Source: Cubamyces lactineus
Lineage: Eukaryota > Basidiomycota > Agaricomycetes > Polyporales > Polyporaceae
Length of the DNA stretch: 64,000 bases
NCBI GenBank assembly: GCA_022376465.1
Contig: JACDTU010000015.1
Span: forward strand, 930,001 to 994,000
Direction of reading: 5' to 3'
Positions 1 through 64,000 of this stretch are shown here, in pieces; within the stretch, counting starts at the first letter, position 1; the number at the start of each line of letters is the position of its first letter. The translations under genes and the position numbers were made by a program. Below the pieces are notes generated by a model. That model was not told the DNA's origin and did not search any database. It was given only the letters and a program-made list of their open reading frames with translations.

Positions 1-1879
1 CTGGGGTGTCGGTCTGTGCGTACATGATTTGCACGGGATAGCTCACTGTGCAAGTTTTGCGAGTGGTACTTCGGTGTGTATGAGCATACTTTAATTGGGG
101 ACGTATGTTTATTGTGATGAGTGCGGTTCACGACAATACTCGGTATATACTACAGAAAGAATCTGTCCTCTCATATATAGTATTGTGCCACAGCAAGCAG
201 ACCATGATGGTCATGACATGATTGAATCAGGAGGTAAATAGATTGAGTGAATTGAGCATAGCATGTATGAGTCTTGCGAACCCTTTTGTGATGTAGCACA
301 ATATGGTGCTCCATGTGCACATTGTCCAATAAGCCCATCAATTGGCAACATGGCCACCGTTAGACACTAGGGAAAAGCTGACACTGGCTGCGGCGGCAAT
401 AACCGTGCTTGATGCACACCTCATTCTGTCAGAATATGATCTTGTGCTTAAGCCTCATTCCCTCAGTTCAACCAAGCTACCCTTTGTTTTATTTATGAGT
501 GATGTGCCCAATAGGAAGTCGCTTATGGGGAGAGCCAAGTGCGAAATACTGCAACCCGACTGCTGTACTTCACCCGCTCGGGCAAGGCAGGTCTTGTAGT
601 CTTCTCGGAGTGACCTTAAAGAAGTTGTTTTGTTTGCCCATGCAATGGGCGGGCAGCCTGTGATCTCGTTCTGACAGCCGCCCAGAAGCCGAGCCAAGGA
701 GGGACCCATCCAAAGCAATTTGTAACACTTCATAATCAACATGAGTTAGCAGCCTGTAGAGAAGCCCTTATAGTTTATTCTCTAGGTCTACTTGCTTTTT
801 GTCTTGGAAAGTTGCCACCTCAAAGAATGGACTCATATTCACCCTCAGGGCCAGAGATGATTATGTCACAAAGCCTACACAATGATGTCAGTGTTCACTT
901 GCTTGCAAGGCCACACACTTACACTTTGGGATTTGCATTAAAGTGTGCAAGTATGTTCTGCGGGCATAACATACACACTGTGAACCTGTTTGACCAGCCC
1001 CAGTATATCTTCTGAACTTCCAAGGGTGCACTCTCAAATCCCTTGATATGGGAGTCATGCAAGTACGTGATAATATGGTCCCAGAAGGATTCACCATCAT
1101 CACTGTGGACATTTGTGAGGTGAAAGTTGATTCAGATTGATATCAGCAGTTAAAACATTCATGAGGGCATCTAAGGAGGAACACATGTAGTTGCTCAATA
1201 TAATGAGATCATTATTGTCAAAGTACTTCATGTCATTACAGAGATTGGGCATAAGGTTTAGTACAACTTTATATTGATGCCACAGTTTGCACTTGTTAGT
1301 GCAATGGTGCTCTCTGTGGGTAGGAAATGTGGGATGCACAAAGGTTAAGCATCACACCTTACCTGACTATTTGTTTGCTGAGATCTTCACTGTCTAATTT
1401 GTCATCACAATTAGACAACACAACTTTATCTGGTTTGATGCTTTGGCCAAAAAAGTATCTTCAAAGGCTGCATGAAGAGATAGAAAACATAAGGGATCTG
1501 TTAGGACTGTGCCATTCAGGAGGCCAACTCTGGTGGTCAGACATGAATGGAGTTCAGAGTTAGGATATGACCAAAGGTCAGACTAGCACTGGGTGAGGAC
1601 TTTCGCAAACTATTAGTAATGCATGGGTTTCAACCCAAACCAAGGGTCCTCTATTTGTGGACTTGTAGTTCAGACTTGGTAGGGAACAGAGTACAAACTT
1701 GGTATGGAATGGAGTACAGACTTAAGGATAGGGTCAAAGAGGGGAGGTAGGAAGGGAATGAAGATTGGTCAGACTAGAGGGTTGGGGTTGAGTATCAGAC
1801 TTCAAACTAGAGGGGAGATATAACAGAATTTCCAAACTGAGTAGCTACTACATTCTAAGGCAGTAAGGCAGTACTAATA
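1..1879. other. Unassigned AT-rich repeat-like DNA
   Basis: No reading frame here resembles a protein family I recognise. The longest open stretches (342-599 plus, 455-742 minus, 1327-1563 plus) are short, overlap on opposite strands and lack conserved motifs. The base composition and scarcity of CG dinucleotides match the decayed transposon DNA that follows, so it is probably old repeat sequence. No LTR boundary or target duplication was found in it by eye. Confidence 0.5.
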
Positions 1880-2942
1880 CAGTGACTTACAAAACTATTG
1901 CCATGTTTCGCACTTTTTGAATGGGAAGGCTGTATCTCCACCATTTCTGACTCAATGACCATGATTCAACTACCAATAGAAAGGTGTGCATCCTGGCTTT
2001 CCCACGGCATGTCAATCACGTGACTTGGAGCTCTGGAAGCGGAGATATTCCCTGCTCTTTGGAGCAAGTGCATGGCAATAGTTTTGTTACTGGCCCAAAT
2101 CATGACCAAGATCCATACATTTCAGGCAGTCTAATACTTGGTGTACCCCCCCTTGGCCTTCAACACAGCTGCAACCCTCCTAGGCATGCTCTCAATCAAG
2201 TCCCTGCACTCCTTGACTGAAATCTCCTCCCACTCTGCCTCTACCCTCTTCCACAACTCATCAATTGATATCAGTGGCTCCTTATGGCTGGCCAGCTTGC
2301 GTTTGAGGATACCCCAGAGGTGCTCGATAGGGTTGAGGTCAGGAGATTGGGCTGGCCACTCCATAACCTCAAAACCATGGTCTTTGAACCAGGTTTTGGC
2401 CTTCTTGCTGGTGTGCTTGGGATTGTTGTCCTGCTGGAAGACAATGTCATCGGGAGTTTGGCCCCAATACTCAAGGCTATCCTGCAGTGCATCCTCCAGG
2501 ATGCTGACATAGAGGTTGGTGTCCATCTTGCCCTCAATCTTCATCGCATATCCAGGCCCCTCCCACCCAAAACAGCCCCAGAGCACCAAACTTCCACCAC
2601 CATACTTTATTGTGCCCTCCACCAGCCATGAACTGAGGCCCTCCCCAGTCTTCTTCCACACCCACTTCCTCCCATCTGACCCCAGACGATTGATCTTGGT
2701 CTCATCTGACCAGATAACCCTCTTCCAGTCCTCCAGAGTCCAGTCCTGGTGGGCCAAAGCAAAGTCCAGCCGTGCATGGATGTGACGCTTCAGAAGAAGC
2801 GGGCGTTTGCACTTCACAACGGCCTTCATTCCATGCTTCTTGAGATGGCGATACACCATTTGAGTGGAGACTGGCTTTGTGCAGACATTCTCCAATTTTT
2901 TTTTGAACATCCACAGCTGTATCAGCTTCTTCAGAGCAGATA
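1880..2942 (-). mobile_element. Tc1/mariner element, 5'-truncated copy
   Basis: A minus-strand copy of the element that is complete at 23967-25585. Its 3' terminal arm starts at 1880 right after a TA dinucleotide (1878-1879), as expected for Tc1/mariner insertion. The arm holds the same motif in inverted orientation at its two edges (ACAAAACTATTGCCATG at 1889-1905, its reverse complement at 2071-2087). Homology to the other copy stops abruptly near 2942, within the transposase gene, so the helix-turn-helix part and the 5' arm are missing. Only a handful of substitutions separate the shared parts, so the copies are recent relatives. Confidence 0.9.
2131..2942 (-). pseudogene. Tc1-family DD34E transposase, truncated
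   Basis: Encodes the catalytic domain of a Tc1 transposase. The three acidic residues are visible: Asp in VIWSDETK, Asp in VFQQDNNPKH, and Glu 34 residues further on in NPIEHLW, giving the DD34E spacing of the Tc1 family. The copy starts inside the gene. Upstream of the A9 run at about 2895-2903 the frame is shifted, as in the second copy, and the DNA-binding N-terminus is absent. An open frame continues to 2967, but the residues beyond 2942 come from flanking DNA. It cannot encode a full transposase; any internal start would give only a catalytic fragment. Family assignment is firm. Confidence 0.9.
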
Positions 2943-3704
2943 CAACAGCAAAAATCCCCCCAGGCAATTATCTCTGATTGTTACTAATTACCAACTAATA
3001 GTCAATATTAGTTGATTAGTAATAATCCACAATGTGGTCATTTAATTAGTGCTCTTACCCTATATTAGTGCATAATTAGCTAGCAATATCCACAGCCACC
3101 ATTGAGGTGCTCATACATCTCAACGTAATATAGATGTATTTATTTGATGTTCTGCCCAATCACATAAGAAACATATATCCATTACAATTGATGAGGAACA
3201 AATTAATCATTTTATGGGGCGAGCTTTCTGCCAAATCATGTAACATGCATCCGACCCTGTGGGAACAAATTTTAAGGCTCAGAAAGGAAAAAGTAAGTAT
3301 TTTGCACAGCCACTCAGACTACAAATCCTAGAGTTAGGGGCCACTTTCAATAGCACAGCTTAGAGTTGGCCCTTATCACAGTAAGTCTCTCAAAGTGTAC
3401 TTCTGACTTACATCATTTTTACCAACATTCTTACTAGCAGCCTAACCCTAAAGCTGTGACATAGTGTCTACTGTTGTAAGCATCTATCATGTATAACATT
3501 ATCTATCTTCTGATCTTCTTATATACCCAGTAGTATTTGGTGGTTTCGAAGGAACTGTCAATTTACAGTACCAATATTACAGGTTTGTTGTGTCTATAGG
3601 ATCTTTAGCTACACAGTAGTTCTATTAGCTTCACTGTATATCAGTAATTAAAAAGATATAAGGCAATTATCAGTTATCACCCTTTTACTTATATTACTTT
3701 ATTG
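2943..3704. other. AT-rich spacer with no assignable gene
   Basis: AT-rich DNA between the truncated Tc1 copy and the first solo LTR. Near 2990-3015 there is an imperfect palindrome (CAACTAATA ... TATTAGTTG). No coding segment is recognised. The last five bases (TATTG) are the left target duplication of the LTR. Confidence 0.5.
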
Positions 3705-4461
3705 TGTTACGCTCCGTGCTGCAACCCCAAAGTCCGAGCCCCAAACCCCCGTACTCCATCCTTACTCCGCATTACGTACTCTGTTCCCCCGTACTTGGCT
3801 CTTCCATACCCTGTACCCCCGACTCTGTTCTCTGTACTCCGCACTTTGTACTCCGTACTTCGGACTTCCCCCGACCCCATGACTTACATGTCTCAGATAA
3901 CCCCTTATGGTGCTACCTACATGAGGCTTTGCTTACTGAGCTATCTGCGATATCTTACCTCTTGGCAAGTTACTTCATACATTTGTTCTACTCCTTTCTA
4001 TCCCGTACATCTCTTATTGTTTCTATCGGGTTTCTGACTTAGTATAAATACTGCCCCGGAATGTAGTAGCTACTCAGTTTGGAAATCTTGTTACATCCCG
4101 TTATACCTCGTTAACTTGTCCTTCTCGTTTTACTGGACTTCTAGTCCGTAGTCCGATACTCAACCCCAATCCCCCCCCAGTCCAACCAACCTTTGTTCTC
4201 TTCCTACCCTTCCCTCCGACCCAACCCTGTTCCCAAGTTCGACCTCCGACCCAACCCTGTTCCCAAGTTTGACCTCCGACCCGTCAAGTCCGTAATCCAA
4301 AATCCGCAAATAGAGGACACCGAGTCGGAACCCGTGTGTTACTAATAGTTTCGTGAAAGTCCTCACACAGTGCTAGTCCGACCTCCGGTCGTACTCTGAC
4401 CCCGAACTCCGTCCAAGCCCTGACCACCGGAGTTGTACCCCCAGACGGCACGGTCCTAACA
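3705..4461 (+). mobile_element. Solo LTR of the Gypsy chromovirus family
   Basis: Begins TGTTACGCTCC and ends GGTCCTAACA, and matches the 3' LTR at 29020-29698 along its length. It is flanked by a perfect 5-bp duplication TATTG (3700-3704 and 4462-4466), which shows a complete insertion later reduced to one LTR. A TATA box (TATAAATA, 4043-4050) marks the LTR promoter. Near 4214-4275 a 30-bp unit (CTCCGACCCAACCCTGTTCC and ten more bases) is tandemly duplicated, which partly explains its greater length (757 against 679 bp). Confidence 0.95.
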
Positions 4462-5953
4462 TATTGCTCTATTACTAGTGACTGTAAGAGTAGACATACA
4501 GTGTAAACACATATGAATCCTTTGATAAGACTATACTCTTTATAGTATACAGTATATTGCCTTGTATAAGATCCACTTCGACCTTTTGACAAAAAGTTAA
4601 GATACAGTAGTATCTTGTGATTGATAAGACTACTGCCTGATTTATGGTTCACTGTAATGACTTTGTTTTGTTTATAGCATCTATAGCTACGAAACAGTTA
4701 TATCATATTGGCTATTATCACATAAGGAAAAAAGATATACAGCAATCTTCAACCATGAAGCTTCTATTAAAAGTCACATTGTTATGCCTGTAGAGCATTC
4801 ATAACTGTATACGGTATTCTGAGAGTAGCACCATAGAAATCTCCTCAATAAGAGCTCTTGAATGGTGTATGACACCAGATCAGCCACCAGAACCAAACAT
4901 GGTATAACAACTTGGCATGACAATGCTGCAAAGTAGGTTCATTGGATTAAATCAGCACTATATGCTCATGTAGTAGTCCTTGCACATGATGCCATTATGT
5001 CCCCAGAAAGAAGCACTATATGCTGACTGATTGATGTGAAACTGGTATTATGCCAGTTGTTCAAAGACTGCCTATTTGCTCTACTTATGAAATATATTCA
5101 TTTGATTCAGTAGAACTAGAGCTTTCAGAAGATACCACTTTGCAGCCTGTAGCCTTAGTAACAAAAAAGATATTGCAACTTGATTAGCTGCTAGGCTTCT
5201 GCTAAGATTGACCCAGCTCAAATCCGACTACTATGGTCACAGTGTGACCGGCATGTGAAATGAGCATCTCCCATTTCACAGGAGTATTTGTGCATCATAA
5301 GGTGTTGTTGTCGAGCGATCCTGTCCATATGTAGCAGATACTGTGTAGGCGTTCTGAGCATCTTTGCAACCTTCAATAGGGATGTAGATTTGCTACAGAT
5401 TGACCGTTGCGTATATTTGAGAAGGGGATCCAGTGTCATGTTATAAGCTCAGGAGTATATTTCCCCTGCCAAAATGTGGTGATTGTGACATCTGAAGATC
5501 ATGTGATATGGCCGGGTTTGAGCTGGGTCAATCTTATAGAAGATTGGATCCCGTATTTGTAGGCACTGCAGCCATTATAGAACTGAATATTGACCTTCAT
5601 TGATTGCACTATTGCATTCTCCTCGATCAGAGCTTTTGAATGATATATACACTTCCTAGATCAATAAGAAAATAAGTAAGATAAGAGTACACTAGTGCTT
5701 TCTTAATGCCCGGACTTTGCTCTTGTTTAATCATGTGACTATAATGGTTTTATGCCTGTAACTCTGTCAGTTTCTGTTCAAATGAGATGGTTGTGATATC
5801 AAATGGAAGCTATGATCCAGAGCTATGTGTACACATCCACACCATGTAGCATTGAGTAGCCAAAGCAGCCATAATATGGCAAATACCATGACAGGTCATG
5901 TGACTTGCTGTCCTGGAGCCTCCGGAGGTCCTCCGGAGGTGTAGGGCAGTTGC
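4462..5953. other. AT-rich spacer with no assignable gene
   Basis: Low-GC DNA with only short unconvincing open frames, such as 5218-5439 on the minus strand. Nothing conserved was recognised. The final GTTGC is the left target duplication of the next LTR. Confidence 0.5.
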
Positions 5954-6422
5954 TGTTATGACGAGCCTAGATCGGTCACATGGTGGCTGAGCTAGGGGTC
6001 ACGTCGCCTCGAAGAGTAACGAAGAGGCGAGTCAGGGATCGAAGATCTTCTGAGAAGAGGCGAGTCGGGGTTCGGTGAATAGGCAATAGATAACCAGATC
6101 GAGCTGAGGTTCTTCGAAGAAGATCCTCGGCTTATATATACATGGCCGAGACTAATAATAGACTGGATCGGTAAGCAAATGTTCAGTACGGCTAAGTATA
6201 GCTGGGGCTGACTGTACATGGGAATGGAGGTGACGAATCATGAGAATAAATGACGTGGCACTGTCGTGGCATGGGAGAGTGGAGCTAAGTATACAACACA
6301 TGAGTAAGCTGCAGCAGGCTCGGCCTCCGGAACGTAAGCACGATGCATAAGCATAGGACAAGTCACAAGACCAAGACATAACCATAACCGTAACAGTGGC
6401 CGTGTCACGCACCGTCGTAACA
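5954..6422 (+). mobile_element. Solo LTR, second family
   Basis: A 469-bp segment with inverted ends (TGTTATGACG at the left, CGTCGTAACA at the right) and a perfect 5-bp flanking duplication GTTGC (5949-5953 and 6423-6427). It carries a TATA box (TTATATATA near 6132-6140) followed by a CATG-GAGAC segment that resembles the core of the nested LTR at 27039-27569. A potential hairpin is formed by TCGCCTC and GAGGCGA near 6005-6032. No internal retroelement DNA remains, so this is a solo LTR. The family is not identified beyond an LTR retrotransposon, probably Gypsy because of the 5-bp duplication and TGTTA...TAACA ends. Confidence 0.88.
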
Positions 6423-6427
6423 GTTGC

Positions 6428-7351
6428 ACGGCAGTATGTTAGGTAGTAATTGGCCTCTATCTCTGCCAATACTCCTCCTATCAATACATATGTAGGCTCA
6501 TTGGAAAGCTAGTGAACAGCTCTACATTATGGAGAGATCAACAGAATGTTCTCATTGCTATTACTGCTGTCAGAGTAGCTATATGTATAAGCTAATACAA
6601 TTTATTTAGGTTGATATCAGCATATTGATATGCAATCATTCAATTACAGAGTAAATAGACTCTCTGCATATTTAACTAGTCAATCATGTTTTGATTTATA
6701 GCTATATAACCAGGGATTGCCTGCAATCAATCTATGAATGGCCTTATGCAGAACTGACAATATAATGTGATCATTTCTTGTCATGCTCAGCACTTTTTGG
6801 CAGGGCAGAAACTCAAGAAAACTATAGGCTCTTCCCTCATTCCTTGCAAGAAAAAAACTATGAGCATATCTTTAGGAAGCATTGCCTGAACAACAGAGTT
6901 ACAGTTCTTAATTTTGCAGTTGGGCCCTTGGGAAGGAGGAGATAGGATCAGAAGGCCAGTCTGACTGGGCACTGAGTTGAGGCTATGGAAAAAACATCAG
7001 AAATCTGTAATATTATGAGTGCTACTGTATAGGGCTCTTGTAAAACATCACAACACCTTTCAAATGCCTTAAAGATCTCTCAGAGCACGTTCTTCGGTAT
7101 CTGACCTGGGTCAATACACACAGAAGAAGCAAAGACTTAAAGAAGACAAAGAGAGTAGTGTGCCTGCATGGGTGCCTACCACTTCAGTGAGACTTGCAAA
7201 ACCATAGTTAAGGCTCAGAAATAGTATTCATGCTGAGCTGGACAATGCAATGTCAGGAAAATTCTGTAGATCATTTATATCACATTGAGAATATACGTGA
7301 GCCACCAGTACCAGATATGTAGATAGGCTTCTATCTCAGCTCAATGCAGAC
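6428..7351. other. Spacer with no assignable gene
   Basis: AT-rich DNA following the solo LTR. Only short open frames without recognisable motifs occur, for example 6787-6972 on the minus strand. Confidence 0.45.
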
Positions 7352-8080
7352 TTGCTACCCCACCATAGTGACCCCCAACCACTGCTCCCGCTGCCAGCAT
7401 CCATGCTCAGACAACCTGAGAGTGCTCTACCAATACCATTGAAATGTGGTCACTTTGGTCTGCCACCTTCATTCAGAGCTGTCCAAGCTGCTATCAAGGA
7501 TCTAGATGCTTTACTCCGACCCCCCCCCCTCCCATTCCAAGGGATACAAATATGTGCCTTTATGAAGTCAGAGAATGACCATTTACAGTGGGAAATGGAG
7601 CAGATATGTATGCATCTGTCATTCTACCTAAGTGGAGGCCAGTCAACAGGGTAAATGTCCTCTTTGCTCATGGCTGCTGCAGCATACAAGAGAGGCCCTC
7701 ACCTGGCAACATTCCTCCGGGTGTGGTCATGGGACTTCAATTCTGATCGACATGCACTTCCCCATGAAGCTAACCATGCTTGGTCGCGATGGCTCTTGAA
7801 GTGGAAGCCCGACCTAAAGCAGGAACTATCAGAACACCTCCAAGGCATTAGGAAATATGTCCACACCATGGATATTGTCCATTTCGTGTCTGAGCCTGAT
7901 GTCTTAGCTCATTTTGGCCTTGCCAATTCTGTGTCACTTGTGACTGCACAATGCTGGATGCACAATCTTGAGTATTGATCGACAAGGACACCAAGTGACC
8001 AATATATTGATGTCCACGAGTGTCAGGACATTGTCAACTATCAGCAGCAACAGTTCCTTCCTGAAATGGCACACTATGAT
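7352..8080 (+). pseudogene. Agaricomycete DDE transposase, N-terminal part
   Basis: Broken frames that together look like the N-terminal half of a DDE-type transposase family I know from mushroom genomes. The 7655-7978 segment carries the helical region with LSEHLQGIRKYVHTMDIVHF, SEPDVLAHF and SLVTAQCWMHNLEY. A frame shift follows, and then the QYIDVHECQDIVNYQQ / QFLPEMA segment that in the family precedes the catalytic domain. A stop separates 7352-7654 (poorly conserved, Pro-rich) from 7655. The catalytic domain does not follow; instead the sequence turns into Copia reverse transcriptase. The catalytic half of the same family sits at 16415-17010 on the other strand. Confidence 0.7.
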
Positions 8081-8565
8081 CATCCTCCTCATCATTGCTC
8101 TCTATGTCGACAACTTGCTCTTGTTCTCTAATAACCAACCTGTGCTGGACACTCTGAAGGTGACGCTTGAATCTCGCTTCGAGAATGTTGGATCCTTGGC
8201 ATGGAGATGCAGTGCGACTGCTCTGGACGCATGCTTACCATCTCATAGGAGCAGTACCTGGAGAAGATTCTCTAACATCATGGCATGCCTGACTGCTGCC
8301 CTGTCAGCACCCCGATGGAGTCCAACTTCAACCTGGAGAAGCTGTCCAAGCTGGAGATCAACCCAAAACCCTACTAGAGCAGGCTCAGTGCACTCATATA
8401 TGCCATGCTGGGTTTGCGCCCGTACATCGCTTTTTCCGTCGGCACACTCAGCAAGCACACTGCGAACCCTGGAGCTCAGCCTTGGGATGCACTGATGTGT
8501 GTCTTCTACTACCTCCGTAGCTTAGCCACTCTACGTCTTTCCTATGGTGACATCTTATTCTAGGT
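8080..8565 (+). pseudogene. Ty1/Copia reverse transcriptase, C-terminal part
   Basis: Starts at the catalytic YVDD box region, here IALYVDNLLLFSNNQP with Asp to Asn in the second catalytic position. It continues in shifted frames with segments typical of the Copia RT thumb and connection: LEKLSKLEINP, LRPYIAFSVGTLSKHTANPG and CVFYYLRSLATLRLSYGDI. At least two frame shifts and the missing Asp make it dead. The upstream part of RT is absent here, but a matching N-terminal RT piece ends at the same point of the protein near 17030 on the minus strand. Confidence 0.8.
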
Positions 8566-8639
8566 ACTTAATAATATAGCTCTTGCCACCACTGTGCCCA
8601 TGAGACTGAGTCCTTCTCTGTCGTATCCTAGTGTTTGTG

Positions 8640-8815
8640 AGATCACCTTCAAAAGCGACATCTTTGACAACAGTGGCTACTGGCATGATGGCCACAGCGG
8701 CAATGGCAGCAACAATGACAGCTGTGACAACAGCTGCTGCAATTATGATGGCAACAACAACAGCCACAATGACAATGGCAGCAACAACGGCAGCATGCCG
8801 AGTAGCCAAGCTGAT
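8640..8815 (+). repeat. Low-complexity CAA/CAG/GGC-rich stretch
   Basis: An imperfect trinucleotide-rich run (AACAACAACAGC, GGCAACAAC, ATGGCAGC) that reads as Asn/Ser, Thr/Ala or Ala/Val-rich peptide in every frame on both strands. The open frames here (8594-8884, 8631-8822 and 8555-9004) follow from the repeat composition and are not evidence of a gene. Confidence 0.75.
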
Positions 8816-9018
8816 ACCGTGAGTGTTGCCACAGGAGACCAGGACATTCATGAAAGTATTATGTTCCAGCATGTTAGGGTTTAGGGGAACAACCTGTAAA
8901 CAACATAGCTGGGAATGATTTCCAGGTATGTACAGGCGTACTTTCAAAATCCAAGATGGCTTGACTTGTGATTTACAGGCTGTGCTTGGGTGTACCTCGT
9001 TCACATGTGACCTGTGAT

Positions 9019-9066
9019 CATGTCACATGTTAGAAGGGTTCATGTCACATGTTAGAAGGGTTCATG
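9019..9066 (+). repeat. Two-copy 22-bp tandem repeat
   Basis: The unit CATGTCACATGTTAGAAGGG plus two bases occurs twice in a row (9019-9040, 9041-9062), followed by a partial third CATG. Confidence 0.9.
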
Positions 9067-9279
9067 GGTGTAACCCTCCATTACTGCGCAAAGGACAGCA
9101 GCAGAGATCTCATGTTTCACACACACCTTGGTGTCTTTCGCCATGTCCAGAAAAGGCTGACTGGTAAGAATTTGGCACGGCACTTCGTTGGGATCCATGA
9201 AGACCTCGGAATCCTACATAAGGTCACAATGTTTCCCCACTCTCTTGCATATTCGTTGGCTAACAACTGCTGTCTATAA
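9049..9279 (+). pseudogene. Possible hAT transposase fragment
   Basis: The 76-residue open frame resembles the segment of fungal hAT transposases that runs from GVTLHY (the strand before the catalytic region) through a TGKNLARHFVGI-like stretch and EDLGILHKV to an Asn-Asn pair matching the DNASNN motif. No other part of a hAT element was seen nearby, so this is at most a short relic. The match is by memory of family motifs and would need a profile search. Confidence 0.45.
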
Positions 9280-10314
9280 CAATGCGTAATGGATTAAACT
9301 GCAGTACAGTGATGGATGACCTTGAATGTATACTCACAGTGAAAGGGATCTGCTTCCTTAGGATGGGCAACTGCATACAGTAATACTCCACAGCCGCACT
9401 CCCTGTGATGGGCTTCTGATCACGTGTCATGCTCACAGGTGCTTCCCGCACATTGTCAACATATCTGTTCAGTGTGCACTGCGTGTGCTCGGGTGCTCTT
9501 CGATGAAGGGAGATGACAATGCAGCAGGTGGAGACGATCTGTTTTGCCCTGACTCTTCAGCATCTGGTATAGGCAACTACGGCTCTCTTCCTGCTGTACC
9601 GGAGATGTCTCTCAACCTCTCACACCCCGTTTGACGAGGATGACTTAACAATGCCCTACAAGACAACCTCGACTATATACTTGCTCTTTCGCAGGACTTG
9701 TGAGAGCAGTGCAAATGCTTGTGACCAATGCATGCCAATCTGTCCATCCCACAGGCACTCAGATGCGCAAACCTCAGCAAGCACGTTTCGTGCACCCTCC
9801 TCTAAGCCCTACAGGGGTCAGAGCATCTACAGTAAAAGCACTTGTTGTGTGCTATATAATGAATAGATTTTGTGTGTGAACTGTGCTTAATATCTCTTGA
9901 AGCTGCGAACTTGGGGGTGGGGGGGGGGTGGCAGGATTATTATGGCCGTCACTGTAAATATCTAGGTAGCTTGCACCGGGCAAGCATGCTTGCTTCTCTG
10001 CCTCCCATTGCAGAGATGTTGTCCTGATTGGAGGACTTGTACCGGGCACTCAGCACTCAGTGTGTCAGTACCAGTAGCCATCTGAAGAAGCGTCAGTTGA
10101 CCTTGACTGGTATGCAAAGGAAGCACCCCTCCTCCTCACACGGCTAGAATGGTCATGGGAACCTCTTGGTGATGCCCTTCTGCTAGTGTAAGCCCAGCAC
10201 CTGATTTGCAACAGAACACAGCCGGTCGTGAGGCAAGTGATGCAGCTTTCCTGCGGCTCCATGTGATTCCTTGGCGACCATTAAAGTGCCTTGAGCATTA
10301 AGATATACTTCCAA
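9280..10314. other. Spacer with no assignable gene
   Basis: Degraded repeat-like DNA. A G-rich homopolymer stretch lies near 9913-9929. Open frames at 9651-9866 and 10065-10262 show no family motifs. Confidence 0.45.
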
Positions 10315-11600
10315 AGATTACGTCACCCTAAGAAGACATGGAAGGCATCCTCTGTTGGGTCCCGCAGCACCCATATGATAGTATCATTGATAAAAAGGTC
10401 ATGTACAAACAAATCCATGTAACACTGGAGAACATTGAGTGTACAGCTATGACAACCCTGGATGGAAACATGGTTAGTCATGTGCCTCCGCAAGGGATCT
10501 GCAATGCTGTTGCTACCTACCAGATTGGTCAGCATATAGGCATCTTCACAAATGTGTATCTGGATGAAATAGTCATCTACTCAGATACTCTGGAGGATCA
10601 CACCAAGCACTGTAAGCTGGTGATTGATTGCTTGAAGGAATAGGAACTGTACCTTAGCAACATAAAGCTGCACTTCCTTTGTCCGATATGAAGATCCTTG
10701 GCAGGATTGTAGACAACGAGGGAATTTGCATGGTCCCTGACAACATTGACAAAGTTGCCAATTAGAAGGTACCTACCTGGCAGGCAATGTTGCCTCAATG
10801 TGGATCCCAATGGGCATACTGACAAACCTGACAGGTGGCAAGGTCAGCTTCAGATGGGGCCCCAACAGTGCACTAAAATTATCAACACCAGCCGCTTGAC
10901 TACTCCAAGACTGTGCCACAAACTTGCTTCATCACTGATGGCTCCGTGGCAGGCATTGCCAGGGTGGTATGCCAGGGCGAGGACTGGCTGCCTTCTTGGT
11001 GAAGGTGTCCTCAGCTCAGTTAAATTATCCTGTGCAATGAAATTGAGATTTAAGGTGGTGTTAAGGCAATGCTGTGGCACTGGGACATCCTGCTTATATG
11101 CCACTTCACCTGGATCACGGATCACAACGGATTGACAAAAGAATTTGTCAGGGTGACTAGCCTGTTGTGGCGAGAGGGTCTCTCGATTTGATTTTGAGGT
11201 TGAATATGTGCCCGGTGTTGAACATTTCTGGCAGATGCACTCTCACACATTTACCCCAACGATGACCTGGGACAGTATGTGCTGCATTAGCAATCCAGTA
11301 TGATGAAGGGGCAGACAGTTTACAGGCTGTCGTCAGTTGACACACCATGTTGGTGCTGCTCCTGACCAGGCATGAAGCTCTAGCAGTCTCTCCCGGAGGT
11401 CATCTAGTGACTCATTTTGCCACACCGGTGCAACTGCACTTCTTGTTGACATGGAGTGCAATAGCAGCCAGAGACAGACTCTCACTCACCACTCATCATT
11501 ATTGACCTCCTCACTAGGATGGTGCACCTTGTACCTAGTCTTACACACTGTGTTGACCAACAGGTTGCTGGGCTGGTGTTTGAGGAAGTGTACCAGTGAT
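10315..11600 (+). pseudogene. Ty3/Gypsy pol, decayed copy A
   Basis: Pol fragment in several frames. Reverse transcriptase is seen at 10338-10643 (TTLDGNMVSHV, QGICNAVATYQ, and the catalytic box as YLDEIVIYSD where YLDD is expected). The connection follows (KLHFLCP, then IVDNEGI). RNase H lies near 10900-11160 (FITDGSVAGIA, then TWITDHNGLTKEF). A tether segment follows near 11170-11250. Scraps of the integrase core appear near 11500-11580 (IIDLLTRMVHLVPS). Multiple stops and shifts make it non-functional. It lies head-to-tail with copy B and is clearly of the same family. Confidence 0.85.
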
Positions 11601-11949
11601 TGTGAGTGGTTGTAACTCATTATTCATGAGTACCTTCTGGTTGCACCTGAATTGGCTGCTTGGTGTTGAGCTCTGAATTTCAAGTGTGCATCATCCACAA
11701 TTAGACAGCTCCACCATGCAGGCTAATCACACTGTAACTCAGAGGCTGTGTCAGTGATCCAGTTTCTTAATATAGTGTGATTGGATACTATCAGCTAGGC
11801 ACCCTTATAGATAGTTGCCTCAGTCCTGGAGGAATGTGAATTGATGGTGGGGGGGTCCTATTGCAGCGGAGCCTTGAGGCGAGCTTTTTGCCTGATGGGT
11901 TTTCTCTTGCTTTGAGAATGAGGTCGCTTCGGCTTGTCGTGGTGCTAGT

Positions 11950-14560
11950 CTGCAATGGACCCTGTTATGATCTTCGTCTGAGCTCTGTCTGAGTGATAGG
12001 GGCGAGGACTCCGGATGCTTTATGGCCATGTGGGTCGAAAAGCGAGATGCTTACCTTCCTTCCAGATATTGGCAAATGACCAGCACCCGTAACACCTCTC
12101 CGATGCTGTTGCTGAAGAAACCGGGCACAGGCGTAAATGGTGTGGCACTGCGCTTGTGTGTAGTCTGCAAATTGCATGGGCGGAATGCCAACACATTGAA
12201 AGTCATGTTGCCCTTACCTGACATGGAAGAATCCTCCGTCGCCTTGCACTGAAACCCCACCGGAGCCTGATCAACGGTCAGGACGTCACAAGCAAATTTG
12301 TATTTCCCCAGAGCATGTTGAGCGCACAGCAATGATGATCCCTGATGGCAACATCGTTAGTTTGGTCTTGCAGCAGGGGGACTGTAATGCTGTGGCAACG
12401 TACCAGTCATTAATGAATCACATCTTCGGTCCATGCATTGGGAAGTTCATGGATATGCCTCGTGTTTGGCTTATGACTGACGGGTCAGTATCAGGCATTG
12501 CCGGCGTAGTGGCCCAAGGGGATGACTGGCATGTTGTGCGAGTTGCTGCATTCTTCTCAGCGAAGCTCACCTCCGCACAGTGCAATTATGCGGTCCATGA
12601 AATCGAAATGTTAGCTGGTGTAGGGTCTATGCTCGTACTGCTGGGCTGCCACTTTAATTATAGTCCATCGAGGCTTGATACATCTGACGTCACAGAGGAC
12701 ACTGTTGGGACGACAGGCTAGGTGGATTGAGAAGATCAGTGAGTTTGACTTGACCATTGAGTACGTACCCGGTGTGTAGAACATTCTTGCCAACACTATC
12801 TTGCGGATCTACTCTGCTGATACTCCGGGTACTGTACATGCAGCCTCCGAGTATGTGGCCCATGATGACAGTGAGCTCCTACCACAGTATTTGGGCCAAC
12901 TACAGCTTCCATATCGACTCCCGTACTTGCTGGCTCGGAGGCCTCTGCACTCATAGCCATGGAACTTCGCCCTCGGCAACACCCTATGCAGACCATGCCT
13001 CCCGCTACGACTGTCGTTGGAGCAGTTGCTAGACAACAGGGAAAACCAACATGAAATCGTCAGCCTGCCACTGGAGACAGTGCGCAGAGGGCTGAAACGA
13101 ACCCTCACTCAACTGAAGTGGTTCCCAAGCCTCTCGCAGCAGCTGAGAGTGGTCGCGCTGAGATGTCTCATGAGCTTGCCAAGCGGATTCGCCGAGTTGT
13201 ACTTCACAGACCACGCAGAACTGAAAACCACTACATTCACTGTGTGAAGATCAGTGGGACTCACAAGAACTTTCGGGCCTTGCCGGATGGCTTGATCTTC
13301 CTGCACGGATGTGGTTGGGATGTACTGTGTCTCCCGGACATACTGCACAGTGGGTGTAGCATCAGGGAGCTGATTATACACCATGCTCATACCCTGCTGG
13401 CTCACCTGGGCCCTTACAAGGTGTTGAGCCTGCTGCGCAACCATGTCTGGTGGAAGACAATCGCAGCAGACGTTGACCACTTCTGTGACACCTGTCAGAC
13501 CTGTAAGTGGACTAAGCTGAATAATCAGCGGCCTTACGGTGAGCTACATACACTCACTGTACCAACAACTTCATGGGAGGTTATTAGTATTGACTTTGTC
13601 GGCCCGCTCCCTGAGTCAAAGGACCGTAATGGTAGTTTTGATTCCATCACGGTCATCATTGACCACTTGACTGGAATGGTACATCTTGTATGGTGTCGGA
13701 CCACCTAATCCGCAAAGCAGGTCACTGAACTTGTGTTTGTAGAGGTCTACCGGCTGCAATGAGTGACTGTGACTCGCTGTTTCACATTTTGGACTCACCT
13801 ACATCGTCTTGTGGGCGTTGAACTACGCATGTCGAGTGCGTACCACCCGGAAATGGATGATGCCACTAAACATGTGAACTGCACGGTGACCCAGATGCTT
13901 AGGCAGTGCGTCAGTAATACTCAGACAGACTGGCCTAGTAAATTACCTGCAATCAAGTTTGCGATTAATCTCGCCTGTTCGGATACCACAGGTTACGCTC
14001 CTTTTTTCTCAACACGGGCCGGATGCCTCAGCCAATGCTGTCTGCGGATTAATTTCCTAGTGTTCGTGTATACATGCAACAAGTAAAGCAGGCTATTTGG
14101 CCGCACACAACAGCATACTTGCAGCCCGTGTGAAGCAGACCGGCGATGCTTATCGGAAGTGGTGCCCGGCTCCATTCGTAGAGGGGGACTTGGTATACAT
14201 TTCGACCATGATTATTTCATTGCTGAAGGGGCTCGTGTGCAAGCTGGCACCTAAGTACATTGGTCCATATCATATTACAAAGAATTTCAGTCATTATTCT
14301 TAACAGGTAACAGGTTGACTTACTGCACAATCTGCGCCAGCACAGCATTCATGATGTCCATGCATCATTACTGCATGCACACCAGCCGAGCAATGACCAA
14401 CTTGAGCACCAGTAGTGGACTTTGGGGAGCGCTCGGATGAGTGGGTGATCGAGCGGGTGCTCGCACACCAAGGCTGAGGTGAGGAGACCTTGTGTGAGGT
14501 GCTGTGGCGTTCTGGGGATTGTACCTGGGTTCCATATTCAGACATCGGCCATGTTCATGC
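11950..14560 (+). pseudogene. Ty3/Gypsy pol, decayed copy B
   Basis: The second, longer relic of the copy A family. RT begins at 12022-12250 (LPSRYWQMTSTRN, PLPDMEESS) and continues at 12332 (TTPDGNIVS..., LQQGDCNAVATYQ). It then jumps near 12450 directly into RNase H (MTDGSVSGIAGVVAQGDDW), so the YLDD box has been deleted. The tether follows (IEKISEFDLTIEYVPGVEN). At 13118-13708 lies the integrase with its zinc-binding region (HHAHTLLAHLG ... CDTCQTCK) and core start (DFVGPLPES). The core ends at 13763-13990 with SAYHPEM..ATKHVN, where the catalytic Glu position is Lys. A chromodomain-like tail (EVLWRSGDCTWVPY) lies at 14490-14545. Many stops and frame shifts are present. Confidence 0.87.
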
Positions 14561-14884
14561 GATGGGTGAGCATTTAGAAGCTCTAGGAGTTGAGAATATC
14601 AGTCAGCTTCCGCACAGCTCAGGACAACCTCCAAAGGATAATAACCCTCAAATATTTCTTGGAAATTTGAGGCCTGTGCGTGCAGGACGGGCACAAGGGC
14701 AGTTGAAAGGTAAACCATCTCCATGTTCCATCTCGCTGTGCAAAAGCTCTCACCCTCCTTTGTGGCCGCAACAACTTGTTCATCATTCCTTGCTTACTCT
14801 CACTCCTTCTGTCTGGCATCCACACCTCATTCACCATCTCTTCCTTAATCTCTCCCTCTTCTCCTACACACTCTCCTACTCATC

Positions 14885-15415
14885 ATGGTCTTTGTGTGCC
14901 ATTCCTTCCTTGAGCGCCTGCCCAACAGTCACCTGGTCCTACACTCTGCAACCTCAGGATGCTGCATCCAGTACACCCCTGAGCAGGTACACCTCTACTC
15001 GTGCTTTGACTGCGCCATTCACCTGGGCAGGCTGGAAGGCACCGGACACCTGACCCCTGCTGGCTACACCAAGTTCCATGACCTCTGGACACAGGACAAC
15101 AACTCCCCTACCAGTTCTCTTGGTATGACGCTCAGTCAGGCGTGTCCACCGCTGTTGGTGCTGCTATTAACGTTAATGACCTCGCGCCCCTGCCCCTGCG
15201 CATTGTGGTGCATCAATCTCATGCCACAAGCTCATCCCCCATCTGGTGACCCGCAGTACAATTCCCGCAAGCAGTCCATTGTTGACGATCTCATTTTGAA
15301 CCAACTTGACCATTCATGCAAGGCTCAGGCAGCTAGCTGCGCTTGTCAGGAGGTGAAGTGCTCCCGCGCTGCTGCCACTAAAGAGGACGACTTCGGTGCA
15401 CCTGCATGCCCTTAG
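14885..15415 (+). pseudogene. Unassigned transposon-associated ORF after pol
   Basis: Lies 0.3 kb downstream of Gypsy copy B on the same strand. The frame reads HLYSCFDCAIHLGRLEG, TGHLTPAGYTKFHDLWTQ and then loses sense at a C-run near 15110. One frame over it resumes as YQFSWYDAQSGVST ... INVNDLAPLPLRIVVHQSH, ending about 15250. This looks like one protein broken by a single-base deletion. I do not recognise a function. By position it is a third ORF after pol or the gag-like gene of another copy. Confidence 0.45.
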
Positions 15416-15454
15416 AAGAAGAAACCTGCTGTTGAATGTACCTCAGCTGCTGCC

Positions 15455-15763
15455 TTGAAGACAGGCTCAGTTCCAATGGATGTTGATCGCGACGTGGCTA
15501 GCGCAGTTGCGGGACAGGCTGCAGGAGGCGACGTGGGGTCAGGATTACAGGAAAACCTTGTTGATGAAGAAGACGTGCTGGTGGAGTTTCACACCAATGA
15601 TGACACCCCGGTCACCACGCCTTCAAAGGCCAAAAAGGCAAGATGGCAAAGGGCAAGGGCAAGGCCACCTAGTCTTGTGCATGGAACTGTGTCGCGCTTG
15701 TCACCATGGGAGGGCAAATTTAACGGTTGGTGCTGCAGGCACCGCATGCAGCCTTTTACATGA
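15455..15763 (+). other. Acidic/basic low-complexity ORF, uncertain
   Basis: A 102-residue open frame with an acidic stretch (DEEDVLVEF) followed by a basic one (KAKKARWQRARAR). No domain was recognised. It follows the unassigned ORF on the same strand and could be its continuation after a lost frame. It could equally be chance. Confidence 0.25.
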
Positions 15764-16414
15764 TCTTTCCTTTCTGGATTTTCTCTTGCTCTGTTTTTCA
15801 CTTGTGCTTCATAATCATTGTAAAACTCCCTGGCGCAGTTTTACTCTTCTCAATAGTACCTAAGTTTGCTCTCGCTTGTATTGTACAGTATTGTTCTTGT
15901 CTTGCAGTGAACAGACTGTACACCTGTCTATCAGCACCTGAATGCTCTTGTGTGCCACCTCCTTCCTTTCCGGTCACCAGTGTCACAACACCATCATACT
16001 CACACTGATCCTTACCATGGCATGCAATGAGCATGCATTCCTTACTCAATGTCCTGGCCTCAGATTTGTCATACTTGGCAGAAGAGAGCCATGTCTGGCA
16101 GGTACAATTGATAAGGTATAAAACATTGGATTGTGTATTTTACTGCAAAGTGTGAGACCGTGCGCAGAAAATGACACAATCTAACAACTGGTCTAAATGG
16201 GCACTGTTATCTCAGCATAGTCATTCAGATCTATATAAGCAGTTCCTGAAGCCATCACATGCCACTCCAGCATGGAACATGACACAAAGTGAGAGTCATC
16301 AGATTGCAGCATACTGCACTTATTATGCATCTTTGCTTAGAATCAATCTCTCAGAAGTGTGCATCTGTTCTGGAGACGAGACAGATATGTGCTCATTTAT
16401 GCTTCATTACTCTA
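15764..16414. other. Spacer with no assignable gene
   Basis: Repeat-like DNA between the plus-strand Gypsy relics and the minus-strand DDE fragment. Short open frames without motifs. Confidence 0.4.
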
Positions 16415-17010
16415 TTACAAACCATGATTACTATACTGTCTTGGGGAAGTACAGGGACTGGCAGCTACCATCCCTGCCATTCTCTCCCAGAAGCAGCACT
16501 TCAATGCCAAATAGTGGACTCCCATACCGGGTCGGGCCCATGGACATGAGGTGAGAGGAAAGAGATGTGTAGGTGCGTTGTTGAACACAAAGGCATGGTC
16601 CTCATCAGGATAGTGCTGCTTGAGGATATCCATTGCAGTGGTCGTGTGCTGTAGAATTTCCTCATGTGTGAAATAGCCATCCCAGTTCATCCCTGCCAGG
16701 AAGAGGACACAGGCTGATGATTGTTTTCCATCCAGCGAGCAAAGCCAATCATACTCTGCAGAAATAAAGTCGGCAACCATCAAGGATGCACCCTCACCCT
16801 TGGTCTGTGGAACTGCCTTTCCCATCTTGTGGACCCAATGTTGCATACACTGATTGTGAGCGTAGAAGGTAGACTGATCATGCCACCAGTATACAACCCG
16901 CCTCTGTGGCACCCCACTACTACCTACAGGGTCAGATCCAGGTTCGGAGACCTCTTCACCATCTTTGTCCCACTGACATGTGTGCATCAGTGACATCTTT
17001 GTACTTGATG
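16415..17010 (-). pseudogene. Agaricomycete DDE transposase, catalytic part
   Basis: The 213-codon frame carries the catalytic region of the DDE family whose N-terminal half is at 7352-8080. Signature segments are WDKDGEEV, RRVVYWWHDQSTFYAH, KGEGASLMVADF, DGYFTHEEIL and MDILKQHYPDEDHAFVFNNAPTH. In the family the second catalytic residue is Asp in VFDNATTH; here it is Asn (VFNNAPTH), which predicts loss of activity. The reading frame opens in unrelated upstream DNA (17011-17056). Upstream of about 17010 the sequence is Copia reverse transcriptase, so this is a chimera. Confidence 0.8.
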
Positions 17011-17019
17011 AAGATGGAG

Positions 17020-17345
17020 TGGTCAGTGTTGCTGTAAATAAATCCACAGGCTTCAAACTTGGCTGGGAGTAGTCGACACCTTCAACCTGGGCGCAACAAG
17101 TCAGGCTTTCTACCGCTCAATGGAGTCATTGGCGCCTCGCTTGATGTGAAACACCCACTTGCAGCCGACAACCTTGCAGTTTTGAGACACTCATGTTGAT
17201 CCTAGAGCTCAGCCTTTGCAAAGGCAAGCAGCTCCTCTGTGTACGCAGCCTTCCACATGTCCGCATCAGGTCATAACATGACCTCCTCGTATGTCTGAGG
17301 ATTGTCACAGAGAGTTGCTGCATAGTTTGCATGCATTTGTGGAAT
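17020..17345 (-). pseudogene. Ty1/Copia reverse transcriptase, N-terminal part
   Basis: Read with a few stops it gives NPQTYEEVM, PDADMWKAAYTEELLAFAKAEL, CFTS-EAP ..., FEACGFIYSNTDHSIFI. These match the start of Copia RT (the NPKTYEEAM / WKxAYxxEL / WVFxxKRGxxG / GVDYxQ series) up to the SDHSIFI strand just before the YVDD box. It breaks off there into the DDE transposase. Upstream (17345) it is joined directly to a Gypsy integrase fragment. Confidence 0.7.
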
Positions 17346-18965
17346 TGGTAAGCTATGTAACAGACCCGAAGGGAGCTGATTGCTTGCCTTTACTACTGGC
17401 AAGTCCCACAAGATTTGCAGAACTTGTCTATGTCCTTATGTAGGCTTGGCCACCAGAACTAACGTCGGATGTAGTCTGATGTACATTGAGGTCCCAAGTG
17501 GCCAAGTGTGCTATGTGCACGGTTGATCATTAGCTCAGCGAGCATTCATGTCTTCAATGGTAGGTGAGGTACACATAGTACTTCGCTACCACTGTGGTTC
17601 TTGGTGTACAGTATAGCAGGCCTTCACGGAAAGTGAAGGCCTTGTGCTGGGACGGGTCCCCGATGATCCTTCTGGAATGTTGTGTTGGCTGTGTATCCTT
17701 TACGCAGGGCATTGAGGAACCCGTCCTGAGATTCTATTTGAATCTTCGATGATAGTAACTCGCTTATTGTCAGGTCGTCGCTCAATGGGGTGTTCTCGCT
17801 CACTTGTTGTGGGCGAGCTACAGACAGATATTGAGCTTCTTGTACTCAATCTTCTACAACTTCGGGCAGCTTAGCCTGAGTTGTCTTAGAAGCGATTTGC
17901 CACTCAGCCAGTCGAGCGGACCATCGTAATATACGACTAGCCTTAAGCTCAATCATCCGAGAGAACGAAAGGAAATCCCCTTCTGGCTCAAGACATACAT
18001 TGGCATTGACATGGTCCCATTCGTTAACTACTTCGTCATAGTTATTATTCCCGTAATAGCGCAACAAACAGTCCGCTACTTTGTTCAATTTACCCATAAT
18101 GTACATGATATTGTACTGGAAATGAGCCAGAAACTTGTACCACTGGATCTGACAACTGTTGGGACAAGGTAGCCCCTGCAGAAATTCCAATGCCTTGTGA
18201 TCGGTAACCACATGGCCAAATCGTCCCAGAAGCTTATCTTCCCACTCCATCAATCCTTCAAGGATTGCTAGAGCTTCTTGCTCGTAAGTGGGTATGCTCG
18301 CTGCGCACTTGTGAACTTCTTGGATGGATAGAAATCCAGCGGGACAACAAATTTGCCAATCAGGCCCTTGACCATACAGTCCATACACTGATGCCTCACA
18401 AATGAGCCAAATAGGCTAATTCTTGTTGGGATTGATCAGCTTGAGGATTGGGACCTTACAAGCAAGTGCTTTGATTGCTCCAAAACACTTGACGTGCAAA
18501 GCATGCCAGATGAATGGCCTGTTGTTCCGTATCATGCCCGATCATGGTGTGGTATACACTGTCACATCTGGCATAAAATGCGCTAGATAGTTGACCAAAC
18601 CCAAAAAGCAATGCACTTCCTGGTAGGTACACGGAGTCTGCCAGTTGCGGATCTGGCTCATCTTGTCCATACCAGTGTGACACCCTTGGTCATCTATTTG
18701 ATAGCCAAGGCAATCCAAGTTTTGTTGAAAATAACTTGCATATCTTGCAACTTAAGTACAACCATGCTTTGTGGAGCTTCTCAAAGACTATTTTGATGGT
18801 CATCAGGTGTTGGAACATCGATGGGGTGTTTGTATCTCCCTGCTGCATGACCTTGCTCACAAATGCACCACAAGGAGTGGCAAACACTGTTTTCCACATG
18901 TCCTCAGCTACTAGCATATTTGCTCATACACATTGGACAAGTTGATCTTCGAGCAATACTTAGCT
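17346..18965 (-). pseudogene. Ty3/Gypsy RT - RNase H - integrase N-terminus
   Basis: Minus-strand pol fragment of a Gypsy family different from copies A and B. RT starts near 18965 (SKINLSNVYEQI, VWKTVFATP equivalents, VMQQGDTNTPS) and runs through the connection (LGLVNYLAHFMPDVT). RNase H lies at 17846-18388 (VYGLYGQGPDW, YEQEALAILEGLMEWEDKLLG, VTDHKALEFLQG). The integrase zinc-binding start is at 17350-17520 (LGHLG, FWWPSLHKDIDKFCKSCGTCQ). The YMDD region is missing and stops interrupt it. It is truncated on both sides and fused to Copia pieces. Confidence 0.82.
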
Positions 18966-18979
18966 CAAGCAATGTCCAT

Positions 18980-20700
18980 TCAGATCAGGTCCTGGTCTGG
19001 AAACAGTGTGAGGTTGTGTACCATAGTGTTTTTATGCTGCCTTGCATTGACAACAGTACATGAGACGGACAGTGGCAGAGGGGACATAAAGTGCATGGTC
19101 CAAGATGAGATGCTTGCCGTGGCTGACAGACAGACAGATAGTACCGACACCAGTGGTGTAGATAATGCTGCCATTATCACCTTGAATGCGGCAAGGAGGG
19201 ATGGGCTGCAAGGTAGAGAAGTCGGACTGGTGAGGTGACAGGTGCGTAGAGGCACGTAGAGGCACCTGAGTTGAAAAGGAAAGGGTCGGACACAGCCTCA
19301 GTTGCAGCAAAGATGTAGTCAGCATCCCAGTTCAGTGAGACACGCAGAGGCGCAGCGAGGCAAAGGGGGGGGGGTCTCAGCAGCAGATGGCACAGCAACA
19401 AAAGCCTTATGGAGAGCGTCATTGTGGGAGTCCAAGGAAGCTAGCCAGCCAGGGAGAACACCAGAGGGGTCAATGAATTCGGAGGACAGCTTAGAAGGTG
19501 TTGTTGGAAGGAGGACGGCAGAATGTGCTGTTCCGGACAGCAGAGCGGACAACCCGGGAGCAGGAGTGGCAGACTCCGCAATGTGGTAGATGTGATCCTG
19601 CGCATCGTAGATAGCCTTGGTGGGCTGCAACACCGGCTTGGGGCAATTGGCGTGAGGAGCAGCACAGCGAGTGGCAATGTGAGCTTCGACTTCAGTGTGT
19701 GTGCCTTCCATTTGACCACCGGGTTGGTAACAGTCAGCAGCGGTGTGACCCTTACATTTGCAATGGCTGCAGAAAACGAGGACACGTTGACCAGAGCTGA
19801 ACTGCGAGGACATGGCAACATTGGTGGTCAGACCCGTAGCGGACGATGTGGGAGGCTTCTCTTCTTTGCGAAAACATCTTCAAGCTTGAGACATTTGACA
19901 ATGTGAGTGACAATGTATGGGGTGGAAACAGTGGTGTTCGCAAGACCATCAGCAATGAAGTGTTGAAGATGGGGAAGAGTGTTGCGCATCATGTGGAGAA
20001 GGGCGACCTTGGAAAGTGAGTTGGCTTCGAGATGACCCATGCCGGTGACCTGGACGACACAGCCGGATGGTGTCGTGAGTCTGCGGGACAAGAGACTGGG
20101 AGACGTCAAAGTAACGGTGGAAAACATCATGAAAAAGGACTTGTGCATGAGGGCTGCGGTTGACATGGTGATTGCAAAGAAAGAAACACAAGGTAGCGGC
20201 GGAAGGCAAAGTGTCAAGAGAGCTGTCAGAGAGATGTTCCAGCTTGTCCTCAGAGCACTGCAAGTGAATAAAGGACCAAACATGGCAACCATTGGTCTCC
20301 CAAGTCTGGGTGTTGGCAACACGAGTTGAGTGAGACAGACAAACATAGTCAGGTTCGAGGTAGCAGGCAAGATTGCCAGCAATGGAAAGAATATCTAGGA
20401 CCTGATGATGCCAGTGACAATAGTTGCCCTGAGTGAGGTTCAGAAGATCAAACTTAGAGAACTTAACTAGGAGATTGGAAGGGATTATATAGTGAATAAT
20501 GGGTCAGGGTCAGGGGCAGGTACCACGGTTGGGACATGCTGACAGGCAGCAGAAAACATTGCAAGCAGGGGAGGTGAATTAGGTAAGAGAGTTGCTGGAT
20601 CGGGATCAGCGAGAGTGATGTTATGTGCTGAAGCCGAGGACCTGATTGTGGATTTAAGCGTGTCCGCCATGGCAGCCTTGTGCAGGGATTGCTTTGTCAT
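18980..20700 (-). pseudogene. Ty1/Copia gag and protease start, copy 1
   Basis: The gag start is likely the ATG at 20698-20700 (MTKQSLHKAAMADTL). A gag body follows in shifting frames (19949-20263 and neighbours). A CCHC zinc knuckle is at about 19750 (CSHCKCKGHTAADC). The aspartic protease region is at 19032-19420 (Asp-Ser-Gly-Ala-Ser-Thr equivalent, then LSPHQSDF, GSIIYTTGVGTICL, LDHALYVPSATVRL). It ends near 18980, where Gypsy RT begins. Frame shifts and stops are common. The LTR upstream (20914-21098) fits as its 5' LTR. Confidence 0.8.
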
Positions 20701-20913
20701 ATTGAAAATGTGAAGAGTGAGGATAACAAGAACGAAGGAAACAGGAATGAGGTGATGGAGGGGAGAGAGAGAGAGAGCAGGTAATGTGCAAGGAGAGACT
20801 GAAGAACTGGGTATATGCATACATCTGTGGGTGCGAAGTGTTCTCTGAGTAGAGCAGTAAGGCACCAGGGGCAGATCTACGGGGATCAAACTGGGGTGTT
20901 GTAGCTTATAACC

Positions 20914-21098
20914 TGTAAAGACCTGATGTCCGTGAGCTACACTACATAGAACATCAGGTGCAAACATACAGTGTACATACTTAATACCTACCTCAGTGGT
21001 GAGAGACAACCGACTAAGGTATGATTGTCTATATGTATATATGGGCATCTATCCTCCTGTGTGGGCACTGTCCCAGTCATCACTGTGATATCTCAACA
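20914..21098 (-). mobile_element. Candidate 5' LTR of Copia copy 1
   Basis: On the minus strand the segment begins TGTTGAGATATCAC and ends TCTTTACA (185 bp), with a TATA-like CATATATACATATAG near 21035. It sits 214 bases upstream of the gag ATG of copy 1. Immediately upstream the GAG-pre-integrase frame of Copia copy 2 is interrupted, consistent with an insertion there. A second LTR and the matching target duplication were not found because the 3' side of copy 1 is rearranged. Confidence 0.55.
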
Positions 21099-21103
21099 CA
21101 AAT

Positions 21104-22760
21104 CTCCCTGAGTTTTACTCTGCTCCCCCTCCTGGACTTTGGGCACTGGTGTGCGCAACTGCTTTCCGAGGATGCAAGTGTCACATTTATGGGGAGAGGA
21201 AGAGAGATGTGTAGGTATACCAGCAGCGTGGACTTGCAAAAAGACAGTATAGGTTGAGTGGTAGTTGGCATGGCCTAGGTGATGATGCCAAGTCTCCAGG
21301 GTGGGTCCACAAGTGGCCAGATGAGCGGAGTTAACAAGAGGAACAGAACCCGACAAGGCAAAGAGTGTGGACACCTTCAAAGAAGAGGGCTCCGCTATGA
21401 TTGCAAATGGTGACACTGGAGGCAGTGAAGGCAATGTTGAAGCCATGTGGGCCATCACACAGCACACAGACAGAGATGAGATGAACGGATGTCTGAGGCA
21501 CGTAGAGCACATTCTTGAGCATCAGAGTCTTCCCACGGCCCAGAGAGAGACAGATTTCTCCCATGCCGGTGGTGTAGATAACACTACCATTCATGCCCCA
21601 GACACCACATGGAATGATGGCAGAGAGCTCAAAGAAATTGTTGCGTGAGGGAGAGAGATGGGTTGAGGTACCAGAGTCGAGGTAGAAAGGTTCAGAACTG
21701 CCAGGGGAGTCGACAATGAGAGCAAGGTCATGCCAGTCCACAGAAGTAGCAAGAAGCTCGGAGACAACCAGGAAGCTCTTGTAGGCAGAATCACCAGCGC
21801 AGTCGAGAGAGGGGATCAAGTCTGGCAAGGGAAGTGGGTCAGTTGCGCAATGTGTGAACTCCTCAAGACGGATAAGGAATCAGTGACAAGTGCAGCCAGC
21901 GGATCAACAGGTGCAACATAACTGGCGACCTCCATGAGAGGGCCCAGCAGAGTGAGAATGTTCATGTTGTTGGCAATGTAAGCGCACCTGGCAGCATCCT
22001 TGTATATAGGATATTTTCTGCTACAGAAAGAAGACCCACCTTTGCCAGCTGCCTTGTGCGCATCAATCTGAGCATCCACTTCAGCCTTACAACCCTCCAT
22101 GGCACTGCCCAGTTGGTAGCAAGTGGTGACAGCGTGACCAGATTGCTTGCAGTTGGTGCAACACAGCGGTGCCTTCTTGATGTGCTGAGTGGAGAGGGTG
22201 GAGTCATGGCGAGAACTGCCAAAGCCACCACACTAGGAGAGTAGACACTGCTCAACATGCAGGTGGTCATAGAGTTGCTTGATTGTGTACAGGTTGTCCA
22301 AGGTTGCAGAGGTGAGGGCGGAGGTGATGTTGGCCTGGACGGCAGGGAGAACATCTTGCATAATCTGCAACAGAGCGACTTTGGAGAGCGCAGAGGTGTC
22401 AAGAGCACCCATCACAATGATCCATTCGCAGAGCTGAATGGTGTGGTCAGCTTGGGAGAGAAGAGGCTTTTTGCAGTGTCAAAACGAAGGTCAAGGAGAT
22501 TGTAGAGAAGGAGCACTTGAGTGTGCGAACCTTGTTTAATGTAGCGCTCCTCCAGTGCAGCCCATAACACTGCTGCCGAGGTCACCCATCTGCTTCACCT
22601 CAGCCAGGGAGGCCGGCATATGACAGTCAGCTCACACATGCTTGTCGTTCTCGAGCCAGTTGGGAGCAGTATCGGGGCACAGGTCGGCGTTGGGGCAACG
22701 GAAGGTGGGGTGAAGGTACTTGTGAAGACTGCTGGAGAGAGTGAGGTTGTTGATGACCTT
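21104..22760 (-). pseudogene. Ty1/Copia gag - protease - GAG-pre-integrase, copy 2
   Basis: Minus-strand Copia relic. Gag pieces lie at 21816-22760 (LSKVALLQIMQDVLPAVQ, LDNLYTIKQLYDHL, EVDAQIDAHKAAGKGG). The protease is at 21600-21730 (FYLDSGTSTHLSPSRNNF, GSVIYTTGMGEICL, LKNVLYVPQTSVHLIS). The GAG-pre-integrase zinc region is at 21104-21300 (TWHHHLGHANY ... CDTCILGKQ, PVPKVQEGE). It breaks off at the candidate LTR of copy 1. RT, RNase H and the integrase core are absent. Several frame shifts are present. Confidence 0.82.
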
Positions 22761-22780
22761 GCAGCTCCATGTGTGCCAGT

Positions 22781-23350
22781 TGTTATGATTGTGTCACTAA
22801 TTGGGACATTTTCTATTCCTTTCTGTGCTCATCTACAGGGAATACCCATTATTTCAATATATTTAGTGTTTATTTGATGCTTTTATAATGGAAAAATCCC
22901 CTTATCACTCAGATATCAATAGTTATCATTGTTTTCTTCGCTCTTTTCCCTATTTGGGGTTATCTCATATGTTCTAGACAGTTCTGTGGCTGAAACCCTG
23001 TTCTAGCCAGTTCTAGGCCTAGGTGGAGTGTTCTGTATGATTGCCTAAGTAATGTAGGGTACGCTATTGGTCAGATCTTTGCTGGGCAAAGGGCATGCTC
23101 AGCATGTGACTCAGTCTGACTCAGCCTAACTCCAGGATGACTCAGACTGACTCAGACTGGTCAGGTGACTGTCTGAGTAATGTAGAGTACCAGAGGTCTC
23201 TCCCCAGTCCCTGGGGAACTGGTCTGCATGTATATATACCCCCTGCCCGAGGGCTACCCCCCTCAGACTAATCCACTTATTGTCTAAGCTCAACTACCTC
23301 TGGCCTAACAAGCCTTTCACCTCACCCTTCTATTCTCACCTCTATTTTTA
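22781..23350 (+). mobile_element. Candidate solo LTR with TGACTCA-rich promoter
   Basis: Starts TGTTATGATTGTGTCAC. CCAGT occurs directly before it (22776-22780) and again directly after the segment ending CTATTTTTAC near 23350, consistent with a 5-bp target duplication if the terminal A of the LTR was lost. It contains a TATA box (TATATATA at about 23230-23238) and an upstream cluster of TGACTCA sites. It interrupts or borders the Copia copy 2 gag. The right boundary is less certain than for the other LTRs. Confidence 0.5.
23107..23154 (+). promoter_or_regulatory. Four phased TGACTCA (Gcn4/AP-1-type) sites
   Basis: Exact TGACTCA heptamers start at 23107, 23117, 23138 and 23148, so the spacings are 10, 21 and 10 bases, all close to whole helical turns. 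The cluster ends about 75 bases upstream of the TATA box. TGACTCA is the core bound by Gcn4/CPC1-type bZIP factors in fungi. Binding here is inferred from the motif only. Confidence 0.6.
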
Positions 23351-23966
23351 CCCAGTGAGTATTTCAGTTTGAGTCTTACTGTTATAGATCAGCATTGAGA
23401 ATGAGCGCTGTGGGAAAAGTCATCAAGAACGTGGAAGGAACAGTCACAATATGAATGGATGGTGTGCCCACAGAAGAAATGGCAGCAGAGGTAGAAGCGG
23501 CGACAGTGAAGGTAGTCCTAGAACAAGCCAAGGAGTCTCAAGAGCCTCAGTGAGAGCATCAGGCTTGGTGTTAGCACCGACCATGACTGGATGTGCGAAA
23601 AAAAGAGACATGGATGTGTGAAGACATAGAAACTGCAGAGGACCAAGAGAGAAATGAGAGAAAAGGCCCAGGAACGTGGGGCAAGGGTCTAACTGAGGCA
23701 ACGGTGTCATAAGTGGGGTCAGTCTACGGTTCTTTGCTTGGTGGGGCTGATGGGTGCATGTAACACACTCAAAAGCAGAAGTATGTATGTCGAAAGCACA
23801 AAGGGTCGCACCTCACAGAAGTGTTGAAAGACCTTCTTACTGACTACCGACAAACTACCCATGGACTACCTTACTCAAAGAAACAATCAAGGATCTTTGA
23901 CTGAGGGCGGTGATGCTAACGATTCTATGAAGATCAAATGAAAGAAATGAGGGGTGACACAGAATA
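23351..23966. other. Unassigned repeat DNA left of the Tc1 element
   Basis: Contains an 88-codon minus-strand frame (23444-23710) that may be Copia-derived but shows no secure motif. A short plus-strand frame begins at 23401 and stops after about 17 codons. The TA at 23965-23966 is the left insertion site of the Tc1 element. Confidence 0.4.
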
Positions 23967-25585
23967 CAGTGACTTACAAAACTATTGCCGTGTTTCGCAC
24001 TTTTTGAATGGGAAGGCTGTATCTCCACCATTTCTGACTCAATGACCATGATTCAACTACCAATAGAAAGGTGTGCATCCTGGCTTTCCCACGGCATATC
24101 AATCACGTGACTTGGAGCTCTGGAAGCGGAGATATTCCCTACTCTTTGGAGCAAGTGCATGACAATAGTTTTGTTGCTGGCCCTGCTTCAGCAACAAATG
24201 TCCCCTTAGAGTGGCCATTATCACATGACTAATAGAGGAGTATCATGTGACATCATCCTAGTTGATCTCCCATCAAAATCTGCCAGCTCATCACTTGAAT
24301 CTCTACCACCACCACCATGCGACCTCTCTCTCAGCAAACTGTGAATGATATTCTCTCTCTGCTCGACCAAGGCCTTTCCTTGAGTCAAATCTCTACCCAA
24401 ACTGGTGTCCACACCTCTACAATCAGCAAGATTCGTTCCAAACTCCGTTTCTACCTTCCAAAGTCCAAGGGAGGCCGTCCATCCAAGCTTTCTTCCACCA
24501 CCATCAACTATGTGTAGCGCCTTATCTGCTCTGGAGAAGCTGATACAGCTGTGGATGTTCAAAAAAAAATTGGAGAATGTCTGCACAAAGCCAGTCTCCA
24601 CTCAAATGGTGTATCGCCATCTCAAGAAGCATGGAATGAAGGCCGTTGTGAAGTGCAAACGCCCGCTTCTTCTGAAGCGTCACATCCATGCACGGCTGGA
24701 CTTTGCTTTGGCCCACCAGGACTGGACTCTGGAGGACTGGAAGAGGGTTATCTGGTCAGATGAGACCAAGATCAATCGTCTGGGGTCAGATGGGAGGAAG
24801 TGGGTGTGGAAGAAGACTGGGGAGGGCCTCAGTTCACGGCTGGTGGAGGGCACAATAAAGTATGGTGGTGGAAGTTTGGTGCTCTGGGGCTGTTTTGGGT
24901 GGGAGGGGCCTGGATATGCGATGAAGATTGAGGGCAAGATGGACACCAACCTCTATGTCAGCATCCTGGAGGATGCACTGCAGGATAGCCTTGAGTATTG
25001 GGGCCAAACTCCCGATGACATTGTCTTCCAGCAGGACAACAATCCCAAGCACACCAGCAAGAAGGCCAAAACCTGGTTCAAAGACCATGGTTTTGAGGTT
25101 ATGGAGTGGCCAGCCCAATCTCCTGACCTCAACCCTATCGAGCACCTCTGGGGTATCCTCAAATGCAAGCTGGCCAGCCACGAGGAGCCACCGGTATCAA
25201 TTGATGAGTTGTGGAAGAGGGTAGAGGCAGAGTGGGAGGAGATTTCAGTCAAGGAGTGCAGGGACTTGATTGAGAGCATGCCTAGGAGGGTTGCAGCTGT
25301 GTTGAAGGCCAAGGGGGGGTACACCAAGTATTAGACTGCCTGAAATGTATGGATCTTGGTCATGATTTGGGCCAGTAACAAAACTATTGCCATGCACTTG
25401 CTCCAAAGAGCAGGGAATATCTCCGCTTCCAGAGCTCCAAGTCACGTGATTGACATGCCGTGGGAAAGCCAGGATGCACACCTTTCTATTGGTAGTTGAA
25501 TCATGGTCATTGAGTCAGAAATGGTGGAGATACAGCCTTCCCATTCAAAAAGTGCGAAACATGGCAATAGTTTTGTAAGTCAATG
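23967..25585 (+). mobile_element. Tc1/mariner element, full length
   Basis: A 1619-bp element between two TA dinucleotides (23965-23966 and 25586-25587). It has long terminal inverted arms of about 216 bp (roughly 23967-24182 and 25368-25585). The ends read CAGTGACTTAC at the left and, as the reverse complement, CATTGACTTAC at the right. Each arm is bounded by inverted copies of a 17-base motif (near 23976, 24158, 25378 and 25560). The transposase gene between the arms is broken, so mobility would need another source of transposase. Confidence 0.93.
24317..25334 (+). pseudogene. Tc1-family DD34E transposase, stop plus frameshift
   Basis: The N-terminal helix-turn-helix is at 24317-24517 (RPLSQQTVNDILSLLDQG ... 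HTSTISKIRSKL). It is cut by a TAG at 24515-24517. The same frame then runs to a run of nine A at about 24558-24566, after which the catalytic domain continues in another frame to 25334. Catalytic residues Asp (WSDETK), Asp (QQDNNPKH) and Glu (NPIEHLW) are intact with the DD34E spacing. The catalytic frame is open but starts out of frame, so the copy is non-autonomous unless the stop is read through and the A-run is slipped. Confidence 0.9.
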
Positions 25586-26782
25586 TATGCCTGGCCCAGA
25601 CTCCGACTCTTCGTCTGGGACTACTGTAAGTCCTGTACTACCTGTGCGCGAGCTAAAGTTCCTCGGCATCTCCCCTACAGTACTTTGAAGCAACTCCCGA
25701 TCCCCATCTCCATGGACCTCATCGAGCAACTCCCGAACTCTGCCGGCTACACCGTGATCCTGGTGGTAGTTGACAGGCTCACTAAGCAAGGTATATTCAT
25801 CCCTACCCACGACATGCTTACAGCCTTGGAGCTAGCAGACTTGTTTGTACTCCATGTGTTCTCCAAGCACGGAGTTCCCTCGCATGTTACCTCCGACCAG
25901 GGCTCGGAGTTCGTCTTGCACTTCTTCCACTCCCTCGGTAAGGCCCTTGACATGCGCCTTCACCTCACCTCCGGTTACCACCCGGAAGGCGACGGTCAAA
26001 CCAAGCGGGTTAACCAGACCCTCGAGCAGTACCTCCGGATCTACTCGAACTACCAGCAGGACAACTGGTCCCAACTCCTTCCCTTGGCGAAGTTCGCGTA
26101 CAACAATGCCCCGTCCGCAACTACCGGCATATCCCCGTCCTTTGTGAACAAAGGCTACAACCCCGCCATCTCCATCTACCCCAAGCGGGACCTCACCTCC
26201 GCTCGAGCTCGCGACTATGCCGTTGACCTCGACAAACTCCACACCCAACTCCAACAGCAGATCTCCGAAGCCCAGGCCCGATACCAAGTACAGGCAGACA
26301 GGCACCGTCTACTGGCACTGGACTTCAAGGTCGGAGATCAGGTCTATGTCCGAGCTCAGCACATCCGGACCACACGTCCCTCCAAAAAGTTGTCCAAGAA
26401 GTTCCTAGGTCCATTCACTATCATTGCGCAGGTTGGAACTCACTCCTTCACTCTCCGACTACTGGACTCTATGTGCGTGGTACACCCAGTTTTCCATGTC
26501 TCGCAACTCGAGCCTGCAACTCCGAACACCATCCCCGGCTGCGTCCAAACTCCGCCACCTCCGATCCTGGTGGACAGAGAACCGGAGTACGAGATTTCGG
26601 AGATCCTTGACTCCAAGATTGACCGCCAGCATCGGAGTTGCCAACTCCTGTACCTAGTCTGATGGGCAGGCTACGAAGGTACAAACGAAGAAACTTCGTG
26701 GATCCTCGCCATGGAGCTCGGACATGCCCAGGAGTTAGTCTCAGACTCCTACTCGGCCTACCCCGACAAACCGGACCTCTAG
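25586..26782 (+). pseudogene. Chromovirus integrase with chromodomain
   Basis: Starts inside the integrase zinc-binding domain (WDYCKSCTTCARAK gives the CxxC pair). The core follows, with Asp in MDLIEQLP, Asp in TSDQGSEFV and the helix GQTKRVNQTLEQYL. The family has Glu at the Lys position of GQTKRVN, so the third catalytic residue is lost. The GPY/F-like module is visible (KFLGPFTIIAQVG, VHPVFHVSQLEPA). A chromodomain follows (PEYEISEILDSK ... WAGYEGTNEETSW), interrupted by an in-frame TGA at 26660-26662. The frame then stays open to the stop at 26780-26782. The stop removes most of the chromodomain, which in chromoviruses directs insertion to marked chromatin. Confidence 0.9.
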
Positions 26783-26902
26783 CTAAGTTGTCTTGAGATT
26801 CACACCAGGGTTTTCTCACCTCTGTTTTTCTCATTCAACTCCGCACTTATACTACAAAAAGTTCTACCTATGTTGGCCATTGTCCAATGTCTGTACTCCG
26901 CC

Positions 26903-28811
26903 CTACTCCGCCATGTCTATGTCCGCTGGTTCCTCCGGCCCCTTTTCCCCCTCCACGCCCTCATCCTGCTCCTCCTCCTCACCGGACTTGCCCTGCACAG
27001 ACTTGTCCGCCAACCCCGTCCCATCTTCCTCCTCCTCCTGTTACACTTTCGAGCGTGACTCTTAAACTATCAAGCCTTAAGACATCAATGAATAGAGAGC
27101 TTGTTTCTATTCAATTACTAGCCCTAGCTTTTCGAAGATAAGCACGTAGTAACTTGTTCAGTTGAAAGTGAGTTAACAAGCAGTCCGAGTTCGTAATTCG
27201 CAAAGAGACTGAAAGCTGAGGGTCGCTCTGTGGCGTCGCCTCTTATATACATGTACAGAGACCAAAGAGAGGAATGTTCTAGCGTATTCAAGGACTTTCT
27301 GGTACGTTGTAGTCAGTGCTAGTTGAACCTAGTACCACAGTGGCAGTGCTGCTGTGCACTGCAGGCGGCTGTGCAGAAGCGACTGTGCACCCCTATATGG
27401 TAAGTATAGAGTAAGTGCTAGAAAGTCCTAGCTGAGACAAGAACGTTCCTGTCCTAAAGAACCGTAGCTACAATCCTAGAGCTCGCCATATCTGTATCGT
27501 ACAGAGAACGTAGCACAAGTCCATGACTAATCGTAAAGTTCGTAAACAGCCTATCGTACATTCGTAACACCTCCCAGTCTGACCCCGCCGCCTGCTCCAG
27601 CGCGTCCACAATCGCATCCTCCCTGTCCTGCAACGTGAACTCCCGCAACACCCACCCAAACTCCGATGCGAGTTCAGACTTGACCACGTCGCGCACGGCC
27701 TCGCCAATGGCGGACTTCAGCTCCTTCCGCACAATCTTGGTGATGGCGTTGCCAAGACCCTGGACCTCCTCCCGCATCATCTCCTCCTGCTGCTCCTCCT
27801 CGTCGACTAGCAGGTTGATGACCCGCCCCGAGGTGCGCCGGTTGCGCTGCATCGCAACAAGCAGGTGCTCGAGGAGCTCGCGGTCAGAGAGCTTCTCCGG
27901 GTCGTCGGACCACCGGAGGTCGGACTTCCCAACCTCTGGAAGTCCGGAGCTGGCGGACGCCCTCAGGCCCGTCGATGAGCCCACGATGCTTGGACCCCGG
28001 GCTACGACCGTCTGTGCTGGTGGGTTAACTCCGGGTGGTGCGACGAAAGCCCACCGGATCTCACCTGGTTGGAGCGGCTTCTCCGCTGCCTTCTTCTTCT
28101 CCTTCTCCTTCCCCTTGCCCTTGTCCGCCCGCACCTTCTCTGAACTCCGTACTCCGGTGGGGGTGGGGGTCTCAAACCCGTCATCGTCAACGACGATGGC
28201 GGCGGACTTGACCTTCTTGCACTGAGGGCTCGGGGCCTCCTCCTTGCACGCAATCTGGGCTTGGATGTCCGCAGGCAACCCGCGAGCCCCGACGCACGCG
28301 TGCGACCGGGCCTTCTGGCATTGGACGCAACTTGACGTCTGTTTGCCCACACGGAACCGGCACGTGATCTGTTTCGCCGCGCACCGGTCGCACTTTGCCC
28401 TGTAAACTCCGCGTTAGCCCGTACTCCATACTCCGTCCTCTAGACGGACTTACCGTGGAACTAGCAACTCCATGTTGTTCTCCTCTTCTTCCTCCGACTC
28501 TGGCTCCTCGTCCTCCGCGGGACGCTTGCTCCCCCACGCGGACGTCCCGGCCTTCTCCAGGGCAGCCTGGCGGAACAGCGCCGCTGCCTTCTGCGCGGCC
28601 TCGTACTCCGCGCGCTCCTTCTCCTCCCGCGCTCGCTCTTCCTCTGCTTTCCGCGCCCTGCAAACCACCATTAGTCCGAACCCCATACCCCGAACTCCGA
28701 CAGCTCCGGTACTTGCGCCTTGGCTGCTGCGGCCTCCTCTGCTGCTGCCTTCATCCGGAGCTGCGTAAGGTGCGCCTCCAGAGCCTGGATGTTGTCGAGG
28801 GTGCTGGACAT
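26903..28811 (-). pseudogene. Antisense zinc-cluster-like gene inside chromovirus
   Basis: Encoded against the sense of the retroelement, between integrase and 3' LTR. Exon 1 (28811-28713) gives a short Ala/Glu-rich helix. Exon 2 (28657-28454) is a coiled-coil-like EERAREEKERAEYEA region with an acidic end. Exon 3 begins at 28399 with C-x2-C-x6-C-x10-C-x2-C-x7-C, which fits the fungal Zn2Cys6 spacing. A long linker and a helical segment follow. Intron 2 (28400-28453) has GT/AG ends and joins the frames. Intron 1 (28658-28712) also has GT/AG ends but leaves the frames one step apart, so this copy may carry a frameshift there. The last exon is split by a solo LTR (27039-27569). On the far side the same frame continues as an acidic tail to a TAG at 26903-26905. 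Function unknown; DNA binding is only suggested by the cysteine pattern. Confidence 0.65.
27039..27569 (+). mobile_element. Solo LTR nested in the antisense gene
   Basis: A 531-bp segment beginning TGTTACACTTTCG and ending ATTCGTAACA, flanked by a perfect 5-bp duplication CCTCC (27034-27038 and 27570-27574). It has a TATA-like CTTATATACATG near 27242-27253. It is not related to the chromovirus LTR but shares core layout with the solo LTR at 5954-6422. Subtracting it and one CCTCC copy makes the antisense gene's reading frame continuous, which independently confirms the boundaries. Confidence 0.9.
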
Positions 28812-28873
28812 GGTGCTGGTGGTGGTAGTAGAGGACAGAGAGCGAGGAAGAACTGGTTAAGTCTCACCCCCGT

Positions 28874-28881
28874 CTTATATA
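28874..28881 (-). promoter_or_regulatory. TATA box of the antisense gene
   Basis: TATATAAG on the minus strand, 63 bases upstream of the proposed ATG (28809-28811). It lies in the chromovirus between the antisense gene and the polypurine tract, so it is not part of an LTR. Confidence 0.5.
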
Positions 28882-29019
28882 CACCTTTCTTCATTGATTC
28901 TGACCCTGCCCCGATTCTTGATCTCTGTTCCCTGGACTCATCGGATTACCTTTTTTTAGACAGACTTCTATTTCCTTTCACTATAGGCCCTCAAGGGTTC
29001 GGGCCTAGGGGGGAGGCAC

Positions 29020-29698
29020 TGTTACGCTCCATGCTGCAACCCCAAAGTCCGAGCCCCGAACCCCTGTACTCCGTTCTTTCGTACTCTGCTCTTCTGTACT
29101 CCGAACCTCCGACTCTGATCTCCGTACTCTGCACTTCGTACTCCGTACTTCGGACTTCCCCCGACCCCATGACTTACATGTCTCAGATAACCCCTCATGG
29201 CGCTACCTACATGAGGCTTTGCTTACTGAGCTATCTGCGATATCTTACCTCTTGGCAAGTTACTTCGTATATTTGTTCTACTCCTTCCTATCCCATACAT
29301 CTCTTATTGTTTCTATCGGGTTCGTGACTTAGTATAAATACTGCCCCGGAATGTAGTAGCTACTCAGTTCGGAAATCTCGTTAAGCTTGTAACCTTGTCT
29401 TACCGGACTTCCAGTCTGTAGTCCAACACTCAACCCCGACCCCCAAGTCCGACCAACCTTCGTTCCCTTCCTACCCTCCCCTCCGACCCGACCCTGTTCC
29501 CAAGTCCGACCCCCGACCTGTTAAGCCCGTACTCCGTAGTCTGCAAATAGAGGACACCGAGTCAGAACCCGTGCGTTACTAATAGTTTCGTGAAAGTCCT
29601 CACACAGTGCTAGTCCGACCTCCAGTCGTACTCTGACCCCAAACTCCGTCCAAGTCCCGACCACCGGAGTTGCACCTCCGGACAGCATGGTCCTAACA
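29020..29698 (+). mobile_element. 3' LTR of the Gypsy chromovirus
   Basis: Follows the polypurine tract (29007-29016) and starts TGTTACGCTCC. It ends GGTCCTAACA and matches the solo LTR at 3705-4461. A TATA box TATAAATA lies at 29333-29340. The hexamer ACTCCG recurs at least five times. Confidence 0.93.
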
Positions 29699-30848
29699 TC
29701 AGCAAATGTTGGCTGAACCAGCACTAAGACATTCTAAGCACACTAATTAGAAAACCACATAGTGGATAAGGATAACTCTTCCAAGGCCAACAATAAGACC
29801 ATATTTATAACTAATTATGACCAAACTATGATAATTGGTAAGTGAGGTTTTTCCTGATGGACATGGTGATGGGTGTGAGAGGAGGATGGGTAGTCTTTGG
29901 GAATAATTGTGATGATTGCCCCTCTCCTGTGGAAGAATCCCTGGACACCATGCCTAGAGATGGTATAATGGTGCTTAATTGGGGTGTTGGTGTGATGATG
30001 TGTAATGTTGGGCCCCAGTAGGGCTTGCTGTTGGAGAGAGTAAAAAGGTGTAAAAATTCACAGATGGGTCTCTTCCCACCGTTTCTTGGGTACTCTGGAC
30101 CGGGCTCTTATTGGGCTCGGTGCACTCGTGAGGATGGTGGGTAAGAAAGACTTACCCACCAGGCACCCAGACCCCAAACAACTAGGGTGCCGTACACTTG
30201 CATAGATAATACAAATATTTTAGTAATCTACGTGGATGGTGCAAGTAGTGCCATCCTTCTCTTGGTTTTGGATAGTGCTCAGCACATGTCCAGTGCGGAT
30301 TCAGTGCTAGTTGCACTGAATCCTTACAAGCTCCCCTGCCTTCAGAGGTTTGCCAATGTATGTCTAGTTCAACACCATAATGTGCAAATGGACCATCATA
30401 CAGAGATAGCACATACAGTGTTCCAAAGATCCACAATTGGCATCTAATACATGTGTTTTGCATATATGCAACAAGGCCCTTACATAGGTCAGTGACCCCA
30501 GTGTTAACACACAGTCCACCTAGACATGCAGTAAGATTGCCATGCAGTAAGAATGCCATGCAGTAAGATTGCACAGGCATTACTTTGCACAACACACAAG
30601 GCATATTCATCACTCCGCATCCAGAGCACTTGATTTCATACTTGCATCAAAGCCAATGTCAAAGTAGCAGAACGAATGCAGTCGCAAGCTAGTGAGGATG
30701 CTGGCATACACAGATACATAGGAAGGCCTCAAAACACATAGGTAGGAACAAGAACGCGCGCACTATCATATAGACGTACAGTGGAATTGGCTTGGGGTAG
30801 GTCATGGAACGTAGACATGGTCGTGAGATAAAGAAGTAAGTAGACAAT
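29699..30848. other. Repeat/gene-space transition, no assignable gene
   Basis: DNA between the LTR and the first host gene. The minus-strand frame 30182-30613 has no recognised motif. Base composition shifts towards the GC-rich gene space after about 30,750. A small tandem repeat lies at 30525-30572. Confidence 0.5.
30525..30572 (+). repeat. Three-copy 16-bp tandem repeat
   Basis: CATGCAGTAAGATTGC occurs three times without spacer (30525-30540, 30541-30556, 30557-30572). The middle copy has one T-to-A change. Confidence 0.95.
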
Positions 30849-33800
30849 CTAACGGAAAGGGGGGTTACGCGATGACGACGACGGGCCACCTGCCTGTGCA
30901 GGCGCCCTCTGGGCATGTTCATGTTGTTGCTCCCACAACATCTCAGCCCACAGCGGATTTGGAGGTATTCTGCCAACCATTGCGCGCAGGACCTCCACCC
31001 TGTGATACAATGCTTCAGCCTCATGAACTGAATCGTGAACTTACATGCTCACCATCGTTGCTTCTCATTGTCGCTATCTGCAAAGAAGACGATATCTTGA
31101 TCAGGTCGGGAATCGACCACCAACCTGAAGGCGTGCTCAACGCCACATAACCTGTCGTCGTCAAACTGGCTACGGGTCGAGACCCCAGAGGCGGGGCTAA
31201 GCACTGGTGAACGATCGTCTTCTACCGCAATTACTTTGCGTAAGTCGATCTTAGCAATCGCGCGCTTCGTAACATCGTTGTAGGCGACCATATCAGCGCC
31301 GACGACTCGGAATCGTCGCCGTTTCCAGGTCTGTACATATCGTAAGTTGTGGGACATCCCAACTTGACGGGATACAGGCTTACCGAGCAGTCGCCCCCAT
31401 TCTGGGTCAACGTACCCTGGTGGTACGTACACTTGTGCCATCGAACGTGGCTCAAGCCTCGGTGGCACTCCTCCAAACTTTGAGGCAACTCGTCCGAGGG
31501 TATACCAGGCAACGGCGGGAGCCTGAACAACTGTAAGACGATCTGGCCGATCTCCATCGCCTTCGCGGAAGAGCCGACTTCAAGCCGCTGGCCAATGAGT
31601 GGGAACGCAGTCTCGAGGAGTCGTGTGTCACAATGGGGAGCCACGTCCTTGAATGAGATGAACGCGCGCGCCAGCGAGCCGTCGGGCTTCAAGTAGCGGG
31701 CGAGGTTCTCTTTCAGCTCGAAGCGCGGTGGAGGTGGTGGAGGAGCAAGTGAAGGAGCCGGAAGCACGACCTTGGCCTTCTTCGGAGAACCGAGACCGAG
31801 GAAGCTGCGCATCCCACCGCTCTTCGAAGAACCGCCGCCTTTCGATGCAGGTGGAGGGAGAGGCTGGGGAGGCGGGCGGGCAGCAGGTGGCGGCTGATTC
31901 GCTTTGAACTGCGCGACGATGTGCGGGTCCCTACAAACCTTGATCGTCAGTGTAAACTCGAGCTTGCTGTGCTCGATCCTGGGAGACCAGTTAGTAATCA
32001 GCAAGTGATGTGAGGCCTTGACACGCTCACAGTTCAAATTCCTGGTCGATGCGACATTCCCGGCCCAAAGTGGTCTCGGGAGTCGTAACGAAATGGATCC
32101 CGTTGTTCAGTGTGCAAGTGATTGCCGTCTCTTGATCGGGGATGGGCACTTGAAGGCCCTTCAGACCAATGACTACAATCAAGCATCAGCATTATCGACT
32201 GTCCTAGGCTATCATACGCTATCCATCGCGAAAGGAAAACCAACTCACCTCGGACGAACACTTTGCCATGGGTCTTGCCAGCGTTCCCCTGCGCGCGAAG
32301 TTGCTTGATTTGCTTCGCATACTCATTCTGCGGATGGTTCAATCAACGTATGTTAGCTGACGTCTCGGGAGATGTGGTAGAGTACCGACCATATCTGACG
32401 GTCTCCGCAGGGTTCTCCAAGCTTTGCCTGCGTCAACTTCGCCAGCGCCGCCCATGTGTGAGATTCGATCGCCGTCCGATGACGCGTATATCGTTTCCGA
32501 GTGCTCACGCACATGATACTTCTGCTCATAAAGGTCGTCAGTTCATGTAGGCATATGAATTCAACACTAGTGACGTACCGTACGCGCGGGAGCTTCAAGC
32601 TTCTTGAGCTCCCTATTGATGCTATCCGCCAAGGGGTCGTCTTCGCCGCGTAGCGCAGTGATGTCTAACAGAGCGTTGTCGCGCATCGCTGCAGCACGCC
32701 TTTGCGACGCTCCCGGGGTACGCGGCAGGATGTTCTCCGCATCGCCGGTACTCATGCTGCGCCGTCGCGTCGGTCGACCCGAACTCGCTGCACTAGGGTG
32801 CAGCATCCCCGGTGAGCCCATGTCGTGTGGCGCACCTGCCCCCGCCAACGCCGTCGATCGTCTCTTCATCAGAGGCTCGTCGTCATCGCTGTCTTCTTCG
32901 AGCCGCCTAGCTTCGCGCTTTTTGGCCTTGATGAGCTCCTCGCGAGCACGAATGGCCTGCTTCGCAGGTGGCTCTCCCGATGCAACGTTCCCTCCACCGT
33001 TGATCCGCTTCTCTCCCACCGCCCGCCACCCGCCCTCTGGAGTGGTCGGCCTAACGAGCTCCTCGTCCACGTCGATCTTCATCTCCTCCTCGTCTCTCAG
33101 AATGTCCGGGAGCGCGAATGTTGATGCCTTCACGCCCTCCGTGACTGCTTCTACCCTGAGGCTGGGGAAAGACCGATCGCCAGGTTCAGATTCGGAAAGC
33201 AGGGAGAGGTCGGTAGCGGCAGTGGTGTCTATCTGAGCGCCCTGAGCCATGTCCTCCATGAGCTTATCCAGTGCACTGACGTCGCCCAAGTACATGCTAC
33301 TTCGGCGCACGCTGAGATCCCTCAAGCCCGCAGCGGCAGGCGGTCGGTTGCCCAATCCTGGTGCTGGCCCGGCGCCCAGGCTTGGACCCATGTGACGAGA
33401 AGTCGGACGCATGTCTAGGCCGGCACTTACACTCATACCCTCCTCGCCCAACGCGAACCCGTGCTCAAAGTCCAGTTCAAGTCCTTCAAACGCCCGCTTC
33501 GCGTCCAAGGGAGCATTGGTCTCAGCACCGAGGACTGACGCGTCTACGCTATGCGCACGAGGGGCGATGCTGGGACGGGGAGGGTCTATCGGCTGCGGCT
33601 CTGGGTCAATGGTCAGGACACCGTCGTGTGTAGGATTCTGACCACGAGTCATGAGCGGTGGTATAGGGGCAGTAGGTAGCTGAGAGTCGGGCTCCGTCAC
33701 ATTTGATGCGTCCATGTCGTCCTCTACGCTTTCCTGCCCTGCGTCCGGATCCAAAAGTTCCTGCTGCACGTTAGTGGCAGAGGAACGACCGGGAGATTCT

Positions 33801-35426
33801 CCATGCGGTTGAGATGGGGCAGGACTGTTGCTTCTCGATCGTGCAGCCAAGTTGAGGGCTTCTTGGCTCTTGCGCTGAAGCCGCTGCTGGACGCCTTCCG
33901 GAGTGATGTACGGACTAGTACGGCGACCCACGCTACCAAGACTAGATGTACTCGCTGGTCGGAAGAGCTGGTGGAACGGAGAACCTGAGCGAGAGCCAGA
34001 AGCAGACCCTGGACGGGGAGAGTTGTATCGGGAGGCGGTGATGCATGGGGTCGAACGTGCTTCCAGTGAACGATCTCGCGAGCGGTCGAAGGACTGATCC
34101 AGCGAGGGAGATGGGCGAGAGTGAGGGCGACCAGGCGGAGAAGAACCAGCTTGGGGCGCGAACGACGTACTACTAATAAGCGAGTCGTCGGCGGGGATAC
34201 TTGCATCTGCGATGAGTGAATGTGAATCTAGATTGGACAGCGACACCTCCGAGTTCCCGATAGATAAATTGGAAGGATCGAGCGAGTCGGAGTCGTTGGA
34301 CCGAATGGAGTGGAACGATTCGTCCTTGTTGAAGGGTGGATTCTCATCCTTGATGTGCGCAACGGCGTATGGGTCCGCATGCTCATCTAAGACACAGTCA
34401 GCTGTGGCACACAACGAGAAGGTGAGGCACCCATTTGCGGATGTCCGACACCCTATAGATTTCGCCGGGATAAATGATAGCGTGTCGATGATACTCACCA
34501 TGTATGTGGTCAGGCGAGCAGGGATCAATGTGCGCGGGGGGCGCTGGACGCTTCTTAGCCGGAGACGGGGAAGGAGGCAGCTGTTGGGCGTCCTCTTCGT
34601 CCTCAGGCCTAGGAGGTGTGTGGGGGCGCGCATCCTCCAACATTGAATCGACCATGCCTGTGATGCTGTCCTCCCCGATCTGCGAGCTGTCGTAGTCGTA
34701 GCTATCCTCGAGCTCCTCGTCGCTGGGGACTCCGTAGTCGTCCTCGCTGTAGAAAGCGTCCTCGTCGAGCTCCTCCTTGGGATCAATCTCTATAACGTCC
34801 ATCCTTTCGTCCCAGGTCACCGTTTTCCGTCGTTGCCGCCGTCCGCCGGCGTCGCGTGGGCCGTGTAAGCGGCGGGTGACGAGAGAAGGCTTCGGCGGCG
34901 ATGGCATGGGCGAGCGGGAGGGTTGTTGACGAGTAGGCGTATGGGCGCGTGGTTTCGGTGGCACCGGGGGAGGACGCTCATCAGGAGAAGTCGGATCGGA
35001 GCCACGCCTGAAAGGGCTTTTGGTGACGGGCTCCTTCTGAAGGAGACCCTGAAAGCCCTTTGACTGCCTGCGTTTGAAGCCAAGGGGGTGCTCATTCTCG
35101 GCTTGAGCAGTCATTGAGACGGGACGGGGCCGTTTCTCGCCGCTGACTCGACGCGGGGATGGTTGGGGCAAGAGAGAACGAAAGGGAGACTTTGTGACCA
35201 GTTGATTATCGCGAACATGTTTGTAGCTAGACGAGGAGCGTCGCGCGAGGAGGGGCGCCCCCGACCGACGCGGACTGAGTGTTTGTCGCGGGGACAGGGG
35301 CTGGTGCTGTTCTGGCTGTGGAGAGTCGCGCTGCTTGTTGATGCGGAGGGGTGTGGTGGGCCGGGGTGGGTTGGGTTCGGGTGAGTTGGACTGTAGACGG
35401 TCGCGGAGTGGCAAAGACGCGCTCAT
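30849..35426 (-). CDS. bud4: Bud4/anillin-like septin-scaffold protein
   Basis: Eight exons fit canonical splice sites and add up to 1376 codons: 35426-34499, 34401-32579, 32521-32390, 32327-32249, 32172-32031, 31978-31384, 31330-31053 and 30999-30849. The N-terminal 1000 residues are disordered, Pro/Ser-rich and contain two KSPFR-type repeats (VTKSPFR), probable cyclin-dependent kinase sites. An anillin homology region follows (GKVFVR-VIGLKGLQVPIPDQ ... LEFTLTIKV). A PH domain lies near the C-terminus (GTLTQNGGDCS, WKRRRFRVVGADMVAYND, FRLVVDSRP). The C-terminus has the VGRIPPNPLWAEML helix. Bud4 relatives bind septins and membrane at bud necks and septa. I chose the ATG at 35426 because the open frame upstream reads as unconserved leader. 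It is transcribed away from the 35610 gene. Confidence 0.85.
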
Positions 35427-35609
35427 CGGGCGGAACGGCGAGGGCAGGGCGTCGGGGAACGAGCGAGACGATGGGGAGAGGTACAGAGACCGTGAGAAAC
35501 CGATGCCGACGAACACAACCCTTTGTTCAACATCGCGTCGGGCACGTGATCGCGTCTCTTGATTGACTTGACTCGCGTCCTCCCAGCCATCCTCGCGTCC
35601 ACCACCATC
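35427..35609. promoter_or_regulatory. Shared bidirectional promoter region
   Basis: Only 183 bases separate the start codons of the divergent bud4-like gene and the 35610 gene, so both promoters must lie here or inside the 5' ends. No clear TATA box was seen. Confidence 0.5.
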
Positions 35610-36448
35610 ATGCCACCAAATACCAGCCCAGCGATAGCTGCCCTCATCAGCACAGTCTCGCGTGAAGTGGACTACGCAAACCGCAAGACTCACAAGGCGA
35701 TATACGGTATACAGCTCAGCCCCGCGCACATGCGACGTGCTCACCGTTGACTACTAGACCAAATCAAAGACCATGTCTTGCCCACGACCTCTTCTGAGAG
35801 TTGTCCTCCGCTACCCATTGCTGTGTATGCCATACGGAATTTACTTGAGCCTACTGTAGTACTCTCTCTGATACCTGAGCTTCTCGCGCTGCTCGTACAC
35901 CTCGAGGTCCTCCGGACACACGCCGTCGACCAGGCCCGCCAACTCCTGCACCCAACAGGGGGCGCGAATCCCTCAGTTAACACCCTCGACACAGAAGATC
36001 GTGAAGCACTTGAGGCTCTCATCAAGCCATCCAGAATCTCTGCGCAACGAATAATCTTCCGCAAGATCGTCCACGCCTGCTGCTTACTCGTACATCGTCT
36101 CTCTGTTATCCTCCCGCATTCTTGTTAACCAACCTTCCGTAGCACATACACCACCTCTGGCGCGCATATGACGCAGACAATAACCCCCCACTGACAAATT
36201 ATCTGATCGACTACTTCCCCGCCTTCTTTACTCGCGATCCCGACATCCGAGATGCATGCGCCACAGCCCTCAGAGAGCGTCCTTGGCACTACAACATCTC
36301 CGACGACGAGCTCGATGGGAACCGCGAAGCCGGCGCCCAAGCTGCCGAGTTCATGGTGAACGCTGCTCAATACACAGACGATCCACACAGGTACTGCGAG
36401 GAACACGGGTACGATGCTCCTGTCGCCTTCAGTTCCGTCGAGTACTAG
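35610..36448 (+). CDS. Conserved-looking protein of unknown function, 244 aa
   Basis: Three exons (35610-35706, 35758-36089, 36143-36448) with GT/AG introns keep one frame of 245 codons. The N-terminus has TVSREVDYANRKTHKAIYDQ, then a hydrophobic helical stretch (LSLIPELLALLVHLEVL), a basic segment (KPSRISAQRIIFRKIVHACC) and a C-terminal part with WRAYDADNNPPLTNYLIDYF and an acidic end. I recognise no family. The helical content without a signal peptide suggests a soluble intracellular protein. It is divergent to the bud4-like gene and convergent with noxR. Confidence 0.65.
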
Positions 36449-36985
36449 TCTCACGTCCTCGACTTAGCCATGACATTGATGCGACTTTCGACGATCTCTT
36501 TCCCGCTCCGGACACGGAGCCCATCAGAGCAACGATCATGCGATTCTGCGAGAAGGTTCAAACAGCATGCGAACTGGTGCAATCTGTACACTGTAATATA
36601 TCACCGTAGTATAACCTTGGCGTGGCCATCATGCTTAGCTTGCCTGCAAGGTCGTCCGCGCACTATCAGCTGCAATCTCAACACTTCCCTGAGCAAGCCA
36701 TGTACTCGGCGTTCAAGGTGAAGACGCCAGAGGCCAACAGCAAGAGTTGCGATGTACAGACGGAATAATATTAGATAGGTATATAGGACACAGGTGGAGA
36801 GCCACAATAACAAAGAGACGGAGTGAGATAGCGAGAACCACGAAGACCATACCGAAGCAAGTGAGACATCCAAGGAGACATATCGTGACAGACACAGGAA
36901 CAGCCGAGAGCGTGAACGATGCGGCAACGCAAAGGGGGACATCTACAAGAACGAAAGCATGGAACCAACACGACGAGCCGTGACT
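36449..36985. other. Convergent 3' region
   Basis: 537 bases between the stop codons of the 35610 gene and noxR. It probably holds both 3' untranslated regions. No other feature seen. Confidence 0.5.
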
Positions 36986-39819
36986 CTACCGCGTCGCCGG
37001 CTCGTCCATGCACCAGATCTCGAGTCTGCCTTCGGGACGGCCCTTCGCGTTATGGCGTGCGGTCTCGATCGCGAGCTCGTAATCCATCTCATCCCGCAGG
37101 GTCACCTTGCCTCCGTCCTCGTCCTTGAACTTCATGCCGAGCGCACCCGGCACGACGCCGAATTTGCGCTGCACCATGTCCATGAACTCGTCGAACGGTG
37201 TCTCCGGGAGCAGCGCCATGCCGCGCACGTCTTCCCGGTAGTATAACTGCCGAGCACAATTTCTGTCAATACTATACACAAGAACGAAAGCGGTCTGCAA
37301 GAGCGCACCTTGACGCGGATCTTCACCATCTCAAACACGTCTTCGTACTCTCCGCTCACGTATCCTTCTTCCTCCTCCTCGTACCCGCCATAGAAACTGC
37401 TTCCCGCCCTCGATGGCGCGCCACGGCCCGTTGTGCCTCGCCTCGTCAGCTTCCGACGCATACTTCCCCCGCTGGGACCCATCACGGTGCTGGGTGCATA
37501 GCTACTTGGCGGCGCAGCTGGACGCGCAGCACCTCCCCGACCGATACCCTTCGCCCAGTTCGCAACGCGACCTTCTGCGCTCGGTAGCGGTGGTACTTCC
37601 GCAGCGTCCTCGCCGGTGTACCCCTCCAAATAATCGTCGTAGAACTCGGTCATCCGCCCGTTGGGAGCACCAGGGCCAGTTGGGCTCGGGCCGGTGGGCG
37701 AACCACCCTTACGGATACTCAGCCCGCGCGTGGGGCCATTCAGACCGAGAGGCACGGGAGCGCCCCCACGGCCTGCGCCGGTGCCGGCAGATGTTGCGCT
37801 GCGTGCGAGAGGAGCACCGGTTGTAGGAGAGGTCTTGGGAGGAGTAACGGGCGCAGCACCATTGGCGCCTGCGGCACGGATGCGCTCGCGCGCGTCCGCA
37901 GGAACGGTGATCGTCGTCTTGGCGCGTTGCAGCCCTGTGGGTTTCGGATCGTCGCCATTTGCGGGCTCTGCGGATAGTAAGAAAACGTCAGCATCACGTA
38001 AGGTCTCTGAAGTCCAAGTAGATGCCGGAAAGAGGGCGCGATTACACCTGAAGGAGTAGAACGTACTCGGAACGCTAGTAGCGACAGTCGCGGCACGTTG
38101 AAGGCCCGCATTCGGACCGTCTTCCACGAATATACCAGTGGGAGTAATGCCCTGCTTGAGCCTTGCGACTCCAGAGAACTCAGTATACAAGTCGTTTGTA
38201 GACTCTGCAGCGATGAGTTTCTACAACAGTCAATTAGATGAGCGTATATTCCGACAGAAAGCATCATGATCGTACCGCTTTCCCTAGGTAGTCGCGGGTT
38301 TTCGAGCCCTCCAGCTTCTTCTGGGCGGGGCGATAGAGTACACCTACGGGCTATGATTGACAGATTAGCTCTGCGTACGTGGTCTAGACCCGGAAAAGAA
38401 CTCACAATGCTGAACACGGTGTAACCCTCACCACGGTCCTGTATGGCATCGTCGATGACGCTGTGCTCCTCGGTTGCCTTCTCGCGGCGAGCATCTTCCA
38501 TATCTGCCAAGCCCTCCTACAGAACGATGTACCGTTGTTAGCTGATTCAAACGAACAATCGAGCTCAGGGACGAACCTGCATGTTCCCCATGTATATCTG
38601 GGTTAGACCACGGTTGAAGAGAACTTCTGCGCTGTAGAGCTTGAACTTGAGCCCGAGTTGCTCATAGTTGATGAACTGGTTGCCGCGGAGGTAAAGAAGA
38701 GCAGAAGAGAAGTCGTTATATGCGGCATCGTAACGGGTGAGGAGGAAATTGGACACTCCGCATTGGAAATATCTGGAGGGGTGATGATTAGTATTGTTAT
38801 GAATGAGAAGCACGATCACGGTGGGTCGTCGTATCCGTGGAGACAGTAGAGATGGACTAGGACAAGGACCGAGCGTAGACAATGACCCATGCCGAAGTAA
38901 GGAGCAGGCGCCCATTGTTTGGTTCGCAGCTCGACGCCTCAGCACCTCACGGAGAACTGCGACAGTAGAGCAGAGCAGGACATCAACAGACCGCGTGTAA
39001 TTTACGGCGGCCGACGGTGATGATCAACTATGTCAAGGCGATGCACCCCCCGACGGACCGTCGTACGAGCTCCGCCTCTGCCTTCGGGTACGTGTTTCCG
39101 GGAGGTATCAGAGCCTCAGCGGCAAATATCAACGGGGCTCCACCAAGTGTATGCAAGCAGGCTGGCATTGGTTGTCAGGGGCAAAGACACAACTCATGAG
39201 AGTGTGTGAGGTTGTATGGGGATGACAAGACGAAAGCACGGAATGTGCCGTGCCAAGCTAGGCTGGATGGAGCGCCCGGGAAGAAGGATACGGCAACAAG
39301 GTCGAGTGGGTGAGAGGGGTACGGGCTACTGAGACATTCGAGCGTTCTGTACGCGGACATGGACGAAAGCGAAAGCAACGCGCACTTGGATCTCTGGCCG
39401 GGGGAGGTGTTGGGCGAGTGGGATGGGTGAACGAGGGGGGATGCGGCGTGCAACAGGCCGTATACCGGAGGGTGATCGGTTACGACCTGGAAGGAGCCCA
39501 GAGAGGGAACAAACGCGAAGGGAAGGAGACGGTTCCAAAGCGCAGTCGCGGATGACCGGGAGAAGAGAGCACAAAGGAGAGAGTAGAGGGGCGCGGGTAC
39601 TTACGCGACTGCGAGATACTGGTCGAGTTCGGTTGCAGCGGTGAACTGCTCTACGGCGGCTTCGTGCTCGCCAAGGGTGGCATAGATGAGGCCGATGTTT
39701 GTGAGGATCTTTGAAGAGTCGGCGATTTGAGAGAAGAGCTCGAGGGACTTTTCAAAGTCTTCGGCGTCGTAAGCCTGGAGAGCAGCGGCCCAAGTTTCGA
39801 GTTCTGCCTTGAGAGACAT
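36986..39819 (-). CDS. noxR: NADPH oxidase regulator NoxR (p67phox-like)
   Basis: Seven exons with GT/AG introns give 556 residues: 39819-39605, 38772-38577, 38516-38406, 38350-38276, 38220-38067, 37967-37309 and 37246-36986. The first third is a TPR domain (ELETWAAALQAYDAEDFEKS, SSKILTNIGLIYATLGEHEA, YFQCGVSNFL, LGLKFKLYSAEVLFNRGL), which in the family binds the Rac GTPase. The middle is Gly/Pro/Ser-rich and disordered. The C-terminus is a PB1 domain (LYYREDVRGMALLPE, FDEFMDMVQRKFG, LRDEMDYELAIETA), which in fungi contacts the polarity protein Cdc24. NoxR activates NoxA/NoxB for regulated superoxide production in differentiation. The length matches fungal NoxR. The first intron (832 bases) is unusually long. 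Confidence 0.92.
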
Positions 39820-42628
39820 GGCTGGTCGTGGAGATGAGAGGGAGAGAGTGGATTAGAGAGGGTGTGAGAGGATATAAGGATGAAGACGTGAGAAAGGGCG
39901 TGCCGGACGCGAGGACGAAGAGGAAAGAGAAGGGCAAAGGAAAGAGAGAGCTGAGGAGAGAGTGGAAAAAGGACAAGACCTCTCCGATCCACGGACGACG
40001 AACGAGTGCCGGGGTACGAGGCCCATTCCCTCTTATGGCCATCTCCAGTCGTGACCAGGCTGTGACTGGGCTGTGACTCTAGGCCGACCCAGCCAATCAG
40101 CATCGCGTATCCACGGCAACGGCGACCTGCCCGACGTCATTTCTGCCTTTTCTGGCAGGACATTGATCGCATGGCCAGACCAGCGTCCTCGACACACCAA
40201 GGGAGGGGACATCACCCGTCGCTCACCACGCTGATGCCCACCAGAGACTGCTCACCTCGTCTGAGCACAGCTCCTCTGTAGCACTCCACGCTCACCCGCC
40301 CACTGTCCACAACCCACGCCGGTCTTGATGTCCTCCCGTCCCAGAGCCCTTCCACTCCGTCCACCATCACAATACTTGCCGTGCTCATCCGCCAACCACA
40401 CACCATCTTCATCATCCCCCGCCACCGTCCCCCTCTCAGCCTCTCTGTCAGTGTCAATCATCACACGCTCCTCCACTCTGGATAACACACGTCCAACTCA
40501 CCGGTTTCGTATGTCTCTCCTCTCAGGCTAGGTACCATCGCCATAGCTTTCCCTACAACCGCCGTCCCTTTCCCAGTCATTTATATCATCCCGTCCACCA
40601 ACGTACACGCCTGTCTTGCTCGCCTTCAGCATTGACACCGCGTGTCCAGCCTCCCACCGTTCTCCTTTCCGCCCATCTTCATCTTACTCCTCCATGCTCT
40701 CGTCCCCTCTCACACTCTGTTCCCTATCTCTCTCCTCGTTTGTCGTCGTTGCTCATCTGTCCAGCAAGCGTTTCTACGCGCCTGACGCTCACCCGCTCGC
40801 ACTGTTATCATAATCCCCGCAGCGCGCGCAACGCATCCGTCCCATTGCCCCCGCAACCGCTACCGGTGCACGCTCTCCCTTCCCCGGCCTGCACTGCGCG
40901 ATTCAAAGTATGAATAGACCACTCTACCACGCTCGTCATGTTCACCACCCTCGACCCAGCTCATGCTATCCGCCCGCTACTCACGCCTGAGAGCCCGATC
41001 TACCTCTCCGCAGACGTCCTCTCTCCCGACCAACGGCCTCTGCTGCCGTAGCGGACTCCTCTACCACTTCGGCGTCCACCCCGGCGTGACTGCCATGGCA
41101 CTGGGTCTCCCTTTCGCGCGACCCTCGCACTTGCCCCCGGCTAAGACGTACACAAGCTACTCTCCGCAGCACTGTCCAGGGCGTTATGAGCGCCTTGGCC
41201 ATCCTTGCGTCCGGACGTCCTTCGCTTTCCTTTACGAGTGGTTCGAACATCCCCAGAGTCTCAACCAGCATATCCGCGAGGCCGGTCGACTCGACTGCGC
41301 ATATACCCCAGCTGACCTGTGCGCAGTCAAAGGTAGGCCGCTTGTCAGCGTCATGTACCTTCCGCTCTCTTGCATGCAACTTTGCATACCGCGCTCATTA
41401 CACATGAAATAGGCTATCACCGCGGCTTGCGGTCACTTTCGTCAATCGTCTCTACATCACCGGTTTTCCATATTCGAGACTGACTTGTTGCCTACGACCA
41501 CTCTTTGCTGCTGTGTCCAAGACGGCGTCAATCTTACAACATCTTCATCTTGCAGCACAACCTCTATCCTGGTAACTCATCCCTGCTGGAGCCTCGCACA
41601 CCTCGATTCTCCGTGATGACAGTTTCATGAACGTCACTGTCAGTATGTTCATGGACACATCGCATTACAGCCGTCACTTGAATCAGCACCGGTGTGCCTT
41701 ACGCTCCGTCTCGAATGTCTAATCTGTGTCGCTTGTCAGTATTTCTATCAGCTGTCGCCGCTTCATAGCAAGGACTCCTGGGGGTACTGCAGCGCCCCCG
41801 ATCCTCTGTCATCAGCAAGCATAGCATTACATCTCGAGCGTCCTGGTCCTATCTTGGTAGTCCTCCGTCGGCCTCTTCGTCCTTGAGAGATACTTCATAG
41901 CGTAATCGCATGCCTTGTTGTCAAGCCTTCAAGCCCTCGCCCAGCAAGCCACAAGCCCCGAATCCACGCGCCCCACACGCGGATGTGCTGCTGCACGAGC
42001 AACTCAATCTCGACTCCGGCGCACATACACCCGCCGACCGCTGTTCTACCACGATGCACGACAACGTGCTTCTTGCGCGGGCCTCGCGACATGCTCGATG
42101 ACTGTACGCTGCTCCACTATACCCACGATGCCCTTTACCGCGGCGCCTCTCCTTCGATCCGCATTCGGCGCTGCAGGGGATCGTACACTGTCGACTTGCC
42201 CGAAGTGAGCCGTCATCTCATTGCCGCTGCAGCCCTGCGTCGTCTGGTTTTCAGCCCTGCGAGCGATGTGTTTATGGAGAAGGCTCGTGCCCTCTCGGAG
42301 CGCGCGCGCACCATGCGGGTTTGTGGGTGCTTGGGAGAGTTGGTGATAGCGGTGGCCTGTCTCTGCTCGATACGGTCCGATAACCCCACCGAATGAATTG
42401 ATCTGCATTGTCCCGATTTTGACTGCATGACTAGGAGGCCCGGCGCCAGCGCGAACTCAGCGGCTTCATTCATCAGTTACAGTGTGCGGCCCCGTGGCAC
42501 GGACAGTGGCCTGGTGCAATCCGTATAAACCAGAATATAGATGGTATGGCACGAATCTTGGAAACGATACAATACAAGACGATACAGAGACCATAGCAAA
42601 TATACGACTTGCCAGCATGTCTTATCTT
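39820..42628. other. 2.8-kb GC-rich gap, no assignable gene
   Basis: Between noxR and the F-box-like gene. Several short open segments occur on the plus strand: one starting at 40938 with MFTTLDPAHAIRPLLTPESP, another at 40963-41412, and 41983-42396 with LDDCTLLHYTHDALYRG and SRHLIAAAALRRLVFSPAS. They could be exons or decayed exons of one gene, but I could not build a consistent model or name a family. The first few hundred bases hold the noxR promoter. Confidence 0.4.
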
Positions 42629-43952
42629 CTACACCGACCCTGGAATGGTGTCGTAGAACTGCTCGTCGCATTTGAACGAGCATATACGTGAGCATTGACA
42701 TGCACCACCTGGCATGACACGTGCATACACACCTCTTCAACAGTCTGCAGCCTAGTCTCTAGCTTTCCCTCTTCATCGAGGTTGTACAGCCGCGCGCGTA
42801 TGCTCCCCGCAACCGACTCGCGTTCCGCCCAATCCGGTGTCCAGCCCAATGCCTCTCGCCATTGCAAAATCACCACCACCCTCTGCAACGCCTTAAACTT
42901 GTCCTCATCTAGGACGTCGTTGAGCCTATCCAGCGCGGTCCAATCAATTGCGGAACTGAGCGACATCGGATAGCCAATGCGGACGTCAATGATGATCGTC
43001 TGGAGGCGTTCCGCCGCCGGGATGCCGCGCTCAAAGAACGGCGCGATGAGGTACCACGGGCCTTGGGACGTGTTGTAGTCCTCCATGAAGACCGTCACCG
43101 TACGCAAGTTGGTGTACCCGTCCAGGTATCCATCGTACGTGCTGGCTGGTGTAGACATTAGGTGCGAACACTCGAATTCGGAAGTGACGTACTGTCCAGC
43201 TCTCGGAGAGGCATGCGCAAGTGTTCGACATTGGGCCCAAAGCAGTTCAAAACGACATAGGGCGCTTCTGAGAGGTGAGGTACGACGAGCGTCGTGAGGG
43301 AGTCCCTCGAAGGTCCTCTGCCAAGCCATTGGGCCACCTCTGCTGACGCCGTGGTTGAGTTGACGGGAGCAATAGACAGGTGGGATAGCCTGGGTCTGAT
43401 TGCAGCCACTGAGGCGATGTGACCGGGCAAGGGGGCATACGTAGAAATGGTGAACACGTCCTGAGAAAACTCGACGTTGCTCAAAGAAAGTCGGGAGAGA
43501 CGGACCAAAGAGCAGATTAGAGACTGAATATGTCCCAGCTGCACGAATGTGGCGCCGGAGAGTGTGAGTTCAGTGAGCGCGGTGAGCCTTGTTACAGCAG
43601 TGAGGAACGATAAAGGCATCCGCATGTAGAAAAGCTGACCAGCGTCGATGAAGCAGAGGGACTTGAGCTTGGGGAAGGCGTGAGGGTAGAGAATCAGGGC
43701 GACAGGAGGCTTCGAAAGGACGCAGGCCATGCCATGGATGGTCCCCACGATCCGAAGTTCGTTGATAGCGCTGAAGTAGGGCTGGATGCATGTCCGGTTA
43801 AGGGCACGGAGGTTGACGACTTCGAAAAGCACCTCGCGAGCGACTGGGAGGAGGGCGCGAGAGGTAAGGGCAACATTGCGTAGAGCCCTGACGTTTCCGC
43901 CTAGAGCGCGTACTATCACCATCACTAATTCGCTTGGTAGTGTCAGTAGCAT
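42629..43952 (-). CDS. F-box-like protein
   Basis: Three exons (43952-43193, 43145-42733, 42658-42629) with GT/AG introns give about 400 residues. The N-terminus has an F-box-like motif (LPSELVMVIVRALGGNVRAL ... SRALLPVAREVLFEVV), as in the many basidiomycete F-box proteins that present substrates to SCF ubiquitin ligases. The rest has leucine-rich-repeat-like strands (LTALTELTLSGATF, LVRLSRLSLSNVEF, SLTTLVVPHLSEA, FGPNVEHLRMPL). The last exon (FYDTIPGSV) is short; without its intron the frame would end instead at 42622. The partner and substrate are unknown. Confidence 0.7.
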
Positions 43953-45191
43953 GGTTGCGAGCGATGCAGGAGCGGTGGGTTAGGCCTAGGCCAGCTAGCC
44001 TATGATTTGCCTTGCCGCGCGTTCTGTGAGGATTCGACAATGCGGACCGTGTTGCCAGTCGACGTTTCGTCACATACCTCAGGCTCCAGCGATTGTACCG
44101 TCGTGAATGCTAAGATGGTCGCGCCGAAGTGATCCGAGGCTGGCCACCCTGGGTGTGCTAGTTCTTGGCCAAGTAGGATAGTGTGGCAACTGTACGACGG
44201 CGTTTCCTGGCAAGCTCCCCTACACATTATGCACTTCAATATTCAGGATAGCTTAATACCCAGTTTTTGCACTGCGTCGGGCAACGATCATCATTTCTTG
44301 TCTCGCTCTCGCTGGCACATTCTTGCTCGGCCATACGTGTATGAACCTCCTACGAAGGTTGACCGTCAAATCTGTATCTGGCGATATCCTTCAGCAGTAG
44401 ACCCAGCTAGTATCTATCTACAATTACAATTCAAGGCGTCCAAACAAGGACACTCATCTAGACGGCTATGGCGTAGCGCGAACTTCGGATTCAATGTACA
44501 CAAGTCTGTGGATTATTCCGATACGTAAAGGCCACCGCGGCGCTTTGGTATTCTCTCGCTGAGCCGCAATATGTATGCTGGACCGCATCGCCGCCAGGCA
44601 GGAGTCGACAACGATGCTGTCGAGGAAATTGTACAGCACTCACCCGAAGGCCCTTCCGATGTCCAGACCTTATCGATCCTATGACTCTTCTGGGCGACGC
44701 GCTCGTCGCTCCCGCCAGTGCTTCGCCCCCGTGTCTTCGGCGTGACTGTGGACGGCACTTTGGGCTAGGGCCGTGCACCCGTGGGACTACTCACTTGCAC
44801 TGCTTACTTCACCAGTGTAGAGCTCTGAAGGAGATAGTATGGGTTTTGTACTGACTCTCAACCACAACCGCTGCACTCGATGCCTACCCATGACTAGCAT
44901 CAGGGTCATCGAACGTTCGATATCGAATACAGATCTTCGGGACCCAAGGACGCCCTCCATCGCCATTTCCTCGTTGTATACATAAGGACCCCACGTTCCT
45001 CTTCCGGTCTGATTCACTCGCCTTGTTTACCCTTTCCCCTCTCGAACTGCTCACCTTGTGCTCCCTCCCCCACACGAGCCGCACGCGGCTTGTGTGCTGA
45101 CGCCCTCGCCGCTTCATCTCCGAGTCGTTGTAAGTGTACGACGATGTTCTGCTCCTGTCGTGTGATCTCATCGCCCCGCGGCAGATCCTGA
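43953..45191. other. Intergenic, promoters of two divergent genes
   Basis: No convincing coding segment; the open frames at 44181-44528 and 44884-45231 lack motifs. The region upstream of 45192 should hold the HET gene promoter. Confidence 0.5.
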
Positions 45192-47111
45192 ATGTACTTA
45201 ATCGACACGAAGACGTTCTTGCTCCATCCATTCAACGAAGGCAGCGTCCCTCCCTATGCGATCCTCTCCCATGTCTGGAACGGCAACGAACAGAAGCCCC
45301 CACAGTCGCGGTTCGTAAAGGGCCAGGACAGAGGGAAGCGTGGTGGGCCGATTTCTCGCGTCATAGACCGTGCGCGGCACACGCCGTCCCCCAAGCTCAG
45401 GGGTGCTTGCAAGAAAGCGAGGGAGGATGGTTTCAAGTGGTTGTGGACCGACACCGACTGTATCGACACATCCAATAGCGCCGAGCTAAGCGAGGCGATC
45501 AATTCGATGTTTGTCTGGTACCGCGATGCAGTGATGTGCTATGCGTACCTGCACGACGTTCCTCCGAATGAGGACCCGCATCCTCCTCAATCGTCTTTTC
45601 GGCGTAGCCGATGGTTCAGGCGCACTTGGACACTCCAAGAGCTCATCGCGCCCGCTTCTATCATTTTTCTCTCCTCCGACTGGCAACCTATCGGTGCTAA
45701 GCGCAGCCTCGCGGAACTCATCGAATCCATCACCGGGATCGACCGCCTTGTCCTCACGCACCGGAGGCCACTGGAGGACGTCAGCATCGCGTGCCGGATG
45801 TCGTGGGCGGCTTCGCGGGAGGCCAGACGCGAGGAGGACCGCGCCTATTCCCTCATGGGCATCTTCGGTGTCCACTTGTCGACCATCTATGGCGAGGGCA
45901 ATCACGCCTTCGTCCGTCTCCAGGAGGAGATCCTCAAGCACACCTCTGACCAGAGCATCTTTGCCTGGGGCTCCAGCCTTCGCGAGTATCAGTCTGGTGC
46001 ATTCGTAACGATAGCTAAGGGGCACAACTACGAGCAGCACAAGGATTCTCAGCCCCTCCTTGCATCCTCCCCTGCCGACTTTGCATCGTGCGCAGACATT
46101 AGCTCCATCCTGCTGTCGGAATTTGCGGAGAAGATCAACCTGCCGGAGAATGTCCCAATCTATACCCACACCGGTGCTGGTATACGCACCGCGCTCCCGA
46201 TGGTGCCTCTATCCCCTGGACAGGAGCTCGGCGCATGTGATGCCATGCTTGGTTTGCTGGGCTGCATCGATACCCGCGGACGCCTCCTCGCGCTCTTCTT
46301 ACGTCCTGACCCTGTTGTTTCCAACAAGGCTCTTGTCGGCGGGTTCGTCGCTCAGGGCGGTCGGCACAACCACTACTACCGTACCACTCGTCTGACCGAG
46401 GCGGATATGCGCGAGCTGTTCAATCCTTCCCCGGCGTTGAGAGACATCATCATCCAATCCTTTCGCCACGTCTCCGCACGAGAGCGATCCTCTTCCTCCA
46501 CCGCCAGCCCCTCCATCGCTTCTCGAAACTCCCTGATCTTCTTCGAAGCGCCTTGCAGCGTGCATATCTCCAAGGCGTCGCAGAAAGCATTGGAACGCAT
46601 GGGCTTTAGGATGCCTGTCATACCAGACCTAGGTTTCCGACTGACCGGTCCGGGAGAGGCCCGCAGTTTGACTTTCATCGGCTTCCATCACGAGTCCTTC
46701 ACGGTCCACTTTGGAGCATGCCACGTAGACAACCGAGGGGGGCGCGGCCAGCTCTGGGCGACGGTCTCATTCGACGCTGACCTGGACTCGGTATTCGCCC
46801 GCGCTACCTTCGAGGAGGACTCGGAGTGCAGCGACGAATCCGAGGACATTTATCCAGATGAGTCCATGCTCGTGCAGTTCTGGCATGACCAACGGCAGAC
46901 GTTCTGTAGCGCGTATCGCCAGGTCAGACTGATGTTCAGCTACTCTGCTCCGTCGGACGTCGTAACGGAGAGGGGGTTGGCCGAGGTGTACGAGATGGAA
47001 ATCAGGCTCCGGGAATACGATTATGGCGGAGGCGGACGCCGCTCGAGCGGGAGCGCAGGCTCCAAACGCGTTTCCATCGGTGGGAACGCTTCGATGACTG
47101 CGAGTCGTTGA
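45192..47111 (+). CDS. HET-domain (heterokaryon incompatibility) protein 1
   Basis: A single-exon gene of 639 residues. The N-terminal HET domain spans about residues 20-260: YAILSHVW, ACKKAREDGFKWLWTDTDCI, AELSEAINSMFVWYRDA, FRRSRWFRRTWTLQELIAP, SWAASREARREEDRAYSLMG and YGEGNHAFVRLQEEILK, then DQSIFAWG. HET domains trigger cell death when incompatible fungal cells fuse; many members have other or unknown roles. The usual W-x-D-T-C-C-I-D motif here reads WTDTDCID. The C-terminal 370 residues are a family-specific region without a known repeat. It belongs to the same subfamily as the genes at 55542 and 63479. Confidence 0.88.
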   Translation: MYLIDTKTFLLHPFNEGSVPPYAILSHVWNGNEQKPPQSRFVKGQDRGKRGGPISRVIDRARHTPSPKLRGACKKAREDGFKWLWTDTDCIDTSNSAELSEAINSMFVWYRDAVMCYAYLHDVPPNEDPHPPQSSFRRSRWFRRTWTLQELIAPASIIFLSSDWQPIGAKRSLAELIESITGIDRLVLTHRRPLEDVSIACRMSWAASREARREEDRAYSLMGIFGVHLSTIYGEGNHAFVRLQEEILKHTSDQSIFAWGSSLREYQSGAFVTIAKGHNYEQHKDSQPLLASSPADFASCADISSILLSEFAEKINLPENVPIYTHTGAGIRTALPMVPLSPGQELGACDAMLGLLGCIDTRGRLLALFLRPDPVVSNKALVGGFVAQGGRHNHYYRTTRLTEADMRELFNPSPALRDIIIQSFRHVSARERSSSSTASPSIASRNSLIFFEAPCSVHISKASQKALERMGFRMPVIPDLGFRLTGPGEARSLTFIGFHHESFTVHFGACHVDNRGGRGQLWATVSFDADLDSVFARATFEEDSECSDESEDIYPDESMLVQFWHDQRQTFCSAYRQVRLMFSYSAPSDVVTERGLAEVYEMEIRLREYDYGGGGRRSSGSAGSKRVSIGGNASMTASR

Positions 47112-47540
47112 GCGACTCATTCTTCAGATACGACTGGTCGTGACAGGACGTTGTGTATGTGGACACTGATGTGATGATACCGATACCGTAGTTTTTCACC
47201 ATGTATACCCTCATGTTCCTTGCGCTGGTAGTATCTGCGCGTATCCTGGAGTCTCTCAATCCTCAGTCGCTTTGTACAACCGGGGTGAGGATACAACGAT
47301 CTGAAGCTGGCTGTCTATTGTCTCGGCGACGACCCTAGCACATGTGCATCGCGCGAGTGCACTGGGTGATGAGACGGATGGCAACGGAGGGGATCAGATT
47401 CAGCGTGAACCTGTGCAAGTGGACGACTGCCATATCGAGCGAGGGCGTTACAGCGCCTCATCGATCACTCTCCCCTACTAGTACCCGTCCCCAAGCCACC
47501 AACTCCCTCCCACTCCCCCTCATTCCAACCCGCGACGGCC
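47112..47540. other. Intergenic, HET 3' end and MAP kinase promoter
   Basis: 429 bases. Pyrimidine-rich DNA (CTCCCACTCCCCCTCATTCC) precedes the kinase ATG, typical for fungal promoters. No coding feature. Confidence 0.5.
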
Positions 47541-49355
<1,815 letters not shown>

Positions 49356-50507
49356 GTGTGTCTCTGACTGTATTGCTGGATCTATTTGCGTGGGGGACAG
49401 GATGGGAGATATGTTGTCAGATTACGCGATAGGGTATCATGTACGCTGGTCTTTCGTACACTGCTGATTGGTTCACGATGTTGTATTGATGTAGAAGAAT
49501 ACCAAAACATAACTTATTGGTCGAAAGTCGGAACACTACGTGGGATTTTCTCTTACCCACAGCCTGAATAACGGTTCGCTGGGTAAAATGATGGAGGAGA
49601 GGCGATCAGTAGCCTCGTGTTTGGGCGCTTATTGAAACCGTCCTTGACTGTCGCGACTCGCAAGCTGCAGTACTTGGAGGAGTCTGACTTGGTACCCCAT
49701 GGCCCCTCGATGATAGATTTGCTAGCCTCACAACGGTGATCACCAAGAATCCTTCTGGCAGGACTCCAACGGGAAGCTCGAAGCGAACTACAGTAGTAAC
49801 CGCCAGCTAAAGGCGCCATGCCGCCACGTCGGCTTATGCCCGCCTCGCCGGCCAATACCCATGGGGTTCCTCGGCTTCAATGAGAACTTAGAAGCGCACC
49901 CATCTCGTAATCCGGTATAGCCATCTCTCTGTTATGCCCTCCTTCGACCCACACTTCTCCGGTGTAGACGTTACAAAAAGTGAGAGAGAGGTTAGCGGTA
50001 TGTCTCGGACTTCGCACTTTGCTAGCAGGCGTCTCCGTCTTCGGGGGACCTGTTCGCGCGGCCGTGGCCGGTAGGTTATAACGGATGGCCTTTCGAGTGG
50101 CATCCACACCAGGTTACCCATACTGACTGATTATATTTGAATTGTTCAGACATAGTTGCCGATACCCACCATCGATGGCACCATGGCATGTGTCCTTGTT
50201 GGGCCGTCGGAGCGAGTCCTGTAAAACCCTGGGTCTCCACTATTGGCCGTACTGTATTTGAAAATGGGACGAGTAATGGCCTGCGTGCAATGCGCCATTG
50301 TACAGCAGGCCCAACCAAGGCCACGCCTACCAATTGGCAGGCGTCACGCCCATTCGCTGCTCCGATCGCTGTTTGCAATACCATGAAAACCTTGGTAAGC
50401 ATCTCGCTCGAGGACCTCGCTGCAGATTCCACACAGGCGTCAGCCAGTGGTTCAAAAAGAGCTAGAGTGGACGCACTCTTGCCTACCAGCTACGAATTCT
50501 GCTACCC
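49356..50507. other. Intergenic, no assignable gene
   Basis: 1.15 kb between the MAP kinase and the esterase. Open frames on both strands (49553-49855, 49877-50121, 50137-50544) lack motifs and overlap each other. It should include the kinase 3' end and the esterase promoter. Confidence 0.5.
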
Positions 50508-52920
50508 ATGTTCCTTCTGTCAAGGTGTCTACTTGCTCTGGTAGCTGTTGCGTCTGCAGCACCTACTCAATTCGTTTCGTCCCCTTCAATCTCCCTCGAT
50601 AATGCTACAATCATCGGGACCACAAACGGAACGACGACTCGATACCTCGGCATCCCGTATGCGCAGCCTCCGTAGGTTTCCATACACATCTACCGTGGTA
50701 GTACGGCAAGTTCATTGTTCTTCTAGTATCGGCGACTTGAGGCTCCGTCTTCCCAAGCCCGTTGCACCCTACAAAGGAGTTCTCAATGCGACCGCGTTTG
50801 GCAACCAGTGCATACAGCAGGACTTCGTGCTCGGGTCGTTCCCTCCGGACGTGCCTCAACCTGCGCAGCAGTACTTGGAAGACTTTATCGCTATACCTGA
50901 TGTCTCACAAAGCGAAGACTGTAAGCTTACGCTCGACCATTAAGACTGCTTCATAAATCTGATCGCGTCCATGGTTCAAGGCCTCAATTTGAACGTCATT
51001 ACGCCGTCGGGAGCGACGCCGCAGTCAAAACTGCCCGTTCTAGTGGTAAGTCTCTAGTTTTGTTCGCACACGACACGACGCCTTAGTCTAACGATATCTG
51101 GGACGTAGTGGATCTATGGAGGTGGGTCGACCGACGAAGGGGCTATATGACCCGCGTTGACATTGAGTAGGTGGATACCAGCATGGATCCAATGCCGTGT
51201 GAGTGAAGCCACCCCAGACTGTGCGAGTAGTAGATACTGACGATGATCGCAGAGAGCCTGGCGATGCCATTGTGGAAAGGTCTATCCAAATCGGCCACCC
51301 TGTTATATATGTCGCCATGAATTATCGGTATGTATGCGATCAAATCTTGATCGTCGAATCTGTGAGTTGACGCGAGTTTGGTTGATACATAGCTTGAGTG
51401 GTAGGATAGATCGTACAAGGATGACTGCAGCATGTCTCTGACAAATCGCATAGCTTTCGGTTTCCTCGGCGGCAAGGAGGTCAAGGAAGAAGGCGTAGGA
51501 AATCTGGGCTTACAAGATCGTACGTATCTGATGATTCGTAGGCCTCCCCAACGCGCTGAAGTAATTGTCAACAGAACGCGAGGCCTTCAGATGGGTTCAA
51601 AAATACATCTCCGCGTTTGGAGGAGATCCAGCCAAGGTTACAATGTACGTGACTGCACGAGCTTGTCCACTTTGACATTCACTCATATGTAGGCTAGCTG
51701 GGGCCAGAGCGCCGGTGCCATTTCCGTATCGTTGCATATGTTGGCCAACGGCGGGAACAACGAGGGCCTCTTTCGCGCCGGGTTCCTTGAGTCTGGTGCC
51801 CCAGGCCCGTACGGAGATATCTTGGAGCTACAAGACACGTATGACCAGATTGTGGCTGACGCGGGTTGCGCATCCGCGAATGATACGCTGCAATGCCTGC
51901 GCACGGTACCTGCGGTTGTTCTCAAGGCCGCCATGGACAAATCGCCATCCTTTTTGGACTACGTGGTATGTGCCCCTTTACACTTACGGCGCCGAGACAG
52001 AAGTTGATGGTGCCTCTAGCAAGTCAATACTCCCTGGAATGCTCACGCGGACGGCGTCTTTATAACAGATGCGCCACAACACTTGCTCCTCAAGGGACAT
52101 GTTGCGAGGGTTCCGATAGTCATAGGTGCGTCATGCAACATATTCGCTGTGAGGATGTTCTGGTTGATGGACTTTCTAGGCAATGACGAAGATGAAGGGA
52201 GCGCATTTGCTTTTCCCTCTCTGAACATCACGTACGCGCGTCCTGCATGCCATCTTGCACTGCTTCTCACCCAACACTCACATCAGCACCGATGATGAGT
52301 TCGCTGACTACGTGTCTTCGAATTTCTATCCCAAGGCGTCGGGTGAAGAAGTTGCCAAAGTCCTTGAGCTCTACCCTTCAGACCCTGCCGCCGGATCGCC
52401 TTTTGGCACCGGTGATAAGTTTGCCTACTCTCTCCAATACAAGCGTATCTCAGCGTTCCAAGGCGACTGGATCGAACAAGCTCCAAGGCGCCTGTTTGTG
52501 CAACAGATCTCGGGGAAGCAGCCAGTATACGCATTCCGTACGACCTCTCTCTCCAGAATATAGTGTTCTTGATAGCTGACTTCGTGCAGTCAACAAGGGC
52601 GGCAAGGTTAAAGGCATCGGTGCAGTGCGTAGCTCAGCCCCTCAATGCTCTGATTTTGCTAATATCGAGACATGAAGGCTCACGGCTCCGAGCTCCCCAA
52701 TGTGTATGGTGGAGGGGACATGGCGGACTACCTCATCCGATTCGCGGCCACATTGGATCCCAACGGCGACGGCGCGTTCCATTGGCCTCAATACACGAAT
52801 GAGAACCCTCAACTGCTGACCTTCCAGGACGGACCCGTATCCCTCGAGCTAGGGCTAGATACGTATCGTGCCGCGCCGATAGCGTACGTAGCCAACCTCA
52901 GCCTAACTTACCCGGCTTGA
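50508..52920 (+). CDS. Secreted type-B carboxylesterase/lipase
   Basis: A signal peptide is predicted at the N-terminus (MFLLSRCLLALVAVASAAP). The alpha/beta-hydrolase fold of the type-B esterase family follows: RYLGIPYAQPP, LNLNVITPSG, an oxyanion-hole WIYGGG, VAMNYRLSAFGFLGG, the nucleophile elbow WGQSAGA (Ser), GNDEDEGSAF (acid) and AHGSELPNVYGGG (His). The triad is therefore complete and the gene looks functional. Substrates of the family are esters of lipids, sterols or lignin-linked acids; the specific one cannot be told. The gene has more than ten exons. They include three tiny ones of 13, 28 and 8 bases (51109-51121, 51171-51198, 51393-51400) that restore the conserved GGG and NYRLSAFG segments. 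Confidence 0.88.
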
Positions 52921-53467
52921 GTGGGGTGCAAGTGTGCTGAGTGCCCTGAGTTGACCGTCCCCGCTTCGCACATGTGATTTACACAATTTGGTGAATGCTG
53001 CCATAGCTCAATCCTGTGTGATGCCCTCTCGACCAAGTCAGAGCCCGGACTGCGAGCACTGCTAGCCGGCGCTTGTCCGGGTAGCCACAACTTGAATCGT
53101 ACGGCGCCAGACTAGGACGACTACCACCACCTTGTCGCCCTTGGCTGTATCAGCAGCTTCCCTGTGTGCCATGCCGACACACTGGCTACTACTAGTGTAT
53201 CAAGCGGGACGCCGTAGGAGGATGCACATTCATGGAACCGGGCCGTATGCGGTCACCTGGTGCCCAGCGGTCCTACCGCGGACCGGGGCAGGCTTGTCGT
53301 TCGTCGTTCAGAATCCGCGTTCAAGAACGTTCAAGAGGGCGTGAAGTCATCCACACAATGGCAGACGGACTGCTACCGCCCATGTATAAAATCGGAGACC
53401 GCGGCAGCCCTCTGTCGTGATCGCCCACCGTCCCCCTCTTACAATCGCATTCCTGATATCATCGACC
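52921..53467. promoter_or_regulatory. Intergenic, aldo-keto reductase promoter
   Basis: 547 bases. A TATA-like TGTATAAAATC lies near 53382-53392, about 80 bases upstream of the ATG. No gene seen. Confidence 0.45.
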
Positions 53468-54828
53468 ATGGCCGCTAACATACCCTCCTTCACGCTCAAC
53501 ACCGGATACAAGATTCCTTCAGTAGGCATAGGGTCAGTCAATGTTCCTTGATGAATACATGCTGTTAGCGTTATGAAATCGCCGCCCGCCCCCACGTTCC
53601 CCGGCTTATCATTGGCCGGAGCTCGCAACGCTGGAGCCTAAACACACTTGAACATGGTATGCGTTTCAAATTGACTAACCATCTATCATTAGATGTTGGA
53701 TGGGTGCCCCTGGCGGTGGAGAAATAGCGGCGAAGATGTGCAAAGATGCGTTGGAGGTGGGTCTACTCGTACATTGTTGACTACGCATTCTGACGCATCC
53801 TGTCTTCTTGTCAGGCGGGATACAGGCACATTGATACAGTGAGTATTACAATGATATTTGGTTAGATATAGCCCCGTGATATACCATAAAAACAGGCGTA
53901 CGGATACGGTAACGAGGAGTACGTCGGAAAGGCTATCCGAGAGTCTGGAGTGCCTCGGGAGGAGATTTTCCTTACTACCAAGCTACCCAACCACCACCAC
54001 CACAAAGTGAAAGAGTCGCTGGAGGAGTCGCTGGCCAAGCTTGGCGTCGACTACGTCGACCTGTACCTCATCCATTGGCCGCAGGCGTATACGGAAGACA
54101 ATAAGCCGATCCCTTATGGCCAGAGCCCGACCTATGTCGAGACGTGGAAGGAGATGGAGAAGCTACTCGATACAGGGAAGGTTCGCTCGATCGGCGTATC
54201 GAACTTCTCGATCAAGCTGCTTGAGGTGCTCCTGCGCGAGAGCGACATCGTGCCTGCGACGAACCAGGTGGAGTGCCATCCCTGTCTGCCTTCTGTGGAC
54301 CTCAAGCTTTGGTGCGAAGAGAGAGGGATCCTCATTACAGCCTATTCTCCTTTGGGTATGTGATCTTCAAACACGATGAGCACTGCGTACTAACCCCAAC
54401 TCCCAGGGCGGCCGGGAGAATATGATGGGAAACCCTCGCTACTTCAAGACCCTGACGTAGTGAGCATCGCCCAGGCGCATAACGCGACGCCCGGACAGGT
54501 GACTCTCAGTTGGGGCGTCAAGCGCGGGACTATTGTGATCCCGAAGAGCGAGAACCCTGAGCGTATCAGGCAAAACATCGAGGTGCGTAGCTCATGGTGG
54601 AGGTGCATGATACTACAAGTCTCACGCGGGTTCTGGACGTGCTAGTTGCTCGATTTGACTGACGAAGAGATGGCGACGCTGAACGCGATTCATTTAAAGC
54701 CTGGTATGCACCGCTCCTTGCTGCGCTACCACCAGTACAGTGACGACGGCACGGTGCTTGGCTGGACGTACGAGCAATTGGGATGGAACATGACGAAGGG
54801 AGGGCTTGTTTGCGCGCTCGAGCCTTAG
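53468..54828 (+). CDS. Aldo-keto reductase
   Basis: Six exons (53468-53532, 53693-53756, 53815-53838, 53896-54355, 54407-54582, 54646-54828) add up to 324 codons. This is an NADPH-dependent (alpha/beta)8-barrel carbonyl reductase. The tetrad is visible: Asp in HIDTAYGYGNE, Tyr in the same segment, Lys in TTKLPNHHHH and His in LYLIHWPQ. The cofactor-binding IPKSENPERIRQN segment and GVSNFSIKLLE are present. The length (323 aa) is typical. The substrate is not predictable; relatives include D-xylose reductase- and glycerol dehydrogenase-like enzymes. The first intron (160 bases) is longer than the others. Confidence 0.92.
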
Positions 54829-54971
54829 GTACACATCCAGGAATTGTCTACACCGGGGGATGTAAGAATATGTTGCCACAAGTGTATACTGGTCTTTCTT
54901 GAGCCTGAATGATTCATGTCGACGCAAGAGCGAGTGAAGCAGGGACTGTGCGCAAAAAAGGCGGAATGAGG

Positions 54972-55095
54972 AGGTCCTGCCAGGGTTCGAACCTGGGTTT
55001 TGGGAAGATCCACGATCCACCAGTCGACCGGGTTGAGGGGCCGCCCGGCGGACGTGTTCAAAATCCCAAGTGATAAACCACTACACTACAGGACC
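54972..55095 (-). tRNA. tRNA-Gln (UUG) with 51-base intron
   Basis: On the minus strand the 5' acceptor GGTCCTG pairs with CAGGACC at the 3' end, followed by discriminator T. The T arm is CCAGG-TTCGAAC-CCTGG. The anticodon stem TGGGA/TCCCA encloses a loop with anticodon TTG (55059-55061). An intron (about 55007-55057) follows the base after the anticodon, the standard eukaryotic position, leaving a 73-base mature tRNA. Loop base 38 is T rather than the usual A, so the exact 3' splice point is approximate. Confidence 0.85.
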
Positions 55096-55541
55096 TTGCC
55101 GCCCGATCTTTGTGTAGGTATTGTGTGGCCGCGTCCAGGCCTACTTGCGAGTGTTAGACATACTACGCAGGCCATCAGCGAGCACTCGAGCTCCGTCACT
55201 ACCACTGCCAGTGGTAGCTAGTATCGCCGCCTGTAGGACAGCTTCGCGCAGGATGACCATGCCTTTCGCCTCGTTCCCCTGCCAGGCCTGGATCCCGCCA
55301 GTTGGACGTACACGAGGTGAGGGGGGCAATGCACCCTGGGAGGCCATCCCTCTCTCATACTCGATACCCATATATCGCTCTCCCTCCGTCTGATACTACT
55401 AAGCTCCCCCATCTCGGCCATTGTCCCTATCGCTCAGATAGCTGCTCGCCTCACCGTCGGGCGCGACCTGTGTCACCCGCGAGTACTCGTTCGCCTCAGC
55501 TACGCAAAGACTCACTCTCCCCTGTAGCCATCGCCTAAACG
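55096..55541. other. Intergenic, HET gene 2 promoter
   Basis: Contains CCATATATCGC near 55368 as a possible TATA element. No coding feature recognised. Confidence 0.4.
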
Positions 55542-57941
55542 ATGTATTTACTCAACACCAAAACGGCCGAGCTTCACTACTTCATCAGCTCGAGCGAGGT
55601 CCGATACGCCATCCTCTCTCATGTCTGGCAAGACGTTCGCAACGAGCTCTCCTTCAGAGACGTCAAGAACGTCAGCGCCGAGTGCGCGCTGTCAGGCGAG
55701 ATCCCCCGCTCCCGCGTTTCCGCCAAGATTCGCAACTGCTGCATCTTTGCACAACGTGCCGGTTACGAGTGGGTTTGGATCGACACCTGCTGCATCGACC
55801 ACCACAGCAGCGCCGAGCTATCCGAAGCGATCAACTCCATGTATGCCTGGTACGCCGATGCCGACGTCTGCTATGCTTACCTCTACGACGTCGGAGACGA
55901 CGGCGACCCGAGTGCCCCTCACTCTTCATTCCGACGTAGTCGCTGGTTCGAGCGTGGTTGGACTCTCCAGGAGCTCATTGCACCTGCCAGGGTCGTCTTT
56001 CTCTCCCAGACTTGGTGCACCCTCGGCTCCAAGTACATGCTGGCAACTGTGGTCGAGCAGATCACAGCCATTCAAAAGGAGATTCTCACTGGGGAACGCC
56101 CGCTGGATAGCGTTAGTGTCGCACAACGCATGTCCTGGGCTGCGAAGCGCAAAACCACTCGCGTCGAAGATCGTGCGTATTCCCTGCTGGGAATCTTTGG
56201 CATCAGTATGCCTACCATCTATGGCGAAGGCCCTCGCGCATTCGTTCGCCTCCAGGAAGAAATCCTTCGACGGATTCCCGACCAGAGCATCTTCGCCTGG
56301 GGTCGTCTGCATGCTGATGTCGACGCGGCAAGGAAACGCATGGAAAGCGAGGACGTCGACCCGACGCAGCGCGCTCGATCGGGTGATCAGAGCGGCGTCG
56401 CGTTCGACGTGCAAGCTAAGATGCAAGATATGCTGGCACCTTCACCCTCCGAGTTCATCGACTCTGCTGGGTACAAGCCCATCAACATCAGCGACATCTC
56501 CGCTGCGCTGGGCTTGCCCCTAAGAATGCCCCATTATGCACTCACAAGCCACGGCATCCGGACGCAGTTGCCGCTCTCCGAGCACGTCATCGAGTCCTGG
56601 AGGAGTTGGATGGCTCGGACAGCGTCTGCGACCACTCAGCACGTCCAACTCGCCCTATTGGCTTGCGAGAACGCTCAAGGCCAGTACGTCCTCCTATTCC
56701 TGCGTCGTGCCAAATACTCTGGTAGCCTCCAATATGCCGTTGGGGAGTTCATAGACGGTACGGCTGAAGAGCACTATTATCGTGGTGCATTCCTGCCGCG
56801 AGAGCTCCTTGTTCGCATCGAAGCGCCTCCTCTGGTGAAAGGTCCTGATGTCGCAGAGGTCAATATGAATCCCTTGCGTCTTCAGAGCCACAGTCATCGC
56901 GAGCATCGGACCTTTCAATACGGGAACTTCGAGCTTCACGAGCCCTACATATATCACCAAAGTTCTGCACCGTCTACGCTTCACGTTCATCCAGATGGTC
57001 CGATTGGCGAGGCCATGGCACCCGTTCCAACCTTCACGTTCTTCCTTCCCCATTGGCTTTTTGCCGAACTCGAATCCAAGTATGGTCTCGTATGCGAGTC
57101 GAGCAATGTCGAGGAGGACGGCCTGACACTGACTGTCCCCTGTCATCTCACCTTGGAGCAAATCCGTGACTCTGTCTTTGCTCGAGTGTCTTTTCTCGAT
57201 GACACCCGGCGGGAGAGACTGACGGTCCGCGTCGGCGCGGGAAAGTGCCCCTGCTTGCCTACACAGTACACAGGTGCACACGGCGCGCCCCTTCACAAGC
57301 TATGGGTAGACGTCTCCGTCTCGCCGGTGGACCCGTCCTCATCCGATTCATCCACCCCTGCAGAACACGCGTTGCCCTGGAAGCCTGCCAGTGGACAAAC
57401 GAAACCATATTCGCGTTGTTCGCTGGCGCACATCGACGGCACGAGACAACATGGAGACCATAGTGTGATTCAGAGAGCCTTTGCGGACGAGCGGCGACGC
57501 GTCGAAGTGACGTTCGCGAAACGTGAGGGATTCGAAGTCATTCGACGGATTCCATGCAAAACTTGGACCATCGTCTTGACGCTATCAGGATCGGTCTATC
57601 AACCTGCCCCAGCGGGTACGACCGCTGTCTCTTCTACGCAGGTCAGCGAGGTTCAGGATGATACCTTGGGCAACGCTCCGGTTCATCGTCGTCGTGCCGT
57701 CACATTCCAGGACTCGCCTCAGAATCCAGCTTCTACGTCGGGCTTATCGGTTAAAGCCTCGCTTTTGACAAGAACATCGACAACCCGCGGCAAGCGTAGA
57801 ATCAATCAGATCACACCGTATCTCGCAGCCAACGACGTGAAAACGGTGCTGACTGGGGATGGCGGAAGGATCAATCGTTCTCTCTCATTCTGTAGTCCAT
57901 TGATCTTAGCGTCCGGATTCCTTTCTACGTCTAATACCTGA
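55542..57941 (+). CDS. HET-domain protein 2
   Basis: A single exon of 799 residues. The N-terminal HET domain has YAILSHVWQD, IRNCCIFAQRAGYEWVWIDT followed by CCIDHHSSAELSEAINSMYA, FRRSRWFERGWTLQELIAPA, SWAAKRKTTRVEDRAYSLLG, YGEGPRAFVRLQEEILRR and DQSIFAWG. The canonical WIDTCCID motif is intact, in contrast to protein 1. After the domain comes a long C-terminal region shared in part with protein 1 (GIRTQLPL, then a LLACENAQGQYVLLFLRR strand). A Ser/Thr-rich basic tail follows (RRRAVTFQDSPQNPAST). The role is inferred from the family: non-self recognition or regulated cell death. Confidence 0.9.
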   Translation: MYLLNTKTAELHYFISSSEVRYAILSHVWQDVRNELSFRDVKNVSAECALSGEIPRSRVSAKIRNCCIFAQRAGYEWVWIDTCCIDHHSSAELSEAINSMYAWYADADVCYAYLYDVGDDGDPSAPHSSFRRSRWFERGWTLQELIAPARVVFLSQTWCTLGSKYMLATVVEQITAIQKEILTGERPLDSVSVAQRMSWAAKRKTTRVEDRAYSLLGIFGISMPTIYGEGPRAFVRLQEEILRRIPDQSIFAWGRLHADVDAARKRMESEDVDPTQRARSGDQSGVAFDVQAKMQDMLAPSPSEFIDSAGYKPINISDISAALGLPLRMPHYALTSHGIRTQLPLSEHVIESWRSWMARTASATTQHVQLALLACENAQGQYVLLFLRRAKYSGSLQYAVGEFIDGTAEEHYYRGAFLPRELLVRIEAPPLVKGPDVAEVNMNPLRLQSHSHREHRTFQYGNFELHEPYIYHQSSAPSTLHVHPDGPIGEAMAPVPTFTFFLPHWLFAELESKYGLVCESSNVEEDGLTLTVPCHLTLEQIRDSVFARVSFLDDTRRERLTVRVGAGKCPCLPTQYTGAHGAPLHKLWVDVSVSPVDPSSSDSSTPAEHALPWKPASGQTKPYSRCSLAHIDGTRQHGDHSVIQRAFADERRRVEVTFAKREGFEVIRRIPCKTWTIVLTLSGSVYQPAPAGTTAVSSTQVSEVQDDTLGNAPVHRRRAVTFQDSPQNPASTSGLSVKASLLTRTSTTRGKRRINQITPYLAANDVKTVLTGDGGRINRSLSFCSPLILASGFLSTSNT

Positions 57942-58134
57942 TTCGTCTCTGTATTGTCGTCAACTGCGATATAAACGATATTTGGGCTACTCTCGCGCGC
58001 CGGGCATACTCAGCAACCAATCCGACTTGGATGAGCTCTACAAGCAATTACTCCAGAATTCGAAAGCTACCGTAAGTTTACATCTCCGTATAATGATATG
58101 CTAGCAAGCAAGTGTCCACTCGTAGAAACGCCTC
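57942..58134. other. Convergent 3' region
   Basis: 193 bases between the stop codons of HET gene 2 and the flippase gene. It probably contains both polyadenylation regions. Confidence 0.5.
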
Positions 58135-61100
58135 TCAGTATCCAGTCGGTCGTGCGCCCGTTTTCGACGTGTCATAAGCTCTGATCAGGCGGGCCTGATC
58201 CTGTCGTGATGCATTCTCCGTTTGGCTGAACGCGAACCCGCGATTGCGCCGCATGCGCTGCACAGCGCGGACCTTCTTGATCGCCTTCTGGAATCTATAC
58301 GACCTTTGTCAGAAGAGCGGTCGCGATAGCAAAATGACACTACTTACTGCTCTTGCCTAGGGCGATAATCCGGGATGTTGTACTTCTGAATCTCCTGAGC
58401 GATGTGATATGTCTCAGGCATGTACGTCCGTCGGTAGCTATGGGGCAGGTTAGTCGGTGCTCGCCTGAGACGTAATTATGCTACACTCACTATTTCCACA
58501 CGAAGTCGCGCGTCAAGCAGACGATAGGCACCAACAGTAGTACGAAATAGAAGACAGCGTCGGTCCACAATCGAGGGACAATACCCTGGTATTCTGTCGA
58601 AAAGCCGATCGCCGGTGCGACGACAGCGTATAGTGGCAGGAAGAGCATGGTGAACACAAAGGAACCGGGTATGGCTAAGTGACCAGTGAGCATGGAGAAC
58701 ATAGCATAAGGTATGGGCGTCACAAACCTGCTACAGTGTACTTCGTCCACAGGCTGTGAGATGTAACAATGAGAGGCGAACGGCTATTCAAGGGAAAAGT
58801 GGCTTACTCAGAGATCAAAGCAGCTTTGCCCAAAACAGTGAGAAGCACGGCGAGGTACAAGGTGGTACCCCAGAACCAATGTCCCGAGTCGAATCCGGTT
58901 GCCTGCTTCAGGTCTCCCCAGAATAAGATCACCGAGAACCCAAACAAGATCTACGCCATCCGGCAGTCAGTGACAATTGCTTATCCTCAAGTAAATGGAC
59001 ACTCACAAGGCTGTGGTACAGAGCGTTCACGACCCAAGCCCAGAATTGCGTTCGTGTGAAGAACGCGTTGCGTTGGCCTAGCATGTACAATTGTGGATAG
59101 CGATCGAGGATGCGAGCGGAGACAAACTGATCAAAGACACCGATGACCAGCGGCGGGAGCACGGTGAAGACGACGTTGTACAGCGTCAGCGTCCACGATT
59201 CGTACGCAATCTGACCAGAGAAATTGTTGAAGAACGAGAACTATGGAAATAGTGTCAGTTGCTGCTTCGAGTAACAGGTTGTTGCAATCATACCCAGAAT
59301 TGCGTCATGTACAGGACGATGTTTTTGTAGAATGAGTCTGATCAACGCAATGGCATGTGTCAGGGACGAAGGCATTCATAATCAATGTAGAACTTACACA
59401 ACAGCATCTTCGACAAACGGGTGTAACTCCATGCACCATGGACGAGAAGCAGTTTCTTGAGGTAGCGGAACTGCGATATAGCAACGTCGGCAGCCCGAGC
59501 AGCTTGGAGACCCTATGCGGCCATTAGAACAGCTCGAATCTTACAAGTTGGAATACGCACCTCCAAACCCGAGATGCCGACACCAACATGAGCAGCTTGA
59601 ATCATGCTGACATCGTTGGCACCATCCCCGATCGCGAGCAGGATCGACTTCTGATTCTTCTTCACGAGCTTGACAACGAGTGCCTTCTGCAAGGGAGATA
59701 CACGACCTAAGGACATGATCAACAAGGTGTGTCGCGGTATAAGAGGCCAAGCCACTTACAGCAGATCACAGCCTTGCACAGAATGGCTAACTCCAGGAAT
59801 GTCTTCGAGATTTCCTTCTCCAAAGCGAACGTGAGACTCTTGCCGTCTGTGACAGACAGAATGAATGTTTCGCACTCGTCAATACGCCTGATTTTTGGGA
59901 CCACACACCAATGATAAGGGCGAGATCTTCCTGGTCACCAGCATTACGCTGGTTCTTGATCGCATTCAGCCGCTTGGTAAGGAACTCTTCAGTATCATGG
60001 GCGGTTTCCTCATTGACGATAACCTGCGCTCGTTGTCAAGTAATCGTTCGTCGGCCTTGCCAGAGGACCCACCAAGTTCATAGACTCCGAGATGAGTCGA
60101 CATGACATGCCGATATTGATAGCAGTCTCTTGCCTGTCGCCGGTGAGTACCCATACCTAAAAGATAACGTGTCAAGACTGTGCGTTCCAGCGTGGACGAA
60201 AACCTTACCTTAATGCCAGCCATTTGAAGCGTATGGATAGTATCTGGTACCCCCTCCTGGAGCTTGTCCTCGATTGCCGTTGCGCCGAGTAAGAACATGT
60301 CCCTCTCGATGAGCTCCGCAGCCTTGTCAAGCGCTTCGCCTCGGCCGTTGATGGTCGCGGCCGCCTGGTCGTAGATGGTCACCCATTGTTTGTACTCTGC
60401 TTCAGGGATGTCGCGACAGGCGATGCAAAGTGTGCGCAACCCTTCTGTGGCGTAGTCCTATGAAGGGCATCGTTAAATTAGGGCCCAATGGGAAAGAACA
60501 GTCTGCACTGACCTCGAGGTGGAGTAGCGTCTTCTCAGTAAACGGCTGGTTTTCGCTCAGCCGCTCAAGTATGACAGTGTCGGCGCCTTTGCAGAATAGC
60601 TTGATCTTCCCATCAGGGCAGCGTACGACCGTAGACATCCGTTTCCGCGTAGAATTGAACTCGCAAACGTTGAGGATCTCATACTCCAATGACGCCCCAT
60701 GTACGTTGACAAAAACAGATTTGGGTTTCCGGGTCTGCAAATACACTCAACGGCCGCCACACCCTGGATTGATCGCTACACTTACGTGGAATTGGTAGCC
60801 AAGCAGTTCGGCACCAGCGACGAGGGCCGCTTCATCCGGACTACTGGCTTGGTAGTGCATCTTGCCATCGCGGAGTTCAGGAATGACAGTGTGGCACACA
60901 GCGAGCAAGGTGAGGAACTCGTTGGCCACATCGCGGTCGCCGCCAGGCGGTGCGTCTCCAGCGACATCCACAAATGGGTTTTGCGCGCCACTTGCGAGAG
61001 CACGAAGGTCGTCGAACGAACGCCAAGCTTCCTTGTCGTCATCTCCGTCTCCGCGGTGACTCTCATCCACGACGTCGGCATATGCGACGCCGCCGATGCT

Positions 61101-63303
61101 ACAAAACCGGAACTCCATTTCGTTACGTGTCAGCGTCCCTGTCTTGTCGCTGAACACGTATTCAATCTGCCCGAGTTCCTCCACCAGTGATGAGGTGCGG
61201 CACAGGGCAGGCGTATCTGTCTTCGCGTAGTACATGTCTAGGTCCGAATTGATAAGTTGTGCCTGCTGAAATTTGACCACTTCCATCGTCACAATGAGCG
61301 AGATGGGGATCAGATTGTTGTACAAGATGATGAACGTGAGGATGTCTACAAGACAGTTAGCATCTTCACCGTAGCAAGTTTAGGACTACGAACCCTCGAT
61401 GAACTCCACGGCTGTACGGTGCCCGTTAGTGCTTGCGCCTAGAGCGGTATTGATAAGAAGCTTACCTCGCCCAGCAATTGTCGACTTTTCGAGGAGATAC
61501 CATTGCTGGCTAGAGAAGAACCACTGATGTTTCGTCAGTCAACGGGCATCGGTGTAACAACAATGCGAACACCCCATACAGAACGAATGGTGCTTCCAAT
61601 CGTCGACCCAATGGAAAGCGCGAGCAAGAATATGAACAGGAAGACGATGTGCACGTTGACCTGGCGTTCCACCGCTGTACGCTTGATTGGCGCGGCTCTG
61701 GACGGGCGTGAGCATGTCATGCAGTGGCCTATCCAACGACTTACGTTGCGTTCCGCATCAATTTTGTCTCATGTCCAGTAAACACGACAAGTCCGTATGC
61801 CCACGGCGTATTCCGGACCTGGGCGCCGCGCAGAAGAAGTTGATCTGGTCCCAAAGGGATTTGCTTTGGCACACCACCGCTGGATACCAGCTCAAGCGTG
61901 CCCTCGTAGGTGTACAAGGAGTTGTTTGGGTGCTCTGAGCGCAAAGTGCCATGCAGCGACGTGACAAGATGCGGGGATGTGAGATTTGATGTCTGGGGGG
62001 ACGCTTGCTTAATCTTGAGATTGGTCTCGCTAAATGTGGATGAGTGAAGAGACAAGGACGGCTTCTAAAGCGACCTACCCATCAAGATTAGACGTCTCGA
62101 TATAGCAAAATCCCTCAGGTTCACTTGAACTCAGCAAGATGACATCTGCGGGGATAAACTCGTCGCTCTCTAGACGTATGACATCGCCTACGGCTATATC
62201 CTTCCACTTCTTCTCGGCGAAGGTACCATCAGGGCTCAGCACCTTCGCCTTGCGAGAATTGAGTTCCGTATCGGACTGGTGCCGTTTCTGTGAGATATGT
62301 CAGCGCACTGCAATACGCAGCATCAGGGGGCATGTAACAAGTGGCCTTGGGAATGCAAGTCCATCTACAAGACTGGCGACGAAGAAGCATCGTTACGGCT
62401 CTAGAGCAGCTTCCGGGAAAATGCGCGAGCACAGCCGGAGGTGTTGGGTATACGGGTGACTATGCCCGCCGTATAACGGTCGAGCCATACCTATGCGCCC
62501 CGGAAGCTTGCTGTGCAGACAGGAAGAATGGAGGCTACTCACCAGGTCCTCCTGCGTTTCCTTGAACGCCGACGCTAACAGTACAACACATAGTGGGACA
62601 ATGGTGGTATAGGGCTGCGTTGGTGAGACGTCGGGTATCTGCTGTATGAGCGCTGTGAACAGGAAGAACAAGTTGGCGTATTTGGAGAACTGCTCTGTGA
62701 AACCCGACGGCGAAACGCGGAGTGTGAGCCTTACGTCAAGAGATTGTGCGTGCGATACACACCAAAGAGGAACTTGGGGACAAAGGTGGCAACATTGTAC
62801 TTGGTGGTAGAGACATAGTTGTTGCAAAAGTCTGCGTTCGCGTCTGGATTGTTGAGTGCTATGACGCGGTTGCCAGTAAGGACCTGTTCCTTCCTCTGCC
62901 ACGGCCACTTCCAGCGCTTCTTGAGGGACTTTGAAGGTGTTCGTTGGTGAGACTTGGATGGCCCGGGGAAGGATGCAGAGCCAGTGAAGGGCTTGGAGCC
63001 AGGCTGTTCGTCGTCGAACGACCACTGGTCTGGTTGAATGGTGTTGGTACCCGGTAGACTGAGCTGAGAGTTTCCGTAACCAGCGGGGGGAGCACCAGAA
63101 CGCGCGAGGGGTAGGCCACTCTCCTTGGACTGCATTGCGGGTGGGCGACCGAAAGCAGAGTCGGGCATGTCGTCGTCATCGTCGAAGAAGGGGTCCAAGC
63201 CCTGCGGAGGGGAGGAAGAGGGAGGGTAGCCAGTGCTTGCCGGTTGGTACTGCCTAGAAGCTGGGTTGGCCTGAGAGACCAAGCGAACGAAGTCGTCGCT
63301 CAT
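58135..63303 (-). CDS. drs2: P4-ATPase phospholipid flippase, Drs2-type
   Basis: A multi-exon gene of roughly 1,300 residues. It starts at the ATG 63303 ([14 protein letters not shown]), and the last codons before the TGA at 58135-58137 read GARPTGY. A disordered acidic N-terminus is followed by P4 motifs: [20 protein letters not shown] (first membrane helix), SNLDGETNLK (actuator), the PISL motif in membrane helix 4 ([17 protein letters not shown]), the phosphorylation site [25 protein letters not shown] (nucleotide binding), [14 protein letters not shown] and [13 protein letters not shown]. Ten membrane helices are expected, and the C-terminal ones are visible from 59300 to 58500. The cytosolic tail contains GFAFSQTE, the conserved segment of the autoinhibitory tail of Drs2/ATP8A2 proteins. 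These enzymes move phosphatidylserine to the cytosolic leaflet at the trans-Golgi. No break seen. Confidence 0.92.
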
Positions 63304-63478
63304 CGTAGCCAGCGATGAGCGTGTTGAAGGAGGCGACGGCAGTAAGCTCGAAGACGAGGTCGAGGTCGAGGTCAGGGTGAACGACCAAGGTGCTGTTCAG
63401 AGCCAGACCCTACCGCCTCCTCGCTGCGCACACCACTCGGGTTAGGGTTCCCGCTCGCGCGCGCTGTTCTCCCGTTGG
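63304..63478. other. Intergenic
   Basis: The flippase promoter region and the 3' end of the third HET gene, 175 bases. No further feature seen. Confidence 0.4.
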
Positions 63479-64000
63479 CTACGTAACAATGTACATAGCA
63501 GTCATCTCCCACCCAGAGTCCTTCTCGAGCCCAATCTGTTCAAACGTACGGGCAACATGCTCTTCAATCAAACCACGACGAGTCGTCCGGAACGTCATGA
63601 AGCAGTGATACACATCGTCCTCGTACCCGTTCGTGTGGGTGACCACCAACCACGTCCAGCCGTCGGAGCGCTCACTCCGACAAGCCAGTGCAGCCAAGAA
63701 TACAGTGCAGCCCTTCCATTCTGCTGAAGGCGTCCTGGGACGCAAGCGCATCAACGGGAGGTGAACGTGAACTCCGTAATTGGTGTGGTAGAAATAGAGT
63801 TCGCGTATTCGCGGTATCCGTAGCTCCTCCACGAGTTCTCGCAGCGAGACTGAGACGAGGTCCCCCGACCTTCGGAAGTCGTCGGGCGACGAAGCGAGCA
63901 ACCGACACCAGTCCCACCGCGACTCCAGTTTGCTCAGGATGAGGTCGCTTGCGTATCTGTCGCGGTCCCAGGCAAAGATGGTGGAGTCAGGCGATTGGTA
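63479..64000 (-). CDS. HET-domain protein 3, C-terminal part (truncated by window)
   Basis: The frame is open to the end of the window and stops at 63479-63481. It starts inside DSTIFAWD, the counterpart of DQSIFAWG at the end of the HET domain in the other two proteins. It continues with LLASSPDDFRRSGDLVSV, HTNYGVHVHLPLMRLRP (compare GIRTQLPL) and GCTVFLAALACRSE (compare LLACENAQGQ). The HET domain proper would lie beyond base 64000. With only about 170 residues after the domain, the protein has a much shorter tail than the other two. Confidence 0.75.
   Translation of the reverse strand, partial: YQSPDSTIFAWDRDRYASDLILSKLESRWDWCRLLASSPDDFRRSGDLVSVSLRELVEELRIPRIRELYFYHTNYGVHVHLPLMRLRPRTPSAEWKGCTVFLAALACRSERSDGWTWLVVTHTNGYEDDVYHCFMTFRTTRRGLIEEHVARTFEQIGLEKDSGWEMTAMYIVT

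Follow-up and report, generated by a model that had tools for sequence, protein, structure and literature searches.

A selectively maintained antisense gene for a Zn2Cys6-like protein in a motif-saturated Ty3/Gypsy chromovirus of Cubamyces lactineus

Organization of the locus

The stretch of DNA analysed here (the window) comprises 64,000 nucleotides of contig JACDTU010000015.1 (positions 930,001 to 994,000) of Cubamyces lactineus, a wood-decay fungus. It contains a 5'-truncated copy of a Ty3/Gypsy chromovirus that carries an additional gene on the minus strand, between the integrase and the 3' LTR (28811-26903). An earlier reading made from the letters alone (the sequence-only reading) had placed such a gene here, with a six-cysteine cluster, GT/AG introns and its own TATA box. 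The features are as follows, in window coordinates.

3705..4465 (+): solo LTR of the family bearing the antisense gene, matching the full-length copy L016 at about 91.5% in two aligned pieces
23964..25588 (+): Tc1/mariner-like element with 220-nt inverted ends and a DDE_3 transposase, located where the copy is truncated on its left side
25586..26782 (+): what is left of pol (its 3' part), with the integrase core and an SH3_Tf2-1 domain; a stop codon (26660-26662) precedes the chromodomain region
26903..28811 (-): antisense accessory gene of three exons, inactive in this copy; ATG at 28811, stop at 26905-26903
28874..28881 (-): TATA box of the antisense gene, TATATAAG, 63 nt above the ATG
28717..28811 (-): exon 1
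28658..28716 (-): intron 1, GCAAGT..CAG in this copy, rich in CGGASTW-like heptamers
28454..28657 (-): exon 2, encoding a charged helix-like and an acidic stretch
28400..28453 (-): intron 2, GTAAGT..CAG
28399-26903 (-): exon 3
28294..28392 (-): six-cysteine cluster CDRCAAKQITCRFRVGKQTSSCVQCQKARSHAC, with the spacing C-x2-C-x6-C-x10-C-x2-C-x7-C
27039..27569 (no strand assigned): foreign solo LTR of 531 bp inside exon 3, TGTTACA..GTAACA, with the target site duplication CCTCC (5 bp)
29020..29698 (+): 3' LTR, with CGGAST at 29046, 29068, 29098, 29140, 29151, 29404, 29446, 29503, 29531, 29612, 29643 and 29665

The position of the gene, its cysteine spacing (28392-28294) and the TATA box 63 bases upstream of the ATG (28881-28874) are all as first described. 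The description of the introns is correct for intron 2 (GT-AG), but intron 1 is GC-AG in the window copy; the 19 other copies that could be modelled all have GTAAGT..CAG there. ATATAAG is also found at the TATA position in the other copies compared (the slice taken for copy L027 starts inside it). Because the foreign solo LTR interrupts exon 3, the antisense frame of the window copy reads into foreign DNA. Both this copy and its antisense gene are dead, because exon 3 is broken, the donor of intron 1 is GC, a stop interrupts pol and the left part of the element is truncated.

The full element L016 is 8318 bp in length with an identical pair of 694-bp LTRs. It encodes the domains Retrotrans_gag, RVP_2, RVT_1, RT_RNaseH, H2C2, rve, SH3_Tf2-1 and Chromo (27.5 bits; cut-off 25.1). 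With its gag-protease-RT-RNaseH-integrase order, C-terminal chromodomain and LTRs, the family is a Ty3/Gypsy chromovirus.

Elsewhere in the window, an older remnant of an LTR from this family lies at 1498-1865 (-; about 80% in two pieces). Positions 2131-2967 (-), near 2400-2700, match by eye the Tc1/mariner-like transposase (24384-25334) in reverse complement and represent a second copy of it. Two ORFs with HET (heterokaryon incompatibility) domains are found near nested transposons (45192-47111, +, and 55542-57941, +); a HET protein encoded by a host gene of the window has 85% identity to one from Cubamyces menziesii. A host gene with a phospholipid-translocating ATPase N-terminal domain (62396-63175, -) is located near the right end.

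Copies of the element and selection on the antisense frame

The genome searched comprises 36.3 Mb in 43 contigs. DNA searches identified at least 79 matching pieces, a number that includes the window and a single hit on the inserted LTR, and 20 other copies were taken for gene modelling. The three-exon model fits 19 of these (L024 failed the pattern), with an exon 1 of 95 nt (103 in L027), an intron 1 of 52-61 nt, an exon 2 of 201-237 nt and an intron 2 of 53 nt. An uninterrupted protein of 426-440 amino acids is encoded by 13 of the 20, at least two of which (L016 and L017) lie between two LTRs of identical sequence, and the model is broken in six (L020, L021, L022, L026, L027 and L028). In a protein search of the genome, 37 matches span from residue 99 or earlier to the last residue and 26 of the 37 have no internal stop; this search reads through introns, so some of the stops in these matches are intronic. 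One locus (G000:C4:813692-822581) is an inverted duplication of old copies (L033), in which antisense-gene matches of equal score are mirrored (813692-814168, -, and 822105-822581, +; 816098-816856, -, and 819417-820175, +).

The sequence-only reading had proposed conservation of the frame in other copies as its own test. The frame is intact in 13 of 20 copies and its dN/dS (Nei-Gojobori method) indicates strong purifying selection. Between intact subfamilies, the antisense gene has a dN/dS of 0.07-0.12 at a dS of 0.16-0.25; the value is 0.11 for the near-identical pair L016/L023 (four changes only) and 0.17-0.22 between intact copies and the dead window copy. For comparison, pol gives 0.08-0.16 in five diverged copies (L009, L012, L013, L026 and L028) and, outside that comparison, 0.15 in L020, 0.29 in L010, 0.59 in L019 (eight changes) and 0.26 in L024, which has stops. 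When the six frames of exon 3 are compared, the antisense frame is the lowest (0.07-0.09) and the mirror sense frame gives 0.15-0.18, while the remaining four exceed 1 in the three divergent comparisons. Exon lengths among uninterrupted copies differ by multiples of three (exon 2: 201, 204, 219 and 237 nt), whereas intron lengths do not. Because of the low dN/dS and these differences in threes, the antisense protein can be regarded as selected. The gene is thus selectively maintained and intron-bearing, and lies opposite gag-pol with its own TATA box.

A chance ORF is ruled out by the dN/dS of the antisense frame: the gene is present in multiple copies with intact models, has the lowest dN/dS of six frames and has relatives in other species. 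A sense-strand ORF of 500 amino acids covering this DNA was rejected as the selected frame on its higher dN/dS (0.15-0.18, against 0.07-0.09), and the relatives, start codon and cysteine cluster are all in the antisense frame. When L016 is compared with L009/L012, the antisense gene has diverged by 0.22-0.25 at synonymous sites and gag and pol by 0.066-0.082, a gap which may reflect either mosaic subfamilies produced by recombination or a faster module.

The antisense protein

The antisense protein contains predicted long helices, the six-cysteine cluster and a basic stretch resembling a nuclear signal. Zn2Cys6 domains have the spacing C-x2-C-x6-C-x5-12-C-x2-C-x6-9-C, which is found in both L016 and the window copy; 8 of 14 homologues have the pattern. 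The named proteins among these 14 matches are all from Trametes or Cubamyces, and because none of them carries a C. lactineus label, the gene seems to be unannotated in this species. A Pfam search with the full protein gave no Zn_clus match for L016 and no fungal trans domain, and the Zn_clus scores of relatives P0010 (17.3 bits) and P0003 (11.5 bits) are below the cut-off of 21. As none of these proteins reaches the cut-off, the protein is labelled Zn2Cys6-like rather than a member of the family.

Searches with predicted models of the L016 cluster and of relative P0002 listed few PDB chains, all Zn2Cys6 proteins with weak scores. When the alignment of the whole protein was searched against PDB sequences, it returned two weak matches, neither of them a zinc-cluster protein by name, and an IMG/VR scan gave nine pattern matches, none related to the antisense protein. 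The helix-forming, coiled-coil N-terminus described from the sequence has its counterpart in a long predicted helix in P0002. Prediction thus supports a diverged protein of Zn2Cys6 type in which both ends form long helices, probably coiled coils, and which carries a putative nuclear signal. It resembles the Zn2Cys6 (Gal4-type) domains of Gal4, Leu3, Ppr1 and Pho7 in its cysteine spacing, nearby helices and candidate CGG target and, by weakly scored prediction, possibly in its fold, which in Zn2Cys6 domains consists of two Cys-helix halves arranged about a pair of zinc ions. Pfam, however, reports no fungal trans domain and misses the L016 cluster. CGG triplets are typically recognised in pairs by Zn2Cys6 proteins, and the Pho7 site has a single CGG (PMC5559640). 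The suggestion that the protein is possibly DNA-binding is supported by the weakly scored predicted structures, which agree in direction, and by the CGG motif filling the element (discussed below).

A CGG-containing motif across the element

The most enriched hexamer of L016 is ACTCCG/CGGAGT, with 70 occurrences (9.1 expected from first-order and 20.7 from second-order composition). Of 116 CGGAST sites, 99 are followed by A or T and one by G; the position after that is C or G in 104, and the flanks are about flat, giving the consensus CGGASTWS. CGGASTW occurs 31 + 68 times on the two strands (99) in 7624 bp of L016, versus 6.7 expected and a maximum of 15 in 100 shuffles, and enrichment is similar in copies L017, L014 and L012. 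The density of CGGAST is fairly even, at about four per 250 bp, and CGGASTW(S) saturates the element along its entire length. In four control Gypsy families (L029-L032) the heptamer is near or below expectation (2 vs 3.5, 5 vs 3.4, 3 vs 4.0 and 2 vs 1.7), and the stretches fetched contain no antisense six-cysteine ORF of at least 110 amino acids. Window positions 1-19000 contain 14 sites versus 3.2 expected, 11 of which lie in the same-family solo LTR (3705-4465), and positions 30000-64000 are below chance (8 vs 15.8).

The motif is also dense in coding DNA. Compared with synonymous-codon shuffling, ACTCCG occurs 39 times in pol (9.6 +/- 2.7 expected; maximum 17 in 300), nine times in gag (4.2; maximum 8) and seven times in the antisense coding sequence (2.1; maximum 6). 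The enrichment in pol involves all three frames and both strands, and four control pol ORFs have 1, 2, 4 and 2 occurrences against 1.6, 1.9, 3.2 and 0.8 expected. When the 58 CGGAST sites in pol are placed on alignments with four other Gypsy Pol proteins, 40/45, 48/54, 41/43 and 50/54 of the sites within aligned parts lie in columns without gaps, and most of these sites can thus be attributed to substitution. Across the genome, a tandem form of the motif has 201 occurrences and its backward reading has six. Fourfold sites are variable at 11 of 106 positions inside motifs versus 139 of 889 elsewhere (odds ratio 0.56, z -1.74), which is at most suggestive; nine control patterns give odds ratios of 0.77-3.27 with no z beyond 1.6 either way. 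Conservation per copy has the same tendency, the motif being kept at 72/75 sites in L009 (265/299 for other CGGNNN) and at 31/64 in the decayed L024 (119/273), copies that are not independent.

Genome-wide codon-pair bias was rejected as the cause of the motif, as the four control families have no enrichment, and so was a signal on one RNA strand alone, as both strands are enriched. The pol of L031 (G000:C39:1224500-1231000) has an excess of AGACGG/CCGTCT (14 vs 4.7 expected), with 14 on one strand and 0 on the other in the fetched stretch. This excess, confined to a single strand in a family with no antisense six-cysteine ORF there, was not equated with the CGGASTW enrichment.

Proposed model and alternatives

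The best explanation, which is judged narrowly probable, is that the element-encoded zinc-cluster protein binds CGGASTW, oligomerises via its helices and coats the DNA of its family. In this model the antisense protein would recognise the motif in its own element and, by oligomerising, would cover the family's DNA. We infer binding of the motif by the protein, self-recognition and an effect on silencing or transcription. The protein could regulate the element or the host, as the sequence-only reading suggested, and the concentration of the motif in the element favours the element. In L016, the U3 sites are at LTR positions 61-163 and the gag-pol TATA is at 340; the antisense TATA is at element position 7480 and the 3' LTR begins at 7625. 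The U3 cluster, 0.18-0.28 kb above the gag-pol TATA, may serve in gag-pol control, and the same cluster in the 3' LTR, 0.2-0.3 kb above the antisense TATA, may control the antisense gene too; given this geometry, one cluster could serve both promoters. The protein may therefore act as an LTR regulator. Alternatively, it may have a chromatin role over the whole element, with anti-silencing like that of VANC for VANDAL, and the spread of the motif over coding DNA favours such a role over promoter activation alone. The antisense introns would survive retrotransposition because, from their orientation, they are not introns in the sense genomic RNA.

It is possible, although unlikely, that the gene is a true accessory gene (for nuclear import, assembly or other help) and that some other protein reads the motif, either a zinc-cluster factor of the host or the element's integrase or Gag. 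The host has Zn_clus matches of its own (25 among the matches listed), and nuclear roles have been suggested in the literature for other antisense accessory genes. However, gene and motif co-occur in this family, four other Gypsy families are near chance and lack the six-cysteine antisense ORF in the stretches fetched, and CGG is a typical Zn2Cys6 target. Repression of the element by its own motif-binding protein, as a form of copy-number control, is improbable; since it has the binding step in common with the best explanation, the probabilities of the two overlap. The same anatomy fits, and the U3 cluster would be the operator. Sites for self-repression would be easily lost, yet the motif has accumulated element-wide, and copies with identical LTRs (L016 and L017) point to recent amplification.

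That nothing reads the motif, which would have spread by slippage or mutation bias as a degenerate 7-bp tandem repeat, is quite doubtful. Tandem 7-bp copies do occur in the introns, LTR and flanks, and VANC target motifs likewise grew by tandem repetition, but the motif exceeds synonymous shuffles in all frames and on both strands of pol, where its mostly ungapped sites indicate origin by substitution, and other families in the genome have no excess. A role for the antisense transcript rather than the protein (antisense or dsRNA control), as proposed for plant antisense accessory genes, is very improbable and as a sole role largely refuted, since the dN/dS of 0.07-0.12 and exon differences in threes show that the protein is selected, although the transcript could matter in addition. 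Capture of a host transcription factor acting mainly on host genes is disfavoured to the same degree: Zn2Cys6 proteins are a family of host transcription factors in fungi, but the motif is under chance in window positions 30000-64000, and the protein has 132 similar genome pieces, as expected of a repeat family.

Comparison with known systems

The class of antisense accessory genes is already known; the zinc-cluster domain and the self-motif seem to be new. The VANDAL elements of Arabidopsis are DNA transposons, and the antisense protein HBZ of HTLV-1 is of bZIP type, unlike the zinc-cluster protein described here. Among LTR retrotransposons, searches of the open-licence literature found none with a zinc-cluster gene in antisense and none with a self-motif along its whole length. 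The gene brtn of Boty, an LTR retrotransposon of Botrytis, is also an extra antisense gene between pol and the 3' LTR, but is set apart by its description (Zhao et al. 2011, as cited in PMC7264820 and PMC8365987), which in those accounts mentions no zinc cluster, introns or self-motif. The plant antisense ORFs (aORFs) Grande gene23, RIRE2, Retand TRP28 and PvRetro13 share the place, orientation and presence in most copies; gene23 is driven by a promoter of its own and its product is nuclear, and TRP28 is predicted to be DNA-binding. By description their domains are different, and these accounts report no element-wide target motif for them; both state that the function of antisense accessory genes in LTR retrotransposons is an open question (PMC7264820, PMC11963269). 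HBZ, named in one of these (PMC11963269), is similarly a nuclear regulatory protein that a retroelement encodes in antisense. A ParB-like gene opposite the transposase strand is mentioned for a DNA transposon of an alga (PMC12477816).

VANC offers a parallel in logic: in both systems an element-encoded gene goes with a short motif that has built up within its own family, partly in tandem. According to the VANC accounts cited, the proteins differ, the VANC21 motif is found in non-coding parts whereas coding DNA is filled here, and binding by VANC has been shown whereas that by the antisense protein is putative (PMC5735166, PMC10398659). A tentative proposal is that the antisense zinc-cluster protein reads the 8-bp CGGASTWS, such that every copy of the family would carry a mark of self and escape silencing by the host; such a sequence-specific anti-silencing system would have evolved in a retrotransposon independently of plant VANC.

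In this family, an antisense accessory gene has a candidate domain for DNA binding, and a candidate target for that domain is at hand. If the model is correct, self-marking of transposons by a motif and its own reader would be a recurrent strategy, and this family would have the unusual trait that synonymous sites of gag and pol have been reshaped by a self-motif.
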